This document shows, in pieces, positions 1-64,000 of a stretch of 64,000 nucleotides of DNA. This DNA is from Acidobacteriota bacterium (GTDB lineage: Bacteria > Acidobacteriota > Vicinamibacteria > Vicinamibacterales > SCN-69-37). Under the pieces are notes generated by a model. That model searched no databases, was not told the origin of the DNA, and saw nothing but the letters and a program-made list of their open reading frames with translations. Every line of letters begins with the position of its first letter. Within the stretch, counting starts at the first letter, position 1. The stretch is from contig CANIII010000007.1 of the NCBI GenBank assembly GCA_947467605.1, positions 62,001 to 126,000 on the forward strand. Direction: 5' to 3'. A program made the position numbers and the translations under genes.

Positions 1-1203
1 ATCGCCCAGCAGATTCGTGGCCTCTGCGTGATCACGCTCGAGGTCGTAGAGTTCAGCTTTCGGCGCGCGAATGAACTTGTAGCGCTCGTCGGTGAGTGAC
101 GTCAGTTCGCTCCAGCCGAAGTGATACCGGCTCATCATCGCTTCCGAGTAGATACCTTGTGCGGCGAGCGTGCCGACGCCTGTTGCGACCGGGAGCAGAT
201 TGCGTCCGCGCAGTGCCGCCGGCGGCTTGAATCCCGCGGCAGCGCCAAACGTCGGAAGCAGGTCGATGTGTTGCACCGGCGTCGGCACTCGGCGACCGGC
301 CCCACGCTCTTTGGGCAGCTTGAGTATGAACGGCACGCGAATCGTGGGCTCGTAGAGGAATAGACCGTGCTCTTCTTCGCCGTGGTCGCCGAGGCCCTCG
401 CCATGATCGGCAACGAGCGCGATCGTCGCGCTGTCGTACCAATCGTGCCGCCGTAACTCAGCCAGCAGCGTGCCGACGGCCACATCCGCGGCGGCGATCT
501 CGCCGTCGTACGGTTCGAGATCCTTGAACTGCGCGGGTGGCTCGTATGGCCGATGCGGCTCGTACATGTGCACGAACATGAAGAGCTTGGGATCGACGTG
601 CGAGTTCATCCACGTCAGCGCCGCCGCCACTGTGGCCGCCCCGGAACGCTGCACCTGCGCAATCGGCCGATCGAGCGCGCCGACCGGCAGATCCGCGTTG
701 TAGGTATCAAAGCCACGGCCAATCCCGGTCTCCGGCCGCAACACATACGACGACACGAATCCACCCGTCGCGTAACCCGCTGTTTTGAACAGCGCCGCCA
801 TCGTCACTTCGTCCGACTTGACCGCGAAGCCGATGTTGTCGCGCACGCCATGTTCGAACGGCAACTGGCCGGTGAGCATCGATGTGTGCGACGGCAGGGT
901 CTGCGGCGCATGCGCGTAGGCGCGGTCAAAGACGACACCGTCTCGTGCGAGTGCGTCGATGTTGGGGGTGCGTCCCTTGCCGTAGCCGTAGACACTGAGA
1001 TGGTCGGCGCGCAGCGTGTCGATCGAAATCAGAATGACGGGTCCTGCCGGTGCCGGGCGCATCAGCCAGAAGACGCCGCCGCCGACTGACGCGACGAGGA
1101 TCAACACGCCGAGCAATCGACTGAGGCCAAAGCTGCTGGCAGCGGCCGGCGGCTGTTTGCGCGAGTGCGTCGCAGTGGGCTGAGGGCGACGAGGGCGCGC
1201 CAT
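1..1203 (-). CDS. Sulfatase-fold hydrolase with Thr at the nucleophile position (C-terminus cut by window edge)
   Basis: The start codon is at 1203 and the frame stays open to base 1, so the C-terminus lies outside the window. A Pro/Ala-rich N-terminus is followed by one membrane anchor (about residues 28-47). The alkaline-phosphatase/sulfatase fold then begins at ILISIDTLRADH, where D62 is the first metal ligand. The usual formylglycine motif C/S-x-P-S/A-R reads T102-L-P-S-H here, so Thr replaces the modifiable Cys/Ser and His replaces Arg. VADHGEG and GDHGEEEHG later in the sequence supply further metal-binding residues. In this superfamily a Thr nucleophile is typical of phospho-transferases and phosphodiesterases rather than sulfatases, so true sulfatase activity is doubtful. 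It is anchored with its domain outside the membrane and is divergent from the NamZ fusion. Confidence 0.85.
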   Translation of the reverse strand, partial: MARPRRPQPTATHSRKQPPAAASSFGLSRLLGVLILVASVGGGVFWLMRPAPAGPVILISIDTLRADHLSVYGYGKGRTPNIDALARDGVVFDRAYAHAPQTLPSHTSMLTGQLPFEHGVRDNIGFAVKSDEVTMAALFKTAGYATGGFVSSYVLRPETGIGRGFDTYNADLPVGALDRPIAQVQRSGAATVAAALTWMNSHVDPKLFMFVHMYEPHRPYEPPAQFKDLEPYDGEIAAADVAVGTLLAELRRHDWYDSATIALVADHGEGLGDHGEEEHGLFLYEPTIRVPFILKLPKERGAGRRVPTPVQHIDLLPTFGAAAGFKPPAALRGRNLLPVATGVGTLAAQGIYSEAMMSRYHFGWSELTSLTDERYKFIRAPKAELYDLERDHAEATNLLGD

Positions 1204-1227
1204 GAGAGGACTATCGCTCAGTATAAT
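1204..1227. promoter_or_regulatory. Divergent -10 elements for the sulfatase-like gene and the NamZ fusion
   Basis: On the plus strand a perfect TATAAT (1222-1227) lies 10 nt before ATG 1238. On the minus strand GATAGT (1215-1210) lies 6 nt before ATG 1203. No clear -35 or Shine-Dalgarno sequence accompanies either one. This spacing would make both transcripts leaderless or nearly so. It is inferred from sequence only. Confidence 0.45.
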
Positions 1228-1237
1228 TCAGCCACCT

Positions 1238-3649
1238 ATGCGCACTCGCCTGATGCTCGCCGTGCTGCTGGCCGTCGTCCTCCCGAAAACGACCTCGGGA
1301 GTCGTTGTCCAAACAACGACTCCCGAGGTCGTTTCTCGCCTGTCGCTGATCGACGCCGTCGTCGCTGACGCAATTGCGGAGAAGAAGGTGCCAGGCGCCG
1401 TTGTGCTGGTGGGCCACGGCAACCAGGTGGTGTTTCGCAAAGCCTATGGGAATCGGTCGCTGGTGCCGGTGACGGAGGCGATGACGCTCGACACGGTGTT
1501 CGATCTGGCGTCGCTGACCAAAGTCGTGGCGACGACCACTGCGGCAATGGGCCTGATCGAAGACGGCAAGATTCGGCTCACCGACTCGGTGGCGACGTTC
1601 ATTCCTGAGTTCGCCAAGTACGGCAAGGACCGCGTGACGGTGCGCCATTTGATGACGCACATGTCGGGGCTGCGCCCGGACGTCGACCTCGGCGATGCCT
1701 GGATCGGGCACGCCGCCGCCATTCATCTCGCATGCGAAGAAGTGCTCACGCAGGCGCCGGGCGTCAAGTTTGTCTATAGCGACATCAACTATTTTCTGCT
1801 GGCGGAGATCGTGGCCACAGTCAGCAAGCAGCCGTTCGAGCAGTACGTGCAAGACAGGATCTTCAAGAAGCTGGGCATGACCGAGACAATGTTCCTGCCG
1901 CCAGCCGCGTTGCGCGCGCGGATCGCGCCGACCGAAGCGTGCACCGCGGCGGGTGGTGCCTGCACAGGCACGGATACGACCATGATGCGCGGCGTGGTGC
2001 ATGACCCGACCGCGCGTCGCATGGGTGGCGTCGCGGGCCACGCCGGCCTCTTCAGCACGGCGGACGACCTCGCCAAATTCTGCCGCATGCTGCTTGGCGG
2101 CGGCGCGCTGCCCGGTGGTGCGCGCATCCTGTCGCCACTGACCGTCGCGCGCATGACATCGCCGTCGACGCCGGCCACTGAGCCCAATATTCGAGGGCTC
2201 GGTTGGGACATGGATTCGTCGTACTCGGCGAATCGCGGTGAATTGCTGCCGCTCGGCTCGTTTGGCCACACCGGCTTCACCGGCACCTCGCTCTGGATGG
2301 ATCCAGCGACCAACACCTTCGTCGTCATTCTCTCGAATCGCGTGCACCCGGACGGCAAAGGCGACGCGACGCCGCTCCGCGCGCGCATCGCCACGATTGT
2401 GGCGTCTGCGATCACCGACATTGCACCGGCACGAGCGCAGCAGCTGATGTGGCCGCGACAGGCGTTTGATTCGCAGACGGCCGCCGTGACGCCGCCGGCG
2501 ACAGTGCCCGTGCAGAACGGCATCGACGTCCTCGCCGCCAATGGGTTTGCGCCGCTGAAGGGCTTGCGCGTGGGCCTCGTCACCAATCACACTGGCCGCG
2601 CGCGCAACGGGCAATCGACGATCGACCTGCTGTTCACGGCATCGAACACGCCCGGGCTCGGCATGAAGCTCGTGTCGCTCTTCAGTCCGGAGCACGGTAT
2701 TCGCGGCATTCTCGACGCCAACGTGCCGTCGACAAAAGACGAAGCCACCGGTCTACCGATTCATTCGCTCTACGGCGACACGCAGCGGCCGACGGCCGCG
2801 ATGCTGGCCGACGTTGACGCGATGGTGATCGATCTGCAGGACGTCGGCGCCCGGTTCTACACCTACCCCACGACGCTGGCCTACGTCATCGAAGAGTGCG
2901 CCCGACAGCAGAAGAAAGTGTTTGTGCTGGATCGACCGAATCCTATCGGCGGCGTCGGCATCGAAGGCCCTGCGCTCGATGCAACGGCGACGTCATTTGT
3001 TGGCTACTTCGCCGGCATGCCGATCCGCCACGGCATGACGCTCGGTGAACTCGCGAAGCTCTTCAATGTCGAGAAGAAGATCAACGCAGATCTCACGGTG
3101 ATCGCGATGAAGAACTGGCGTCGCGACGCGTTCTTCGACGAGACCGGTCTCGCCTGGATCAACCCGTCACCGAACATGCGCAACCTCTATGAGGCGACGC
3201 TCTATCCCGGTGTGGGATCGATCGAATATGCCAACGTGTCGGTCGGTCGCGGCACCGACACGCCGTTTGAGCAGATTGGCGCACCGTGGATTAACGGTCC
3301 GGCGCTGTCCGACACGCTGAACGCACGACGCTTGCCCGGCTTGCGGTTCTATCCGGTGACCTTCACGCCGACGTCGGCCAAGTTTCCCAATGAACGCTGC
3401 GAAGGCGTCTTCATCATGATTACCGATCGTGTGGCCGTCCGCCCCGTGCGGCTCGGTGCCGAACTCGCTTCTGCCCTCATCAAGATGGCGCCTGACAAAT
3501 TTCTGCCCGACACCAATCTGCGGTTGATCGGTTCTGCGAGCGATGTCGCCAAGCTCAAGGCCGGCGATGACCCCGCGACGATCTCCGCTGCGTGGAGCGG
3601 TGCCGAGGCACGGTGGAGGCTGTTACGGGCCAAGTACCTGCTGTACTGA
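1238..3649 (+). CDS. Beta-lactamase-family amidase fused to NamZ-like (DUF1343) exo-N-acetylmuramidase
   Basis: An 803-aa exported protein. I prefer ATG 1238 to the upstream GTG 1202 because it begins a hydrophobic signal sequence (residues 1-15). Residues ~35-400 form a serine beta-lactamase/esterase domain with S92-L-T-K95, a Y180-S-D motif in the Y-x-N position, and GHTGFTG near its end. Residues ~428-803 are DUF1343, with TNHTG, SPEHGIRG, DLQDVGARFYTY and DRPNPI. DUF1343 proteins are exo-beta-N-acetylmuramidases (NamZ). In Bacillus subtilis the namZ locus also encodes AmiE, a beta-lactamase-fold muramyl amidase. The fusion therefore probably releases MurNAc and trims peptides during peptidoglycan turnover in the periplasm. 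The enzyme assignment is by family, and the substrate is inferred. Confidence 0.85.
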   Translation: MRTRLMLAVLLAVVLPKTTSGVVVQTTTPEVVSRLSLIDAVVADAIAEKKVPGAVVLVGHGNQVVFRKAYGNRSLVPVTEAMTLDTVFDLASLTKVVATTTAAMGLIEDGKIRLTDSVATFIPEFAKYGKDRVTVRHLMTHMSGLRPDVDLGDAWIGHAAAIHLACEEVLTQAPGVKFVYSDINYFLLAEIVATVSKQPFEQYVQDRIFKKLGMTETMFLPPAALRARIAPTEACTAAGGACTGTDTTMMRGVVHDPTARRMGGVAGHAGLFSTADDLAKFCRMLLGGGALPGGARILSPLTVARMTSPSTPATEPNIRGLGWDMDSSYSANRGELLPLGSFGHTGFTGTSLWMDPATNTFVVILSNRVHPDGKGDATPLRARIATIVASAITDIAPARAQQLMWPRQAFDSQTAAVTPPATVPVQNGIDVLAANGFAPLKGLRVGLVTNHTGRARNGQSTIDLLFTASNTPGLGMKLVSLFSPEHGIRGILDANVPSTKDEATGLPIHSLYGDTQRPTAAMLADVDAMVIDLQDVGARFYTYPTTLAYVIEECARQQKKVFVLDRPNPIGGVGIEGPALDATATSFVGYFAGMPIRHGMTLGELAKLFNVEKKINADLTVIAMKNWRRDAFFDETGLAWINPSPNMRNLYEATLYPGVGSIEYANVSVGRGTDTPFEQIGAPWINGPALSDTLNARRLPGLRFYPVTFTPTSAKFPNERCEGVFIMITDRVAVRPVRLGAELASALIKMAPDKFLPDTNLRLIGSASDVAKLKAGDDPATISAAWSGAEARWRLLRAKYLLY
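1287..1334. repeat. Perfect 22-bp inverted repeat with 4-nt loop, inside the NamZ-fusion coding sequence
   Basis: Bases 1287-1308 are the exact reverse complement of 1313-1334, with loop CCAA (1309-1312). Each arm is itself nearly palindromic (AACGAC...GTCGTT), so the hairpin is nested. It encodes residues 17-33, just after the signal-sequence core, and the frame stays open. It looks like a small palindromic element inserted in frame, or a strong hairpin in the early mRNA. Confidence 0.85.
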
Positions 3650-4575
3650 TCATCGCCAATCCCACGGCTGGGTATCACCAGCCGGCGTGGCGCGAGCCCG
3701 TCACACGCATCCTGTCGCAACTCGGACAGGTCGACGTCGTGACCGCGGAGTCTCCCGAGGGCACGACCGCCGCCGCTCGCGCGGCAGAGGATCGCGGTGT
3801 GAAGCTCGTCGTGGCTGCGGGCGGCGATGGGACGGTGCACCGCGTGGTGAACGGACTGCGCTCGGTAGACACGCACCTTGGCATCCTGCCCGTCGGCACG
3901 GGCAACGACCTCGCGTTTCATCTGGGTGTGCCGCCAGTTCCGGAAGACGCGGCGCGCGCGATGCTGTCGGAGACCTTCCGCGACATCGACGTCATTCGTT
4001 TCAACGGACGACGGGTGTTTACGTCGGGCATTTTCTGCGCGATCGCCGAAGCGGCGTACCTCGCCAATCGCATGAAGGCGCGTCGACCCTGGCTCGGCTC
4101 GCTCGTGTATCGGCTGGCGGCCGCTCAGATCATCGCCACACGAGGCGGAGAGGCCGTCGCGGGTGTGTTCGTGGCGAACATGCCGCGCCTCGGCGGCAAT
4201 CTCAGATTGCCGTCGGGCTCGGTGATTGATGACGGCCTCTGTGAAGTGGCGACACTGCGCGGTGGTCGCGTGCGATTGACGCGCACGTTGCTCGCGCTGT
4301 CGCTCGATCGTGCGCTACGCCACGGCGAACTGACGTGGCAACGCGTGAGTGAGACGATGTTGGAATTTGAGTCGGAGGTGATGGCGTTTGGTGACGGTGA
4401 AGATCTTGGTATGGGCCGTGCGTTTCACGCGGTCGTCGAGCCGGCCGCAGTGCGCGTGCGGTGCCCGCGCATCGTGTCGGCCGAAGGCACGTTCGTGCTG
4501 GCCGAGGATCAGGCTGCGATCCGGGCGGTGGCCGGATCGTTCAATACAGCATCAAGTACACGATCACGCCAGTAA
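3592..4575 (+). CDS. Diacylglycerol kinase-family (YegS/BmrU-type) lipid kinase
   Basis: A DAGK catalytic-domain protein of about 327 aa. Visible motifs are IIANPTAGY at the N-terminus, the GGDGTVHRVVNGL nucleotide-binding loop, PVGTGNDLAFHLG, and DDGLCEVATL in the C-terminal beta domain. Family members phosphorylate diacylglycerol, sphingoid bases or related lipids with ATP on the cytoplasmic face of the membrane. The natural lipid here cannot be read from sequence. Possible starts are GTG 3592 or GTG 3613. Both lie inside the 3' end of the NamZ fusion, so translation is likely coupled. Its 3' end overlaps the convergent DUF420 gene tail-to-tail by 35 bp. Confidence 0.88.
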   Translation: MERCRGTVEAVTGQVPAVLIIANPTAGYHQPAWREPVTRILSQLGQVDVVTAESPEGTTAAARAAEDRGVKLVVAAGGDGTVHRVVNGLRSVDTHLGILPVGTGNDLAFHLGVPPVPEDAARAMLSETFRDIDVIRFNGRRVFTSGIFCAIAEAAYLANRMKARRPWLGSLVYRLAAAQIIATRGGEAVAGVFVANMPRLGGNLRLPSGSVIDDGLCEVATLRGGRVRLTRTLLALSLDRALRHGELTWQRVSETMLEFESEVMAFGDGEDLGMGRAFHAVVEPAAVRVRCPRIVSAEGTFVLAEDQAAIRAVAGSFNTASSTRSRQ

Positions 4576-4951
4576 CCGAGACATACAACCACAGCGGCAG
4601 CGTGATCCTGGCGATCTTGCGGTGTCGTGCGACGTCCATGCGTAGCCCGCGCGCGAGCGTGATGAACTGAAACGGCAGAATGGCAGCAGCCAGAATCACG
4701 TGCGGTACGAGAATCGTGAAGTAGATCGTGCGCATGATGCCCGTGCCCGGGTACGGCTTCGAGCCGATGTTCGCGTGGTAGATCAGGTACGACGTCAGGA
4801 ACACACCAGACGTCGCGAACGCGGCGAGCATCGTGCGTTTGTGCCACGTGACGTTGCCGTTCTTGATGAAGAGAAACGCCACGACCAGCAGAACCGCCGA
4901 GCAGCCGTTGAGGATGGCGTTGAGCAACGGGAGATCAGCGATGTGCAGCAT
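4541..4951 (-). CDS. DUF420 membrane protein
   Basis: A 136-aa protein with four hydrophobic segments. DUF420-type features include an HKRTM motif after TM1-2, a SYLIYHANIG segment and HRKIARITLPLWLYVSVTG at the C-terminus. Conserved histidines in these helices suggest a metal or haem role. DUF420 genes commonly sit next to cytochrome-oxidase assembly genes. Here the ATG (4951) overlaps the ctaB stop codon (TGATG), so the two are co-translated. Role in haem-copper oxidase maturation is inferred from family and context. The 3' end overlaps the convergent lipid-kinase gene. Confidence 0.85.
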   Translation of the reverse strand: MLHIADLPLLNAILNGCSAVLLVVAFLFIKNGNVTWHKRTMLAAFATSGVFLTSYLIYHANIGSKPYPGTGIMRTIYFTILVPHVILAAAILPFQFITLARGLRMDVARHRKIARITLPLWLYVSVTGVIVYLMLY

Positions 4952-5796
4952 CAGCGTCGGCTCGCGGCCATCAAGATCAGCAACAGCGGCAGGTAGGTGA
5001 TGGAGGCCAGGAAGAGCGTGCGCGCGTTTTCACGCGAGCGATTCATGGCAAACACCATCGCCACGACCGAGAGCGTGATGCCCAGCACGAGCGCGCCGAT
5101 GCCATACGCGCGCCCGGTGAGGCCGAAGATCATCGGCAACACACTGGTTGGCACGAGGGCCGCCGCATAGACCACCGCCTGTCGTCCGGTCATCGCGCCG
5201 TCCACATCAATTACCGGTAGCATCGGCATCTTCGCGCGCGCGTAGTCTTCGCGATACATCCAGGCGATGGCCAGGAAGTGCGGCAGTTGCCAGAAGAACA
5301 TGATCGCGAAGAGCGACCACGACACAAATTCCGCTGAGCCGTGCGACGCCGCCCAGCCAATCATCGGCGGCAGCGCACCAGGCACCGCGCCGACGACGGT
5401 CGCGAGCGAACTGCGCGTCTTCAGCGGGGTGTAGACGACGACGTAGAGCAGGAGTGTGGCGAGCGCGAGCGCGGCGGCCAGTGGGTTGGCGCCCAGCCAC
5501 AGCATCAGCGTGCCGAGCGCGGACAGGCCGTAGGCCCAGGCGTTCGCCTGACCGACACCGAGTCGACCCTGCACCATCGGTCGATGGCGGGTACGTTCCA
5601 TCAGGCGGTCGACGTCGCGCTCGTGAATCTGGTTGAAGGCCGCGGCGCCGCTCGCGACCAGCGCCGTGCCGATGCAGGCGTTCAACATCAGCAGCGGGTG
5701 AATCGGGCCGGTGGCGCCCATGTAGTAGCCACCCGCGGTGGTGAACACGACGAGCGAGTTCAGCCGAACTTTCGTGAGAACCAGCAGGTCGTTCAT
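4951..5796 (-). CDS. ctaB: Protohaem IX farnesyltransferase (haem O synthase)
   Basis: A 281-aa UbiA-superfamily prenyltransferase with about eight to nine transmembrane helices. The diagnostic aspartate-rich motif reads NQIHERDVDRLMERTRHRP, and the second loop reads MYREDYARAKMPMLPV; both match the CtaB/CyoE family. It transfers a farnesyl group to haem B to make haem O, the precursor of haem A for terminal oxidases. It is the middle gene of a cupredoxin / ctaB / DUF420 operon on the minus strand. No oxidase subunit genes lie in the window. Confidence 0.93.
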   Translation of the reverse strand: MNDLLVLTKVRLNSLVVFTTAGGYYMGATGPIHPLLMLNACIGTALVASGAAAFNQIHERDVDRLMERTRHRPMVQGRLGVGQANAWAYGLSALGTLMLWLGANPLAAALALATLLLYVVVYTPLKTRSSLATVVGAVPGALPPMIGWAASHGSAEFVSWSLFAIMFFWQLPHFLAIAWMYREDYARAKMPMLPVIDVDGAMTGRQAVVYAAALVPTSVLPMIFGLTGRAYGIGALVLGITLSVVAMVFAMNRSRENARTLFLASITYLPLLLILMAASRR

Positions 5797-5824
5797 GGCA
5801 GGGGCGTCGCCTGAGTCTGTGCCG

Positions 5825-6613
5825 CTACTTCGCGGCGGACAGGGTGAAGTTGGCGGTCCCGGTCTGGCTCGCGCTGATCTTCACGTGCTGTGTGGATGTG
5901 CCGAACTTTTCGTGCCACGCCGCGAGTTCGTACTCACCCGTCGGGAGGCCCGGGATCGAGAACGTGCCGTCGGCCGAGGTCACAGCAAAGAAGGGATGAG
6001 CCATCACGCCGCCGTAGGCGGTCATCCAGCCGTGGACGTCGCACTTGAAGCGCACCATCACTTCCGGTGCCGTGAAGACCTGCGTCATATGGCTGCCCTG
6101 CACCGGCTGGCCCTTGTTGAATTCGCCGTTTACCATCGGCAGCGCGTGCACGTTGTGCAGCGTCGCGTCGCTGTTCACGATGTCGACCGCCTGACCGACG
6201 CGCACACCGAATATCCGCGGCGAGTAGCGACAGCCCTTCTGATCGAGCGATACCGCGGCGGTCGGCACGTCGAACGCGTACTCTGCCATGGTGTCTTTGA
6301 TGTAGACGAACGTGTTGGCGATGCCGCCATCAGCACTGATGAGCACCGCGTCGCTCTTGGTGTTGTTGCCGAGCGCCTGCATGCAGACCGGATCCGCGCT
6401 AATGCGCATCACGTCGGGGGCCGGCGGGGTGCCGGTGAACGAGACCTTGCCACTGATGGTGCCAGTCGTGGACGGGTCGACCTTCTTCGCGACGGCCGCT
6501 GTCTGGGCCGGCGCCGGTGCGGGCGTCTCTGCGCCGCAGGCCACCGCACCGAGGGCGGCGGACATCAACAAAATCAGGAGTGTTGGACGCATAGGAATGA
6601 ACGAATTTCTCAT
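5825..6613 (-). CDS. Cupredoxin-like lipoprotein with carboxypeptidase-regulatory-like domain
   Basis: A 262-aa exported protein with a lipobox-like LGAVAC ending at C26 (C19 if the start is the internal ATG at 6592, which gives a more typical signal peptide). Residues ~50-185 form a cupredoxin-like domain. LHNVH supplies a histidine and FKCDVHGWM supplies Cys, His and Met in the C-x2-H-x2-M pattern of type-1 copper sites. A short beta-sandwich with SADGTFSIPGLPTGEYELAAWHE closes the protein, typical of carboxypeptidase-regulatory-like domains. It is the first gene of the ctaB operon, so a role in electron transfer or copper handling for respiration is likely but inferred. Confidence 0.8.
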   Translation of the reverse strand: MRNSFIPMRPTLLILLMSAALGAVACGAETPAPAPAQTAAVAKKVDPSTTGTISGKVSFTGTPPAPDVMRISADPVCMQALGNNTKSDAVLISADGGIANTFVYIKDTMAEYAFDVPTAAVSLDQKGCRYSPRIFGVRVGQAVDIVNSDATLHNVHALPMVNGEFNKGQPVQGSHMTQVFTAPEVMVRFKCDVHGWMTAYGGVMAHPFFAVTSADGTFSIPGLPTGEYELAAWHEKFGTSTQHVKISASQTGTANFTLSAAK

Positions 6614-6641
6614 GCTACCATGTCAGATCCAGTCCTCTTGT

Positions 6642-6716
6642 GGCGATATCGTCTAGGGGTTAGGACATGTGGTTCTCAACCACAGAACCGGGGTTCGAAT
6701 CCCCGTATCGCTACCA
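6642..6716 (+). tRNA. tRNA-Glu (anticodon CTC), CCA encoded
   Basis: The full cloverleaf can be drawn. The acceptor GGCGATA pairs with TATCGCT (first pair G-U). The D arm is GTCT...GGAC. The anticodon stem TGTGG/CCACA encloses loop TTCTCAA with anticodon CTC. The T arm CGGGG-TTCGAAT-CCCCG is perfect. Discriminator A6713 is followed by a genomically encoded CCA. Confidence 0.95.
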
Positions 6717-6742
6717 ACGAACATCGTTCTTCGAATCGTCAG

Positions 6743-8692
6743 CTATCTCTGCAGCACACCCTGTGTCAGCAGATAGCGCCCCACAAGTGAACCGGCAGCC
6801 GTCGTCAAGTGGCCTGTGTCCCATGTGATCAGGTCTGTCGGCGCGCCTGGGACATGCGTCAGGCACCCCTCCGAATTGCACAGCAAGCGCATCAGGGACA
6901 CGTAGCGCACCGACGCCAGGTGATCAGTGACTCGCTCAAGTTGAGCATCGACGACGGAGGCGTCGGGAAAGAGGCCGATGCTCAATCGCTCGGGAATTCG
7001 ATAGCGTGGCGCATCCAGCACCACGCGTTGGGCGAGCAGCGCCGGGAGGTTGAGATTCCACAAGGGCGCCGGTCCAATCACCACGATGTTCGGCACCCCA
7101 CGCTGTCGCAGTTCCTCAATCGTCAGGAGCAGCTGTTGCGCAACAACCGGCAGCCGCGCCGTGGAATTCCCGGCGTAGATGGTCCAGTTGGCAAAGAGGA
7201 TCACGGTCATCGGGTGTACGCGCTGAACGGTTTCGAGAACGGACCTGTTGCTCTTCCCGCAGAACGGTTCGCCAAAGTCCCCGATCGGCGGGCATCCCTC
7301 CCGAGCGAAACTGGAAATGGCCACGTCGTTCTGGGCGACCTTCGTCAGTCCCGGATACAGTCGACCGGCGTGCGAGTCGCCCCAGAGCAGCACCGACGGC
7401 CCCTGGCCAATCCCCACATCGCACGACGCCGGAAACCCGTCCTGCAGTTTGGACAGAAAGCATTCACGGCGCAGATCGATTGCGTAGTCGTAGTTGTATT
7501 GAAGCAGACTGCCGACGCTGGCTGGGTAGCGCGAGGGCAGCCCGTGCTGACGGTACGTGACATACCCAGCCAGTCCAACAGCGAGCATCAGTCCGCAGAG
7601 CGTGAACACCACCCGTTTGCGCATCGCGCCAAAGCGGATGGGGCGTTCGACGAAGGCATACGTCGCCCACGCCAAGGCCACGCTCGCAAGAAGCACCGCC
7701 GCGCGAATGCCGATGGTCGGAATCGTCGCTTCAGCCTGCCTGACGAAGTGCAGCAACGGCCAGTGCCAGAGATACAACGGGTAGCTGATCAAGCCGATCC
7801 ACACGAGTGCCGGATGAGCCAGCGCCCGGCGATTGAGCCATGCGTCCGGCCCTGCCGAGATCACAAGGAATGCTCCGAGCGTTGGCAGCAGGGCCAACCA
7901 TCCCGGGAAGACATCTTCCGGTTTCAGCATCACCATTGCCGCGCCGATACACGCCAAGCCGACGGCGGATTGGACGTCGCGGTATCCCAACCGGCCCGGT
8001 GAGGGCTCTGGCAACCACGCCACCCGACTGCCCGGACCGAGGACGAGCGCCAGGCACGCTCCCAGCAACAGTTCCCAGAAGCGTGCAAAGGGAGAGTAGA
8101 AGGCCGCGACCGGATTCGTGTGAACGATCCAGAGACCCAGCGTCGCGGACAACAGCATCAGTGAGGCCGTGCACGCCAGCACGTTGAGTCGGGTCTTCCA
8201 GATGACCCACAAGAGTACTGGCCACAGCATGTAGAACTGCTCTTCGATGCCGAGCGACCACAGGTGGAGAAGGGGCTTGGTTTCGGGCAGGTCGAAATAT
8301 CCGGATTCTCGCCAGGACGTCAGGTTGGCGACAAAGCCGGCGGCGGAGGCGACGTGCTTGCCCAATGCCGCGTAGTCGTTGGGCAACACAAAGAACCATC
8401 CGTACACACCGCAGCCACAGAGCACGACGATGAGCGCGGGAAAGATCCGTCTGATTCGGCGTGCGTAGAAGTCGCGAAAGCTGAACGATTCGCGTCGCAG
8501 GCCCTCCACGAGAATGCCCGAGATCAAGAATCCGGAGATGACAAAGAACACATCAACGCCGACAAAGCCCCCCGTGAGGCGGGCAGGGAACGCATGGAAG
8601 CACATCACTGCCAACACGGCGACGGCACGCAGGCCGTCGACATCAGGGCGATAGGTGAGCGCAGTATCGCTCGTCAATTTGCTCTCTTGCAC
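6743..8692 (-). CDS. Membrane O-acyltransferase (OafA/YrhL family) with C-terminal SGNH domain
   Basis: A 649-aa protein. The N-terminal acyltransferase-3 domain (residues ~12-360, about ten membrane helices) opens with YRPDVDGLRAVAVLAVMCFH, carrying the conserved DGLRA and catalytic-type His. GVDVFFVISGFLI and WSLGIEEQFY follow. The C-terminal SGNH domain contains LLWGDSHAGRLYPGL with the nucleophile Ser, and a late DTGHLT in the D-x-x-H block. Such fusions O-acetylate peptidoglycan, lipopolysaccharide O-antigen or exopolysaccharide outside the membrane. The substrate is not predictable here. The GTG start at 8692 is supported by TACAGT only 7 nt upstream. The gene ends 26 nt from the tRNA-Glu. 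Confidence 0.9.
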   Translation of the reverse strand: MQESKLTSDTALTYRPDVDGLRAVAVLAVMCFHAFPARLTGGFVGVDVFFVISGFLISGILVEGLRRESFSFRDFYARRIRRIFPALIVVLCGCGVYGWFFVLPNDYAALGKHVASAAGFVANLTSWRESGYFDLPETKPLLHLWSLGIEEQFYMLWPVLLWVIWKTRLNVLACTASLMLLSATLGLWIVHTNPVAAFYSPFARFWELLLGACLALVLGPGSRVAWLPEPSPGRLGYRDVQSAVGLACIGAAMVMLKPEDVFPGWLALLPTLGAFLVISAGPDAWLNRRALAHPALVWIGLISYPLYLWHWPLLHFVRQAEATIPTIGIRAAVLLASVALAWATYAFVERPIRFGAMRKRVVFTLCGLMLAVGLAGYVTYRQHGLPSRYPASVGSLLQYNYDYAIDLRRECFLSKLQDGFPASCDVGIGQGPSVLLWGDSHAGRLYPGLTKVAQNDVAISSFAREGCPPIGDFGEPFCGKSNRSVLETVQRVHPMTVILFANWTIYAGNSTARLPVVAQQLLLTIEELRQRGVPNIVVIGPAPLWNLNLPALLAQRVVLDAPRYRIPERLSIGLFPDASVVDAQLERVTDHLASVRYVSLMRLLCNSEGCLTHVPGAPTDLITWDTGHLTTAAGSLVGRYLLTQGVLQR

Positions 8693-8699
8693 GCAACGT

Positions 8700-8705
8700 A
8701 CTGTA
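8700..8705 (-). promoter_or_regulatory. -10 element of the acyltransferase gene
   Basis: TACAGT on the minus strand, 7 nt before GTG 8692, with no Shine-Dalgarno sequence. It is consistent with a leaderless transcript. Confidence 0.4.
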
Positions 8706-8757
8706 TTCCCGATACATCACCTCGCGGAACTCAGGGACGCCGAGCGAGCGCAAATGC

Positions 8758-8763
8758 GACAAT
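8758..8763 (+). promoter_or_regulatory. -10 element of the CHASE2 cyclase gene
   Basis: GACAAT lies 9 nt before ATG 8773, again without a Shine-Dalgarno sequence. Confidence 0.35.
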
Positions 8764-8772
8764 GCCGGTTGA

Positions 8773-10761
8773 ATGGAGACCGTCCGTCGCCTCGCCATTG
8801 GCACCGCCTTCGGTCTCGGGGCCGCGGGTCTGGCCCTCTGGGCTGCGACCACGACGTTCGGCATCAATCTCGAGAACAGCAGCTACGACTGGCGCCTGCG
8901 CCACACGGCGCGTGCCGACACGGCTCGGCAGGACATCGTGTTTGTCGAGATCAACGATTCGTCCATCACCGCGCTCGAACCCCTCTTCGGTCGCTGGCCC
9001 TGGCCGCGCGTCGTGCACTCGGCGATCATCAACTACCTGGCACGGTCGGGCGCGCGCGTCATCGCGTACGACGTGCTCTTCCTGGACGCTGACACGCGTG
9101 CCTCGTTTCCGGTCGGCGACCGGAAGATGATGGGCACCGACTCCGATGCCGAGCTGGCCGCCGCCATCGAACGCGCCGGCAACGTCGTGCTGCTCGCCGA
9201 TGCGACCTACGCGGGGTTGCAGTCGGGTGCCGATGCGGCCACGCTCGTGCCCGCCGCACTGCCAGGCCGTTCGTGGCAGGTGCCCGACTTTGCGCCGTGG
9301 CCCGCGCTGCGGCTTCCGCTCCCGCTATTCGCGAACGCCGCGGCCGCCATCGGCCACAACGCGTACGTGCATGACGAGCGCGATCGCGGCACCGCGCGCA
9401 GCTTCAATCCCTTCCTCCAGGTCGGCTCGAACTCCGTGCCGTCACTCGGCATGGCCGCGGCGCTGATGTCACTCGGCACGATGCAGAAAGACGTGGCGAG
9501 ATCTGGCGCTGTGCTCTCTCTCGGCGCAGCTCGCATGCCGCTTGTCGACGGCACGCGCGCACTGCTGAACTACCGCGGCGGCTTCCAACCGAATGCGGCG
9601 GATCCGTCGCGACGGCTCTACCACACCGAGTCGGCGTTCGATGTGCTGCTCTCGGAAGAGAACGTGGCCACTGGTGAAACGCCGCCGATCGATCCCGCGG
9701 TGTTCCGCGACAAAGTCGTCTTTGTCGGCGTCGCCGCCGCCGGCCTGCACGACGTCGTCGTGACGCCATTCGAAAGCGCAGGCAGCACGCCGGGCGTATT
9801 CCTGCACGCGGCGCTGGCAGACGATGTGCTGTCGTCGAGGTTTCTCGGCAAGGCATCTCGCAGCAACGAATGGATGTTGACGGTGGTCGCCGGCGTTGCC
9901 GCCGGTGTGGCCGCCCTGCTCTTGCCCGTCTGGTCCGCCATCGTCGTCGTGGCCGTCGCGCTTGTCGGCCTCGGTGGATGGCTCACGTGGGACTTCGGCC
10001 ACGGGATCTGGCGCGCGGCCGCCGCGCCGATGAGTGCCACTGCGGTGGCGCTCTTTGCCGGGACCGCCTGGCAGTACTTCGTCGAGGGTCGCGACAAGCG
10101 CCGCATCACGCAACTGTTCGGTCGATACGTGTCAAAGAGTATGTTCGATCAACTGCAGGCCGAGCCATCGCTCGCGCGACTTGGCGGCACGCGACGTGAG
10201 ATGAGCGTGCTCTTCTCCGACATTCGTGGCTTCACGGCAGCCTCCGAGAACGCGACACCCGAGTCGGTGGTGGCGCAACTCAATGAGTACTTCACCGCCA
10301 TGGTGCATGTGCTGCACGCGCATCAGGGCACGCTCGATAAATTTGTCGGCGACATGGTGATGGGCCTGTTCGGCGCGCCCGTCGATGACCCTCACCATGC
10401 TGAGCATGCCGTGCAGACGGCGCGCGAAATGGTGCGAGAGCTTGGCCGCCTGAACCGGCAATGGGCCGCCGAGGGGCGGCCGACCCTCGACATCGGCATC
10501 GGCATCAACTCGGGGGAGATGATCGCCGGCAATATCGGATCGGAAGCGATCATGAGCTACACCGTGATCGGCGATGCGGTGAATTTGGCATCCCGGCTGG
10601 AGTCGCTCAATAAAGACTTCCACACGCGTATCATCATCAGCGACGCCACGCGGGTGCGGCTGCTCACACCACTTGATCTGGTGCCGCTCGGCGACGTGAA
10701 GGTCAAAGGTCGAACGCAACCGGTATCGATCTTTGAAGTCCGCGCAAGTCTGGGGGAGTAA
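8773..10761 (+). CDS. CHASE2-domain class III adenylate cyclase
   Basis: A 662-aa membrane sensor. An N-terminal helix (residues ~5-25) precedes a large extracytoplasmic CHASE2 domain (~35-350; for example DIVFVEINDSSI and GRWPWPR). Three membrane helices follow (~370-435), then a cyclase catalytic domain (~470-600). Metal ligands are in LFSDIRGFT and KFVGDMVMGLFGAP. The adenine-selecting Lys is in LDKFVGD and Thr is in SYTVIGDAVN; VNLASR supplies the transition-state Asn and Arg. The active site is intact and predicts cAMP synthesis in response to an unknown periplasmic signal. The M48 protease gene starts 4 nt after the stop, so the two are probably co-transcribed. Confidence 0.92.
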   Translation: METVRRLAIGTAFGLGAAGLALWAATTTFGINLENSSYDWRLRHTARADTARQDIVFVEINDSSITALEPLFGRWPWPRVVHSAIINYLARSGARVIAYDVLFLDADTRASFPVGDRKMMGTDSDAELAAAIERAGNVVLLADATYAGLQSGADAATLVPAALPGRSWQVPDFAPWPALRLPLPLFANAAAAIGHNAYVHDERDRGTARSFNPFLQVGSNSVPSLGMAAALMSLGTMQKDVARSGAVLSLGAARMPLVDGTRALLNYRGGFQPNAADPSRRLYHTESAFDVLLSEENVATGETPPIDPAVFRDKVVFVGVAAAGLHDVVVTPFESAGSTPGVFLHAALADDVLSSRFLGKASRSNEWMLTVVAGVAAGVAALLLPVWSAIVVVAVALVGLGGWLTWDFGHGIWRAAAAPMSATAVALFAGTAWQYFVEGRDKRRITQLFGRYVSKSMFDQLQAEPSLARLGGTRREMSVLFSDIRGFTAASENATPESVVAQLNEYFTAMVHVLHAHQGTLDKFVGDMVMGLFGAPVDDPHHAEHAVQTAREMVRELGRLNRQWAAEGRPTLDIGIGINSGEMIAGNIGSEAIMSYTVIGDAVNLASRLESLNKDFHTRIIISDATRVRLLTPLDLVPLGDVKVKGRTQPVSIFEVRASLGE

Positions 10762-10765
10762 CGAC

Positions 10766-11923
10766 ATGAAACGAATCCTGATGGTGACGATGGCCGTAGC
10801 GTCGTGGCATGTGTCGGCACTGCCGGCCGCTGCGCAGCTCGGGGGGATCGGCAATCTCGCCAGGAAGGCCGATAGCGCGCTCGATCAGGCCAAGAAGACC
10901 AAGGACGCGATCAGCTCGCTCATCTTCACGGACCTTGAAGAGCAGCAGCTCGGTCAGGAGGTGAGCGACAAACTGCGAGCCCGCTACGGCGTGGCGCAAG
11001 ACACTGCCGCACACAAGTACGTGACGCTCGTGGGCACGGTGCTCGCGCAGGCGAGCAGCCGACCCGCGCTGCCGTGGAAGTTCATCATCCTCGACACCGA
11101 CGGCGTGAACGCCTACGCCGCGCCTGGCGGCTTCATCCTCATCACCCGCGGTGCGCTGGCGTTGATGGAGAACGAATCGGAACTCGCCGGCGTGCTCGGC
11201 CACGAGATCTCGCATATCACCGAGAAGCACACCATCAAGTCGATCAAGAAGAATAACGGCGAGAAACTCGCCACGGAACTCGGCGGCGCGGCGACGCGCT
11301 CACAGATTCTTGGCGCGTTTGTCGACAAGGCGTACGACAACCTCTTTCAGGGCGCCTACGATCGCGGCGACGAACTCGACGCCGACGAGAAAGGCATCGC
11401 GCTCGCCAACAAGGCGAGCTACGCCCCAAAGGGGCTGGCTGCATTTCTCGCGCGCCTCGACGAACGCAACAAGGATCAAGCTGATCGCAACGGCCTGTTT
11501 GCATCGCATCCCGACACGAAAGAGCGCATCGACAAACTCGGCAAACAGATCAGCAACCAGAAGCTCGCGTCCACCGCGATCGTCGGCGGGCGGTACAAGT
11601 CGTCGATTACCTACAAGCCGCTGGCTGTGACATCGATCACGCTGGTCACTGACGGCGCGGCCGGTCTCGCGGATGGCAAGGCCGCACCGAAAGACGCGAA
11701 GGCTGACGCGAAGGCCACTGAGACGAAGTCAGGCAGCAAGCTCGGTCTCGGTCGTTTGACGGCGCTTGGTAGCGAGAACAAGAGCACGGCGACCGTGGCC
11801 TCCGCCGGTGCTCGAGGCAGCGTGCCGGATCGCGACGCCAAGGGTGGCAGCAACCCGGCCATCGTCGGCATCACGCTCACGCCTGCCGAAGTGGCGGAGT
11901 TCAAGAAGGGGATTGTCGGCTGA
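10766..11923 (+). CDS. Exported M48-family zinc metalloprotease
   Basis: A 385-aa protein with a signal peptide ending near LPAAAQ (residue ~24). The peptidase domain (~50-270) contains the zinc motif H146-E-I-S-H150 and the distal Glu region DELDADEKGIAL. This matches Ste24/LoiP/BepA-like M48 peptidases, which act on outer-membrane or periplasmic proteins. The C-terminal ~110 residues are Lys/Ala/Asp-rich and of low complexity before a conserved-looking end. The ATG at 10766 is chosen because GGGGAG lies just upstream, at the end of the cyclase gene. It may be part of the cyclase operon. Confidence 0.88.
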   Translation: MKRILMVTMAVASWHVSALPAAAQLGGIGNLARKADSALDQAKKTKDAISSLIFTDLEEQQLGQEVSDKLRARYGVAQDTAAHKYVTLVGTVLAQASSRPALPWKFIILDTDGVNAYAAPGGFILITRGALALMENESELAGVLGHEISHITEKHTIKSIKKNNGEKLATELGGAATRSQILGAFVDKAYDNLFQGAYDRGDELDADEKGIALANKASYAPKGLAAFLARLDERNKDQADRNGLFASHPDTKERIDKLGKQISNQKLASTAIVGGRYKSSITYKPLAVTSITLVTDGAAGLADGKAAPKDAKADAKATETKSGSKLGLGRLTALGSENKSTATVASAGARGSVPDRDAKGGSNPAIVGITLTPAEVAEFKKGIVG

Positions 11924-11929
11924 CGTGTG

Positions 11930-11949
11930 AGCCCCGCCCGAGCGGGGCT
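11930..11949. terminator. Hairpin between convergent genes
   Basis: Arms AGCCCCGC (11930-11937) and GCGGGGCT (11942-11949) with loop CCGA. The hairpin lies just after the M48 stop codon and overlaps the stop codon of the convergent gene. No strong T-run is present, so bidirectional termination is only probable. Confidence 0.55.
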
Positions 11950-12448
11950 ACTTCGTCCAGACGAGCACGCGCTCGCCACCGGGACGTTCGAGATCGACAA
12001 TCAACTTGGGCCCGATCCGCTCGAGTTGATTGATGTCGATCTGCAGACGATTGAAGTCGAACGAGTCCGCGCCGCTGATATCGATCTTCTTGCGCCCGAA
12101 CTTCAGCAACCAGAACGGCAATGTGATGCGCACGGTGCGCTCGTTGTTCGGTGCCCACACGAAAATTTCCATGGTGGTCGCCAGCGTCTTCGAGACGGGC
12201 AGACCGTCGATCTTCTTCTGAATTGTGGACGGATTGTCGATATCCTCGAGCGTGAGCAGGGCCTGCTGGCCGCCGAGGTCTGCGCGCGCCTGCTCAAATG
12301 TCTTGACCGCACTGGTGGCGGTGGCCGGCTGCGACTTGAAGTTCCGCGTCACGGCGTAGATACCAACCCCCGCCAGCGCCACGATGCAGACGACGATCAC
12401 GCCGATGATGGCGAAGATGATCAGGATCCAATTGCGCGCTTTGGCCAT
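11948..12448 (-). CDS. Single-pass membrane protein of unknown function
   Basis: A 166-aa protein that I do not recognise. It has one N-terminal membrane anchor (residues ~7-32) and a ~130-residue soluble domain. The domain is predicted outside the membrane because the short N-terminus MAKARN is positively charged. The sequence after the anchor is mixed alpha/beta and ends with a basic/hydrophobic LIVDLERPGGERVLVWTK. A GGCGGAG ribosome-binding site precedes ATG 12448. It lies 19 nt downstream of the TPR gene and is probably the last gene of the OCD-family / TPR operon. Confidence 0.65.
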   Translation of the reverse strand: MAKARNWILIIFAIIGVIVVCIVALAGVGIYAVTRNFKSQPATATSAVKTFEQARADLGGQQALLTLEDIDNPSTIQKKIDGLPVSKTLATTMEIFVWAPNNERTVRITLPFWLLKFGRKKIDISGADSFDFNRLQIDINQLERIGPKLIVDLERPGGERVLVWTK

Positions 12449-12467
12449 GCTCGTCTCCGCCTTGACC

Positions 12468-13682
12468 CTACTGTAGTGCGAATGGCTTTCGCGAGAATTG
12501 CACCGCTTCAGCCACGCAGAACGGGTCGTTGTGCTTGCCGCAGTAGTCTGCGCCCAATCGGTAGTCGGCGATCGCTTCGGTGCGCTTGCCGGCCAGATCC
12601 ATCAACTGGCCGCGCGCCACGTGGATCCGGCCTCGCACCCAGCCGACCGGGTTGGCCGCGAGCGCCTCTTCGAGATCGGTTGCTGCGTCGGCGCGGTGAT
12701 TCCAGTTGAGACGCGCGAGACCGCGCTTGTAGTACCAGTACGCATGCTCGCCGAGTGTGTGCTGACGCGGATCCTTGTTGAACTTGGCCATGCCGGCTGT
12801 AATCACGGCGTCGGCCGTATCGGGATGACCGGCACGAATCAGCGCGGCGCCTTCTTCGAGTACCAGAATGCGATTGCGCGGGAAGCGCTGCACCAGTTCC
12901 TGTAACTTCGTCACCGCGTCGGCATGGCGCCCATCACGGCTGTAGATGACCGCGAGCGCAAACAGCGCGTCTGCTTGTTCGGTGCCACCCGTGGCCGCGC
13001 GCTCAACCATTTGGATCCCGCGTTCCTTGCCGCCGCCAAATCCCGCCATGTAGGCCAGCATGCGGCTGGGCATGCCGAGCGTCGATACGGCATAGCGATA
13101 CATGCCGACGACGAGGTTGGGCTCGATCTTCTTGGGGTCATGCTTCAGCGCGTATTCCTGCGCGTTAAACGCTTTACGGGCAGCGGCAAATGCGCCCGTC
13201 ACGCTGCCTTGCACGGAGCCTGCGTAGCCGGCACGCAACGCCCACGCAGAGCCGAGATCGAACTGGGCCTGGGCGTCCTTGGGATGTGCCCTGACGTGCG
13301 CATCGCCGATCGCGATCGCTTTGTCGATCATCTTGTTGAATTCGGCATCAAGATCCGCCGGCGGTTGCGGCATCGTCACCTGCATCTTCGTGACTTTGCC
13401 GAGGTAGTGATCGACAAACGTGCCGCCGCGTGCAAACAGAATCTGAAGCCACGTCACCGTGGCAACCGCACGATAGGCCGCCGGTTCGTCGGGATGTGTC
13501 GCAATCACGCCGCGAGCGGCCGCCAACGCCTCTGTGAAGTCGAGGTTGTAGGCCAGGTCGAACGCCGACGCAAGCTCCGTGGAATATCCCTGCGAGCCAA
13601 CCGGCGCTGGCGTCGTCGTGGCGGCGTCAATCGACACCACGATGGCGGTGGCGAGTGCTATCGCCGTGATAACGCGAGTCAC
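12468..13682 (-). CDS. Exported TPR-like repeat protein
   Basis: A 404-aa protein. The frame is open far upstream, but GTG 13682 is the best start: AGGAG precedes it, it begins a signal peptide (VTRVITAIALATAIVVS), and it overlaps the stop of the upstream gene as GTGA. The mature protein consists of helical tetratricopeptide-like repeats (DFTEALAAARGVIATHPDEP, HRADAATDLEEALAANP and similar). Such proteins mediate protein contacts in the periplasm. No catalytic motif is visible. Translation is coupled to the ornithine-cyclodeaminase-family gene, but a functional link is not evident. Confidence 0.78.
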   Translation of the reverse strand: MTRVITAIALATAIVVSIDAATTTPAPVGSQGYSTELASAFDLAYNLDFTEALAAARGVIATHPDEPAAYRAVATVTWLQILFARGGTFVDHYLGKVTKMQVTMPQPPADLDAEFNKMIDKAIAIGDAHVRAHPKDAQAQFDLGSAWALRAGYAGSVQGSVTGAFAAARKAFNAQEYALKHDPKKIEPNLVVGMYRYAVSTLGMPSRMLAYMAGFGGGKERGIQMVERAATGGTEQADALFALAVIYSRDGRHADAVTKLQELVQRFPRNRILVLEEGAALIRAGHPDTADAVITAGMAKFNKDPRQHTLGEHAYWYYKRGLARLNWNHRADAATDLEEALAANPVGWVRGRIHVARGQLMDLAGKRTEAIADYRLGADYCGKHNDPFCVAEAVQFSRKPFALQ

Positions 13683-14671
13683 AGCGAGATCTCCTGTCCG
13701 AGTCCGCGCCCTCTGGCGCGGTCGACCGCAAGTTGGGCGGCCACGACGTCTTCTACGGCCATGCCCAATGATTTGAAAATGGTGACTTGCTGTGCGCCCT
13801 GACGTCCGGCGACAGCGTTGTTGACGACGTCCCCGAGTTCGCCGGCGATGTGTGCGGCGCTGACGGCGCCTTCGCTGATGGGGATCAATATTTCTCCGGC
13901 TTCTTTGAGAGCGGCCGCGCGGGAGTCGACGATGAATCGCGCGCGCGCGACGAGTGCCGTGGGCATCTCGCGCTGATCGGGACGGCAGGCGCCAACCGCG
14001 CAGATGTGCGCGCCGTCGGCCACGTCGGTGTCTAGGATGATCGGCGTCTTCGAGGCCGTGGCCAACACGATGATGTCGGCGCCGCGGATGGCGTCCGACG
14101 CCGACGCACAGGCGCGGACGGTGAGACCTGTGGTGGCGGATGCATCTCGCGCGAACGACTCTCGATGCGCGGCCGTGGGGCTCCACACACGAACGTCGGT
14201 GATGGCACGCACGTGTCGAATCGCCTCCAGGTGGCTGCTGGCTTGCACGCCGCTGCCAAGGATCGCGAGCGTCGTCGCTTCAGGTCGCGCGAGCATCTTC
14301 ACGGAAACGGCCGACACCGCAGCGGTACGCGCTTCAGTGATGTAGCGGCCATCAAGCAACGCCAGCAACCCGCCCGTGGCATGGTCGAGCAGGATGATCG
14401 TCGCCAGGTGCGACGTCAGTCCCTTCGCGTGATTGCCGGGATAGACGGTGACGAGCTTTGTGCCGACCGACTCGCTACCGTCGATTGACGCTGGCATGAC
14501 GCCGAAATAGTTTTTCTCAGCGCCGACTTCCAGCACCGTGCGAACAGGCTGCGTGACGCGGCCGGCAGAGAACTCGGCCAGCGCACCAGACATCGCGTCG
14601 ATGAGTAACGGCATGTCGAGGCACTGACGGATAACGGACTCACTCAGGAGGAGCGCCATGAATGGCTTCAT
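13679..14671 (-). CDS. Ornithine cyclodeaminase / mu-crystallin family NAD(P)H oxidoreductase
   Basis: About 330 aa from ATG 14671 (ATG 14659 is also possible; the frame extends further upstream but overlaps the divergent gene). The Rossmann dinucleotide motif reads AILGSGVQASSHLEAI. The family signature TEARTAAVSAVSVKML precedes it, and a substrate-binding segment KLVTVYPGN lies nearer the N-terminus. The family includes ornithine cyclodeaminases, alanine dehydrogenases and delta1-pyrroline-2-carboxylate reductases. Divergence from a proline-racemase-family gene favours the last: reduction of an imino acid formed in hydroxyproline or D-proline breakdown. That choice is inference from context. 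Confidence 0.85.
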   Translation of the reverse strand: MKPFMALLLSESVIRQCLDMPLLIDAMSGALAEFSAGRVTQPVRTVLEVGAEKNYFGVMPASIDGSESVGTKLVTVYPGNHAKGLTSHLATIILLDHATGGLLALLDGRYITEARTAAVSAVSVKMLARPEATTLAILGSGVQASSHLEAIRHVRAITDVRVWSPTAAHRESFARDASATTGLTVRACASASDAIRGADIIVLATASKTPIILDTDVADGAHICAVGACRPDQREMPTALVARARFIVDSRAAALKEAGEILIPISEGAVSAAHIAGELGDVVNNAVAGRQGAQQVTIFKSLGMAVEDVVAAQLAVDRARGRGLGQEISL

Positions 14672-14689
14672 TCTATTAGTCTTACGAGG

Positions 14690-15658
14690 ATGATGTTCCG
14701 AACGATCGATGCCCATACGGGGGGCGAGCCCCTCCGCCTCATTCTGGAAGGCTGGCCCGAGCCCGAAGGCCGCACCATTCTTGAGAAGCGCAAATTCGCT
14801 CGCGCCAAGCAGGATCATCTGCGGCGGGTGCTCATGTTCGAACCGCGCGGCCACGCAGACATGTATGGCGCGCTTTTGACGAAGCCAGAACGTCCCGATT
14901 CCGACACGGGCGTTCTGTTCATGCACAACGAAGGCTACAGCCTCATGTGCGGTCACGGCGTGATCGCGGTGACGAAAATGGTCGTCGAGCGAAACCTCCT
15001 GGGCGAGGGTAGGACGACGTTGGTGCTCGATGCACCGGCGGGTCAGATTCGCGCGCGCTACGACCGAGGACGCGTCTCATTCGTGAACGTGCCGTCGTTT
15101 GTGCTGGCGGCTGGGCTGCCGGTCACGGTCGGTGCGCGCACCCTGCATGTTGACGTCGCATTTGGCGGCGCGTTCTACGCGATCGTCGACGCAGAATCCG
15201 CGGGCCTGGCGGTCGTGCCTGGGAAGTTGCAGGAACTGCGCACGATGGGCGATGCCATCTCACGTGCAGTGGAGAAGGAACTCGAGGTCGTGCATCCGCT
15301 GGAGGCGGGCCTCAGCGGCATCTACGGCACGATCTTCACAGGTCCAGCCACAGCGCCCGATGCTGACCTCCGCAATGTGACAATCTTCGCCGACAAGGAA
15401 GTGGATCGCTCTCCGTGTGGCACCGGCACCTGTGCCGTGCTCGCCGTGCTCGATGCGATGGGCCTCGCCGATCCTTCACGCCCATTCGTGCACGAGAGCA
15501 TCGTTGGATCCACGTTCAGCGCACGCGTTGTCGATCGGCTGATGATCGGTGACATCCCGGCAATCGTGCCGGAACTGACGGGCACCGCGTCCATCACCGG
15601 CGAACACACGTTCATCGTCGAGAAGGACGATCTGTTCAAGAAGGGGTTCAGGCTCTAG
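14690..15658 (+). CDS. Proline racemase / 4-hydroxyproline epimerase family protein
   Basis: A 322-aa two-lobed protein of the proline racemase superfamily. DAHTGGEP at the N-terminus is a family signature. The first catalytic position is C87 in YSLMCGHGVIA and the second is C243 in DRSPCGTGT. A Cys/Cys pair is typical of racemases and epimerases; trans-3-hydroxyproline dehydratases have Thr at the second site. Proline racemase or 4-hydroxyproline 2-epimerase activity is therefore more likely than dehydratase. GAGG precedes ATG 14690. The gene ends directly against the stop codon of the convergent lipoprotein gene. Confidence 0.88.
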   Translation: MMFRTIDAHTGGEPLRLILEGWPEPEGRTILEKRKFARAKQDHLRRVLMFEPRGHADMYGALLTKPERPDSDTGVLFMHNEGYSLMCGHGVIAVTKMVVERNLLGEGRTTLVLDAPAGQIRARYDRGRVSFVNVPSFVLAAGLPVTVGARTLHVDVAFGGAFYAIVDAESAGLAVVPGKLQELRTMGDAISRAVEKELEVVHPLEAGLSGIYGTIFTGPATAPDADLRNVTIFADKEVDRSPCGTGTCAVLAVLDAMGLADPSRPFVHESIVGSTFSARVVDRLMIGDIPAIVPELTGTASITGEHTFIVEKDDLFKKGFRL

Positions 15659-16231
15659 TTATTTCAGTGTTGCGAGCTTCGACATGTTGATCTGGCTCGC
15701 GACGGCTTTCACCGGATCGGTGCCGTTGAATCCCTTGCCTTGGAGGTGTACGAGAAATCGTTCACCGACGAGCACGGTGATGCTGGCGCGTCGGTCCGTG
15801 AGTGCCCACTCTTCAAATGCCGGCTGGCTCTGAATCGTGATCGCTTTCTTGTAGCCCTGTTCGTTGGTCACCGCAAAGCCACTGGCGAGGAATGCCGCCA
15901 CGGGTGCGTAGAGTGACTGATTGAACACCGTGTCGACGATGTCGATCACGATCTCGGTGCCGCCCTTGCGAATCGTCACCTGCGCCTGCGAGCCCTTGAC
16001 CGGCACCGACAACGCCATGCCGGTCAGTTCCGTTTTCTCCCACCCGTCCTGCTTCAGGAACGCGTCCGATGGCAGAAACTCCTGCAGCGTTTGAAACTTC
16101 ACCGGCTCGCCCATCGACTGCATGGACCTCGCCATGCTCTCGAGATCGGCCTTCTTCGGCGCAGGCTTGCTGCAGGCGGAGACAGCGATCAGGAGCGCTG
16201 CTGCGATGTATCGAGAGACGTTGCTGAGCAT
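15659..16231 (-). CDS. Small lipoprotein of unknown function
   Basis: A 190-aa predicted lipoprotein: signal peptide with lipobox AVSAC (Cys at ~20), then a Lys/Pro linker and a compact alpha/beta domain. Segments such as QVTIRKGGTEIVIDIVDT and ITVLVGERFLVHLQGKG suggest a beta-sheet core. I do not recognise a named family. TACACT 7 nt upstream of ATG 16231 suggests a leaderless transcript of its own. Confidence 0.7.
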   Translation of the reverse strand: MLSNVSRYIAAALLIAVSACSKPAPKKADLESMARSMQSMGEPVKFQTLQEFLPSDAFLKQDGWEKTELTGMALSVPVKGSQAQVTIRKGGTEIVIDIVDTVFNQSLYAPVAAFLASGFAVTNEQGYKKAITIQSQPAFEEWALTDRRASITVLVGERFLVHLQGKGFNGTDPVKAVASQINMSKLATLK

Positions 16232-16238
16232 CGATTGC

Positions 16239-16244
16239 AGTGTA
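16239..16244 (-). promoter_or_regulatory. -10 element of the lipoprotein gene
   Basis: TACACT on the minus strand, 7 nt before ATG 16231. Confidence 0.4.
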
Positions 16245-16252
16245 ACGAATCC

Positions 16253-16270
16253 CCGGACCTTCAGGTCCGG
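16253..16270 (-). terminator. Hairpin after the BNR-repeat gene
   Basis: Perfect arms CCGGACCT (16253-16260) and AGGTCCGG (16263-16270), placed 6 nt past the stop of the minus-strand BNR-repeat gene. No clear T-run follows, so termination is inferred from position. Confidence 0.5.
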
Positions 16271-16276
16271 CCGAAC

Positions 16277-18964
16277 CTAACTACCGATCCGTTCACGCAC
16301 CTTCGCGGGTTTCGTGAGTTTCTCGCCAGCGACGTCGACCGTGACTGTGTAGTCGCCGACTGTCGCTGGCGGCGCTGGTGCGGCTCCGCCACCGCCCCGA
16401 CCGCCACCGCGCCCGCCACCACCGCTGCCGGCCAGCGTCCACAGCACGCGGTTCATGCCCTTCTTGCCCGGGCCATCCAGTTGCCGCATCACACGGCCGT
16501 CCTTGTCGGTGACCGTGACCTTCGCACCCGCCGACTGATCCGCCTTCAGGTAGTAGTTGATGACGATCGCTTCCGGCTCGTTCGGCACCGACAGGTATTT
16601 GTCACCATAGAGTTCGTAGTTCATGCCCTGACTACCGAAGCCATAGCGCGCCTTCGGCTTGATGTCGAAGAGATACGCGTTCTTACCCAAAACATCGGGA
16701 GTTAATTCCGGCATGAACGACACATCGCCGGTCCACAGGCCACGGCCGTACGTGGCCAAGACCAGATCGTTTTCGCGTGGGTGAATCGTGAGGTCCGACA
16801 CAGCCACCGCTGGAAGATTCGCATGCAGTCGCGTCCAGTGTGCACCGGCGTCGATCGACGCCCACACGCCGCGATCATTGCCAACGTAGAGCAGGTTTGC
16901 ATTCTTGCGGTCTTGAACCACGACGTTGATGGCGAAGTTGGGGAGGTCGCCGGCAATCGATGTCCACGTCGCGCCGTAGTCGGTCGTGCGATACAGGAAC
17001 GGGCGGAAGTCGTCGTTGCGCATGCCGTTCTTCGACACGAACGCCGTGCCCGCGTTGTGCGGCGACGCGAACACGCGACTGACCCAACGCTCGGGCAGTG
17101 CGCCGGCCTTGGTCAACGACGGCGTGAGATCTGTCCACGACCCACCGTGATCTCTCGTCAACTGCACCTTGCCGTCATCCGTGCCGACCCAGATCAGGCC
17201 GGCCGTCAGCGCACTCTCTGAAATGGACGTGATCGTGCAGAACGGCACGTTGCGTCCGGTCTTCGTGGCGTCGTTGGTGGTGAGGTCGGGGCTGATCTCT
17301 TCCCACTTGTCGCCGCGATTGAGCGACCGAAACAGTTTCTGCGCGCCGGCATAAATGATCTGCGGATTGTGTGGCGACATCGCGATCGGCGCGATCCAGT
17401 TGTAGCGCAGTGGCGGCGTGCCGCTGTTCGCGCGGCCGGGCGAGATGTCGGCGCGCATGCCGGTCTTTTGGTCCATGCGGCCCATCGAACCGAGTTCGCG
17501 CGTGTTGTAGACCCACCGACTGTCAGTCGGATCGGCCATGTTGTACATGCCGTCACCGGGACCGACCGTGACCCAATCTTCGAGCGTGATCTCGCCGAAG
17601 CGCGAGTTTACTGGCCCCTTCCAGGAGTCGTGGTCCTGAAAGCCGGCGTACACGTGATACGGATCATCCATGTCCACGCCCAGCGCGTAGGCTTCGCCGA
17701 CCTTCATGTTGGGAAACCAGTCGGCTGTTTTGCCGCGGTCGTACGACACGCTCACGCCGCCGTCGCTACACGTCATCACGCGGTCTTGATCCTGCGCGTC
17801 CCACCACATGCAGCGGAAATCACCGAACGTCCCGCGCATGAAGTCCATCGTCCACGTCTTGCCGCCATCTTTGGTCTGGAACATGGAGTCGCTGTTGACG
17901 ACGACCTGCAGATCGTTGAAGGGATTGATCTTGATTTGGTTGAACGAGTACGGCGCTTTGCCGCCGGCCACGTTCACGTCGCCGCTGACTTTACGCCACG
18001 TCTTGCCGCCGTCGTCGGTGCGATAGAGCTCGTTGCCGATGATGCCCTGTGCCAGTGGGCTCGTTGAATTCACCGGTCCGGTACCGGCGCCCTGCTTCTG
18101 ATTCTGATTTTCGAGCAGTGCGTAGAGGATCAGCGGATTCTTCTGGTACAGGTCGATGCCGATGCGGCCGATCTTGCCGCCAGGTAAACCATTGGTGAGG
18201 CGCGTCCACTTCTCGCCGCTGTCATCGCTGCGGTAGACGCCACTCTCGGGCCCGCTTTCGATGATCTGCCACGGCAGGCGCTCTTTGTCGTACATCGCCG
18301 CAAACACTTGCGTCGGCACTTTCTCGTTGATGACGAGGTCGATCGCGCCGGTGCCGTCGTTGATGTAGAGCACTTTCTTCCACGTCTTGCCGCCGTCCAT
18401 CGTGCGGAAGACGCCGCGCTCCGCATTCTTCGAGAAGAGATGTCCCATTGCCGCGACGTAGACGATGTCGGGGTTCTTTGGGTGGATGATGATGCGCGCG
18501 ATGTGGTGAGAATCGGGGAGGCCCATCGCCTGCCAGGTCTTGCCGCCGTCGATGGACTTGAAGACGCCATCACCTGACATCGACGAGCGCGCGTTGGCTT
18601 GATCGCCGCCGCCGACCCACACGATCTGGCTGTTGCTCGACGCCACGGCGACGGCCCCGACCGACGCGATTGTGCCCATGCTGTCGGTGACCGGGTCCCA
18701 CGTGATGCCGTTGTTCGATGTCTTCCAGAGCCCGCCGCTGCGAACGCCCGCGTAGATCGTGTAGAGATGTTCGCGAGCCGGTGCCTCGGGCACCGCGATG
18801 GACGTGACCCAGGCGCCGGATCGGAACGGGCCGATGTTGCGCATCTGCACGCTATTCAGCACACCGGCCAGGGTGGGGTCTGGCACTGCGCCTTGCTGCG
18901 CTGTTGAGGCCTGACTGGCCGCCACAACCAACAACAACGCAGAACCGATCAGCAGTCGCTTCAT
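16277..18964 (-). CDS. Large exported BNR/Asp-box (VPS10-like) beta-propeller protein
   Basis: An 895-aa protein. ATG 18964 is chosen because it begins a signal peptide (MKRLLIGSALLLVVAASQAS) and has TACAAT exactly 6 nt upstream. Many Asp-box-type repeats (S-x-D-x-G-x-T-W forms such as SIDGGKTWQAMG, TMDGGKTWKKV and SIDAGAHWTRL) predict one or two seven- to ten-bladed propellers. The C-terminal ~150 residues form a separate beta domain (VTDKDGRVMRQLDGPG). It includes a Gly/Arg-rich stretch at about 835-850. Such proteins are abundant in Acidobacteria and Bacteroidetes and are often annotated as sortilin-like or glycosyl hydrolase. No enzymatic residues can be assigned, so substrate or ligand is unknown. 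Confidence 0.85.
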   Translation of the reverse strand: MKRLLIGSALLLVVAASQASTAQQGAVPDPTLAGVLNSVQMRNIGPFRSGAWVTSIAVPEAPAREHLYTIYAGVRSGGLWKTSNNGITWDPVTDSMGTIASVGAVAVASSNSQIVWVGGGDQANARSSMSGDGVFKSIDGGKTWQAMGLPDSHHIARIIIHPKNPDIVYVAAMGHLFSKNAERGVFRTMDGGKTWKKVLYINDGTGAIDLVINEKVPTQVFAAMYDKERLPWQIIESGPESGVYRSDDSGEKWTRLTNGLPGGKIGRIGIDLYQKNPLILYALLENQNQKQGAGTGPVNSTSPLAQGIIGNELYRTDDGGKTWRKVSGDVNVAGGKAPYSFNQIKINPFNDLQVVVNSDSMFQTKDGGKTWTMDFMRGTFGDFRCMWWDAQDQDRVMTCSDGGVSVSYDRGKTADWFPNMKVGEAYALGVDMDDPYHVYAGFQDHDSWKGPVNSRFGEITLEDWVTVGPGDGMYNMADPTDSRWVYNTRELGSMGRMDQKTGMRADISPGRANSGTPPLRYNWIAPIAMSPHNPQIIYAGAQKLFRSLNRGDKWEEISPDLTTNDATKTGRNVPFCTITSISESALTAGLIWVGTDDGKVQLTRDHGGSWTDLTPSLTKAGALPERWVSRVFASPHNAGTAFVSKNGMRNDDFRPFLYRTTDYGATWTSIAGDLPNFAINVVVQDRKNANLLYVGNDRGVWASIDAGAHWTRLHANLPAVAVSDLTIHPRENDLVLATYGRGLWTGDVSFMPELTPDVLGKNAYLFDIKPKARYGFGSQGMNYELYGDKYLSVPNEPEAIVINYYLKADQSAGAKVTVTDKDGRVMRQLDGPGKKGMNRVLWTLAGSGGGGRGGGRGGGGAAPAPPATVGDYTVTVDVAGEKLTKPAKVRERIGS

Positions 18965-18970
18965 CCGCCG

Positions 18971-18976
18971 ATTGTA
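18971..18976 (-). promoter_or_regulatory. -10 element of the BNR-repeat gene
   Basis: TACAAT on the minus strand with exactly 6 nt to ATG 18964. This places transcription start at or next to the start codon. Confidence 0.5.
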
Positions 18977-19101
18977 AGAGCTTTCGCTATGCGCGGCCAT
19001 GGAGACTATCACGAAAACTAATTCTCATGAGCGGATCATGAACCCGCGGATTTGACGCGCCGCCACGACAGGCAGACTATCTGCGGTGGGAGAAGCCTCA
19101 C

Positions 19102-19527
19102 ATGGATAGTGTCTTGAGTCAGTTGCAGGCGCACGTCTGGATGTGGTTTGCGCTTGTCGCGTTTATCGTGCTCGTCGTGGCGTGGAAATTCGTCATGCGG
19201 TTGTTCGGCATCGTCATCATTCCGGACGACAGCATCGGTCTGGTCACCAAGAAGTTCGTATTGCTCGGGTCGCACCGGGAACTCCCTGCGGGCAAGATCA
19301 TTGCCCTCAAAGGCGAAGCGGGTCTGCAAGCCGACACGCTGGCGCCAGGTCTCAAGTTCGGCTACTGGCCGTGGCAGTACGCGGTCGACATCACACCCTT
19401 TCTCGTCGTGCCCAACGGCAGCATCGCCGCGTGGGGACTTGATCATGACGCGGCGGTGAAAGCGATGAGATCCGACGAAGACGTCGACGGCGGTGTATCG
19501 GGTGAAGTGAACACCGACGCGCGATGA
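19102..19527 (+). pseudogene. Truncated SPFH/band-7 (flotillin-like) gene
   Basis: A 141-aa frame with GGGAGAAG upstream of ATG 19102. Residues 1-110 match the N-terminus of large flotillin-like SPFH proteins: a membrane anchor (~13-37), PDDSIGLVTKKF, LKGEAGLQADTLAPGLKFGY, and WPWQYAVDITPFLVVPNGSI. Full-length members continue for several hundred residues. Here the similarity stops around base 19430 and is followed by about 30 unrelated charged residues and a stop. I see no continuation in other frames before the efflux operon. It is probably the remnant of a deletion, but a short expressed product cannot be excluded. Confidence 0.65.
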
Positions 19528-19581
19528 TGGCCAGGACCACCCCGAGCTCTCGGAGAACGTGCACTTTCTGCCTTTCTCAGT

Positions 19582-19587
19582 TATAGT
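19582..19587 (+). promoter_or_regulatory. -10 element of the efflux operon
   Basis: TATAGT lies 11 nt before GTG 19599. No -35 match is visible. Confidence 0.4.
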
Positions 19588-19598
19588 GCCGCCCTCCC

Positions 19599-20930
19599 GT
19601 GAACGTCGCGCGTCGTCTACCTCGTCGAGTATTTCCGTTGATCGGCAGGCCACACGTGTGGGCGTCGCTCCTGTTGTGCGTGATCGCCGCCGGGGGCCGA
19701 CTCGCCGCGCAGAGCGCCACGCTGCCTCTCGATGAAGCTGTGCGCCTCGCGCTCGCCAACAACCGGAACCTCTCGCTGGCAGCGCAGGAAGTGGAGAAAG
19801 CCGGACACGCCGTCGAGGCGGCGAAGACCGCGCGTCTTCCCAAGCTCAACGTCAGCCTGATCGATCCGACGTTCCTGACGCACCTCGACTTCCGGCTTGG
19901 TCCGCTCGGCGCACTCGACATTCCGCACAATTTCGGTTTTGCCATCGGGACGGCGACGCAACCGATATCTCAGCTCTACGACATCGGCCTCGGCATCAAG
20001 GCGTCCCAGATTTCGAAAGAACTGGCCGCTGAGCGTTTGCGCGACGCCCGTCAGACGGTCGTTGATGAAATCAAGCGTGCCTACTACGGTTGCCTGCGCG
20101 CCGAGAGCGGGCTCGTGACGATGCGCCAGGCGGTGGACCTGCTCAAGGAAGTGGACCGGGTGCTGGAAACGCTGGTGGCTGAACGCGCGGCCCTCGACGC
20201 GGACCGGCTCGACGTGCAGGCCCGCCTGGCTCAGCAGCAGCACGACATCCTCGTGCTGGAGGATCAGCTGGCGACGGGTCGCGAGCGTATCAACGTCGCG
20301 CTGGGCCGTGATCCTGAAACACCGTTCACCTTCGAGGCGCTGCCGCTGGCGTTGCCCGCCGAAGCCGACGTCGTGGCGACGAAAGCCGCGACTCTCGAAC
20401 GGCGTCCCGACGTGCAGCAGGCGCGACTCACTATCGATCTCGCAAAGATCGACCGGCAGTTGAAGAACGCGGAGCGTTATCCGCGCGTCGGCGCGCTTTT
20501 CTCGTACGTCGGAAACGTGAACATGCCGTTGCTGCCGGGCAACATCGCGTCGGTGTTGTTGCAGGCGAGCTGGGAGCCGTTTGACTGGGGCCGCAAGGGC
20601 CGCGAACTGGCGAACAAAGACATCGCGATCGCGCAGGCCGAAACGCAACTCCGTCAGCTCGAAGCCACAGTCGCCGTCGATCTGCGTGAGCGCGCGCGCG
20701 CGCTGCGCGAGTCGCGCTCGCTCGTGGCCGTGACCGAACTCCAAATGAAGGTCGCGCGCGAAAAGTTGCGCGTGATACTGGACCGGCGCGCGGAAAACAC
20801 TGTGTTGGTGAAAGACCTGCTGCAGGCGCAGGTGGCGGTCGCCGAGGCGGATCACCACCATCAGGCCGCGCTCCTCGGCTATTGGGAAGCGCGCGCGAAT
20901 TTCGAGAAAACCATGGCGGTCGAGCGATGA
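19599..20930 (+). CDS. TolC-family outer-membrane efflux protein
   Basis: A 443-aa protein with a signal sequence (ending near RLAAQS) and two TolC repeat halves rich in long helices. Repeats of the family include LDEAVRLALANNRNLSLAAQ near the N-terminus and the DWGRKGRELANKDIAIAQAE segment in the second half. It forms the trimeric outer-membrane duct of a tripartite exporter. Its stop overlaps the ATG of the adaptor gene (ATGA), so outer-membrane factor, adaptor and pump are made together. The cargo is unknown. Confidence 0.9.
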   Translation: MNVARRLPRRVFPLIGRPHVWASLLLCVIAAGGRLAAQSATLPLDEAVRLALANNRNLSLAAQEVEKAGHAVEAAKTARLPKLNVSLIDPTFLTHLDFRLGPLGALDIPHNFGFAIGTATQPISQLYDIGLGIKASQISKELAAERLRDARQTVVDEIKRAYYGCLRAESGLVTMRQAVDLLKEVDRVLETLVAERAALDADRLDVQARLAQQQHDILVLEDQLATGRERINVALGRDPETPFTFEALPLALPAEADVVATKAATLERRPDVQQARLTIDLAKIDRQLKNAERYPRVGALFSYVGNVNMPLLPGNIASVLLQASWEPFDWGRKGRELANKDIAIAQAETQLRQLEATVAVDLRERARALRESRSLVAVTELQMKVAREKLRVILDRRAENTVLVKDLLQAQVAVAEADHHHQAALLGYWEARANFEKTMAVER

Positions 20931-22051
20931 AACGACACCTGCTGTCCCTGACGCCCGTGCTCCTCGCGGTACTCGCGACGGGGGCATGCTCGGCGGCACC
21001 ACCGTACGATTCACCCGTCACGCCCGTCTCGGTCGCCACGGTCGGTTCGTACACGACCGGCACCAGCGTCCGGTATTCGGCGACCGTGAAACCGAGCGTC
21101 GAGGTGGGCCTCGCGTTCAAGATCGCCGGGTACGTCGACGACATCCTGACAACACGGGATGATCAGGGGCGGATGCGCGACATCCAGGCCGGCGACCGCG
21201 TGGAGCAGGGCGCGGCACTCGCACGCGTGCGACAGTCCGACTATCAGCAGCGCGTCGATCAGATCAAGTCCGGCCTGGCCGAAGCGCAGGCCGGATACGA
21301 CCACGCCAAGCTCGAACACGACCGCGCCACGCGACTGTTCGACAAGCACAGCCTCACCAAGCCCGAGCTCGACGCCGCCAAGGCCCAGCTCGACGGGATG
21401 ACCGCCAAGGTCGCGGGCGCGCGCGCGGGCCTGCGCGAAGCCGAGATCATGCTCGGCGACGCGGTGCTGCATGCGCCGATGTCTGGCGTCGTCATTTCGC
21501 GCGCCGTCGAGCGTGGATCGTTGGTCGCGCCAGGGACGCCCGCATTCGCGATTGCCGACACGACGTCGATCAAAGCCGTCTTCGGCGTTCCCGACGTGAT
21601 CGTCAAGCAGCTCAAGATCGGTCGACCGCAGCGCCTGACCTTCGAGGCATTGAAGGACGAAGCCTTCGATGGCCGCATCACCGCCATCGCGCCCGCGCCC
21701 GATCCGGTCAGTCGCGTGTATCAGATTGAAGTCACCGTGGCCAACGCGCAGCGCAAGCTCGAGGTCGGCTTCATTGCCACGTTGTTGCTGGCCGATCAGC
21801 CGGGACGCGCGGTGGCGGCGATCCCACTCGAAGCGATCGTGAAACCGGCGGGGGCTTCAGCCGAGTACGCGGTGTTCGTCCTCGAGGATCAGGCGAAAGA
21901 CAAGCAAGTGGCGAAACTGCGCCCGGTGAAGCTCGGCGAAGTCATCGGCAACGTCATCGTCGTGACCGAAGGTCTCGCGGTCGGTCAGCGCGTCATCGTC
22001 CGCGGCGCCACGCTGCTGGTGGATGGCCAGCGCGTGCGCGCGGTGCAATAG
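20927..22051 (+). CDS. RND efflux periplasmic adaptor (membrane fusion protein), lipoprotein
   Basis: A 374-aa protein starting at ATG 20927, which overlaps the preceding stop. The signal peptide ends in a lipobox-like ATGAC (Cys ~21). The architecture is that of AcrA/MexA-type adaptors: a lipoyl half-domain (VGLAFKIAGYVDDI ... IQAGDRVEQGAALARV), an alpha-hairpin (~85-150), the second lipoyl half (LHAPMSGVVISRAVERGSLV), a beta-barrel and a membrane-proximal domain. It bridges the TolC-like duct and the RND pump. Confidence 0.92.
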   Translation: MKRHLLSLTPVLLAVLATGACSAAPPYDSPVTPVSVATVGSYTTGTSVRYSATVKPSVEVGLAFKIAGYVDDILTTRDDQGRMRDIQAGDRVEQGAALARVRQSDYQQRVDQIKSGLAEAQAGYDHAKLEHDRATRLFDKHSLTKPELDAAKAQLDGMTAKVAGARAGLREAEIMLGDAVLHAPMSGVVISRAVERGSLVAPGTPAFAIADTTSIKAVFGVPDVIVKQLKIGRPQRLTFEALKDEAFDGRITAIAPAPDPVSRVYQIEVTVANAQRKLEVGFIATLLLADQPGRAVAAIPLEAIVKPAGASAEYAVFVLEDQAKDKQVAKLRPVKLGEVIGNVIVVTEGLAVGQRVIVRGATLLVDGQRVRAVQ

Positions 22052-22057
22052 CGCGCC

Positions 22058-25000
22058 ATGAGTCACGGACACAACGACGATCAGGCAGTCGCGACGACCC
22101 GCAACACGGCGCGATTCTTCGTGGAGCACCGCCAGGTGGCGTGGGTGCTGCTCGTGTTCACCGTGTTGTTGGGCGTCTTCGCGTACTTCAAGATGCCGAA
22201 GCGGAAAGACCCGGTGTTTCCGGCGCGCACGGCCGTGGCCGTGTGCATCTGGCCCGGGGTCAGCGCGGAGAAGATCGAGGCGCTCGTCACGCGGAAGATC
22301 GAGCAGAAGATCGCGGAGAACCCGACGATCACCAAGCTCGAGTCGATCGTTCGCACCAGCGTGACCATCGTCTACTTCAACATCGACGAACGCATCTCCG
22401 ATACGTCGGCGCAGTTCGATGATGTGAAGCTGCGACTCGACGGCATCACGGATTTGCCGGCCGGCACGCAGCCCATCATTTTTCTCAAGGACTTTGCCGA
22501 TACGGCCGCGCTCATGCTCACGGTGGCCAGTCCGCCGGTATCCGGTCCGGAACTCGAATTGAAGGCGGCGTCGGTCCAGCGGACCATCGCGGACCTGCGC
22601 GCCAAGCTGCCGGGTGGCGGAGCCGACCGTGCGGCGCTCGTCGTGTCGTTTCCGCAATCACTGGCGGCGCGCGTGGTCGAACGGCCCGGCCGTCTCCTCG
22701 GCGCGTTCTTCCAGGAGACGGGATTCGGGAAGGACGTCCGGGTGGAGATGGGCCCGGGCTTCATCGTCATCGACGGCGCGATGGGATCGGATGACCGGGC
22801 CATTCTGCTCGAGGCGCGGCGTTTCATCGAAGAGCGTCTGCACGCGTCCGAGTTTCACCCGGATGTGTGGGCGCCCACGATCGTGCGCGATCCCAAGGAC
22901 GCCCTCGCGCGATTGACGACGGTGGCGGGTGACAAGTACTCGTATCGCCAGCTCGACGAATTCACGGACCTCATCCAGAAATCCGTGCAGACCATTCCAG
23001 CCGCATCGAAGGTGCAGCGATCGGGTGTGCTGAATCAGCGCATCTATCTCGACTACTCGCAGCAGCGGTTGGCGGCGTACGGACTCCATCCGACGGTGCT
23101 GCCGCAGTTGTTCGCGACGCGCAACACGCAGTTTCCGGGCGGCATTCTCGAAGTGGGGTCGAAGAACATCACCATCGATCCCTCCGGAGAGTTCACGAGC
23201 GAGCGCGAAATCGGTGATCTCATGCCGCCGCGCGCAGCGGGCGCGTTGCCCGCGCATCTGCGCGATGTGGTGGACATCAGCCGCGACTATGAAAGTCCGG
23301 CCTCGTTCAAGAACTACTACTCGTACAAGCGACCCGACGGCACGTGGCACCGGGCGCGGTCGGTCACGGTGGCGATTCAGATGCGCCAGGGCGGTCAGAT
23401 CCGCGACTTCGGCGGCGAGATCGACAAGGTGCTCGACGGGCTGAAGGCGCAGTTGCCGGCCGATCTGATCATCGGGCGCACGTCCGATCAGCCGAAGCAG
23501 GTGGCGGAGATCATCGACGTCTTCATGAGCAGCCTCTACGAGGCGGTGGTGCTCGTGGTGGTCATCGCGCTCATCGGGTTCTGGGAGTGGCGGTCCGCGC
23601 TGCTCATGGCGCTGTCGATTCCGATCACGCTCGCGATGACGGCGGGTTTCATGGCGGCGCTCGGCCTCGACCTTCAGCAGATTTCGATCGGGTCGTTGAT
23701 CATCGCGCTTGGCTTGCTCGTGGATGACCCCGTGGTCGCGAATGATGCGATCAAACGCGAAATGGCCAATGGGCGGCCGCGCCTCGTGGCGGCATGGCTC
23801 GGTCCGACGAAGCTCGGTCGCGCGATCCTCTTCGCGACGATCACGAATATTGCGGCGTATTTGCCGCTGCTCCTGCTGAGCGGCGACCTCGGCCGATTCA
23901 TCTACGCGATTCCCGTCGTGCTGGGCTCGTCGCTCGTTGCCTCACGCATCGTCTCGATGACGTTCGTGCCGATGCTCGGGTACTACATTCTCCGGCCGGG
24001 CAAGCCGGCGGCCGAAACGCCCACGCGGCACACGGGCTTTGCCGCCACGTATGCCGGCGCGGTGCGCTGGGCATTGCGGCATCGCTGGTTGTCGCTGGCG
24101 GCCACCGGGGTCGCGATCGGCGTCGGATTCGCGTCGACGTCGAAGATCAAGAGCGACTTCTTTCCGCGCGATCTGTCGTACCTGTCGTATGTCGACGTGT
24201 GGCTCCCGACGGATGCGCCGTTGTCGGCGACGAACGCCATCGCGACTGAAACCGAGAAGATCGTGCAGCGGGTCTCGGCGGAGTACGGCAAGGAGCATCC
24301 AGCTGCGGACGGCACACCCCGCGAAGTTCTGAAGTCCGTGACCAGCTTCGTCGGCGGCGGTGCGCCGCGGTTCTGGTTCTCGGTCGCGCCGGAAGTTCAG
24401 CAACTCAACTACGCGCAGGTGCTCGTGCAAGTGAACGACAAGCACGACACGAACCACTTGCTCCCGCTCATTCAGCACGCGGTGTCGGCAGAGATCGCTG
24501 GCGCGCAGGTCGACGTGCGCGAACTGGAGATGGGCAAGCCGGTCGGTATTCCTGTGTCTGTGCGTATCTCGGGTTCCGATATCCCGACATTGCGGGCACT
24601 CGCCGAACAGGCCAAGGCCGTCTTTCGCAGCGTGCCGATCGCGAGTGGCGTACGCGACGACTGGGGCGAAGAGAGCTTTACGGTCAAGCTGAAAGTCGAT
24701 CAGGAGCGCGCCAACGATGCCGGAGTGTCGAATCTCGACGTCGCTGTCGCCTCCGCGTCGTCCATGAACGGTTTGCCCCTCACCACGCTGCGCGAGGGCG
24801 ATCAGCAGATTCCGGTGGTCCTCCGCTTACGCCTCGAGGATCGCGCGCTGATCACCGACGTGCAGGGACTCAACGTCACGTCCGTCACCGGTGGTGGGAG
24901 CGCGATGCTGCGCCAGGTGTCGAATCTGGCCTACGGCACAGAGACCGAGAAGCTGCGACGTCGCGACCAATTCCGCACCATCACTGTCGCCACGTTCCCC

Positions 25001-25642
25001 GTGCCGGGCGCGCTGCCGTCGGAGGTCATGAACGCGGCCCGAGCCGGTCTCGCGCAGTTGCAGGCATCGATGCCGCCCGGCTACACGTTCGTGATCGGCG
25101 GCTCGGAAGAAGAGCAGAACAAAGGCTTCGGCGAGATGTCGATCATCATGGCCTCGTCGGTGTTCATGATCTTCCTGGCGCTCGTGATCCAGTTCAATCA
25201 CGCCTTCAAGCCGGTGATCGTGTTCCTGACGATTCCGCTCGGTGTCGTCGGCGCGCTCGCGGCGCTGGCGATCATGGGCAAGCCATTCGGCTTCATCGCG
25301 TTCCTCGGCGTCGCCAGCCTCATCGGTGTCATCGTCAGCCACGTGATCGTCCTCTTCGACTTCATCGAAGAGAAGCACGACGAGGGTGCGCCGCTCGAAG
25401 ATGCGCTGGTCGATGCCGGCATCGTGCGTCTACGGCCGGTGCTCGTCACTGTTGGCGCGACCGTCTTCGCGCTGTTTCCCCTGGCGTTGCACGGCGGTCC
25501 GTTCTGGGAACCGCTCTGCTACGCGCAAATTGGTGGCCTCACTCTCGCCACCGTTGGCACGCTGTGGCTGGTGCCCGTGCTGTACGCCATCGCGGTGCTC
25601 GATTTGAAGGTCGTCAAGTGGAACGCATTGCCCGCGAAATAG
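22058..25642 (+). CDS. RND efflux pump with an enlarged porter domain
   Basis: A 1,194-aa inner-membrane pump, longer than the usual ~1,030-1,050 aa. TM1 is at ~27-45. The TM4 proton-relay aspartates are present in GLLVDDPVVANDAI. The C-terminal half is also complete (TM8-12, for example GFIAFLGVASLIGVIVSHVI). About 130 extra residues (~160-290) interrupt the first porter domain between LKDFADTAALMLTVASP and the conserved GDKYSYRQLDEF. The frame is continuous, so this is a real insertion rather than a sequencing error. It is proton-driven; the substrate is unknown. It belongs to the TolC / adaptor / RND operon. Confidence 0.93.
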   Translation: MSHGHNDDQAVATTRNTARFFVEHRQVAWVLLVFTVLLGVFAYFKMPKRKDPVFPARTAVAVCIWPGVSAEKIEALVTRKIEQKIAENPTITKLESIVRTSVTIVYFNIDERISDTSAQFDDVKLRLDGITDLPAGTQPIIFLKDFADTAALMLTVASPPVSGPELELKAASVQRTIADLRAKLPGGGADRAALVVSFPQSLAARVVERPGRLLGAFFQETGFGKDVRVEMGPGFIVIDGAMGSDDRAILLEARRFIEERLHASEFHPDVWAPTIVRDPKDALARLTTVAGDKYSYRQLDEFTDLIQKSVQTIPAASKVQRSGVLNQRIYLDYSQQRLAAYGLHPTVLPQLFATRNTQFPGGILEVGSKNITIDPSGEFTSEREIGDLMPPRAAGALPAHLRDVVDISRDYESPASFKNYYSYKRPDGTWHRARSVTVAIQMRQGGQIRDFGGEIDKVLDGLKAQLPADLIIGRTSDQPKQVAEIIDVFMSSLYEAVVLVVVIALIGFWEWRSALLMALSIPITLAMTAGFMAALGLDLQQISIGSLIIALGLLVDDPVVANDAIKREMANGRPRLVAAWLGPTKLGRAILFATITNIAAYLPLLLLSGDLGRFIYAIPVVLGSSLVASRIVSMTFVPMLGYYILRPGKPAAETPTRHTGFAATYAGAVRWALRHRWLSLAATGVAIGVGFASTSKIKSDFFPRDLSYLSYVDVWLPTDAPLSATNAIATETEKIVQRVSAEYGKEHPAADGTPREVLKSVTSFVGGGAPRFWFSVAPEVQQLNYAQVLVQVNDKHDTNHLLPLIQHAVSAEIAGAQVDVRELEMGKPVGIPVSVRISGSDIPTLRALAEQAKAVFRSVPIASGVRDDWGEESFTVKLKVDQERANDAGVSNLDVAVASASSMNGLPLTTLREGDQQIPVVLRLRLEDRALITDVQGLNVTSVTGGGSAMLRQVSNLAYGTETEKLRRRDQFRTITVATFPVPGALPSEVMNAARAGLAQLQASMPPGYTFVIGGSEEEQNKGFGEMSIIMASSVFMIFLALVIQFNHAFKPVIVFLTIPLGVVGALAALAIMGKPFGFIAFLGVASLIGVIVSHVIVLFDFIEEKHDEGAPLEDALVDAGIVRLRPVLVTVGATVFALFPLALHGGPFWEPLCYAQIGGLTLATVGTLWLVPVLYAIAVLDLKVVKWNALPAK

Positions 25643-25651
25643 GAGGTCCGC

Positions 25652-26197
25652 ATGGCTTCTAGAGGAAACACCCAGACAGAGACGGCGAAACCGGAACCGG
25701 GCTTCGTGCCCGTGATATTCGGACTGTCGAAAGTCGGACTCACATTCATCTTGTACGCGCCCATCCCGGTGATCGGGATCTTCCCGTACCTCATCACGCG
25801 CTGGGTGGCTCAGCCGCCGTTCTTCGGGATCGAGGCCCTTCGCTACATCGGACTCGCGCTCCTCCCGATCGGGTTGACGGTTCACGTGGGCGGTCTGCTC
25901 CAGCTTGCCCGCGGAGGCGCGAATCCCATTCCTCCGGTCTACTCGATCGTGAAGGACGGCCTCTTCGCCTGGACTCGCAATCCCATGTATATCGGCGCCC
26001 TGACGACGGTGCTGGGTGAGGCGCTGTTCTTTGGCAGCCGCGGCCTGCTGTACTACATCGTCGCAGTGCTGGCCGTTGCGCACACATTCGAAGTCACCTA
26101 TGACGAGCCGGAGTTGCGCAAGAAGTTCGGCAAGGAATATGAAGACTATTGCGCCTCGGTGAACCGCTGGCTGCCGCGGCCCCCGCGCAGGCGGTAA
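25652..26197 (+). CDS. Isoprenylcysteine carboxyl methyltransferase (ICMT)-family membrane methyltransferase
   Basis: A 181-aa membrane protein with four to five helices. The SAM-binding ICMT/PEMT signature is visible as GLFAWTRNPMYIGALT, followed by the C-terminal EPELRKKFGKEYEDYCASVNRWLP. Bacterial members methylate small lipophilic or isoprenoid molecules; the substrate here is unknown. AGGAGG just before ATG 25652 and the 9-nt gap after the RND gene show it is the last gene of the efflux operon. It could modify an exported compound, which is inference. Confidence 0.85.
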   Translation: MASRGNTQTETAKPEPGFVPVIFGLSKVGLTFILYAPIPVIGIFPYLITRWVAQPPFFGIEALRYIGLALLPIGLTVHVGGLLQLARGGANPIPPVYSIVKDGLFAWTRNPMYIGALTTVLGEALFFGSRGLLYYIVAVLAVAHTFEVTYDEPELRKKFGKEYEDYCASVNRWLPRPPRRR

Positions 26198-26585
26198 CAA
26201 CCGCGCCGCGTCCGATTTGCCACGACGTGCGCCGCACGTTGAGCTGGTTCGTAACCGTTGCACGGTGCTTACTATTTGACTGCGTAGGTTTGTGAAACTA
26301 GGCTGCATACCCAGATGCGCCCCGCTGTTCGTAGGTCGTCACGTCCGTAAAGAGCGTCGAGAAACTACTCCCGATCCACTCAGCGCAGGTCCTGACGCAC
26401 CTCCGAATGACCGGCGCGCGCCAAGCGTTGTTGTTGAACTTCGGTCAGCTGACGCTGATGGCCGGATTGAAAAGTTTCCTGGGAACGGGGAACGAAGTAC
26501 CCAACAGCGTGGAGTAAGGGTTTGACCTACCCACAAATTGGGTTTGATCTTCCCCATGGCCCCCCATGTTGAGGAGCCCTTGATC
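26198..26585. other. 388-bp intergenic region without a convincing gene
   Basis: The region is more AT-rich than its surroundings and lies between the convergent ICMT-like and fatty-acid-hydroxylase genes. Small open frames here have no recognisable motif, poor codon bias and no ribosome-binding site. I see a 6-bp palindrome ACGTGC-GCC-GCACGT near 26225 and a short direct repeat GGGTTTGA (about 26518 and 26537). No tRNA, IS end or CRISPR repeat is visible. It may be a decayed gene or an unrecognised RNA. Confidence 0.4.
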
Positions 26586-27158
26586 TTAGGCCTTGGTCCT
26601 GAACACCCGGTCCCAAAGATCCGTCGTAATGCCCCAGTTCACGTTGTCTTTCGCGTGATGGAGCAGATGGTGCCGACGGAGGTTCATGAACCAGCGATTG
26701 TTCCAGCGCGCGTGGTGCAGCGCGTGATGCATGGCGCAATAGCCGATGTAGCCCAGCCACGTGAACGCCATCACCGCGCCGGTGATGGCCGGGTTCGCGA
26801 TGTAGGAGAGACCGTAGTAGACCGCGACGATGACCACGACCGTCAGATACCACGGCACGCCTAGCAGGGCCATCGGTTCATCGTGATGAATAAAGTGGCC
26901 GTCGCGGATCGGCGATTCGATGTCGTGGTACAGCCACTTGTGGAGGAAGTATTCGAGCAGCGTCCACAGGAGCAGACCGCCCACAATCGTGCTCGCCCAC
27001 TGCGCTGCGCTGAGCTTGGAGGCGCCACCGGTGAAGGCACGGCTGGCGAGCCATGTCACCAACGTGATGTTCGAAACGTAGCCGAACCAGTAGTTAAAAA
27101 CAGATGACGACAACCTGCGGATCGTGTCTCGATTGGAATTGCTCGCCCCGTCAGCCAT
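26586..27158 (-). CDS. Fatty-acid hydroxylase / sterol desaturase family membrane enzyme
   Basis: A 190-aa protein with about four hydrophobic segments and the histidine clusters of the di-iron fatty-acid hydroxylase superfamily: FLHKWLYH, HFIHHDEP, MHHALHHARW and RRHHLLHH. The family hydroxylates or desaturates lipids at the membrane with O2; the substrate cannot be named. It starts 18 nt after the TRAP permease stop, so it may be the last gene of that operon. Confidence 0.87.
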   Translation of the reverse strand: MADGASNSNRDTIRRLSSSVFNYWFGYVSNITLVTWLASRAFTGGASKLSAAQWASTIVGGLLLWTLLEYFLHKWLYHDIESPIRDGHFIHHDEPMALLGVPWYLTVVVIVAVYYGLSYIANPAITGAVMAFTWLGYIGYCAMHHALHHARWNNRWFMNLRRHHLLHHAKDNVNWGITTDLWDRVFRTKA

Positions 27159-27176
27159 GTGTCGCCTGCACTTTCT

Positions 27177-28985
27177 CTACCCCCGTCCCATCCAGTGTAA
27201 CAGTCCGAGCGTCAGCCACGGAATGTAGGTAATCAACAACACCCCCAGTGCCAGTATCCCGAACATGGGCAGCGTGGCCCAAGTCACCTCTAATACGGGT
27301 TTTTTGAACCGGACGGATGCCAAAAGTAGATTCAGGCCCAACGGCGGGTGCAAGAAGCCCAGCTCAAGGTTGGCCACAAAGATGATGCCCAGATGGATCG
27401 GGTTGATGTCGTAAATCTGCGCCAGCGGCAGCAGGAGGGGCACCACGACGACGATGGCCGAGAAGATGTCCATCAAGGTGCCGACAAGGAGCAGGAACAG
27501 GTTGAGTGCCAGCAGGAAGGTCAGGTGCGAGTGAATGTGCGCCTGCGTCCAGTCGATGAGGCGGGTCGGCACCTGAGCATCGACCAGGAAGTTGGTCAGG
27601 CCGGCCGCCACCGCGAGGATCAGGAGCACGCCGCCGACGAGCGCAACGCAATCGCCCATCACCCGCACGACATCGCCCCAAGTCGGCAGATCCCTGTGCA
27701 CGAACCGCTGCACGAGCAACGTGTAGAGCGCCGCCATCGGCGCAGACTCACCGAGCGTGGCCACGCCGCCAAGGAATGACCCGAGCACAAACGCCGGCAG
27801 GAACAGCTCCCACTTGGCTTCCCACAACGCGCCGCCGGCTTCCTTGAACGTGAACGGTGTCCGCTGCGCCTTGGCGATGACGCCTTCGCGGATGCCATAC
27901 AGCGCGAGCAGGCCCAGCATCAGCAGTCCCGGGATCAAGCCGCCGACAAACAGGTCCTCGATCGAGACATTCTGCGCCACGATGCCGTAGAGCATGAGCG
28001 GCAAGGAAAGCGGGAAGAGGAGACCGAGCGAGCCGGATGCAGTCAGCAGACCGATGGAGAAGCGCTCGCGGTAGCCGTCCTTCATAAGCGTCGGCAGTAG
28101 CAGGCCGCCAAGGACCAGAATCGTGACGCCAGAACCGCCGGTGAAGAGCGTGAAGAATGCGCAGAGCGTCGCGGCCGCGACTGCCGTGCCGCCCGGCGCC
28201 CAGCCAAACCACGCGCGGAACACACGCAGGAGTCGTTCCGATGACTTCCCCTCAGCGAGCAAGAAGCCGGCGAGCGTGAAGAGCGGAATCGCGGCGAGAC
28301 CTGACGAGGTCGTGAGCTCCTCGTAGGCCTTGATCATGAGCACGATCGGCTTCGACCCGGCCACGAGGAACGCAAACACCGCGATGCCGCCGAGGAGTGT
28401 GAAGATCGGCGCGCCGAGCACGCCGGCGACGATCACCAGCATCATCCATGGCAACAGCGACTGCCCCTCGAGAATGTCGAGGTGCATGCTGATGTAGATG
28501 CCGGCCACGATGCCCAGCGCCGCGATGCCGCGGCCGAGCCAGTTGGGCGACGCGCGATGTGCGAGGCGGATGGCGATGACGCCGAACGCAAACGGCAGCA
28601 CGAGATCTGAAATCCAGACCGGCACGCCGATCGCAATGATGTCGCCAGCCAGCCGATCACTCTTGACGAGCGCCACACCACCAAACGCGAAGAGCGTGGC
28701 CACCATGCTGCCGACGGCGCCGGCGATGATGTGCGCGACGTTGCCGATCGGTCCCTTCGGCAGGAACTCGCCGGTGGCCAATGACAGCAACTTGCCCTGC
28801 CGTGCCGCGATCGCCGCACCGAGCAGCCCCACCCACATCGTCAGGTTCTGGGCAAACGGCCCGGAGCCTGGGATTCCCGCGCCGAGAAATTTGCGCGAGA
28901 AAATCTCCGCGAGCGGCAGCAACATGATGCCGCCGAGCGCGAATGTGGCGAGGAGTTCCTCAGACTTTGCGGCGAGTGCTTTCAC
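27177..28985 (-). CDS. TRAP transporter fused small-large permease (DctQ-DctM type)
   Basis: A 602-aa membrane protein. Residues ~1-165 are a DctQ-like four-helix unit (SRKFLGAGIPG, MWVGLLGAAIAARQGKLLSL). Residues ~175-600 are the DctM permease with about twelve helices (IPLFTLAGFLLAEGKSSERL, FTGGSGVTILVLGGLLLP). The pump uses a Na+ or H+ gradient to import a ligand delivered by a periplasmic binding protein. The GTG start at 28985 directly follows the stop of the binding-protein gene. Confidence 0.92.
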   Translation of the reverse strand: MKALAAKSEELLATFALGGIMLLPLAEIFSRKFLGAGIPGSGPFAQNLTMWVGLLGAAIAARQGKLLSLATGEFLPKGPIGNVAHIIAGAVGSMVATLFAFGGVALVKSDRLAGDIIAIGVPVWISDLVLPFAFGVIAIRLAHRASPNWLGRGIAALGIVAGIYISMHLDILEGQSLLPWMMLVIVAGVLGAPIFTLLGGIAVFAFLVAGSKPIVLMIKAYEELTTSSGLAAIPLFTLAGFLLAEGKSSERLLRVFRAWFGWAPGGTAVAAATLCAFFTLFTGGSGVTILVLGGLLLPTLMKDGYRERFSIGLLTASGSLGLLFPLSLPLMLYGIVAQNVSIEDLFVGGLIPGLLMLGLLALYGIREGVIAKAQRTPFTFKEAGGALWEAKWELFLPAFVLGSFLGGVATLGESAPMAALYTLLVQRFVHRDLPTWGDVVRVMGDCVALVGGVLLILAVAAGLTNFLVDAQVPTRLIDWTQAHIHSHLTFLLALNLFLLLVGTLMDIFSAIVVVVPLLLPLAQIYDINPIHLGIIFVANLELGFLHPPLGLNLLLASVRFKKPVLEVTWATLPMFGILALGVLLITYIPWLTLGLLHWMGRG

Positions 28986-30011
28986 TTACTTGCCCTTGGT
29001 CTTGCGATACGCGTCGCGCGCGGCCACGGCCATGTCGTAGATGTCGGCCGGCACCATGTCGCCACGCATCGAGGCCACGAGTTTGGCTGACGCCGAGCGG
29101 AAGTCTGCGGCCGCCTTCGCGTCCGGCACGATCACTTCAAGGCCGCGCGCCTTCATGGCGGTCACCGAATCGGCATCCTGCTTTGGACCTTCAGCACGGG
29201 CGCGCGCTTCCATGGCGAGTGCAGCGGTCGTGACCTTGGCCTGATCTTCCGGCGAGATCTTCTTCCAGGTTTCATTCGAGATGATCGTGGCACCCACGAG
29301 CGGAGCGAGTCGCGCGTCGAGCATGTACTTCGCGTCGCGGAACACCTGCAGCGTGAGCGCGATGTACGGCGGGTACGGGGCTGTGTCGATCAGGCCCGTG
29401 GAGAGCTTCAACTGCGCGGGAATTTCCGTGGGCAGCAATGCGACCGGATGGAACGCGTTGCGTGTGTACCACTGGACCATCTTGTCGTCGCCCTTCGACG
29501 TATACAGCTTCGAACCCTTCACGTCGTCGAGCGTCTTGAGCGGCTTCTTCGAGAAGATCTGCACCCAACCGCCCGTGCCCCAGTTAAGGAGGTGGAAGCC
29601 CTTGGCATTGAGGCGCTGCTCGAGAACCGGCGTGAGCTTGGTCTGCACCGCGAGCTCTTCCTCGTCGGTCTCGAAGAAGAACGGCATGCCCATCACGTTA
29701 AATGCGTCGTCGATGAGCGCGAGGCCGCCGCTCGTGTAGAGGCCCGCCTGCAGCGTTTCGACACCCGGACGCATCATGCGCAGCGTGGAGGCCTCGTCGC
29801 CCTGCGTGCCGCCAGCGTAGACCTGCAGCTTCACGCGTCCTTCCGTCGTCTTGTTCCACGTCTCGCCCATGTCGAGCAGGGCCTTGTGCCATGTGGTGTT
29901 GACTGGCGCCAGCGTCGCGAGCTTGATCGTGACGGGAGCGGCCGACAGCACCACAACCGACGTGGTGATGGCGATGAGTGCGGCAGAAAGCAAACGTCGT
30001 GAACCGAACAT
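28986..30011 (-). CDS. TRAP transporter solute-binding protein (DctP/TatP family)
   Basis: A 341-aa periplasmic protein. ATG 30011 is preceded by GGAGA and begins a signal peptide ending near VLSAAP. DctP-family features include TIKLATLAPVNTTWHKALLDM at the N-terminus, GGTQGDEASTLRMMRPG, and GMPFFFETDEEE. Ligands of the family are organic acids, but in TatT-associated systems they may be hydrophobic. It lies between the TatT-like and permease genes in one operon. Confidence 0.92.
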   Translation of the reverse strand: MFGSRRLLSAALIAITTSVVVLSAAPVTIKLATLAPVNTTWHKALLDMGETWNKTTEGRVKLQVYAGGTQGDEASTLRMMRPGVETLQAGLYTSGGLALIDDAFNVMGMPFFFETDEEELAVQTKLTPVLEQRLNAKGFHLLNWGTGGWVQIFSKKPLKTLDDVKGSKLYTSKGDDKMVQWYTRNAFHPVALLPTEIPAQLKLSTGLIDTAPYPPYIALTLQVFRDAKYMLDARLAPLVGATIISNETWKKISPEDQAKVTTAALAMEARARAEGPKQDADSVTAMKARGLEVIVPDAKAAADFRSASAKLVASMRGDMVPADIYDMAVAARDAYRKTKGK

Positions 30012-30037
30012 GAGTCGTGTCTCCAAACGGGAAAGCG

Positions 30038-30964
30038 CTACTTTGCGGCGAACAAATCGTCGAGGTGCTCGAGCATGCCTTTGGCCCGGCGCTGCATGAT
30101 GAGACTCACCAGCCGCACACTCGGTTGCGCGTTGGGATCGAGAGCCACAGCCTGCTTCATGAGCTTCTCGTATTCCGCCCGGTCAGGGATGCTCAAAGAG
30201 ACACCTTCAGCCAGCTCGACGTACGGGCCAGGCAGCTGGCCCTTCTGGATCCGGATGGCCTCGTCAAAGTGCTTGCGCGCTCGTGCCGGGTCGCCGCCGA
30301 GCATCTCGGGCTGGCTGTCGAGCGTGATGAACAGTTCGTGGATTGTGCCGTTCGACCAGTTGGGGTTGAGCGCCAACGCACGCTCGGCCAACGCTCGAAC
30401 GACAGGAAAGTCTGCGACCAGATCGGGCTGATCCTTGCCAAGCGACATCGCCGAACCCCAGGACGCCGCGGTCCAGTAGAGCAGCTCGACGTCCTCTTTC
30501 TTGGTGTTCGCAACGGCCGCAACGGGGTCCAGCAACAGCTTCTTCCTGATGCCCGGGAAACGCAGTTCCATGGCGCGCATGCAGAAATCTTTCGCGCGCA
30601 GGTACATGTTCAGCGAGCGTTCGATGCCCAGGCGTGCGGCGGACTGGTCGGTGAACTGCAGCAGCTCGGCCGGCGTTTCCACGAATCCGTAGGCGTACGA
30701 CGTGTAACCAGAACAGGTTGCGATCAGTAGTCCCTGATTCTTCGGCACCGATTCCAGCAGCGACTCATACGTCTTGAGGCCAAACGGAATCGCGTCTTTG
30801 ATCAGCTCCGGGTCGTTATCGCGGGTCATGACGTCGCTCGGGGCGGCCAGCGAGTTGGCCACCGCGTTGACGGCCATGGTCTTGAGTGAGCACCCCGTGA
30901 GGCCAGCGGCCAACACGGCCACGGCTCCGGCACGAGACAGGAAAGTAAGTGACTTTGAAAACAT
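30038..30964 (-). CDS. TatT-like TPR lipoprotein of a TRAP transporter
   Basis: A 308-aa predicted lipoprotein (lipobox GLTGC). I choose ATG 30964, which lies 11 nt after TACAGT; ATG 30973 is also possible. The body is helical TPR-like repeats, with family features such as ATCSGYTSYAYGF, LYWTAASWGSAMSL and NPNWSNGTIHELFITLDS. TatT proteins (Treponema pallidum Tp0956 type) form a trimeric partner for the TRAP solute-binding protein. Its position immediately upstream of the DctP and Q-M genes identifies a TPR-associated TRAP transporter. Confidence 0.87.
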   Translation of the reverse strand: MFSKSLTFLSRAGAVAVLAAGLTGCSLKTMAVNAVANSLAAPSDVMTRDNDPELIKDAIPFGLKTYESLLESVPKNQGLLIATCSGYTSYAYGFVETPAELLQFTDQSAARLGIERSLNMYLRAKDFCMRAMELRFPGIRKKLLLDPVAAVANTKKEDVELLYWTAASWGSAMSLGKDQPDLVADFPVVRALAERALALNPNWSNGTIHELFITLDSQPEMLGGDPARARKHFDEAIRIQKGQLPGPYVELAEGVSLSIPDRAEYEKLMKQAVALDPNAQPSVRLVSLIMQRRAKGMLEHLDDLFAAK

Positions 30965-31001
30965 ACGGACCATTAACTGTAACAACCGACCCCGTGTTTG
31001 G

Positions 31002-33095
31002 CTACTCCAGCATCCCCAACTGCCACATGAGGAACGTCCGCTGATCCGCCGCGTCCCGGAGGCGCAAATTCAGGGGCTTGCCCTGGCCGTGGCCAGCCTC
31101 TCGGTCGACCCAGAGAAGCACGGGGCGCTCGGCCGGGTCGGACGACGTGGCGGCCTGCAGCGCCGCGGCCATCTTTCGGGCGTGCATGGCGTGCACGCGG
31201 GTGTCGTTCTCACCGGCTGTCAGGAAAACCGCCGGATACGGCGTGCCGGAGACGATGCGGTGATACGGCGAGTATTTGTTGAGGTAGGCAAACTGCTCAG
31301 GCACTTCCGCGGAGCCGTATTCGGGCACCCAGTAGCGCGCCATCAGGAAGTCCTGGTAGCGCAGCATGTCGAGGAGCGGTACGGCCACGATCGCGGCGCG
31401 GAACAGATCCGGTCGCTGCGTCACCGCAGCCCCGGTCAGCAATCCGCCATTCGAACCGCCGCTGATGGCGAGCCTGTCTGCGCGGGTGTATTTGTTGGTG
31501 ATCAACCACTCGAGCGCGGCGTGAAAGTCGTCGAACACATTCTGCTTGTGCTCGAGCATGCCACCTGCATGCCACGCGTCGCCGTATTCGCCGCCACCGC
31601 GCAGGTTCGGGACCGCGATCAATCCGCCGGCGTTGAACCACTGAAACCATGTTCCGACAAACATCGGCGTCTCGCTGATGTTGAAGCCGCCGTACGCCGT
31701 GACGAGCGCCGGGTTCGCGCCGTTTCTGACGAGGCCCTTCCGGGAGATCACGAACATGCTCACCCGCGTGCCGTCTTTCGAGGTGTACCAAATCTGCTCC
31801 ACCTCGACCGCTGACGGATCAATCGGCACGGCCGGCTGCGCCCACAGCGTTGGCTCCGCATCGAGATGCGCAAGGTCGATGCGGAAGATGGACGTCGGGT
31901 AGTTGAAGCTCGTGAACGTCAGGAACGCTTCAGTGCGATCTTCGTCCGTTGACAGGCCCGCGGCACCGATCCCGGGCTGCTTCACGACGCCGAGCGAGGT
32001 GCCCGCCAAATCAAACACCTCGACGACGTTCGAGGCGTTCTTCATGTAGGTCACGACAATTGTGCCCTTGCCGAACGTCACCGCTTCAATCACCGCATCG
32101 TCGCGCTCAGGCACCAGGTCTTGCCAGTGTGCTTCACCCGGAGCGGTGGCATCGACCACCGCGACACGTCCCTTCGGCGCGCCCTTCGTCGTGTGCAGAT
32201 ACAGCGCGCCATCAATGACTGTGCCGGAGATGTGTCCTGGTGTGCCCGCCGAGACGATGATCTTGTTGATCGCACCGGTCTCTCGAAACGTCTCGAAGTC
32301 GACGAGCCACGCATCGTTCGATTTCGTGTCGATCCAGTAGGTGAGCAGCAGCCACTTGCCATCGCGCGACAGCGACCCGCCCGGCCCCCACGTTGTGGCC
32401 AGCGTCTCGTTCTCAGACTTTGTGAACTGACGAAACAACAGACGATCGTCCGCAACGGGAGCGCCCACCTGGTGAAACAACACCTGGCCGGTGTAGGGAT
32501 CCTTCGGATCCTTGAGATTCTGATAGACGAATCCGGTATCGTCAGGCAGCCAATCGGGCGCCTGCGTCTTATCGGGAATCGTGAGGCCGGTGTCCGTGCC
32601 CGTATCCACATCGCGCACATGCAATGTGGTGTTCTCGTCCCCGGAGCGATACGTTCCGTACGCCACCAGTTGTCCGTTGTGCGATGGCGAGATCCACTCG
32701 ATTGTCGTAAGCCCGCTGGGATCGAGCACAGCGGGATCGATCAACACACGATCGGGCCCATCGACGATGTCGCGGTAGTAGAAGACTGGCTGATTCTGTC
32801 GTCCTTCGCGCTTCGAGTAGAAGTAGCGCGATCTGCTCACGATGGGCGCACTGACGACGCCGATTTCCATTAGTGGACGCAGGGCATCTTCAACGGCCTG
32901 GCGACCCGGAAGTCCGTCGAGCACGGTGCGCGTGTGCGCGTTCTGCGCGTCGGTCCACGCGGAAACATCAGCAGTGACCTGACCCATGCGATTCGGATCG
33001 CTGTTGTCGCCTTCGAGCCAACGGTAGTTGTCGACGATCGTGGTGCCGTGCAGTGTGTCGACGACGGGGGAGCTGCGAGTGACGGGTGGTTTCAT
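31002..33095 (-). CDS. Prolyl oligopeptidase family serine peptidase (S9A)
   Basis: A 697-aa protein. I choose ATG 33095 because it overlaps the VapC stop as ATGA; the longer frame to 33137 lies inside vapC. The N-terminal beta-propeller (~60-420) precedes an alpha/beta hydrolase domain. The catalytic Ser is S548 in SGGSNGGLLTG, the Asp is in TAGENDTRVHAMHA, and the His is in EAGHGQGK. No signal peptide is visible, so it is probably cytoplasmic and cleaves after proline in short peptides. Translational coupling to a toxin gene is unusual. Confidence 0.92.
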   Translation of the reverse strand: MKPPVTRSSPVVDTLHGTTIVDNYRWLEGDNSDPNRMGQVTADVSAWTDAQNAHTRTVLDGLPGRQAVEDALRPLMEIGVVSAPIVSRSRYFYSKREGRQNQPVFYYRDIVDGPDRVLIDPAVLDPSGLTTIEWISPSHNGQLVAYGTYRSGDENTTLHVRDVDTGTDTGLTIPDKTQAPDWLPDDTGFVYQNLKDPKDPYTGQVLFHQVGAPVADDRLLFRQFTKSENETLATTWGPGGSLSRDGKWLLLTYWIDTKSNDAWLVDFETFRETGAINKIIVSAGTPGHISGTVIDGALYLHTTKGAPKGRVAVVDATAPGEAHWQDLVPERDDAVIEAVTFGKGTIVVTYMKNASNVVEVFDLAGTSLGVVKQPGIGAAGLSTDEDRTEAFLTFTSFNYPTSIFRIDLAHLDAEPTLWAQPAVPIDPSAVEVEQIWYTSKDGTRVSMFVISRKGLVRNGANPALVTAYGGFNISETPMFVGTWFQWFNAGGLIAVPNLRGGGEYGDAWHAGGMLEHKQNVFDDFHAALEWLITNKYTRADRLAISGGSNGGLLTGAAVTQRPDLFRAAIVAVPLLDMLRYQDFLMARYWVPEYGSAEVPEQFAYLNKYSPYHRIVSGTPYPAVFLTAGENDTRVHAMHARKMAAALQAATSSDPAERPVLLWVDREAGHGQGKPLNLRLRDAADQRTFLMWQLGMLE

Positions 33096-33505
33096 CCGAG
33101 TTGTCGCGCTGCCTTGTTCAGTCGCTGATCCGCGCATGAAAAATGCACGTCATCATCCTCGACCATGGTCAGCAGACGCTCGAATGCCGCGAGGTGGACG
33201 GCGTCAGCTCCGCGCAACGCATGTTGTTCGGCCAAGCCGCCTGCGCGAATGGCGATTGCGTGGTCGCAGTTCAACACCAGCATCGTCCCCCAGTCAGACT
33301 CGAACTGCTGTTTCGCTCGTGCCAATGTTGTTGGCGTCAGCGAGTGCTCGCGTCGAAGGCGTCCTAATGTCGCACGGACTTCCGCGTAGGCCAACGCGGA
33401 CGTCGCCACAACGTTGGCATCCTGCACCAGTGTCGCGACGTCCTCGGAGCCGGTCTCCTTGACGTAGAGCTTCAGCAACGCGCTGCTATCAAGATAGAGC
33501 GTCAC
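33092..33505 (-). CDS. VapC-like PIN-domain toxin
   Basis: A 137-aa PIN ribonuclease. GTG 33505 overlaps the antitoxin stop (GTGA). The four acidic residues of the PIN active site are visible: D6 (LYLDSSAL), E42 (AYAEVR), D101 (RGADAVHLA) and D126 (SCADQRL). PIN toxins cleave tRNA or rRNA when released from their antitoxin. The gene is intact and coupled at both ends, to the antitoxin upstream and to the prolyl oligopeptidase downstream. Confidence 0.9.
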   Translation of the reverse strand: MTLYLDSSALLKLYVKETGSEDVATLVQDANVVATSALAYAEVRATLGRLRREHSLTPTTLARAKQQFESDWGTMLVLNCDHAIAIRAGGLAEQHALRGADAVHLAAFERLLTMVEDDDVHFSCADQRLNKAARQLG

Positions 33506-33771
33506 CGGCGATCTTCGAGAAGCATCTGCGATGCCGACTTGCCACGAGTGCGCAATCGAGGGTTGAGCCCCGCCGGCTTGCCACCGCCCCACGTTGCCTG
33601 TCCGGTGGCCACCATCCGATGTGCCCATTCGAGTTTCGGACCAGCATCAATCGGCGACAACACAGCGATGGCCCGACCGCGGTCTGTGATCGTCACCCGC
33701 GTGCCGCGCTGTGCCCGTCGCAGGTGATGGCTCAGCCGCGCCTTCAGCTCGCGAACGCCCAATGTCATCAT
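33502..33771 (-). CDS. Phd/YefM-type antitoxin of a VapBC-like pair
   Basis: An 89-aa protein with a Phd/YefM N-terminal DNA-binding fold (MTLGVRELKARLSHHLRRA, TITDRGRAIAVLSPI) and a disordered, basic C-terminus that would wrap the toxin. The start is ATG 33771 (33768 also possible). A perfect 10-bp inverted repeat surrounds the promoter and reaches the start codon, as expected for autorepression by the toxin-antitoxin complex. Confidence 0.88.
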   Translation of the reverse strand: MMTLGVRELKARLSHHLRRAQRGTRVTITDRGRAIAVLSPIDAGPKLEWAHRMVATGQATWGGGKPAGLNPRLRTRGKSASQMLLEDRR

Positions 33772-33804
33772 GTGGTCACATTAGCATCGTCTAGGTGACC
33801 ACAT
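33770..33804. promoter_or_regulatory. Operator-promoter of the toxin-antitoxin operon
   Basis: ATGTGGTCAC (33770-33779) and GTGACCACAT (33795-33804) form a perfect 10-bp inverted repeat with a 15-nt centre. The centre contains minus-strand GCTAAT (33785-33780), 8 nt from ATG 33771. A bound dimer pair would cover the -10 and the start codon. Confidence 0.7.
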
Positions 33805-33820
33805 CAATCCCCCGCGTGCG

Positions 33821-34827
33821 CTATGAGGCGGGTCGCCATCGGCTGAGGGTGCCGGTGGCCACCGCGTCGCTGAACGACGTCGGTCGCGGCTGCCCGGGCG
33901 CCGGCATGAGCACGCGCACCTCGTCGCCGATCCACTCAAGGATTCCCATGCTGACCTTGCCCTGCAGCGCGCCACTGAGATGCAAATAGTCGATCGCGAT
34001 CGGTGCGGTGGTGTCGTCGATCCGCATCTTCGCGTGCACCATTGTTTGGCCGCCGAATACCACCTTCATGTCGTTGCCCGTCGTCGTGCGTGCTCCGAAG
34101 CTCAGCCATTCGGCAGGCATGGGCTTGCCGGCCTGGATCAACTCCACAGCCATCCAGCGCCCGGCCAGTTTCTGGAGCATCGGCGACAGTGGTCCGTCGA
34201 ATGCTGTTGTGTCGATGGTGATCGGCGCATTCGGTTTCGACGCGACCGTTGTCTTCTTCTGACGTGTTCCGCCATCGACCGCCGTCGGCCGCGCTGCCGC
34301 CGTGCGCCGCAACCGCTCGAGCGCGTGACCTGTTCCTGCCTGTGTGCGAAACGCGACTGGCCGAGCCGCCCCGGTGAGTCCAAGGCACAGCGTCAGTTGA
34401 TCGCCCTGCAGTTCGTAGATGCCGTATGACCAGTTGCCGGCCTCCGGACCTTCCACAAACTCGATATCGATGTGCGGTGGCGTCGTGCTCACATCCAGCG
34501 TGAACACTCCGTCGTAGTTGGCCTCGGGCGATTCGGTGCGAAAGCGATCGCCGTCGATCAAGAGCCGCGACGCGCCGAGTGCGGCCGCGGGCATTGTTGA
34601 ACCGTCCACTTCGAGCGCGACGAACGCCCATTCGCCTTCGAGTGCGCGTCGGCGAGACGAAACCCGGCTGTGCGAATCTTCGCCGGGGTCAGCGTGTTCG
34701 CTGCCGGAAGGAATTCACGAAACGCGGCGATCGCAGACGCGTCGCCGTCATGCAGATCTGCGAGTAGTGTTTTGGCTTGATGACGCAGATGGTCGAGATT
34801 GGGACGAGCGGGAAGAGATGGGCTCAC
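33821..34827 (-). pseudogene. TIGR03067-domain gene broken by a deletion/frameshift
   Basis: GTG 34827 with GGAGG upstream opens a frame resembling the usual N-terminus of this family (ARPNLDHLRHQAKTLLADL ... TPAKIRTAGFRLADAHS). At about 34640 it runs into another frame, which continues as LEGEWAFVALEVDG, then the TIGR03067 domain (YDGVFTLDVSTTPPHIDIEF, LQGDQLTLCLGLTG). A second, weaker copy of the domain follows to 33821. The segment that normally joins the two parts appears to be missing, so a deletion not divisible by three is likely. The downstream part could still be translated from GTG 34609. Confidence 0.7.
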
Positions 34828-34848
34828 AGGAAATCCTCCATGCATGAC

Positions 34849-34933
34849 CCGGGTCCGCCAACAGGTGCACAAAGGATGCGTGTACGAATACGGTCTTGCA
34901 GAAGGTGAGTTGAACTCTTTCCGGCGGACCCGG
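34849..34933. repeat. 11-bp inverted repeat enclosing a 63-nt segment upstream of the TIGR03067 pseudogene
   Basis: CCGGGTCCGCC (34849-34859) is the exact reverse complement of 34923-34933. On the minus strand the closed structure would end about 20 nt before the pseudogene start. I see no match to a riboswitch class I know. Confidence 0.4.
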
Positions 34934-34987
34934 CGGCTGCCTGACAGCCACCGGGATTCTAGCGCAAAAGACTCTGATGTGAATCGA

Positions 34988-36283
34988 TCAGCCGAATGGC
35001 TGATCGATCGCGATGCTCTGCTTCGTGAAGTAGTGGGCGCCGCTCTCGTCGAAGTAGACGCAGTCTTCGAGGCGGATGCCGAACTCGCCGGGGATGGAGA
35101 TGGTCGGCTCGTCGCTGAAGCACATACCGGGCGCCATCGGCGTCATGTTGCCCTTCGTGAAGTTGGTCCACTCGTGGCCTTCGAGGCCGATGCCGTGGCC
35201 CGTGCGATGCGGCGTGCCGGGCAGCTTGTAGTCGGGACCGTAGCCGAACTTCATCAGGCCCGCGCGCACGGCTTTGTCGACGTTTTCGCACGGATCGCCG
35301 AGCTTCATCGCGGCGAAGGCCATCGACTGCAGCTCTTTCTCCTGATTCCACACGTCGGTCTGTCGCTGCGTCGCCTTGCCGAGGACCGTCGTTCGCGTGA
35401 TGTCCGACGCGTAGCCTTCGCAGCTCGTGCCGCCGTCGACCATGACGATCTGGCCTTCTTCAAGTTTCTGCGGCGTGATGCTGCCGTGCGGCAGGGCCGA
35501 CCACTTGCCAACCTGAACGGATGCCGAGCCGCTGAACCCCAGCTGTTTGAAGGCCGCAGCGATATTCGCCGAGAGATCGCCCTGCGACATGCCGGCCTTC
35601 ATCGTCTGAAACGCGGCGGCGTAGGCGGCGATGGTTGCGTCGTTGGCGCGCTGCATGAGCGCGATCTCCGACTTGGTCTTGTAGATACGGCAACCGGCGC
35701 TCACCGGTGTGGCGTCGACCACTTCGAAGCCGGCCGCCGCTTTGCGCACGCCGTCCGCGATGAAGAAGCGCACGCGCTCTTCCATGCCGATGCGGTGATG
35801 CGTCACGCCGCGGTCCTTCACGATGCCGGCGATGAGCGCATACGGGCTCTCATGCTCTTCCCAGCACCGCACTTCAGCGCCGTAGTCTTTCTTGAGCAGT
35901 TCCATCGCGCGGTCTTCTTCGAACTTCGGGCAGACATACGCCACGTCGCCCTTGGCCGGAATGACCACACCGAACGTGCGCTCGCTCTGGCCCCAGCGCA
36001 TGTCGACGAAGTAGTACATCGACGTCGTGCCCTCCATGAAGATCGCATCGATCTTTTGTTGGGCCATCAATTCCTGGGCCCGGGTGATCCGGGCCTTTCT
36101 CTCGGCGACGGTAATCTTCACGATCCCGTCCGTCATCGGCTTGAGGGCGGCGATCGCGGGATGCAGGGCACTGGTCTCCGCCGGCACGGTCTTTTCCCCT
36201 GTGCTGCCCGCGCAACTGGCGATCGCCATCGCGCTGCCACCCACCGCTGCTGTGCCAATGAACTGTCGTCGATTGAGCGTCAT
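34988..36283 (-). CDS. Tat-exported M24 metallopeptidase (Xaa-Pro aminopeptidase-like)
   Basis: A 431-aa protein. The N-terminus MTLNRRQFIGTAAVGG is a twin-arginine signal and IASCAG may be a lipobox. The C-terminal pita-bread domain carries the M24 dimetal ligands: the two Asp of VDGGTSCEGYASDITRT, the His of GTPHRTGHGIG, and Glu residues in FSDEPTISIPGEFGIRLEDC. The enzyme would remove N-terminal residues ahead of proline, outside the cytoplasmic membrane. ATG 36283 overlaps the stop of the preceding VWA gene, so it is the last gene of the VWA operon. Confidence 0.92.
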   Translation of the reverse strand: MTLNRRQFIGTAAVGGSAMAIASCAGSTGEKTVPAETSALHPAIAALKPMTDGIVKITVAERKARITRAQELMAQQKIDAIFMEGTTSMYYFVDMRWGQSERTFGVVIPAKGDVAYVCPKFEEDRAMELLKKDYGAEVRCWEEHESPYALIAGIVKDRGVTHHRIGMEERVRFFIADGVRKAAAGFEVVDATPVSAGCRIYKTKSEIALMQRANDATIAAYAAAFQTMKAGMSQGDLSANIAAAFKQLGFSGSASVQVGKWSALPHGSITPQKLEEGQIVMVDGGTSCEGYASDITRTTVLGKATQRQTDVWNQEKELQSMAFAAMKLGDPCENVDKAVRAGLMKFGYGPDYKLPGTPHRTGHGIGLEGHEWTNFTKGNMTPMAPGMCFSDEPTISIPGEFGIRLEDCVYFDESGAHYFTKQSIAIDQPFG

Positions 36284-37188
36284 TTCTCTTCCTCCGCCAC
36301 GTAAGTTTTTCGGGCGCGCACAGTGTAGTTCGATTGCAGGACGCGCAGGTCGAGTTTGTGCATCCTGCCGTCGAGCGTCGCCGGCGTGAAGCCCAGCAAG
36401 TACTGATGATGCAGTTCCTGAGTGACCTCGGTCATGATCCGGTTGATCTCATCAATCTCGCCGAACCGCATGTAGCCGCCGCCGCTGTCTTCGACGAGCG
36501 ACAACAGCCCAGGCCCGGGCTTGATCAACGCCTGGGGTTCCCGGCCACCAGTGCCGCTCATGCTGATCCAGTAGACGATGACGCCGGCTCTGCGCGCATG
36601 ACTCTGCACGTCGTTCATCGATGCCTCACTGAGCGTGTCGCCGCCGTCAGTGATCACAAACACTATCCGACGCCCCTCGGCGCCTTCGAGGGTCTTGATG
36701 CCCTCCTCGATGCCGTCCCACAGCCGGGTGCGCATACCGACGCGCAGGTCGAAGCTCTCGCGCAGGAACTTGATCAGCGCGTCACGGTCGCTGGTCAGTG
36801 GCGGCCCCATCCGCACCTCCTCACTGAAACTGCCGACGCGCGCGCGATCACCCGGCATCAGCCGCACGATGAACTGCTCGGCCGACGCCAGCACGGCGTC
36901 GTGCCGCGGCAGCATGCTGCGACTCAAGTCGAGCATGATGGCCGCCGTGATCGGCACAAACTGATTCGAGAATTGCGTGATGGCGACCGGCTGGCCGTTG
37001 TCGGTCAGCGTGAATCGCTCTTTGGTCAGATCGAGAATGAACTGCCCGTTGCGGTCCGAGACACTCGCATAGACGGGCACGACCCGGACGCCGGCCCGAA
37101 ACGTCGGTGGTGCCTGCTGGTCGGCGCGCAGCGCCACGACGACGACGAGCAGCGCGACGAGTGACAGCGTCCCCTTGAGCACGACCAC
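36280..37188 (-). CDS. Exported VWA-domain protein (TIGR03436-like), paralogue 1
   Basis: A 302-aa protein with a signal peptide (ending near ALRADQ), a short beta domain, then a VWA domain. The MIDAS metal site is present as DLSRSM, with a later VITDGGD. The family is abundant in Acidobacteria and of unknown function; metal-dependent protein adhesion is the usual VWA role. Translation is coupled to the M24 peptidase (ATGA). The GTG start at 37188 has TATCGT 6 nt upstream, so it may have its own promoter. Confidence 0.88.
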   Translation of the reverse strand: MVVLKGTLSLVALLVVVVALRADQQAPPTFRAGVRVVPVYASVSDRNGQFILDLTKERFTLTDNGQPVAITQFSNQFVPITAAIMLDLSRSMLPRHDAVLASAEQFIVRLMPGDRARVGSFSEEVRMGPPLTSDRDALIKFLRESFDLRVGMRTRLWDGIEEGIKTLEGAEGRRIVFVITDGGDTLSEASMNDVQSHARRAGVIVYWISMSGTGGREPQALIKPGPGLLSLVEDSGGGYMRFGEIDEINRIMTEVTQELHHQYLLGFTPATLDGRMHKLDLRVLQSNYTVRARKTYVAEEEK

Positions 37189-37205
37189 GCGCTAACGATA
37201 TGTCA

Positions 37206-38096
37206 CTACGGCGTCGCGACGTAGCTCTTACGCGTGCGCACGGTGACGCCCGGCACGTTCACTCTCACTTCCAGCTTGTGCAGCTTGCCATCGGCCTTCT
37301 CCGGCGAGAACCCGAGCACGTACTGGCTGTGGAGCTCCTCGGCGACACGCTGGAAGCTCGCGCTGAGATCATCGCTCCACTGCAATTCGGTGTAGCCGCC
37401 GCCCGTCTGATCCGCGATCTTCCGCAGCCCATCGTCTGGCTTCTCGAGCTTCACCTGCGCGTTGAAGCGGCCGCCGTTCTCCGTGCCCCAGCAGCCGATC
37501 GCGTAGATCATGAACTCCTGCTGCTCGGCGCGGCGCATGTCGTCCTTCAGGTTCAGCCGGCTCTGCGAGTCCTTGCCGTCGGTGAACACCAACACGACGC
37601 GGCGTCCCGTGCGATCGGCCAGCGTGTCCATGGCAATGTCGACGGCGTCCCACAGCGGCGTGCCGCCGCCAGGCTGCAGCCGCTGCCACACAAAGCGCGC
37701 GAGGTCGTCGCCGTTGTTCGTGAACGCCGGGCTCAGCGTGATGCGCCCGCCAAATGTCCCGAGCCGCACCTGATCGTCGGGCTTGAGATACGACACGAGC
37801 GCCATGGTGGCATTGCGCACGAGCCCGACGTTCGGCGCCATGCTGCCGCTCGTGTCGAGCATCACCGTCATCGTGATCGGCTGCGGATCGTTGGCAAAGA
37901 GCGACGCCGGCTGCGGCTTGCCGTTGTCGTAAATCGTGAAGTTCTCTTTGGAGAGATTCGTGACGAGCCGTCCCGTCGCGTCCAGCGCCGTGGCATAGAT
38001 CGCGACCGTGCGCGTGCCCGTCTTGAATGGCTGCTGCGCGTCTGCGATCAGGCCGCTGCCAACAACAAACAAGGCGAGTGCGACGACGCGTGTCAT
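37206..38096 (-). CDS. Exported VWA-domain protein, paralogue 2
   Basis: A 296-aa paralogue of its two neighbours with the same order: signal peptide, N-terminal beta domain (TVAIYATALDATGRLV), VWA domain with MIDAS DTSGSM and VFTDGKD, and a conserved tail HSQYVLGFSPEKADGKLHKL. ATG 38096 overlaps the stop codon of paralogue 3 (TGATG); GTG 38099 is the alternative. It arose by tandem duplication. Confidence 0.88.
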   Translation of the reverse strand: MTRVVALALFVVGSGLIADAQQPFKTGTRTVAIYATALDATGRLVTNLSKENFTIYDNGKPQPASLFANDPQPITMTVMLDTSGSMAPNVGLVRNATMALVSYLKPDDQVRLGTFGGRITLSPAFTNNGDDLARFVWQRLQPGGGTPLWDAVDIAMDTLADRTGRRVVLVFTDGKDSQSRLNLKDDMRRAEQQEFMIYAIGCWGTENGGRFNAQVKLEKPDDGLRKIADQTGGGYTELQWSDDLSASFQRVAEELHSQYVLGFSPEKADGKLHKLEVRVNVPGVTVRTRKSYVATP

Positions 38097-39001
38097 CACG
38101 GGTTCGCGATGTAGCTCTTCCGCGTCCGGGCTTTCAGACCCGTCTGCTTCACGCGCACTTCAATCTTGTGCAGCTTGCCGTCGAGCTTGTCGGGCGAAAA
38201 GCCCAGCACGTACTGGCTGTGCAGCTCATTCGCGACGCGCGTGAACGTCGAGTTGAGATCAGTCGTGCCCTTCAGTTCGAAGTAGCCGCCGCCGGTTTCT
38301 TCTGCGATCTTCCGCAAGCCGGCGTCCGGCTTCTGCGTGATGCCGCCCCCCGGTGTGCCGCGCAGACCAATGCCGTAGATCATGAACTCGCTGGCCAGCG
38401 CGCGCGTCTGCACGTCCTTCTGACTCTTGCGGCTGATGTTGTCGTCGCCGTCCGTGAAGAGCAGCACCACGCGGCGGCCGTCCAGGCCCTCCATCGCGTC
38501 CATGCTCCGATCCGTCGCATCCCACAGCGCCGTCGGGTTGCCGAACTGGATGTCATTGCGGATCGCGCGAATCAGCTCATCGCGATTGCCGGTGAACATC
38601 GGGGGCGTGATGATGATCTTGTCGCTGAAGCTGCCAATCCGTGCCTTGTCGCCCGGCAGCAATCGCAGCGCGAACTGCTCGGCGCCTTCCTTCAGGTTGT
38701 CCATCTGAAACGTCATGCTGCCGCTCGTGTCGAGCATGACGACGACGGTGATCTTCTGGATTTCGTTGGCAAAGAGAGTGATGGGAGTGACGATGCCGTT
38801 GTCGAGGATTTCGAACTCGTCGCGCTGCAGGTCCGGCACCAGGCGGCCCGTGCCGTCGATCACCGTCGTGTAGAGCGGCACGGTCCGCGTACCCGACTTG
38901 AACGTCGCGCCCTGTTGAGGGGGCGTCTGTTGTGCCGCGAGGACAGCCATTCCGCTCAAGAGGACGGTAGCCAGGGCCAAAACGCGGAAGGGGCGAGTCA
39001 T
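38096..39001 (-). CDS. Exported VWA-domain protein, paralogue 3
   Basis: A 301-aa protein, first of the three tandem VWA genes. The signal peptide ends near VLAAQQ. The VWA MIDAS reads DTSGSM, with LFTDGDD, and the tail HSQYVLGFSPDKLDGKLHKI is nearly the same as in paralogue 2. TAAGAT exactly 6 nt before ATG 39001 marks the promoter of the group. Confidence 0.88.
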   Translation of the reverse strand: MTRPFRVLALATVLLSGMAVLAAQQTPPQQGATFKSGTRTVPLYTTVIDGTGRLVPDLQRDEFEILDNGIVTPITLFANEIQKITVVVMLDTSGSMTFQMDNLKEGAEQFALRLLPGDKARIGSFSDKIIITPPMFTGNRDELIRAIRNDIQFGNPTALWDATDRSMDAMEGLDGRRVVLLFTDGDDNISRKSQKDVQTRALASEFMIYGIGLRGTPGGGITQKPDAGLRKIAEETGGGYFELKGTTDLNSTFTRVANELHSQYVLGFSPDKLDGKLHKIEVRVKQTGLKARTRKSYIANP

Positions 39002-39007
39002 AGGCCC

Positions 39008-39013
39008 ATCTTA
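39008..39013 (-). promoter_or_regulatory. -10 element of the VWA operon
   Basis: TAAGAT on the minus strand with 6 nt to ATG 39001 and no Shine-Dalgarno sequence. Confidence 0.45.
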
Positions 39014-39035
39014 CGCAAGAAACCTACCAAGGTTG

Positions 39036-39746
39036 TTATCGAACGAGTTTCCTCAGCACGGCGATGGCCAGGTCCTGCGCGATGAAGAACGGGCTGGTCG
39101 CGATCGTGATGAGCGACGTCGTGGGCAGGTGCGCGTCGATGAAACGCGCGGTCTTGGCGTGGTCGATGTACGACATCTCGGGCGCAAAGAAGTCGAGGTC
39201 GATGTTGAGGATCTTGTTGCCGTGAGACACGAGGCTGCGGTCCGCGAGGCCGTCCTCGCTCGTCACCAACTGGGCGGTGCCGACGACACCCGCCCGTTGC
39301 GACGGCACGATGTAGTTGCCGACGTTCAGATGGAAGTTCGTGTAGTTGAACGCGTCTTCGAGGGTCTTGCCGTCATAGAACCGTTCAGGGACGCGCGTGT
39401 CTTTGTGCTGGTCGATGTGGATAAGCGTGGCGTCGTGCGCGATCTGTCCCCGGGCCAGTGCCTCCAGCCAGAAGTAGAAGACGTGGTTGTGGTTGTCGAC
39501 GATCACGGTAGGGATGCCGCGCCAGGTGGTCTTCACCAGGCGCGCGAGGCCCGTGCAGGATTGCCGCACGCCGAACTCGTCGAGGTCTTCGAACACGACG
39601 CGATCGCCCGGCACGACGTCTTCGACGCCGCCAACGAAAAGGGACGGCACCCAGAGTGTGGGTGCCGTCCCTCGAAGTTCGTAGGAGAACGCGTTGTTAC
39701 CGACTGGCCCGGTGATCTCGAATGGCTCAGCGTAGTCGGTCGGCAC
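39036..39746 (-). CDS. UPF0489-family protein
   Basis: A 236-aa soluble protein. UPF0489 signatures are visible: TVIVDNHNHVFYFWLEA, LIHIDQHKDTRVPE and ILNIDLDFFAPE. These Asp/His clusters resemble the metal-binding motifs of the arginase/deacetylase fold. The biochemical function of the family is unknown to me. GTG 39746 lies 4 nt after the stop of the BNR protein gene, so the two are co-transcribed. Confidence 0.8.
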   Translation of the reverse strand: MPTDYAEPFEITGPVGNNAFSYELRGTAPTLWVPSLFVGGVEDVVPGDRVVFEDLDEFGVRQSCTGLARLVKTTWRGIPTVIVDNHNHVFYFWLEALARGQIAHDATLIHIDQHKDTRVPERFYDGKTLEDAFNYTNFHLNVGNYIVPSQRAGVVGTAQLVTSEDGLADRSLVSHGNKILNIDLDFFAPEMSYIDHAKTARFIDAHLPTTSLITIATSPFFIAQDLAIAVLRKLVR

Positions 39747-39750
39747 GCAC

Positions 39751-41298
39751 CTATTTTGCCGTGAATTGATACGACGACAGCGCCACCTTGCCGAACCAGC
39801 TGGCCTGGAACCCAGCGCGTGAATCCCCCCAGATCGTCATCAGCATGTCTTTGGTCATGTCGATGCCGTCGTTGTCGTCCTGCTGTGAGTTGCGGTAGTA
39901 GTCGCGCGCCGGCGACTTCTCGTGGCTGACGCGCAGTGGTGCGCTGAACGTCTTGCCGGCATCTTTCGAGATCACCGACCACACATCGAAGCTGCCACCC
40001 GGATACGTGGCCTTCCACGTGAGCCCGAGCACCCCGCCGAAGCGCGAATACATGATGGCCGGTTTGGTGACGCCCGTCGCCTCGGGCACGCTGCCAACCG
40101 CCATAAACGGTGACCACGTCTTGCCGTCGTCATTGGATGTGGAAATCTCGTAGTGCGGCGCCGGTGTGTTGACAGTGCGCATCACCGAGAACCGTCCGGG
40201 CGTCGTCGGGTCAGCGATCAGGTTGCCGATACCGCCGCCACCGCCGCCGCCACCACCCCTGGCGCCGGGCACGGCCGCGGGAAGGGTGATGTGCTTCATC
40301 ACGTGACGCGACCACGTCTTGCCCTCGTCATAGCTGATGCCGAAGACCTGACACGGGCACGACACGCCTTCGCTTGCCGGCACTTTGCTGACGACGTAGA
40401 TCTCGGCGAAGCTGCCCAGACCCGCTGCCGCGTTGACGCGGCCCGACTGTGGCCAGTCCGGTGCATCGAGGGCGTAGACGGTGCCGAAGCTCTTCGCTTT
40501 GTCTTTCGACACGGTGAAGTAGGACTGCGACCGCAGTTTGTCGGGCGCGCCGGTGTCGATGTTGGTCTGGCCACCGGAGGACGTGAGGTAGATCGTGCCC
40601 GTCTTGTCGTCAAACGTGAGCCACGGACGATCCCAGGGCGAGTTGCCGCCGAAGTACGGCTTCAGGTCCGCAGCGAATTGCGGGAACGACCGGATGTTCA
40701 GGTCGGTCTTGTATTTGCCGTTGGGTGTGTAGGAACTGATGCCTTCGACGCGCTTGCTCCACGTCTTGCCGTGATCTTCCGAGCGCAGCAGTGCGGTGCC
40801 GCCGGGTGGATCGATCGCCACTGGATCGGTTTCTCTCGGCTCGCAACCGATGAGCATGATGCCGTCCTTGGTCGCGCCGGCAAATGGATCGGGGCAGCGT
40901 GTGCGCTTGCCTTCAAGAATCGGCAGCACGAAGTGTTTCCAGGTCCTGCCGCCATCAAATGACTGCGCACTCACCGGCCACGTCGAGTTGGGGAAGTTGT
41001 GGAAGTCTTTGCAGTTCACGTTCGGCGCTTCGCAACCGGGGATCGCCTGCCACGTGCCCATGCCGGTGCCGATGATGTTGTTGGCGTCGGTGGGATCGAT
41101 GACGAACTGGGCTTCACCGGAGCCGCGCGTTTCGTCGCCGAGAAGGAGGAATTCTTCCGAGATGGGCTTCGGTGGCGGCGGCGCGGCCTGGCGTCCACCA
41201 CCCGGTTGCAATTCCTGTGCGATCAACCATCCGGCGCTGCCAATCACCGCGATGCTGGCCAGGATCGTCCCAATCCACGTTTTAGTCTTCGCTGTCAT
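39751..41298 (-). CDS. Exported BNR/sialidase-like propeller protein
   Basis: A 515-aa protein. ATG 41298 is chosen because TATAAA lies 7 nt upstream and it begins an N-terminal membrane/signal segment (TKTWIGTILASIAVIGSAG). Asp-box-type repeats such as SFDGGRTWKHFVL, RSEDHGKTWSKRV and SNDDGKTWSPFMA predict a sialidase-fold propeller. The Arg triad and Tyr/Glu pair of true sialidases are not evident. A nine-glycine run (from bases ~40235-40260) interrupts one blade. It may be a binding protein rather than an enzyme. Confidence 0.83.
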   Translation of the reverse strand: MTAKTKTWIGTILASIAVIGSAGWLIAQELQPGGGRQAAPPPPKPISEEFLLLGDETRGSGEAQFVIDPTDANNIIGTGMGTWQAIPGCEAPNVNCKDFHNFPNSTWPVSAQSFDGGRTWKHFVLPILEGKRTRCPDPFAGATKDGIMLIGCEPRETDPVAIDPPGGTALLRSEDHGKTWSKRVEGISSYTPNGKYKTDLNIRSFPQFAADLKPYFGGNSPWDRPWLTFDDKTGTIYLTSSGGQTNIDTGAPDKLRSQSYFTVSKDKAKSFGTVYALDAPDWPQSGRVNAAAGLGSFAEIYVVSKVPASEGVSCPCQVFGISYDEGKTWSRHVMKHITLPAAVPGARGGGGGGGGGIGNLIADPTTPGRFSVMRTVNTPAPHYEISTSNDDGKTWSPFMAVGSVPEATGVTKPAIMYSRFGGVLGLTWKATYPGGSFDVWSVISKDAGKTFSAPLRVSHEKSPARDYYRNSQQDDNDGIDMTKDMLMTIWGDSRAGFQASWFGKVALSSYQFTAK

Positions 41299-41305
41299 GG
41301 GGCCG

Positions 41306-41311
41306 TTTATA
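41306..41311 (-). promoter_or_regulatory. -10 element of the BNR / UPF0489 operon
   Basis: TATAAA on the minus strand, 7 nt before ATG 41298. Confidence 0.45.
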
Positions 41312-41409
41312 TGCCACTTCGCGCGGCGGGAATGGTTGTTACGGTTACACGTACATGACAACGGGACGGTCGCATGACTGCGACCGTCCCGTCAGGTGTC
41401 AACCGAGAG

Positions 41410-42825
41410 CTAGGTCGTGACGGTCGGGCCGCCGGTCTCCGAGGCTTCGAGTCGATCGACGAGTGCGTCGAGGTCCTGGAAGCGGAAGACCTGATCCATC
41501 ATCTTGTGTCGGCTGAGGATCGGCTGGTAGCGATGCACGGCGCGGAAGACCGGCTCACGCACGAGTTTCTCCCAGAGCGCGCGCACCTTCGGGTCCGTGC
41601 TCTTGGGTTCGTACGCCAGATACTGGTGCACGAGCGGATGGCCTGGCGTGATGTCCATCGCCATGGTGGTCGAGGCCGCCACGCCGTGGCGGATCGAACC
41701 CGTGAATTCCTCGTCGGCGCCGCGTCGCTTGATGAGGTCTTCGAAGATCTCCGGATGGCGCATGTTTACGATGTTGGTCGGCCACGTGATGCCGGCCTTG
41801 AGGATCTTGAACGCGCGCTCGTTGGGCGCTTCCATTTCCGCAGCGATCCACGGTGAGGCGACCGGCTGCACCATGTGGCCGGGCGAGAAGTAGAGCGCGC
41901 GACCGGCGCCGCGCCAGAAGTGTTCCCACGCGATCGGATCGGTGTCGGCCAGCACCTTCTGCACGAGGTCAACCATCGGGTAGTTGAAGCAGCGCGTCAC
42001 GAGGCCGAGCGATTCGAGGGCGCAGCCGACGTAGCCGGGCACCGAGTTGTTGTGGCAGAGCTTGATGAACGCGCGGAGCACGCGCTCAACGTCCTGCGTG
42101 CTGCTGTCGAGCGTCAGTTGTTTGATCAGCGACTCGCCCACCGCCAGCCCGAGGCCGGCGTGCATCATCGTCTGCGACTTCATCGGCACGTGGGCGGCCT
42201 GGCCATCCGTGAGGATGCCGTGGGCGTCTTCGCTCACGTTGTGTTTCATGATCCACGTGCGCTGCGAGTACACGTGTCCGAGGCCTTCGACCGACCAGAT
42301 GTTCTCGTAGTCGCCGATGCCGTAGGCCTTCTCCATGAAGTGCGCGAGATCGAATTCGCCAGACTTCGGGATGCCGATTTCCTCGGGGTTGTTGCGAACG
42401 AGGACGAAGATGTAGCGGGTATTCTTCGCCTGCTGCATGTAGAGCGAGCTTTCCGACCCGATGGTGGCGGCTGCGGCGAGGCTCGCCTGATCAAGCAATT
42501 GCCCGGGCAGGTCGCTCCAGTACGAACGGAAGCCGCGTGGCGAGGAGACGAGGTTGGCGACCGAGTCGATACCCTTCGACAGGTACTCATCCATGGCAAT
42601 GAAGGTGACAGCCGCCGGATCGCCGAACTTTTCCGCCATCCGCTTGGTCTTGAAATACAGCTGACCCGTCATCGTTGGCGGGTCTTTGGCGTCGGGGCCG
42701 GGGCCCGGGGGGTTCTTGGCGTTCACCAAAGACGGTGAGACGCCGAGAGCCTTCGCGGTTTCCTGAGCGGTGTAGAGCGTGTTCGCCAGACAATAACTTG
42801 CAAAGGATGAGACGAACTCGCGCAT
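41410..42825 (-). CDS. 471-aa protein of unrecognised family, divergent from the chemosensory operon
   Basis: ATG 42825 with GGAGG at the right spacing gives 471 aa; the frame extends upstream but without support. There is no signal peptide. The sequence is soluble, mostly helical, with distinctive motifs HNNSVPGYVGCALESLG, FWRGAGRALYFSPGH, SIRHGVAASTTMAMDITPGH and SVEGLGHVYSQR. I cannot assign a family. It is divergently transcribed from the first MCP gene, sharing a 187-bp intergenic region, so a link to chemosensing is possible but unproven. Confidence 0.75.
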   Translation of the reverse strand: MREFVSSFASYCLANTLYTAQETAKALGVSPSLVNAKNPPGPGPDAKDPPTMTGQLYFKTKRMAEKFGDPAAVTFIAMDEYLSKGIDSVANLVSSPRGFRSYWSDLPGQLLDQASLAAAATIGSESSLYMQQAKNTRYIFVLVRNNPEEIGIPKSGEFDLAHFMEKAYGIGDYENIWSVEGLGHVYSQRTWIMKHNVSEDAHGILTDGQAAHVPMKSQTMMHAGLGLAVGESLIKQLTLDSSTQDVERVLRAFIKLCHNNSVPGYVGCALESLGLVTRCFNYPMVDLVQKVLADTDPIAWEHFWRGAGRALYFSPGHMVQPVASPWIAAEMEAPNERAFKILKAGITWPTNIVNMRHPEIFEDLIKRRGADEEFTGSIRHGVAASTTMAMDITPGHPLVHQYLAYEPKSTDPKVRALWEKLVREPVFRAVHRYQPILSRHKMMDQVFRFQDLDALVDRLEASETGGPTVTT

Positions 42826-42931
42826 TTGAGGCCTCCGGAAGATGCCGGACGGGACCGCGGGCCGCCGGATACCCGAGCTTACAGGGAAAACCCTGTCAAC
42901 GTCGAGGCGTCTCTTGAGACGGCGGCGAGCC

Positions 42932-42959
42932 TTGACAACGATCTGACGAGCGTCATACT
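42932..42959 (+). promoter_or_regulatory. Sigma-70-type promoter of the chemosensory operon
   Basis: TTGACA (42932-42937), 16-nt spacer, CATACT (42954-42959). It lies about 50 nt before ATG 43013. The second MCP gene has the same elements with the same spacing. Confidence 0.7.
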
Positions 42960-43012
42960 CAGCGTTCTGTCGCGTTCGCATTGTCTGATCTTCCGACTGA
43001 CGGGTGTGCATC

Positions 43013-44728
43013 ATGTTCAAGAACACGAAGATTGCCACGGTGATCCTCGGAGTCGTCCTCACCATCGTGTTCTTGATGAGTTCGCTCGCGGCGTATGCGA
43101 TCTTCGAAATGGCAGGGGTCAGCGACCGGGTGCGACATGCCAATCACGTCGATTTGCCGCTCAAGCAGGCCGCGGCGAATATCGGCGAGCGACAGTTGCT
43201 GCAGTCGATCGACCTGTACGAGTCGATCGTCGATGCGACGCAGGGGCGCGCGGACGAAGTGGCCGGCGATCTCGCGAAGGTCAAGGCGCTCGACGGTGAA
43301 GTCGCGGCGGCGCTCACCGAGTCTGCACGCATCATTGATGCGGCCGCCGCCGATCCTGATTCCGGGCCGGCATACGGCGAGCTCCGGCAGGCGCAGAAGA
43401 CCCTCGAGCGCGGCTACAGCACCTACCAGGGACGCGTGGCTGACACGACGAGGATACTGCTGGCCATGTCGCAGGATCGCCCGCTCGACGCGGACGGCGT
43501 GGTCGCAGCCAAACGGACGCTCGAGACCGCTGTCAACGACCTCAAGACCCTCGAATCCGCGTTGCAGAAGGATGTCGACGAGTTGCAGGGCCGCGTCGAC
43601 CAGCTGGCGACGGCCAGCGCCGCAGCGACCGAAGCCGCCGAGGTCCGGATCGAGCGATCGATGATCTTGCTGAGCGTCATCGCGGCGGTCTTCGGTATTG
43701 TCGCCGGCATGAGTCTGGCGCGCTCGATTCGTCGGCGGCTCGGCCAGACAGCCGCGTCGATTTCGCGCCTGGCTGGCGGTGACCTCTCGCAGCGGCTCGA
43801 AGTGACCCGGCGCGACGAGATCGGTCTCATGTCTGAAGCGATGAACGACATGCTTGACGTGCTCCGCGACACGATTGGCAACATCCAGTCGATCACGAGC
43901 GGCGTGACCACCAGCAGCACGCAGCTGCGTGCGGCGGCTCAGCAGATCTCCGCCGGCGCCAGCAGCCAGGCGAGCTCCATCGAAGAGACGTCATCGGCCA
44001 TGGAGGAAATGGCGGCGGGTATCAAGCAAAACGCGAAGAACGCCGACCAGACGCAGGTCATTGCCCGGCGCGTGGCCGGTGACGCCAAGACGAGTGTCGA
44101 CTCGGTCGAGCGGACGGCGACCTCCATGCGCGGCATTGCCGAGCAGATCGGCATCGTCGGCGAGATCACGCGCAAGACCGAGTTGCTGGCGCTGAACGCC
44201 TCGGTTGAGGCGGCCCGCGCCGGCGAACACGGGCGGGGGTTTGCCGTGGTGGCCTCCGAGGTGAGCAAGCTCGCCGAGACCAGCCAGCGGGCGGCGTCCG
44301 AGATCATTCAATCGTCGGCTGATGGGCGGGAACTCGCCGAGTCGACACGGCGGATGCTTGGCGCACTGCTGCCGGAGATCGAGAAGACGAAGGACCTGGT
44401 GCAGGGCATCTGCGCGTCGTGCGACGAGCAGAGTGTGGGCGCGGGACAAATCAGTCTGGCGGTCAGCCAGCTCGATCGGGTGATCCAGCAAAATGCCGCG
44501 GCCTCGGCCGAGCTTGCGGAAACGGCATCGGCTCTGTCTGCCCAGGCCGTTGGACTGAAGCGAGCCACGTCCTTCTTCAAGCTCGGCCGGAGCGCGGAAT
44601 TCGAGGACGGTCGCGGCGCGCCGAGAGTCTTTGTTCACGACATCGAAGATCGCGACGGCCGCCTGTTGATCGGCCGCACGGAGAGCGATCGCGCGAAGTT
44701 ACACGACGGTGATCTCGGACGGTACTGA
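43013..44728 (+). CDS. Methyl-accepting chemotaxis protein, single-HAMP form
   Basis: A 571-aa receptor. TM1 (~8-32), a helical periplasmic sensor of about 190 residues (four-helix-bundle type, no known ligand motif), TM2 (~222-240), one HAMP domain ([12 protein letters not shown]), then the cytoplasmic signalling bundle. The hairpin tip reads [27 protein letters not shown] in the CheA/CheW-binding position. The tail ends with DGDLGRY. It differs from the next gene mainly by lacking a 39-residue HAMP unit. ATG 43013 is preferred over GTG 43004. Confidence 0.93.
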
Positions 44729-44750
44729 ACTGATTCCGCCGTCCCGACTC

Positions 44751-44778
44751 TTGACAATATTTAGGTGGGCGTCATACT
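44751..44778 (+). promoter_or_regulatory. Sigma-70-type promoter of the second MCP gene
   Basis: TTGACA (44751-44756), 16-nt spacer, CATACT (44773-44778). The context GCGTCATACTCA is the same as in the first MCP promoter, so the promoter was copied with the gene. Confidence 0.7.
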
Positions 44779-44886
44779 CATCGCGCCGGTCATGAGAAGA
44801 GCGTCGCATCGCGAGACGCGCGCCGGTAGACGTACACACGAACGCGGCCGCATTGTGCGGCTCCCGGACCTGAGGCCTAACGGATC

Positions 44887-46716
44887 GTGCTGAAGAATCT
44901 AAAGATTGCCACCGTCATCCTTGGAATCGTGCTGTCGCTGGTTGTGCTCATGGGCGTGCTGGCCGGCTACGCCATTCTGGAAATGAGCATCATCAGCAGC
45001 CGCGTGAAGCACACCAACCACGTGGATATTCCTCTCAAGCAGATTGTGGCCACCGTCGCCGAGCTCCAGCTGCATCAGACCATCGAGATCTTCGAAGCGT
45101 TGCAGGACGCCACGCATGGGCGCGGCGATCAGCTGAACGGCGATTTCTCGAAGATCAAGACGATTCAAGCCGAAACGGCCAGCGCATTCGAAGAGGCCGG
45201 CAGCCTGGTCGACAAAGCCGTGGCTGACGCCGACGGCGAGCAGGCGTATGTCGAGGTGAAGCAAGTCCTTCGCAAGCTGACCCGCAGCTACAAGAGCTTC
45301 GAGGATCGCGCGGACGAGCTCACGAAGCTGTTGCCCGTGATCGCGCAGGCCTCGACCCCGGAGACAGAAACGGTCGCCTCGGCGAAGCGTGCGCTCGAAG
45401 CGAGCACGACCGATCTGCGAGCCATCCAGACCACGCTTCAGGGTGAGGTCGATGAGCTCATGAGCAAGGTCGACCGGCTGACTGCGGCCAGCACCGTCGA
45501 GACCGAAGCGGCTGAATCGCGCGTCCAGCGCTCGCTCATCATCTTCAGTGTCATCGCCGTGCTGTTTGGCGCCATCGCGGGCGCGCGGACGGCATCGTCG
45601 ATCCGCAAGCGTCTCGATCAGTCGGTCCTGGCGATCTCGCGCGTGGCCGAGGGCGACCTCTCGCAGCGTCTCGAGGTGACGCGGATGGATGAAATCGGCC
45701 AGCTGTCGCAGGCCGTCAACCGGATGCAGGACAACCTCGCGACGACGGCACGCATGGCCGAGAAGATCGCCGAAGGCGATCTGACCGTGAAGCCGCACCT
45801 GCTGTCGGATCGCGACAGCCTCGGCATCGCCCTCTCGAACATGCTCGAGGTGTTGCGCGACACGGTCGGCAACATCCAGTCGATTACCGGCAGCGTCACG
45901 GCGAGCAGCACGCAGCTCAGAGCCGCCGCGCAACAGATTGCCGCGGGCGCGAGCAGCCAGGCGAGCTCGATCGAAGAGACGTCGTCGGCCATGGAAGAGA
46001 TGGCCGCCGGCATCAAGCAGAACGCCAAGAACGCCGATGAGACGCAGGCCATCGCGCGGCGTGTCGCCGATGAAGCCAAGTCGAGTGTGCAGTCGATTGA
46101 ACGTACCGCCGGCTCGATGAAGGGGATTGCCGAGAAGATCGGTGTCGTTGGTGAGATCACGCGCAAGACGGAGTTGCTGGCACTCAACGCGTCGGTTGAA
46201 GCCGCGCGTGCCGGCGAGCATGGCAAGGGGTTCGCGGTCGTCGCGTCCGAAGTGAGCAAGCTTGCCGAGACGAGCCAGCTGGCGGCCTCGGAGATCATGC
46301 AGTCGTCGGCCGAGGGCAAGGAACTCGCCGAGGCCACGCGCAAGATGCTCGCAGCGCTTCTGCCCGAGATCGAGAAGACCAAAGACCTCGTGCAGGGCAT
46401 TTGCGCATCGAGCGACGAGCAGAGCGTGGGCGCCGGCCAGATCAGCCTCGCCGTCAACCAGCTCGATCGCGTGATTCAGCAGAACGCTGCGGCGTCGGCA
46501 GAGTTGGCGGAAACCGCTGCCGCGCTGTCCGCGCAGGCTGTGGGGTTGAAGCGCGCGACGTCCTTCTTCAAGCTCGGGCGCGCGGCCGCCGATGGCGACC
46601 GCCCGGCCAGCCGTGTCGTCATTCGTTCGGTCGAGGATCGTGACGGCCGGCTGCTGCTCGGGCCTGGTGAAGACGGATCGAGCGCGACGCACGACGGCGA
46701 TCTGGGTCGCTACTAG
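44887..46716 (+). CDS. Methyl-accepting chemotaxis protein, double-HAMP form
   Basis: A 609-aa sister of the preceding receptor: same TM1, helical periplasmic sensor, TM2 and signalling bundle. It has two HAMP-type units in a row ([12 protein letters not shown] and [13 protein letters not shown]). The signalling tip sequence is [19 protein letters not shown]. The C-terminal linker differs from that of its sister, but EDRDGRLL and HDGDLGRY are shared. GTG 44887 is the start. Confidence 0.93.
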
Positions 46717-46736
46717 CTTCCCGGCTCACATTGGTG

Positions 46737-47696
46737 ATGCAGGACCCCAAACATTTCGTCTACGCGCACCGCGGATTTCAATACGCGGTTCCGGTAGAGA
46801 ACGTGCTGGAGATTGTTGAACTGCCGTCACTGCTGCCCTTCCACGGCACCATGCGCGGCGCGCTCGGCAACATGGTGCATCGAGAACATTTGTTGCCGGT
46901 GCTCGACGCCACGGATCTTTCGACCAGTCTCGGGCCCGGGCCCGAGCGACAGATCGAAACCATCGTGGTGATTCAGCACGACGGCGTGTTCTGCGCCCTC
47001 GCAATTGATCGCTACATCACCGTGGTGCAGCTGGCGTCGCCCGTCGACGCGGCGGCACCCGTCGATCCCGCAGTCGACGGCCGACAACAGATCGTCGAGG
47101 CGACGCTCGGCTTCCGCAACAACTCATTGATCGTGCTGTCGGTCGCGGCGCTGACGCGCATGGTGCGCGATCAGTTCGGCGACCAGCACGTCCTCCGTGA
47201 AGACGGCGATGCCACGGGGCCTGTCGAAGACGTCGCTGATGTCGCCTGGAATGGCTACCTCTGCGCACGCATCGGCACCGTGGTGCTCGGCATCCCGATC
47301 GAGCCGGTCCTCGAAGTCATCGAAAACTACGAAGTGACGCCGCTCTTTCTCGTCGACCCCTCGCTGCGCGGCTTGATCAATCTGCGGGGTCAGGTGCTCG
47401 CCGTACTCGACATCTCGGGCGATCTGGGCCTGCCATTTCGCACACTTGAGGAAGTCAGCCAGTTTGTGATCGTCCGCGCCGATGACACCGAGTTCGCGCT
47501 GTGCGTGGACAAAGTCGTCGGGCAACGGCGAATCCGCCAGGCGCAGATTGAAAGCGCCGACTCCCTGATGAACGGTGAGTTGGCGAAGTATCTGGTGGGC
47601 GTGCATCAGTCGGACGCCGACCCGACGCTGATCATCTCGGTCCCGAACATCCTGCAGCTCACTCGGCTCCAGTCCGTGCTCAATCAACCGGCATGA
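46737..47696 (+). CDS. Double CheW-domain coupling protein
   Basis: About 319 aa from ATG 46737 (GTG 46734 also possible). Two CheW-like SH3-fold domains in tandem: residues ~1-140 (FQYAVPVENVLEIVEL, MVHREHLLPVLD) and ~175-315 (VLGIPIEPVLEVIENYEVTP, LINLRGQVLAVLDISGDLG). CheW joins receptors to CheA. Two domains in one chain could bridge two receptors or kinases in the array. Its stop overlaps the CheA ATG (ATGA). Confidence 0.92.
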   Translation: MQDPKHFVYAHRGFQYAVPVENVLEIVELPSLLPFHGTMRGALGNMVHREHLLPVLDATDLSTSLGPGPERQIETIVVIQHDGVFCALAIDRYITVVQLASPVDAAAPVDPAVDGRQQIVEATLGFRNNSLIVLSVAALTRMVRDQFGDQHVLREDGDATGPVEDVADVAWNGYLCARIGTVVLGIPIEPVLEVIENYEVTPLFLVDPSLRGLINLRGQVLAVLDISGDLGLPFRTLEEVSQFVIVRADDTEFALCVDKVVGQRRIRQAQIESADSLMNGELAKYLVGVHQSDADPTLIISVPNILQLTRLQSVLNQPA

Positions 47697-50686
47697 AGCA
47701 CTACCCGGAAGCGCTGCTCGATGTTCCGGACGCGGCCACAGGGCCAGCGCCACTGCCGACCACCGGCGCGGTCGCGGCGTGCTTCGCAGACTTTCGCGAA
47801 ACGGCGCTCATCGAACTCGCCTGGATCAGCCGCACGGTCAAACAGATCAAGCAGAGTGACGACGAAGACGTGCTCGATCATCTGTACCGTCGCGGCCACG
47901 TCGTGGCCCGCCTGGCGGAAGTGCTCGAGATCCCGCGCGTGTCGCAGGTGCTCGCGCTGCTCGATCTGGTGCTCGACCTCGGCCGCAATGCCGGAGGGTT
48001 CGGCTCCCACTCCATGGGCTATCTCGTGGCGTTGCTGGTCGACACCGCCACGAAGGTACTCGACGAGTTGGCCACCACGGGGCACGCGTCGATGGACATT
48101 GATGATGTCGTCGGCGAGTGCCGCACCTATCTTGCTCGGCCGCTGGCCGAGAGCAATGCCCCTCCCGTCGTTGCGGTCGTTGAAGAAGCGCCCCCGCCCG
48201 CCATCGCCGAGCCTGACGTCGTCGAGGCCGCGCCGCCCGTGCGCCTGCCACCGACGGTGGTCGACGATGGACCCGAGGCGCTGGACGTGCCGGTGGACAA
48301 AGTCACCTTCATTGCTGATTTCTGCGACGAGGCACGTGAAAGTCTGGGCAACGTCGGACGGAAGTTGATCGAGCTTGAGACGTCTGCGTCAGGCGGAGAC
48401 GTGGTCAACGACCTGTTTCGCAGCGTGCACACGGTGAAGGGGGGCGCCCGTCTGCTGAAGATCAGCAAGATCGAAGCCGTCAGTCACGCGATGGAGAGCA
48501 TTCTCGATCAGGTGCGCAAGGGCACGCGCCAGGCCACACCCGCGACCGTCGATGTGCTGATGGATTGCACACGCGGTCTCGAGTCGCTCGTTGAGGAAGT
48601 CGGCACGGGCGGGCCGTTGCTGACCCGGATTCAGCCGCTGCTCACGGCGCTCGATGCGGTGACGAGCGGGGCGCCAGTGCCAGTCGCACCAGCCGCCGCG
48701 GAGGCCGCGACCACTCCGCCAGCGCCCGCGAGCGATGCCGCGCTGATGAAAGACGCCGCGCCCTCAAAAGACGCCGCGAAGGCGCGCGCCGTGTCGGGCG
48801 GTGAAAGCATTCGCGTGCCCACCGAGAAGCTCGACGAAGTGCTCAACACCGCATCCGAGATCTTCATCGGTCGCATTCGACTGCAGAGCGAGCTGGCGGC
48901 GCTCGACGCGGCACTCCATCAGTTCAAGAAGGCCCTGCACCAGATGGAGGGCCTCGACGCCAACACGATTCTCGCGCGACTCGCGGTGGCCAACAGCCGC
49001 GTGTGTCAGGAACTGCAACACCTGCTGAGCCGCGGCACCGTCCATGTGCCGCAGGATCGGCTCGAGGCGATGGTCGGCCGATTCCATGATGAGCTGCAGC
49101 TCGAGCTTGAAGCGCAGCACGTGTCGAACGCCGAGGAGATCACGCTCAACGTGCTCTCGATCGAGGAAATCCGCAAGCGGTTCCAGAAGAACATCGAGCG
49201 GCTCGAGCAGTTGAGTTCGCGACTGCAGTCTGGCGCCATGAGTTTCCGCATGGTGCCGATCTCGCAGCTCTTCGACCGGTTCCCCGCGCAGGTGCGTGAG
49301 GTCGCGCGGCAGGTCGGCAAGAAGGTGCGCCTCGATGTCAGCGGCGGCGACACCGAACTCGACAAGGTGTTGATCAACAAGCTCGGCGATCCGTTGATCC
49401 ACATCATGCGCAACGCGATCGATCACGGCATCGAAGACGCCGAGGGGCGCCTCGCTGCCGGCAAGCCCGACGTCGGCCGCATCACCCTGCGCGCGTATTA
49501 CCACGGCTCGCACGCCGTGATCGAAGTGTCTGACGACGGCCGCGGCATCGACCAGCAGCGCGTGCTCGACAAAGCGGTCAGCGTGCAGCTGGTGACGCCG
49601 GAGCGCGCGGCAACGATCACGCCTGCCGAGATCCTTGAACTGATCTTCGAACCAGGCTTCTCGACGGCCGGCAAGGTCTCTGCGCTGTCGGGCCGCGGCG
49701 TCGGCATGGACGTCGTGAAGACGGCCGTCAATCAGGTGCAGGGCTCGGTGGCCATCGAGAGCACGCTCGGCACCGGGACCACGATTCGCATCAAGCTGCC
49801 GCTCACGCTCGCCGTCGTCGGCATTCTGCTGGTCGAAGAGCGGTCGAACCAGTTTGCGTTCCCGATTCTGAATGTCGAGGAAGTGCTGTCGGTCGATCGC
49901 ACGCAGATTCGTCAGGTCAGCGGCGCGACGGTGTATAACCACCGCGGGCGCACGATGCCGGTGATGTCGCTGTCGAAGCTGCTCGACTTCCCGAGCGGCT
50001 CGTTCTCCGAACCGTTCCTGTCGCTGGTCGTGCTGACCGACGGCGACAAGCGGATCGGCATCATTGTGGATGCCGTGCTCGGCAAGCAGGACGTGCTGAT
50101 CAAGAACCTCGGCAGCCTTGTGCGGCACGTGCCGTTTGTGATGGGTTGCACCATCTTGAGCGACAGCCGATTGGTGCTGATCCTGAATGCGTGGGAGGTG
50201 GTCAACAAGGCCCGCGCGAAAACCGGCGCGACCGATCTGGCCGTACGCCCCACGGGCCACTCGAAGCGCAAGGAACACGTCGTGCTCGTCGTGGACGACT
50301 CGCCAATCCAGCGCAAGAACCTCTGTTCGATCATCAGCCAGGCGGGCTACCGCGTCGATGCGGCCGAGAACGGGTTCGAGGGACTGAAGTTCATTCGCCG
50401 CCGCCGGTACTCGGTCTACTGTGTTGACGTGATCATGCCGCTCATGGACGGATTCGAGTTCGTCGAGCGTCTCCGGCGCACCACCGGCCAGACCGACGCG
50501 CCGATCTTCTTCATCACCGCCCGCACCACGCGCACCGATCGCGAGCGTGCGGCGGGCCTCGGCGTGGTCGAGTACTTCAACAAGCCTGTCGATGCGGAAC
50601 GACTGATCGCATCGATCGACGAGCATTGCCTCGGTGCGGCGCATCGTGAGGCTGCCGAGTCCGGGGCGGAAGGCGGCCACACGTGA
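47693..50686 (+). CDS. cheA: Hybrid chemosensory histidine kinase CheA-REC with two HPt-like domains
   Basis: A 997-aa kinase. A degenerate HPt-like helical domain (~28-130, H69) and an Ala/Pro linker precede a canonical HPt (~203-310; H246 in SVHTVKGGARLL). The dimerisation helices and ATPase follow: N box RNAIDHGIEDAEG, G1 VSDDGRGID, and G2 GRGVGMDVVK. Next come a CheW-like regulatory domain and a C-terminal receiver (~862-985; LVVDDS, phospho-acceptor D912, ITART, NKPVD). It autophosphorylates in response to the MCPs. The attached receiver may act as phosphate sink or branch point. Confidence 0.95.
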   Translation: MKHYPEALLDVPDAATGPAPLPTTGAVAACFADFRETALIELAWISRTVKQIKQSDDEDVLDHLYRRGHVVARLAEVLEIPRVSQVLALLDLVLDLGRNAGGFGSHSMGYLVALLVDTATKVLDELATTGHASMDIDDVVGECRTYLARPLAESNAPPVVAVVEEAPPPAIAEPDVVEAAPPVRLPPTVVDDGPEALDVPVDKVTFIADFCDEARESLGNVGRKLIELETSASGGDVVNDLFRSVHTVKGGARLLKISKIEAVSHAMESILDQVRKGTRQATPATVDVLMDCTRGLESLVEEVGTGGPLLTRIQPLLTALDAVTSGAPVPVAPAAAEAATTPPAPASDAALMKDAAPSKDAAKARAVSGGESIRVPTEKLDEVLNTASEIFIGRIRLQSELAALDAALHQFKKALHQMEGLDANTILARLAVANSRVCQELQHLLSRGTVHVPQDRLEAMVGRFHDELQLELEAQHVSNAEEITLNVLSIEEIRKRFQKNIERLEQLSSRLQSGAMSFRMVPISQLFDRFPAQVREVARQVGKKVRLDVSGGDTELDKVLINKLGDPLIHIMRNAIDHGIEDAEGRLAAGKPDVGRITLRAYYHGSHAVIEVSDDGRGIDQQRVLDKAVSVQLVTPERAATITPAEILELIFEPGFSTAGKVSALSGRGVGMDVVKTAVNQVQGSVAIESTLGTGTTIRIKLPLTLAVVGILLVEERSNQFAFPILNVEEVLSVDRTQIRQVSGATVYNHRGRTMPVMSLSKLLDFPSGSFSEPFLSLVVLTDGDKRIGIIVDAVLGKQDVLIKNLGSLVRHVPFVMGCTILSDSRLVLILNAWEVVNKARAKTGATDLAVRPTGHSKRKEHVVLVVDDSPIQRKNLCSIISQAGYRVDAAENGFEGLKFIRRRRYSVYCVDVIMPLMDGFEFVERLRRTTGQTDAPIFFITARTTRTDRERAAGLGVVEYFNKPVDAERLIASIDEHCLGAAHREAAESGAEGGHT

Positions 50687-52689
50687 TGGAGTCCGCCGGC
50701 ATGTTGTTGTGCATCGAGAATCCTATCTACCGCCGCTATCTCGAGCATGAGTTCACGGCCCGTGGCACGGCGTTCAGCTCGGTCGACACCGAATCGCTCG
50801 CGACGGTCATCGCCGAGAACCCGAACGGATTACTGCTGCTGCAGTCGGAGTCGTTCGAGTACGGCCTGATCGATCTCTCCGCACGGCTGAAGCGCATCTT
50901 CGGTGACGAGATCAAGGTGTTGCTCCTGTCGTCCGACTATCGGACGGGCGACGACGCCGGACACTCGGTGGATGCGTTCTTGCAGTTTCCCGCCACGGTC
51001 GATGAGGTGCTGGGTGCCGTCGGCACGCTGTCGGATCGCGGACGGAAGATTCTGCTGATCGACGACTCGAAGCTCGTGCACAACCACCTCGGTCCGCCAC
51101 TGCGTGGCGAGGGGTATCAGGTCTTCAACGCGTTCGACGGCGCGGAAGGTCTGGAGCAGGCCAAGATCATCGCGCCCGATCTGATCATCTGCGACATCGA
51201 AATGCCGAAGATGAACGGGTACGAGGCGTGCTCCGCCATTCGCAAGACCGAGGGCATTGCCGACACCTACATCATCATGTCGAGCACACTCGGCTCGGCG
51301 ACCGATCAGCAGCAAGGTTTCAAAGTCGGCGTCGACGAGTACCTCACCAAGCCGGTCGTCATTCCAGAGCTGCTGGACCGCATTCGCAAGGTCTTCAAGT
51401 CGTCGCGTGGTGGACGCGAAAACATTCTCGTGCTCGAGAGCGACGACGTCGTGTCGCGCAGCGTGTACAAGTCTCTGCACAAGCAGGGGTTTTCGGTGCG
51501 CGAGACCACCACGATCAAGGCGACGGTGCGGCAGCTCGAGAAATTGAGCTATGACCTGGTGATCTCGACCATGTCACCGCGCGACGGATCGGTGATTGAG
51601 CTGATGACGGCGCTGCGTGGCTTGCCGGTCGAGCGTCGGCCCGACGTCGTCATCATGACGTCGCGCGGGAGTTACGCCGACGAGAAGATGGTTGTGAACG
51701 CCGGTGCGGCCGGCATCATCACGAAGCCGTTCACGATGGACAGCCTGCTGGCAACCGTCGAGCGCACACTTGCCGACCGGCGTGCCGGCCAGGAGCGCGC
51801 GCATCTGGACAAATACGTCTCGAAGGCGTCGCGGAAGATGGCGATCGAAAAATCGATCCTGTCGGGCAAGACGGCCGGGGCCCGGGCCTACAAGAAGGCC
51901 GTGACGGTCTTCTTCAGCGACATCAAGTCGTTTACGTCGCGCTGCGAGAAATACACGCCGCGGGAAGTCGTGACCCAGGTCAACACGCTGTTCGAGGTGC
52001 TCACGCGCGTCATCATGGCGCACGAGGGCGACGTCGACAAATTCATCGGCGATGCATGCATGGCGTTCTGGACGGATCGCGATCTGACCGTCACGGCCCG
52101 CCGAGCGCTCAAGGCCGTGGTCGAGATGCGTCGCGCGTTGGCGGTGATGAACGAGCAGCACCCGAACCTGAAAGAGGATCCGATACACATTCGGATCGGT
52201 CTCAACACCGGCGAGGTCATCCTGTGCGACCTCGGCTCAGCCGACGCGCGCATGGATCTGAGCATTATCGGCGACCCGGTGAATGTGGCGGCGCGGTTCG
52301 AATCGGCGGCCAAACAATACGGCGTCGACAACCTCATCGGCGAGAGCACGATCGCCGGCCTGCTGGATGAATTCGCCGCACGGCCGATCGACTGGGTGCG
52401 CGTCAAAGGCAAGAACGAACCGGTCGCCTGCTACGAACTGATCGGCGAGCAGGGGCAGATCTCCCCACGCGAGACGACGTTGATTCAGGAGTACTCCCGC
52501 GGGATGGCGCTCTACCGCGCCGGCAGTTTTGCGGAGGCGCTCGCCGCATTTGAAACGTCGGATCCGTACGAGTGGCACACGGCCGAAGGCGACCTGAATC
52601 CGTCGCGGCTGTTCATGGAACGCTGCCGCACCCTGATCGCACACCCGCCCGAGCACTGGGACGGCGTGTGGACGCTGACGTCCAAGTAG
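50686..52689 (+). CDS. Triple-receiver response regulator fused to a class III nucleotide cyclase
   Basis: A 667-aa protein starting at ATG 50686 on the CheA stop (TGATG). REC1 (~1-115) has lost its acidic pocket and acceptor. REC2 (~118-240) is canonical, with LLIDDSK, acceptor D170 in LIICDIEMP, and TKPV. REC3 (~245-365) has Thr in the acceptor position (DLVISTMSP) but keeps TKPF. The cyclase domain (~400-590) retains metal ligands in FFSDIKSFT and KFIGDACMAFW, the Lys in VDKFIGD, and VNVAAR. The adenine-selecting position is Ser (LSIIGDPVN). It is the only evident effector in the operon, so cAMP (less likely cGMP) is the probable output. Confidence 0.92.
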   Translation: MESAGMLLCIENPIYRRYLEHEFTARGTAFSSVDTESLATVIAENPNGLLLLQSESFEYGLIDLSARLKRIFGDEIKVLLLSSDYRTGDDAGHSVDAFLQFPATVDEVLGAVGTLSDRGRKILLIDDSKLVHNHLGPPLRGEGYQVFNAFDGAEGLEQAKIIAPDLIICDIEMPKMNGYEACSAIRKTEGIADTYIIMSSTLGSATDQQQGFKVGVDEYLTKPVVIPELLDRIRKVFKSSRGGRENILVLESDDVVSRSVYKSLHKQGFSVRETTTIKATVRQLEKLSYDLVISTMSPRDGSVIELMTALRGLPVERRPDVVIMTSRGSYADEKMVVNAGAAGIITKPFTMDSLLATVERTLADRRAGQERAHLDKYVSKASRKMAIEKSILSGKTAGARAYKKAVTVFFSDIKSFTSRCEKYTPREVVTQVNTLFEVLTRVIMAHEGDVDKFIGDACMAFWTDRDLTVTARRALKAVVEMRRALAVMNEQHPNLKEDPIHIRIGLNTGEVILCDLGSADARMDLSIIGDPVNVAARFESAAKQYGVDNLIGESTIAGLLDEFAARPIDWVRVKGKNEPVACYELIGEQGQISPRETTLIQEYSRGMALYRAGSFAEALAAFETSDPYEWHTAEGDLNPSRLFMERCRTLIAHPPEHWDGVWTLTSK

Positions 52690-52696
52690 CGCTGTC

Positions 52697-53548
52697 GTGA
52701 CCGACGCCCTCGCCTCGCGGTTGCCGCTGCACGTCCATGAATACCGGCGCCTGAGAGACCTCGTCGGCCAGCAGTTCGGCATTCAGCTCACCGATGACAA
52801 GCAGGTGCTCGTCACCAACCGCATGGGCAACTACCTGGTGAGCCGTGGCTTTCAAAGCTACACGCAGTTTCTCGACCAGCTCGAGACCGAACGTGGCGGG
52901 CCGTTGCTCGACGACCTCGCGTCGCTCATCAGCACGAACCACACGTATTTCTTCAGAGACGACGTGCATTTCACGATGCTGAGCACGACGGTCTGGCCGG
53001 AGCTCGAACACGAGGCGCGGCGCACGCGCGCGCGTGACCTGCGCGTGTGGTGCGCGGCATCATCGACCGGCGAAGAGGCGTACTCGATCCTGTTCACCAT
53101 GCTCGACTACTTCGGGCCGCGCTACTCCACGTTCGAGGCGGGCCTGCTCGCGACAGATATCTCGACGGCAGCGCTCGACCAGGCCACACGCGGCGTCTAC
53201 GAGGCGTCCCGCGCCGCGGCGGTGCCGGCGCACCTGCGCGACAAGTACATGAGCCGACGCCCCGACGGCAAGATGGAAGTGCTGCCCGAAGTGCGGCGTG
53301 AAGCGCACTTCCGTAAATTCAATCTCATGACGACGGTGTTTCCGTTCAAGAAGCCGTTTCACGTGATCTTCTGTCGCAACGTGATGATCTATTTTGACGT
53401 CGCGGCGCGCGCGGCGCTCGTCGAGCGTTTGAAAGATTGTCTCGTCCCCGGTGGTCTGCTCTTTGTGGGACCGTCCGAGGCGATTCACGGCGAAGTGGGT
53501 CTCGAATACGTCGCGCCGGCTGTGTATCGGCGTAAGGGCCGACGCTGA
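52697..53548 (+). CDS. cheR: Chemoreceptor methyltransferase CheR
   Basis: A 283-aa SAM-dependent methyltransferase. The helical N-terminal domain (~10-80) is followed by the Rossmann domain: RVWCAASSTGEEAYSI (SAM-binding), LLATDISTAAL and IFCRNVMIYFD. It methylates glutamates in the MCP signalling bundles for adaptation. GTG 52697 follows the cyclase gene by 7 nt and its stop overlaps cheB (TGATG). No TPR extension is present. Confidence 0.95.
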   Translation: MTDALASRLPLHVHEYRRLRDLVGQQFGIQLTDDKQVLVTNRMGNYLVSRGFQSYTQFLDQLETERGGPLLDDLASLISTNHTYFFRDDVHFTMLSTTVWPELEHEARRTRARDLRVWCAASSTGEEAYSILFTMLDYFGPRYSTFEAGLLATDISTAALDQATRGVYEASRAAAVPAHLRDKYMSRRPDGKMEVLPEVRREAHFRKFNLMTTVFPFKKPFHVIFCRNVMIYFDVAARAALVERLKDCLVPGGLLFVGPSEAIHGEVGLEYVAPAVYRRKGRR

Positions 53549-54672
53549 TGACACCGGTACGCAAAGTGCGCGTCGTCGTCATCGATCACATGCCCCTGTC
53601 GCGCAAGGCGGTGGCCGAGAGCGTCGGCGGGTCGGCCATCGTGGAAATTGTCGGCGTCGCCTCCTCGCCGCGACCGGCGATTCGCAAGCTGGATGCGCTC
53701 AAGCCCGATGTGATCCTCCTTGATCTCGAAGATGCGTCGGCCGAGGAGCTGTCGTTGCTCGTGCCGCTGGCCCGCGAGGTGCAGGTGCCGATCGTCCTCT
53801 TCACCGCGCTCGACGCCGCCGCGCGGCGCATGGTGATGACCACACTCGGCATCGATGCGGATCGCGTCATTGAGAAGCCACTCAGCAACCTGATCGCCGG
53901 GATCTTCGAAATCGCCCCCGTGCTTGAAGCGACGCTGAAACGAGTGCACACCGGCGAGCGGCTGCGATGGCCAGGCCCGGTGACCGCAGAACCGGCGCGC
54001 ATCGTTGCGCGTCCTGCCGCACGTCCTGCGCCGCCGTCACCACCACCACCACCACCACCACCGCAGCGGAACCTGCTGCCGTCCGCCACGCCCGCGCGGT
54101 CATCGCAGCGCATCATCGCCATCGGCGCATCCACCGGCGGCACCGAAGTGATCGCTGATCTGCTGACGCGCTTGCCCACCGACATGCCGGGGATCGTGAT
54201 CGTGCAGCACATGCCGCAGGAGTTCACGGGCAAGTTCGCTGAGCGGCTCGATCAACTGTCTCCACTTTCCATCAAGGAAGCCGAAGACGGCGATCGGATC
54301 TTGCAGGGCGCGGTGCTGATTGCGCCCGGTGGCCACCAGTTGCGCGTGACCCGTCAAGGTGACGGCTTCGTCGTGCGCGTGCAGGAGACCACCCGTGTCA
54401 GCGGGCATTGCCCGTCAGTGGACGTGCTGTTGTCGTCGGTCGCCAAGGCGGCCGGCGCGCGTGGCATCGGCGTCGTGCTCACGGGGATGGGAAAGGATGG
54501 CGCGCAAGGCCTGCTCGAGATGCGGCAGGCGGGCGGGCGGACGTTTGCTCAAGACAAAGCCAGCAGCACCGTGTTCGGCATGCCGGCCGAGGCGGAGCGC
54601 ATGGGCGGCGCCGAGAAGGTCGTGTCTGCGGCCGATCTGCCGCGGCAACTGTCGCTCGTCGCCTACAGCTGA
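53548..54672 (+). CDS. cheB: Chemoreceptor methylesterase CheB
   Basis: A 374-aa protein: receiver domain (~5-130; acceptor D59 in VILLDLEDAS, Lys in EKPLS, first acidic pair reduced to IDH), a proline-rich linker (~145-180), and the methylesterase domain (~185-370). The catalytic triad is S195 (GASTGG), H221 (VQHMP) and D317 (GMGKDGA). It removes methyl groups from MCPs when activated by CheA. It is the last gene of the operon and is followed by a long hairpin. Confidence 0.95.
   Translation: MTPVRKVRVVVIDHMPLSRKAVAESVGGSAIVEIVGVASSPRPAIRKLDALKPDVILLDLEDASAEELSLLVPLAREVQVPIVLFTALDAAARRMVMTTLGIDADRVIEKPLSNLIAGIFEIAPVLEATLKRVHTGERLRWPGPVTAEPARIVARPAARPAPPSPPPPPPPPQRNLLPSATPARSSQRIIAIGASTGGTEVIADLLTRLPTDMPGIVIVQHMPQEFTGKFAERLDQLSPLSIKEAEDGDRILQGAVLIAPGGHQLRVTRQGDGFVVRVQETTRVSGHCPSVDVLLSSVAKAAGARGIGVVLTGMGKDGAQGLLEMRQAGGRTFAQDKASSTVFGMPAEAERMGGAEKVVSAADLPRQLSLVAYS
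54038..54061 (+). repeat. (CAC)8 microsatellite in the cheB linker
   Basis: Eight CAC triplets encode a run of prolines between the receiver and esterase domains. Length changes would alter linker length without shifting the frame. Confidence 0.8.
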
Positions 54673-54697
54673 AAACCGACTCACCCAGAACCAGTAA

Positions 54698-54774
54698 CCA
54701 TAAAGGGCAATGAAGGGCCAAGAAGAAGTGGTTTTCAAAAACCTAACTTCGTGGCCCTTCAATGCCCTTCATGG
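54698..54774. terminator. Long nested hairpin between convergent cheB and the pseudo-SGNH gene
   Basis: Outer arms of 23 nt (54698-54720 and 54752-54774) match at 21 positions. Inside, GAAGT/ACTTC and GGTTTT/AAAACC form a second stem around a 2-nt loop. Each outer arm contains two copies of an AAGGGC-type half repeat. Its place between convergent genes suggests a bidirectional terminator, possibly derived from a dispersed repeat. Confidence 0.65.
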
Positions 54775-54790
54775 CTATTAAGCACAGCTC

Positions 54791-57700
54791 TTAAGGAACT
54801 GTCGCGTCCCGATTCGGCGGGCGCGTGTTCAGATTGCGCGTGGCACCACCATCGATCAGCACGCTGATGTACGGCTGCCCGGGGGTCTGCGACACATGCA
54901 CGGTCGCGGTGTGCACGCCGTTCGTCTCGTCCTGGCTCCACGTGCCGAAACCCGTAAACGTCATCGTGTCGTAGTCGCCGGCCGCGGCGGTTGACTGACG
55001 CGAGTTCAGAAAATCCACCCAGATGAGACGCGTCATTGTGAAGGTACCGCCATCGGTCATGTCGGTAAATTCGAAAGATGACGATGCACCGGGCTCTGGG
55101 GCGATGGCGTAGCGATACGTGAAGTCGGCGCGGTTCGATGCGGTCATGTGGAACGAGCTGGCGCGTTTGGCGACCATTGGCTGGTCGTGTGGCACGTGCA
55201 CACCCTGAAACCGCAGGAACGGATCGAGCGCCGAGTCCGGTCCGATAGAGATCGGCGTCGTGAGGTCAGCGGACGGAAACGCGAAACCTTCCGGGAACGG
55301 GATGTGGAGGTCGCCGTGATAGCGGAACACGGTCTCGCCATTCACGCCCTTGACGAACGACGCGGGGCCGCGGAACGCGAAGGTGCTCTTGGGCGTGCGG
55401 GGTTCGAGCTGCAGCATCGCGAGAATCCAGCTCGTGGTGATCATGCCGCGGCGTAAGAAGTGCCCGAGCACTTTGCCGGTGGTCACGTCGACGCAGCCGG
55501 TCGCGATGTCGAGCGGATCGTCGAGCCACGTGATCCCGCTGTTGTTGTACATCTGGTGCTTGAAGCGCAGCCACTCGTCGTGGCCGATGAGGCTGTCGGG
55601 CACGCGCTTGCCAAACGCCTGCGCGATCGGCGACTGCGGCCGAGAGTTCAGCAAGCCACCCGGCATCAGGCTCGTGATCGCGAACGACACGGAGTTACCC
55701 GAGCGTTCGCCGAACTGAATCTGATAGCGACCGACCAGATGCGAGCGGCCCGTGCCTCGTCCGCCAATCTCTGGCGCGTTGAGCGAGAAGTCGTCGCCGA
55801 AGTAGTTGCCGAAGCTCGGCGCCGTGAAGACCTGGAGCGTGTTGGTCGGAAACTCCGGGACGGCCTGCGAATCTTCGACCGGCTCTGGCGCCATCGTGCT
55901 CAGGTGCAGGTGCGGATGGAGCGCCGTGCCATCACACGGGATGCTCGCGAAGCTCATCGACGGGCTCGCGAACGGCAACGGGAACCGCGCCGGCGCTCCG
56001 AGCACGCTCATCGGAATGAAGGTCGTGCAATAGCACTCGAAGTCGAGCAGGCCGTCCGCGCGTTGCACGAACCGCGCCCAGGTCGAACCGTACTGCCCGG
56101 GGAATTCGATCGGCGCTTTCGGCAGATTCGGGTTCACCTGCGCGAGTGCAAAGATCGCGCTGTTCTGGAAGAAGAGCCGATACTTCAGGTTCGTGACCGC
56201 GCCTGTGGCGAGGTCGAGATCACCCGATGACAGCACATCGCTTGGGTCGAGCAGGGCATTCATCAGGCCCGGGAGCCTGAAGAACTGCGGTGCTGACAGC
56301 CGCGAATCAGTGCCGGCGAGTCCCTCGCCGTGGGTCACTTCGAAGTGGGTAATGTTGTTGACCGGCTTCGTGAACGCGATCTTGATGTGACCGCTGAGAT
56401 GCGAATCAAGCAGGGCGAGGCCGCCGAAGAGCAGGTTGCCGGTAATGCCGTAGCCAATCTCTGCCGGATCGGTCGAGTGCACCGCGCGCAGCGCGTCGCC
56501 GTAGTAGCTCGCGTCCTGATTGAGCGGGAGGATTTGTTCGAGACTCGCCGGTAATTGCAGTGGCAATGCGCCGGCAACCGCTGCCTGTGATTTTGCCTTT
56601 CCCGACTTCTTCGCTGCGGCAGCGGCTTTAACGGGTGCGGCCGCTGCGACGGGTGCCGGCGGCTGAAGATCCTGTGCGGTGAAGTCCGGACCGTCAGCCA
56701 GTCGGTAGTTGGCCACCGCGTCGCCTGGCATCAGGGCTTCGACGTTGATCGCGCCGAACGACGTGCCGTAGTTCGCATTGAGAAGATCGAGGACGCCGTT
56801 GGCGATCAGTGCCTGACCAGTGGCGCCCGGGTAGTAGCCATTGAGGGAGTAGAACCCGCCGAGGAAATCGGCGGTCAGCGTCTTGCCGGCGACCACGACG
56901 CCCGAGGTCCTGACGGTTCGATACAGCGCGTGTAGGTGGTACACCGTGGCGCCGCACTTGGCGGCCACCGCCGCGATCTCTTCGTTGAGCCCGCTGACGC
57001 GCGCGCTGATTTCAGCACCGACCGACGCGCGCAGTACGGCCGCTTCGGATGGTGGCTGCGGCTTCTTGCAGATGAGCTGGTAGCCCATCTCCATCAATCC
57101 ATCGACCGACAGGCGGTCGTTCGCAGCCAGACCCGACACCATGGCCACCATCGGTGCCGGCACCTTCAGCACGCGCGCCACGGCATCCACCGGCGAGAAG
57201 TGTGCGGTATCTGACGGGTCGGGGATGGTGGCGACAATGACTTCGCAACCGGCCGCCCGCAGGGCGCTCACAAGCTTTTCGTATTGCGCGCGGAAGGTCT
57301 GTTGGTCGGGCATCGCCGCGACGTTGCGCGTGATGGCGGCGTGGAGCACCTCGGCGAATCCCACCTCGATCACCGCGAGCGTTGGTTTTTGCGCCAGCGC
57401 GTATTCCAATGGTGTGGGCGTGGCCATCTCGGCGGACGTCAGCGCGCCGTCCATGCCGATGACGAGATTCACCGCGGTCTGCAGGGCGTCGTCACCGCGC
57501 ACCAGCGGTTGGGCGGCGCGTCGGGTCAATGCATCGGCGAGCGTCAGTCCCGGCATCGAGACGTTGGCGTGCGACTCGGTGACGGGGAACTGTGACAGCA
57601 CGGTGGTCTGCAGATCGAGCGGTAGCCGAACCGGCAGGCGCGCGAAGCCCGGCGCATCGCCGAGGCCCGGTGCCTGAAGCAGTGGCTGCACAAACCGCAC

Positions 57701-57829
57701 GTTCATCGCGCGCGCGATCTGCGCCGGGAAACTGTGCACCTGATCCGATTCGATCAGGCTGAAGTTCGTCATGCCGGCCGCAAGGCCTTCACCGATGACC
57801 AGAAAGCGACTGCAATCGAGTGTTTTCAT
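54791..57829 (-). CDS. Pseudo-SGNH large protein, copy A (unknown function)
   Basis: 1,012 aa, no signal peptide. Residues 1-360 follow the layout of SGNH/GDSL hydrolases, but the catalytic blocks are changed. The GDS block reads G13-E-G15. The GxND block reads G157-F-A-E160. The DxxH block reads N330-G-Y-Y333. A Lys/Ala/Pro linker (~385-415) leads to a ~590-residue region, probably beta-rich (SYYGDALRAVHS, NITHFEVTHG, GTGRSHLVGRYQIQFGE, LDDPLDIATG, TRLIWVDFLNS). I do not recognise that region. A paralogue is encoded divergently at 58632. Catalysis by the usual Ser-Asp-His mechanism appears impossible, so a binding or structural role is inferred. Confidence 0.85.
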   Translation of the reverse strand: MKTLDCSRFLVIGEGLAAGMTNFSLIESDQVHSFPAQIARAMNVRFVQPLLQAPGLGDAPGFARLPVRLPLDLQTTVLSQFPVTESHANVSMPGLTLADALTRRAAQPLVRGDDALQTAVNLVIGMDGALTSAEMATPTPLEYALAQKPTLAVIEVGFAEVLHAAITRNVAAMPDQQTFRAQYEKLVSALRAAGCEVIVATIPDPSDTAHFSPVDAVARVLKVPAPMVAMVSGLAANDRLSVDGLMEMGYQLICKKPQPPSEAAVLRASVGAEISARVSGLNEEIAAVAAKCGATVYHLHALYRTVRTSGVVVAGKTLTADFLGGFYSLNGYYPGATGQALIANGVLDLLNANYGTSFGAINVEALMPGDAVANYRLADGPDFTAQDLQPPAPVAAAAPVKAAAAAKKSGKAKSQAAVAGALPLQLPASLEQILPLNQDASYYGDALRAVHSTDPAEIGYGITGNLLFGGLALLDSHLSGHIKIAFTKPVNNITHFEVTHGEGLAGTDSRLSAPQFFRLPGLMNALLDPSDVLSSGDLDLATGAVTNLKYRLFFQNSAIFALAQVNPNLPKAPIEFPGQYGSTWARFVQRADGLLDFECYCTTFIPMSVLGAPARFPLPFASPSMSFASIPCDGTALHPHLHLSTMAPEPVEDSQAVPEFPTNTLQVFTAPSFGNYFGDDFSLNAPEIGGRGTGRSHLVGRYQIQFGERSGNSVSFAITSLMPGGLLNSRPQSPIAQAFGKRVPDSLIGHDEWLRFKHQMYNNSGITWLDDPLDIATGCVDVTTGKVLGHFLRRGMITTSWILAMLQLEPRTPKSTFAFRGPASFVKGVNGETVFRYHGDLHIPFPEGFAFPSADLTTPISIGPDSALDPFLRFQGVHVPHDQPMVAKRASSFHMTASNRADFTYRYAIAPEPGASSSFEFTDMTDGGTFTMTRLIWVDFLNSRQSTAAAGDYDTMTFTGFGTWSQDETNGVHTATVHVSQTPGQPYISVLIDGGATRNLNTRPPNRDATVP

Positions 57830-57831
57830 GC

Positions 57832-58542
57832 TTATTTGGCCTCCGCGAGTTCGGGGCCGATCTGGCCGACGTACGGAATGCCGGCGCGCCGCGCAGCGAG
57901 AATTTCTTCCATGACCTGTTCGGTGATCTGTTCGAAGCCGAGTGGATGTGTTTCGAGCACGAGCGTGCCCATCGGCAGCGTGGCCGTTCGGACGTCGCCG
58001 CCTCCCGATGGCAACCAGTCGTCGTCCAGAATCACGTCATCGCCGTCGCGAAAAATCCGAAACTTGAAATGTCCGCGGAAGAATCGGCTCGTCACATTGA
58101 CGTGCACGGTGAACGTGTCGGGGTCGGTGACGGGTTCCTCCGACATGTCCCATTCCACGAGCCCCAGTGCCGCGACTATTCCCGCGGCGACCGCCTGTCC
58201 TGCGGACTTGCCGGGGTCTCCGAAGGGCTCGCCAAGTACTTCTTCCATCTTCCGGGTGAATGGATTGATCTTGAAGTGCCGCGTGCGCTTCACGCGGTCG
58301 TAGGTTTCCATCTTCCGGTCCATGAAGTTCCGGAAGTCCGCGAACATGATGCCCTCACGCACTTCCTCGAGCGTCACACCAGACAGGCGATAGCGCGCTT
58401 TGAACAGCAGGCGCTTTTCCGCGAAGGGATTCACGACCGGCACAAACAGCGGCACGTTGAACGGCACGCCGGCCTGCTCAATCTCGCGAACGGTTGTGCC
58501 GAAGGTCGAAATGCAGGATCGCGCCTCAGGGGAGATCTTCAT
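57832..58542 (-). CDS. 236-aa companion of the pseudo-SGNH proteins (unknown function)
   Basis: A soluble alpha/beta protein without signal peptide or familiar motif. Basic/aromatic segments (RRLRR-like pattern absent; VKRTRHFKINPFTRKM present) are followed by a beta-rich part (TFTVHVNVTSRFFRGHFKFR, TLPMGTLVLETHPLGFEQI) and a C-terminal helix. AGGAGA precedes ATG 58542. It ends 2 nt before the ATG of pseudo-SGNH copy A, so the two form an operon and probably work together. I cannot name the fold. Confidence 0.75.
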   Translation of the reverse strand: MKISPEARSCISTFGTTVREIEQAGVPFNVPLFVPVVNPFAEKRLLFKARYRLSGVTLEEVREGIMFADFRNFMDRKMETYDRVKRTRHFKINPFTRKMEEVLGEPFGDPGKSAGQAVAAGIVAALGLVEWDMSEEPVTDPDTFTVHVNVTSRFFRGHFKFRIFRDGDDVILDDDWLPSGGGDVRTATLPMGTLVLETHPLGFEQITEQVMEEILAARRAGIPYVGQIGPELAEAK

Positions 58543-58571
58543 GACGTCGTGGTGTCTCCTGTCGTTTCGGC

Positions 58572-58580
58572 TACACTATC
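58572..58580. promoter_or_regulatory. Overlapping divergent -10 elements of the pseudo-SGNH cluster
   Basis: Plus strand TACACT (58572-58577) and minus strand GATAGT (58580-58575) overlap. Both transcripts have leaders with Shine-Dalgarno sequences, so the two directions would compete for polymerase. Confidence 0.4.
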
Positions 58581-58631
58581 GCACACTTCGAATTGCGTGC
58601 GCTGCGCGGCACGTTGAAGGAGCCTCCTCCC

Positions 58632-61600
58632 GTGGATCCATCCAACCGCTTGACCTCATTCGATCCGTCCAGATTTCTCGTGCTCGGTGAGGGCCTCGCA
58701 GCCGGGATGACCAACTTCTCGTTGATCGAGTCGGATCAACGCGAAAGTTTCGGTGCGCAGATGGCGCGCCAGATGAAGGTCGAGTTCGTTCAACCGTTGT
58801 TACAGGCGCCGGGCCTCGGCGACGCGGCAGGGTTCCCGCGATTGCCGGTGCGCCTGCCATTCGATCACCAGACAACGGTTCTGTCTGAGTTCCCCCCAAC
58901 AGCACCCGTCTGCAACTTGTCAGTACCAGGGCTCACGGTCGCCGAATCGGTCAGCCGTCGGCCCGTGTCGCCGCTGATTCACGCGGACGACGCGCGGCAG
59001 ACGGCGATCAATTTCATTCTGGGCTCGCCGGCCCGGCCGGAGCGAGAGTCGGTTGCGGGGACGCAGCTCGAATGCGCGATCGATCGCGCGCCGTCGCTCG
59101 CCATCGTCGCGCTCGGATTTGCCGAGGCACTCGAGGCTGCGACCGCCGCTCGGCCCGATGCGATGCCTGATGTCGCCACGTTCCGCGAGCACTACACAAT
59201 GCTCGTGTCAGGGCTTCGCGCGACCGGCTGCCAGGTCATCGTCACCACGATTCCGGATCCGATGGACACCGCGCACTTCTCGACGAGTGCCGCCGCCGCG
59301 CGCGTCGTCAAGATGCCTGCGGCGCTGCTCGAGAGTGAATACAACCTCGATCGCGGCGGTCGGGCCACGGTGAACGGCCTGATGGAGATCGGCTACCGGC
59401 GGATGAGCGGCAAGGCGTCACCCCTGCCGGCCGGTTCGGTGCTGCGTGGCTCGATCGCGGCCGAGATCACCAACCGCGTGGCGTCGCTGAACAAGGTCAT
59501 CATGGCCGTGGCCGCTGAGCAGGGCGCGACCGTGTACGACCTCGGTGCGTTCTTCCGGAAACTGAATCGCGGAGGTGTTGCGGTCGGTTCCCGCACGTTG
59601 ACGTCAGATTTCCTCGGCGGCTTCTACTCCCTGAACGGCTACTACCCGGGCAAGACCGGTCACGCGCTGATTGCCAACGAACTGCTCACGCATATCAACA
59701 GTTCCTACGGCACCACGTTCGAGATGATCAACGTGCTGTCTGTCATGAAGACGGATCCGGTGGCCGACTACCGGCCGGCCGACGGACCCGACTACAGCAC
59801 CCTTGCCGGTGCTGCCGCGTCTGCGGTCTCCACGCTCAAGACGTGGTCGACGATGGCCAGTTTTCTGGCCAATGCGGTGGTCGACACGATCACGCGCAAG
59901 CGCCCGGCACCGCCGGCCATGACCGATTCACATCCGGAGCTGTGGACGCTGCGTCTGCCTTCTGGCTTCGAGCAGGAATTGCCGCTACACAAGTCATCGA
60001 GCTACTACGGCGACGCGCTGCGACCTGTGCATACCGACGACACGAAGGAAGCGGAGTACGGTCTGACGGGTCGTCTGCTCTTTGGCGGCCTCGCGATGCT
60101 CGACACGCATCTGAGTGGCACGGTGAAGATCAAGTTCACGCCGCCGGTGAACAACATCACGTCATTTGAAGTGACACATGGCGCCACGGGGCTCGTCGGC
60201 GACGATTCGCGTTTGTCCGCACCGCAGTTCTTCTGCCTGCCGGCGATTGGTCATCAGGTGCTCGACTCGGCCGCTCAGCCGTCAACGGGCAAGTTGAATC
60301 TGATCACCAGCGAAGTGACGGATCTCAAGTTCAAGTTCTTCTTTCTGAATTCCGTGATCATGTCGCTCGCGGCCGTCAATCCCACGTTGCTGCGAGATCC
60401 GCTCCAGTTTCCCGGGGAATACGGATCGACCTGGGCCAAGTTTGAACAGCGGCCCGACGGGCGACTCGACTACACGTGCTATGCCACCACGTTCATTCCG
60501 TTGAGCGTGCTGAAGACGCCGATCCGTTTTCCGTTGCCGTTCACGGGCCCGAATGGGAGCTTCGCGCACATTCCGTCGGACGGCACGGCGTTGCATCCGC
60601 ATATTCATCTCAGCACGCGGCCGCCCGAGGCGGCCGATCCTGGCGTCGAACTGCCGGATCTGCCGGTCAACACGATTCAGATGTTCACCGCGCCGTCGCA
60701 CAACAATCATTTCGGCGACGACTTCTCCCTCAATACGCCGGCACTCGGCGGCTTCGGCACCGGGCGATCGCATCTGGTCGGGCGGTATCAGATTCAGTTC
60801 GGCGAGCGCTTCGGCAATTCGCTGCAATTCTCGATTGTCACCAGCCAACCGGGCGGCGTGATGACGACATTGCCGCAGACCGTGATTGCGAAAGCGTTCG
60901 GCAAACGGATACCCGACAGCCTCCTGGGACACGACGAGTTCCTGCGCTTTCACAAGCAGACGTACAACAACGATCGTATTTCGTGGCTCGACGATCCGCT
61001 CGATCTGGCCGTCGGTGTGATCAACCTGAAGACCGGCAAAGTGCTCGGACATCTGCTGCGGCGCGGCATGATTTCGACGAGCTGGATTCTGGCGATGCTG
61101 CATGTTGAGCCGCGAACGCCCAGCGCCACATTCAAGTTTCGCGGTCCGGCGGGATTTTCGAAAACGCGCAAAGGCCAGACGCGTTTCTGGTTCCACGGCG
61201 ATCTGAGCATTCCATTCCCGGAGAATTTCAACTTCCCGACAGCCCAGTTCACCGAAGATTTTGCGGCCGACGCCGATGCGGCCAAGCTCGGTGAAGGCGT
61301 GAAGTCATTCCCGATTGGCCCGAAGTCGGCGCTTGATCCGTACCTGCGATTCTCCGGTATGCACGTACCCGGGCCAGCGAAATTCCCGAAGCGCGTGGGC
61401 GGCAGCCGGCAGATGACGGCGCTCAACGGCATCGACTTCGCGTATCACTACGAGCTGGTGCCGAGCCCAGGCGTGTCGACGTTTGAGTTCACCAACATCA
61501 CGATGGGCGCGTCGTTCCGCATGACGCGCCTCACCTGGGTCGACTTCCTCAACTCCGCAACGTCATCGGCGGCCGAGGGCGACTACGACACGTTCACGTT

Positions 61601-61772
61601 TACCGGCTTGGGCACCTGGAGCGAAGACCCGGATCCGACCAACACGACGCACGTGGCCACGGTGCATGTCTCGACGTCGCCGACCCATCCGTTTGTCAGT
61701 GTGATTATCGACGGCGGACCGGCGACCAACGTACAGACACGGCCACCGGATCGGGAACTGACGCATCCGTAG
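58632..61772 (+). CDS. Pseudo-SGNH large protein, copy B (unknown function)
   Basis: 1,046 aa from GTG 58632, with AGGAG upstream; the frame extends to 58593 without support. It is colinear with copy A along its whole length. The SGNH-like N-terminus again lacks catalytic residues (G19-E-G21; GFAE; SLNGYYP). Shared C-terminal motifs include SSYYGDALRPVHTDD, LFGGLAMLDTHLSG, GTGRSHLVGRYQIQFGE and LDDPLDLAVGV. It has an extra segment near the end of the linker and near TAQFTEDFAADADAAKL. Identity to copy A looks close to half by eye. Divergent placement with the 236-aa gene suggests one co-regulated unit. Confidence 0.85.
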   Translation: MDPSNRLTSFDPSRFLVLGEGLAAGMTNFSLIESDQRESFGAQMARQMKVEFVQPLLQAPGLGDAAGFPRLPVRLPFDHQTTVLSEFPPTAPVCNLSVPGLTVAESVSRRPVSPLIHADDARQTAINFILGSPARPERESVAGTQLECAIDRAPSLAIVALGFAEALEAATAARPDAMPDVATFREHYTMLVSGLRATGCQVIVTTIPDPMDTAHFSTSAAAARVVKMPAALLESEYNLDRGGRATVNGLMEIGYRRMSGKASPLPAGSVLRGSIAAEITNRVASLNKVIMAVAAEQGATVYDLGAFFRKLNRGGVAVGSRTLTSDFLGGFYSLNGYYPGKTGHALIANELLTHINSSYGTTFEMINVLSVMKTDPVADYRPADGPDYSTLAGAAASAVSTLKTWSTMASFLANAVVDTITRKRPAPPAMTDSHPELWTLRLPSGFEQELPLHKSSSYYGDALRPVHTDDTKEAEYGLTGRLLFGGLAMLDTHLSGTVKIKFTPPVNNITSFEVTHGATGLVGDDSRLSAPQFFCLPAIGHQVLDSAAQPSTGKLNLITSEVTDLKFKFFFLNSVIMSLAAVNPTLLRDPLQFPGEYGSTWAKFEQRPDGRLDYTCYATTFIPLSVLKTPIRFPLPFTGPNGSFAHIPSDGTALHPHIHLSTRPPEAADPGVELPDLPVNTIQMFTAPSHNNHFGDDFSLNTPALGGFGTGRSHLVGRYQIQFGERFGNSLQFSIVTSQPGGVMTTLPQTVIAKAFGKRIPDSLLGHDEFLRFHKQTYNNDRISWLDDPLDLAVGVINLKTGKVLGHLLRRGMISTSWILAMLHVEPRTPSATFKFRGPAGFSKTRKGQTRFWFHGDLSIPFPENFNFPTAQFTEDFAADADAAKLGEGVKSFPIGPKSALDPYLRFSGMHVPGPAKFPKRVGGSRQMTALNGIDFAYHYELVPSPGVSTFEFTNITMGASFRMTRLTWVDFLNSATSSAAEGDYDTFTFTGLGTWSEDPDPTNTTHVATVHVSTSPTHPFVSVIIDGGPATNVQTRPPDRELTHP

Positions 61773-61802
61773 CGAACGTGGCGCGATGGTGTGACGATGC
61801 GG

Positions 61803-63047
61803 TCAGAGTTCGACGCCGGAGAGCGCGATTCGCGAGACGGTAACAGCGAACGGCTCCGCGCCGGCCGGCATCGGCAGTCCGGCGATCGCGCGCGATGAGA
61901 TCCGGATCTTACCGACGGCGCCGGCATCCTCAGACAGCTTCGACGCGATATTCACGGGATCTCCCGAGATGCCGCTGCTCCCGCGCTGATTTCCAAACAT
62001 CAGCACCGGACCGCGATCGATGCCGATCTTGACCTCGACGCCGTTCTCGCGGAACCGCGTGCGCACGGCGTCGGCGAACTCGAGGGACTCACTCGGCGTG
62101 TCGAATGTCAGGATGGCGAGGCCCGCGCCAAAGCCGGCCACGTGGTCGCCGGCGCGCATCGTCACTCTGACGATCGTCTCCATCAGCGCATTGTCGACGA
62201 AGCCATCGAGCAGCGCCGTCAGACCTCCTGTGGCTCCCTCGGCGCCCGCCTTCGCGACAAACACGATCACCCGGTCGCGCAAGTACGCGTCGTAGATGCG
62301 GCGGCGCAGGCTGTCGACATCCGCGGTGAGACGGAGCGCGTTCAGGTCGGCGAAGAACTCGGCAGGAAACGGATGCGGGTATGGCGTCTCGTCAGCGCGA
62401 AGGTCGGGTCGGCCGCACGTCCCCGACAATCCGAAGACACCCGGCGCGTGCACCTCAGTGAGGTCAGGGCGTGGCGTCAGTTCCAGTGACGCGTCGTCAC
62501 CCAGGTGATTGCGAATCGCGCGCGTGACGAGCACGACGCCGGGGTCGGCGAAGTCTTCCGCCAAGCGCTGGACGGTTTCCGCGTCCAGGCCGTAGAGGCC
62601 GCCGCCGACTTCGAAGAATTCGCCGTGGTGCACACACATGCCGATGCGCAACGGGCTCTCTCGGGCGATCCGCGATTGCGCCTCCGCCATCGCGTCGATG
62701 ACGAGCCGAGTCGGCACGGATGTCGGGTAGTACATCTCTGTGTTGTCGGCCGTCCAGATGCCGATGGGGCGTCCGCCTACGGCCACGCCCAGCCCGTGAA
62801 CGGTCTGCTTGGGTCCCGAGACCAGTGCCAGCACGTCGAGCAGATCGCGCTCTTCGGTGAGCCGGCTGAGGCCAGACGTGTCCGACGCGACGACGGTGCC
62901 GACGCGTCGATAGGTGTCGAGCAACCGTTCGGCTTCCGTCGCATTCTGATTGCCGCTCGCCCAGCTCTGCAGCAACTCAATCGGCAGGGGACCGGCGATG
63001 TCTTGCGTCAGGTCGGCCAGAGCGGGAATGATTTTCGGCAGCGCCAC
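61803..63047 (-). CDS. Degenerate tandem class III cyclase-like protein
   Basis: A 414-aa soluble protein with two cyclase-homology segments. The first (~90-220) includes LRIGMCVHHGEFFEVGGGLYG. The second (~245-400) ends with VKIGIDRGPVLMFGNQRG and SGISGDPVNIASKLSEDAG. The metal-binding F-S-D-I and substrate-Lys D-K-F motifs are missing from both, and the transition-state Arg is Lys in VNIASK. Cyclase activity is therefore unlikely; nucleotide binding or regulation of another cyclase is possible. GTG 63047 has CATAGT preceded by TGG 6 nt upstream. Confidence 0.75.
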   Translation of the reverse strand: MALPKIIPALADLTQDIAGPLPIELLQSWASGNQNATEAERLLDTYRRVGTVVASDTSGLSRLTEERDLLDVLALVSGPKQTVHGLGVAVGGRPIGIWTADNTEMYYPTSVPTRLVIDAMAEAQSRIARESPLRIGMCVHHGEFFEVGGGLYGLDAETVQRLAEDFADPGVVLVTRAIRNHLGDDASLELTPRPDLTEVHAPGVFGLSGTCGRPDLRADETPYPHPFPAEFFADLNALRLTADVDSLRRRIYDAYLRDRVIVFVAKAGAEGATGGLTALLDGFVDNALMETIVRVTMRAGDHVAGFGAGLAILTFDTPSESLEFADAVRTRFRENGVEVKIGIDRGPVLMFGNQRGSSGISGDPVNIASKLSEDAGAVGKIRISSRAIAGLPMPAGAEPFAVTVSRIALSGVEL

Positions 63048-63052
63048 GCCGG

Positions 63053-63059
63053 TACTATG
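63053..63059. promoter_or_regulatory. Overlapping divergent -10 elements
   Basis: Minus strand CATAGT (63059-63054) lies 6 nt from GTG 63047 with an extended TGG. Plus strand TACTAT (63053-63058) faces the beta-barrel gene. Confidence 0.4.
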
Positions 63060-63114
63060 CCAGACCCATGGTGGCGCGGATGAGAATGATGAGAATCATG
63101 AGAAGATCTCGCGC

Positions 63115-63669
63115 ATGACGAAGTCGTTCTGGTCCGCAACTGCAATGGTGTGTCTTCTGGCCTCGCCCGTGGCGGCGCAGACCCCGGCCACGCATCCTGA
63201 ACCTGCTGAACACAAGGAAGCCCTTGCCAAGGCGGAACTCTTCGCCGGCTACTCGCTGTCGCGCGACGACGGCGAGACCTTCAACGGGTTTGCAGCCTCA
63301 TTGAATTTCAACGTCAACTCGTGGTTCGGCCTTGGTGTGGAGACCAGCGGTCACTACAAGAGCCACGACGGCGTGGATCTGGCGAAGAACTCGTTCCTGG
63401 TCGGCCCTCGTGTGTCGAAGCGTGGCGGCAAAGTGGTGCCGTTCGCCTACGTCCTTGGCGGTATCGAGCGCAGCCGCGTGTCGATTGGTTCGGTGGCCGT
63501 CTCGGAGAACGACACCGCCTTTGCCATCGGCGGCGGCCTCGATTTCGAGATCAACGCCAAATGGGCGTTCGCGATCGAGGGCGATCAACTCCTGGTGCGT
63601 TCGCACGGCGACACGCACGGCACGCCACGGCTCTCGATCGGATTCGTTGTGATGCTCGGTCAGAAGTAA
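63115..63669 (+). CDS. Small outer-membrane beta-barrel protein
   Basis: A 184-aa protein with signal peptide (ending near SPVAAQ) and a predicted eight-stranded beta-barrel of the OmpA/OprF-like porin family. Evidence is the alternating strands, such as AELFAGYSLSRDD, FGLGVETSGHYKS, FAYVLGGIERSRV and SIGFVVMLGQK at the C-terminus. No ligand is implied. ATG 63115 is the first start with a signal peptide; GAGAAG lies upstream. Confidence 0.8.
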   Translation: MTKSFWSATAMVCLLASPVAAQTPATHPEPAEHKEALAKAELFAGYSLSRDDGETFNGFAASLNFNVNSWFGLGVETSGHYKSHDGVDLAKNSFLVGPRVSKRGGKVVPFAYVLGGIERSRVSIGSVAVSENDTAFAIGGGLDFEINAKWAFAIEGDQLLVRSHGDTHGTPRLSIGFVVMLGQK

Positions 63670-63692
63670 CATCTCCGCCCTGAGGGCAGATA

Positions 63693-63698
63693 TACAAT
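63693..63698 (+). promoter_or_regulatory. -10 element of the cyclic-nucleotide-binding gene
   Basis: TACAAT lies 8 nt before GTG 63707. No Shine-Dalgarno sequence is present. Confidence 0.45.
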
Positions 63699-63706
63699 GG
63701 CGCCCA

Positions 63707-64000
63707 GTGGCTGATCTCGAATTCCTCGCCGCGATTCCGATCTTCAGCTTCTTCAGCCGCGACGAACTGGCTGCCGCTGAGAAGCAGTTCCGGGAAGTGT
63801 CGTTCGCCAAAGACGATGTGATCATGCGCATCGGCGACCCGGGCGACACGTTCTATGTCGTGCTCGATGGCGAGTTGGAGGTGTGGGACGCCAGCACACC
63901 GCCGCGCCAGACCGGTTCGATCAGCCGTGGCGACTGTTTCGGCGAGATGGCGCTCTTGCAGGGCGGCAAACGCGGCGCCACGGTCACGGCCGCGCGTCGC
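63707..64000 (+). CDS. Cyclic-nucleotide-binding domain protein (cut by right edge)
   Basis: The first 98 residues are a CNB/CAP-family domain: FLAAIPIFSFFSRDELAAAE, GDPGDTFYVVLDGELEV, then the phosphate-binding cassette GDCFGEMALLQGGKRGATV with its conserved Glu and Arg. What follows (DNA-binding domain, enzyme or another CNB) lies outside the window. Together with the cyclases it supports cAMP signalling as a theme here. Confidence 0.88.
   Translation, partial: MADLEFLAAIPIFSFFSRDELAAAEKQFREVSFAKDDVIMRIGDPGDTFYVVLDGELEVWDASTPPRQTGSISRGDCFGEMALLQGGKRGATVTAARR

Follow-up and report, generated by a model that had tools for sequence, protein, structure and literature searches.

The window analysed here is a stretch of 64,000 nucleotides of an Acidobacteriota genome (G000), in which two genes encode large pseudo-SGNH proteins, copies A and B, that are 57% identical across their whole length. 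Copy A (1012 aa; 54791..57829, reverse strand) carries no N-terminal signal or targeting module and is separated by 2 bp from a gene for a 236-aa protein (57832..58542, reverse strand). Since the gap is this short and GGAG precedes copy A, an operon is plausible in the own genome, and the two genes are probably co-transcribed there. Copy B (58632..61772, forward strand) probably starts at the GTG codon at 58632, giving 1046 aa; this start is preferred because AAGGAG precedes it by 9 bases, and the listed TTG start at 58593 (1059 aa) is doubtful. The positions of copy A, of the 236-aa gene and of the end of copy B at 61772 are those of the original prediction, which had also placed copy B under a divergent, overlapping promoter. 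The divergence holds by strand, with 89 bp between the starts of the 236-aa gene and copy B, but the overlapping promoter is unproven, as a search of 54600-63200 gave no sigma-70 consensus. Copy B is convergent with a gene for a 414-aa protein with weak similarity to class III cyclases (61803..63047, reverse strand), and a biosynthetic stretch begins at 63707..64000 (forward strand) and runs past the window to the end of the contig. A 471-aa protein, a member of what we call family 1, is encoded at 41410..42825 (reverse strand).

The SGNH-fold domain of copy A covers residues 1-375 (56705..57829, reverse strand) and its blocks are degenerate. Matches to the Pfam family PF13472 are weak (E 8e-4 and 0.05); on sequence grounds the assignment of both copies, by descent, to the SGNH fold superfamily is confirmed by profile matches over positions 6-374 to many single-domain SGNH proteins, which reach E 1e-56. 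Layout and block order are shared with the SGNH/GDSL hydrolases (PF13472, Lipase_GDSL_2), and identity to the intact single-domain acidobacterial members is about 25-30% over ~370 residues. In contrast to those hydrolases, the Ser of block I, the Asn of block III and the Asp and His of block V are replaced, a C-terminus of 590 aa is added, and a signal peptide is not seen in copy A or B. As originally read, both copies carry GEG, GFAE and NGYY in place of GDS, GxND and DxxH; in copy A these lie at 57785-57793, 57350-57361 and 56831-56842 (all reverse strand). In the SGNH lipase SrL, alanine at the equivalent Ser, Asn or His abolishes activity, whereas Asn can stand at the Asp position (PMC10779480).

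The loss is common to the whole fused family, that is, nine members from 8 genomes of the Acidobacteriota, one of them split into two ORFs. At block I the Ser, which is Gly in copies A and B, is present in 1/8 members where the position is visible, the exception being the protein of genome G057; the block III Asn of the oxyanion hole is found in 0/9, the block V His in 0/9 and the block V Asp in 1/9. The 22 single-domain relatives have Ser, Asp and His in 22/22 each and Asn in 20/22. With His at 0/9 against 22/22 and Ser at 1/8 against 22/22, the motif replacements are not due to chance. All nine members form one clade (support 100/100), so the putatively dead site is a single ancestral loss, inherited and conserved in open frames, and both copies are by sequence pseudo-enzymes. 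Shared replacement in the two copies had been taken to argue for a conserved non-catalytic role rather than decay. Different genera and families, and also a second class, do keep the replacement, but it reflects one loss and not two parallel ones. Among the substituted residues, those conserved are Glu in place of the block III Asp (8/9) and Asn in place of the block V Asp (7/9). Full-length relatives with an intact triad, which would have spoken against a pseudo-enzyme, were not found.

The C-terminal region of ~590 aa was correctly described as conserved and unrecognised; to this we add that it consists of two tandem copies of a ~230-aa domain and a tail. In copy A the repeat domains span residues 425-657 (55859..56557) and 658-890 (55160..55858), as delimited by hhalign and alignment (98%, E 5e-14 for repeat 1 versus repeat 2), followed by a tail (residues 891-1012; 54794..55159, all reverse strand) with no detectable relation to the repeats. 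The alignment places the corresponding domains of copy B at 59952..60653 and 60654..61400 (forward strand). Ahead of them copy B has an amphipathic and hydrophobic linker segment, LKTWSTMASFLANAVVDTI (59835..59891, forward strand), which has a similar counterpart in the G057 protein and none in copy A. Conservation of the repeats extends to a second class. Searches of Pfam, NCBIfam and PDB sequences returned no match to the C-terminal region, and PDB sequence searches with whole-protein and C-terminal profiles gave no matches; weak, isolated Pfam matches to Phage_tube_2 and to a glycosyltransferase were dropped. AlphaFold2 models reached a mean pLDDT of 30.7 for the full protein (built from three sequences) and 45.5 for one repeat domain, both too low to rely on. 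A PDB fold search with the latter model returned no match at E <= 0.001, and NanoLuc, glycosidases and a triglyceride transfer protein, which appeared in its listings above that cut-off, were not retained.

The 236-aa gene had been proposed as a companion of the pseudo-SGNH genes. It is not a conserved partner, because it occurs in two genomes only (2/193 in the class sample and 2/396 in the phylum sample: G000 and G057), and in G057 the homologue, 48% identical, is on a separate contig from the pseudo-SGNH gene. The protein has no family match above cut-off; a hint of a type VI secretion effector (NCBIfam E 0.007) was rejected, since it is missing for the 48%-identical homologue.

The partners proper are encoded beyond the originally described cluster; they are family 1 and family 3 (proteins of 334-436 aa), both unnamed, together with ABC1 kinases, patatins and lipid/polyketide enzymes. 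Full-length pseudo-SGNH, family 1 and family 3 have an identical distribution among the 193 class genomes: all three are present in the same five, which belong to five taxonomic families (hypergeometric 5e-10 per pair, in a calculation that ignores kinship). Across the phylum sample, family 1 is present in 6/6 genomes with pseudo-SGNH and in only 11/396 overall. Pseudo-SGNH members are spread over genera and families of one class and reach a second class (G534). Genomes G349 and G413 have family 1, family 3 and ABC1 genes but yielded no full-length pseudo-SGNH match, so the latter is not needed in every version of the system. Where a family 3 match seems to contain a stop, this is apparently the stop codon of the gene itself. 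One relative came from a scan of contigs, which depends on exact peptide matches and overlooked members that turned up later at 57% identity. In collections of phages, plasmids and viruses there were only two distant SGNH matches, both on plasmids.

Physical linkage is seen in four genomes (G000, G104, G141 and G534), that is, three class genomes and G534, in which the pseudo-SGNH gene lies near genes for ABC1 kinases, patatins, an acyl-ligase or ketosynthase, ACP and acyltransferases. The stretch in the own genome starts with a cNMP-binding patatin, a PapA-like acyltransferase, ACP, an AMP-ligase and an SDR, continues with proteins of 149 and 341 aa, an aldehyde dehydrogenase, family 1 (a paralogue of the 471-aa protein, beyond the window), family 3 and an HD protein, and ends on the opposite strand with 2 FadL and ABC1 kinases. 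The gene set in G104 is the same, including an orthologue of the 414-aa cyclase-like gene near the pseudo-SGNH gene. G141 has the order family 3, patatin, pseudo-SGNH and MaoC, with ABC1 and family 1, and in G534 a patatin gene is followed after 9 bp by pseudo-SGNH and then by family 3. In G057 the gene is unlinked: its contig carries none of the rest of the set, and its neighbours are unrelated genes. It sits on another contig in G519 and G396 as well, while in G089 it is 58 residues short at the start and lies directly beside a broken ABC1 gene. G396 encodes the SGNH part and the C-terminal part in two adjacent ORFs, each starting with a signal-peptide-like segment. Other cluster proteins, among them a 163-aa protein of G141, share an FSWAMS-type N-terminal module that is absent from copies A and B; an HMM of this module, built without pseudo-SGNH sequences, matches the G534 protein at E 5e-18 and the G141 protein weakly (E 0.0065).

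Ketosynthase, ACP and a CrtI-like desaturase occur together in the ladderane-type fatty-acid clusters of anammox bacteria, which the version in G057, G141 and G534 resembles in having these three. The acidobacterial set differs by adding HMG-CoA reductase, ABC1, patatin and families 1 and 3, and the own-genome stretch has an AMP-ligase, PapA and aldehyde dehydrogenase set instead. By its content the gene set seems to serve the production of an unusual fatty or polyketide lipid. The locus is apparently undescribed (no description was found in the open-licence literature), and the pseudo-SGNH pair is the edge of a larger, rare gene set.

Because the dead lipase fold belongs to a gene set of this kind, copies A and B probably do not act as enzymes but assist, without cutting, in the synthesis, storage or turnover of lipids. 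We give about an even chance to their being dead SGNH-fold accessories of a patchy Acidobacteriota biosynthetic system of the lipid or polyketide-lipid type. Most likely they would serve, without catalysis, as a scaffold or an acyl- or lipid-binding partner of an undescribed system for lipid-type biosynthesis or storage, whose product and mechanism we infer. The observations behind it are the ancestral loss, the gain of a duplicated C-terminal region, the co-occurrence, the acyl-gene neighbourhood and one module fusion. The former active-site cleft, in which Glu and Asn have become fixed at the once acidic positions, may still hold an acyl chain or lipid head group. The repeat domains and the N-terminal or linker helices would dock the protein on a membrane or lipid body alongside family 1 proteins, ABC1 kinases and patatins, where a product could be presented, protected or handed over, or an active patatin hydrolase regulated, without cutting. 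Counting against the accessory role are the Ser kept in the G057 protein, the unlinked position of its gene, the lack of a full-length pseudo-SGNH match in G349 and G413, the absence of the shared N-terminal module from copies A and B, and the segments in G396, which fit secretion better than a cytosolic lipid body.

It is also conceivable, if rather unlikely, that the SGNH cleft now carries out a different acyl reaction, for example as an acyltransferase or lyase, by means of the newly fixed Glu (GFAE) and Asn/Tyr (NGYY), or that the duplicated C-terminal domain is catalytic. The biosynthetic neighbourhood and the conservation of the replacing residues would suit a rebuilt enzyme, and some SGNH-fold proteins with altered blocks are acyltransferases (PMC9487903). 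However, the Glu and Asn are missing from some members, the nucleophile is gone outside G057, the block V His is gone throughout, and the C-terminus matches no enzyme family. The acyltransferases AlgX/AlgJ and OatA likewise have an SGNH-like domain with altered motifs beside other domains, but they keep the Ser-His-Asp set (PMC9487903) that the pseudo-SGNH family has lost. The C-terminal region is conserved as well as the N-terminal region, and its counterpart in G396 is a separate, apparently secreted protein, as would be expected if the SGNH domain were a mere structural remnant carrying repeats with a function unrelated to lipids, such as adhesion or carbohydrate or surface binding. This we regard as unlikely: the SGNH part itself also shows strong conservation, G-G-F-Y-x-L-N-G and PDPxxTA being invariant in the six aligned members, and linkage and co-occurrence point to acyl enzymes.

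A sensory role as a non-catalytic signalling regulator is improbable. It could be read from the cyclase-like gene that adjoins copy B and recurs near the G104 gene, from a chemosensory operon and from the patatins with cNMP domains in G000, G104 and G057, but cyclase-like or chemosensory genes were not seen near the gene in G141, G057, G089 or G534. Functionless, decaying paralogues are still more improbable: the truncated gene beside a broken one in G089 would fit decay, yet frames are open in 8/8 genomes (G089 truncated, G396 split), two classes have conserved the repeats, and both lineages, A and B, are old.

A broader extension of the accessory role, speculative and in our judgement not likely, is that pseudo-SGNH, families 1 and 3, the FSWAMS-type module, paired ABC1 kinases and patatins together make up the apparatus of a lipid body or lipid-modified compartment so far undescribed in Acidobacteriota, with the shared module targeting several proteins, otherwise unrelated, to a single lipid surface and the dead lipase acting as its coat or acyl carrier. 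If the targeting idea were true, several unnamed families would share a location and a function. Like iRhoms, the pseudo-caspase FLIP(L) and pseudophosphatases, the family has kept its fold over the long term and lost its catalytic residues, but those have other folds, and here a bacterial lineage is tied to a biosynthetic locus. It offers a clean example of a hydrolase domain converted once, in an ancestor, to a large pseudo-enzyme, for which the intact relatives serve as controls. An orphan protein pair becomes the marker of a coherent, patchy gene set of a phylum from which few natural products have been described.

The two pseudo-SGNH genes and the 236-aa gene lie where the original prediction had placed them: copy A at 54791-57829(-) (1012 aa), the adjoining 236-aa gene at 57832-58542(-), and copy B ending at 61772(+). 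Copy B most likely starts at the GTG at 58632, which is preceded by AAGGAG, giving a protein of 1046 aa instead of 1059. The copies share 57% identity over their whole length. In Pfam, their N-terminal part yields a weak SGNH signal and their C-terminal part no convincing match; neither copy has a match in NCBIfam.

The proposed replacement of the catalytic blocks by GEG, GFAE and NGYY is found in both copies alike. Searches of two genome sets, 193 from the class and 396 from the phylum Acidobacteriota, revealed the two-part family, or a split form of it, in seven more genomes (with copies A and B, nine proteins in eight genomes), together with many single-domain SGNH relatives. When the SGNH domains of these nine and of 22 single-domain relatives were aligned (n=31), Ser, Asp and His were kept in 22/22 of the relatives and the block III Asn in 20/22. 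His and the block III Asn occur in none of the nine pseudo-SGNH proteins, Asp in one of nine (G396), and Ser in one (G057); the G089 protein is truncated and does not show the Ser position. SrL, an SGNH lipase, becomes inactive when the equivalent Ser, Asn or His is mutated, while its Asp position can be Asn (PMC10779480). From the motif counts and these mutants it follows that three residues, each essential in the studied SrL, are missing from the family, and hydrolase activity has very probably been lost.

The pseudo-SGNH family forms one clade (support 100/100), whose branch is long at 1.1 changes per column and in which copy A groups with the G089 protein and copy B, less firmly (91/75), with that of G057. 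By these groupings, the copies are old lineages with one inherited loss. The replacement shared by A and B, originally taken to argue for a conserved non-catalytic role, is a single inherited loss and gives way to a stronger argument, conservation over at least two classes.

Profile alignment matches residues 425-665 of copy A to its residues 660-890 (98% probability, E 5e-14, ~28% identity), and the C-terminal region is, on this alignment, one domain in two tandem copies, followed by a tail of ~120 residues. It has no sequence match in Pfam or the PDB. In G396 the SGNH and C-terminal parts are two overlapping ORFs, a split that is a marker of the domain border. Both ORFs start signal-peptide-like (by eye), and descent from neighbouring secreted proteins would fit; copies A and B lack such a start.

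Pseudo-SGNH, family 1 (the 471-aa type) and family 3 (the 334-436-aa type) occur in an identical set of 5/193 class genomes from five different taxonomic families, and are absent from the same-family relatives searched, where listed. The chance of such co-occurrence is 5e-10 per pair, presuming independent genomes, which is not fully the case. In the phylum sample, family 1 is present in 6/6 pseudo-SGNH genomes, versus 11/396 overall. It is highly probable that pseudo-SGNH belongs to a wider locus. The 236-aa gene does not hold as a conserved companion, being present in only two of these genomes and unlinked in the second; as most assemblies are drafts, unlinked (G057) or absent genes may reflect contig breaks.

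All genes outside the window (G000:C7:62001-126000) were called with a codon-usage script, not a standard annotator. Directly past it (L036, L037) follow a cNMP-binding patatin, PapA-like acyltransferase, ACP, AMP-ligase, SDR, two small unnamed proteins, aldehyde dehydrogenase, a family 1 protein paralogous to the 471-aa one in the window, a family 3 protein, an HD protein, two FadL-type porins, another family-1-like protein and two ABC1 kinases. The source genome shares this gene set with G104. A second version, in G057 and G141, contains ketosynthases, ACP, HMG-CoA reductase, a CrtI-like desaturase, acyltransferase, ABC1 kinases, families 1 and 3 and a patatin. G534, of another class, has this ketosynthase/HMG-CoA reductase version with a pseudo-SGNH gene, in the order patatin, 9 bp, pseudo-SGNH, family 3. 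Parts of the locus have relatives in G206, G349, G396, G413, G490, G519 and G529. Large runs of FG-GAP/UnbV-ASPIC-type proteins adjoin the second version (L025, L050, L053, L076). A possible integrase-like ORF (L042 17304-18419, by eye only), ~8 kb past the G141 cluster, might bear on the patchy spread. At L004 7187-10964 (G089:C112) an ABC1 kinase gene lacks its 3' half where the pseudo-SGNH gene, missing its first 58 residues, starts. The arrangement resembles the outcome of a deletion that fused both genes, or of a join made during assembly. It is a hint that ABC1 formerly lay upstream on the same strand.

The stretch from the 471-aa gene to copy A carries a chemosensory set that looks complete (43013-54672), with two MCPs, CheW, a 668-aa receiver-cyclase ORF, CheR-like and CheB-like ORFs and a 997-aa ORF that reads as a CheA-receiver hybrid; the Pfam scan covered the MCPs and CheW only. 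A 414-aa protein weakly similar to class III cyclases is encoded near copy B (61803-63047) and likewise near the G104 pseudo-SGNH gene. Its product could be a signal to which the nearby cNMP-binding patatins respond.

An N-terminal module of ~75 residues (MRxLxKSMxxFSWAMSxFGxQQ...) is common to several cluster proteins that are otherwise unlike each other. When pseudo-SGNH sequences are left out of its HMM, the model matches the N-terminus of the G534 pseudo-SGNH (E 5e-18) and, weakly, the G141 protein (E 0.0065). Copies A and B lack the module, and an amphipathic segment takes its place in the copy B linker. The module is the main hint that pseudo-SGNH and cluster proteins meet at one surface. 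Small module-only proteins of the FSWAMS type (~75 aa conserved) are found at L025 18684-19175, L040 11281-11694, L091, L093, L096, L099 and L100; the G141 one has no family match in Pfam or NCBIfam. Family 1, with members at 41410-42825(-) (471 aa) in the window and L036 10769-12040, has no NCBIfam match and a weak, below cut-off ThuA match in Pfam. Judging by its invariant W, E, H, G and R positions, family 1 may consist of enzymes or of proteins that bind a cofactor.

Established for pseudo-SGNH are a degenerate cleft, a duplicated partner domain, and a genetic association with ABC1 kinases and with the activation, transfer and hydrolysis of acyl groups. The proteins may bind an acyl group or lipid without turnover, would dock on a lipid surface, and would have the patatin as their partner; we consider the chances of this mechanism as a whole to be evenly balanced.
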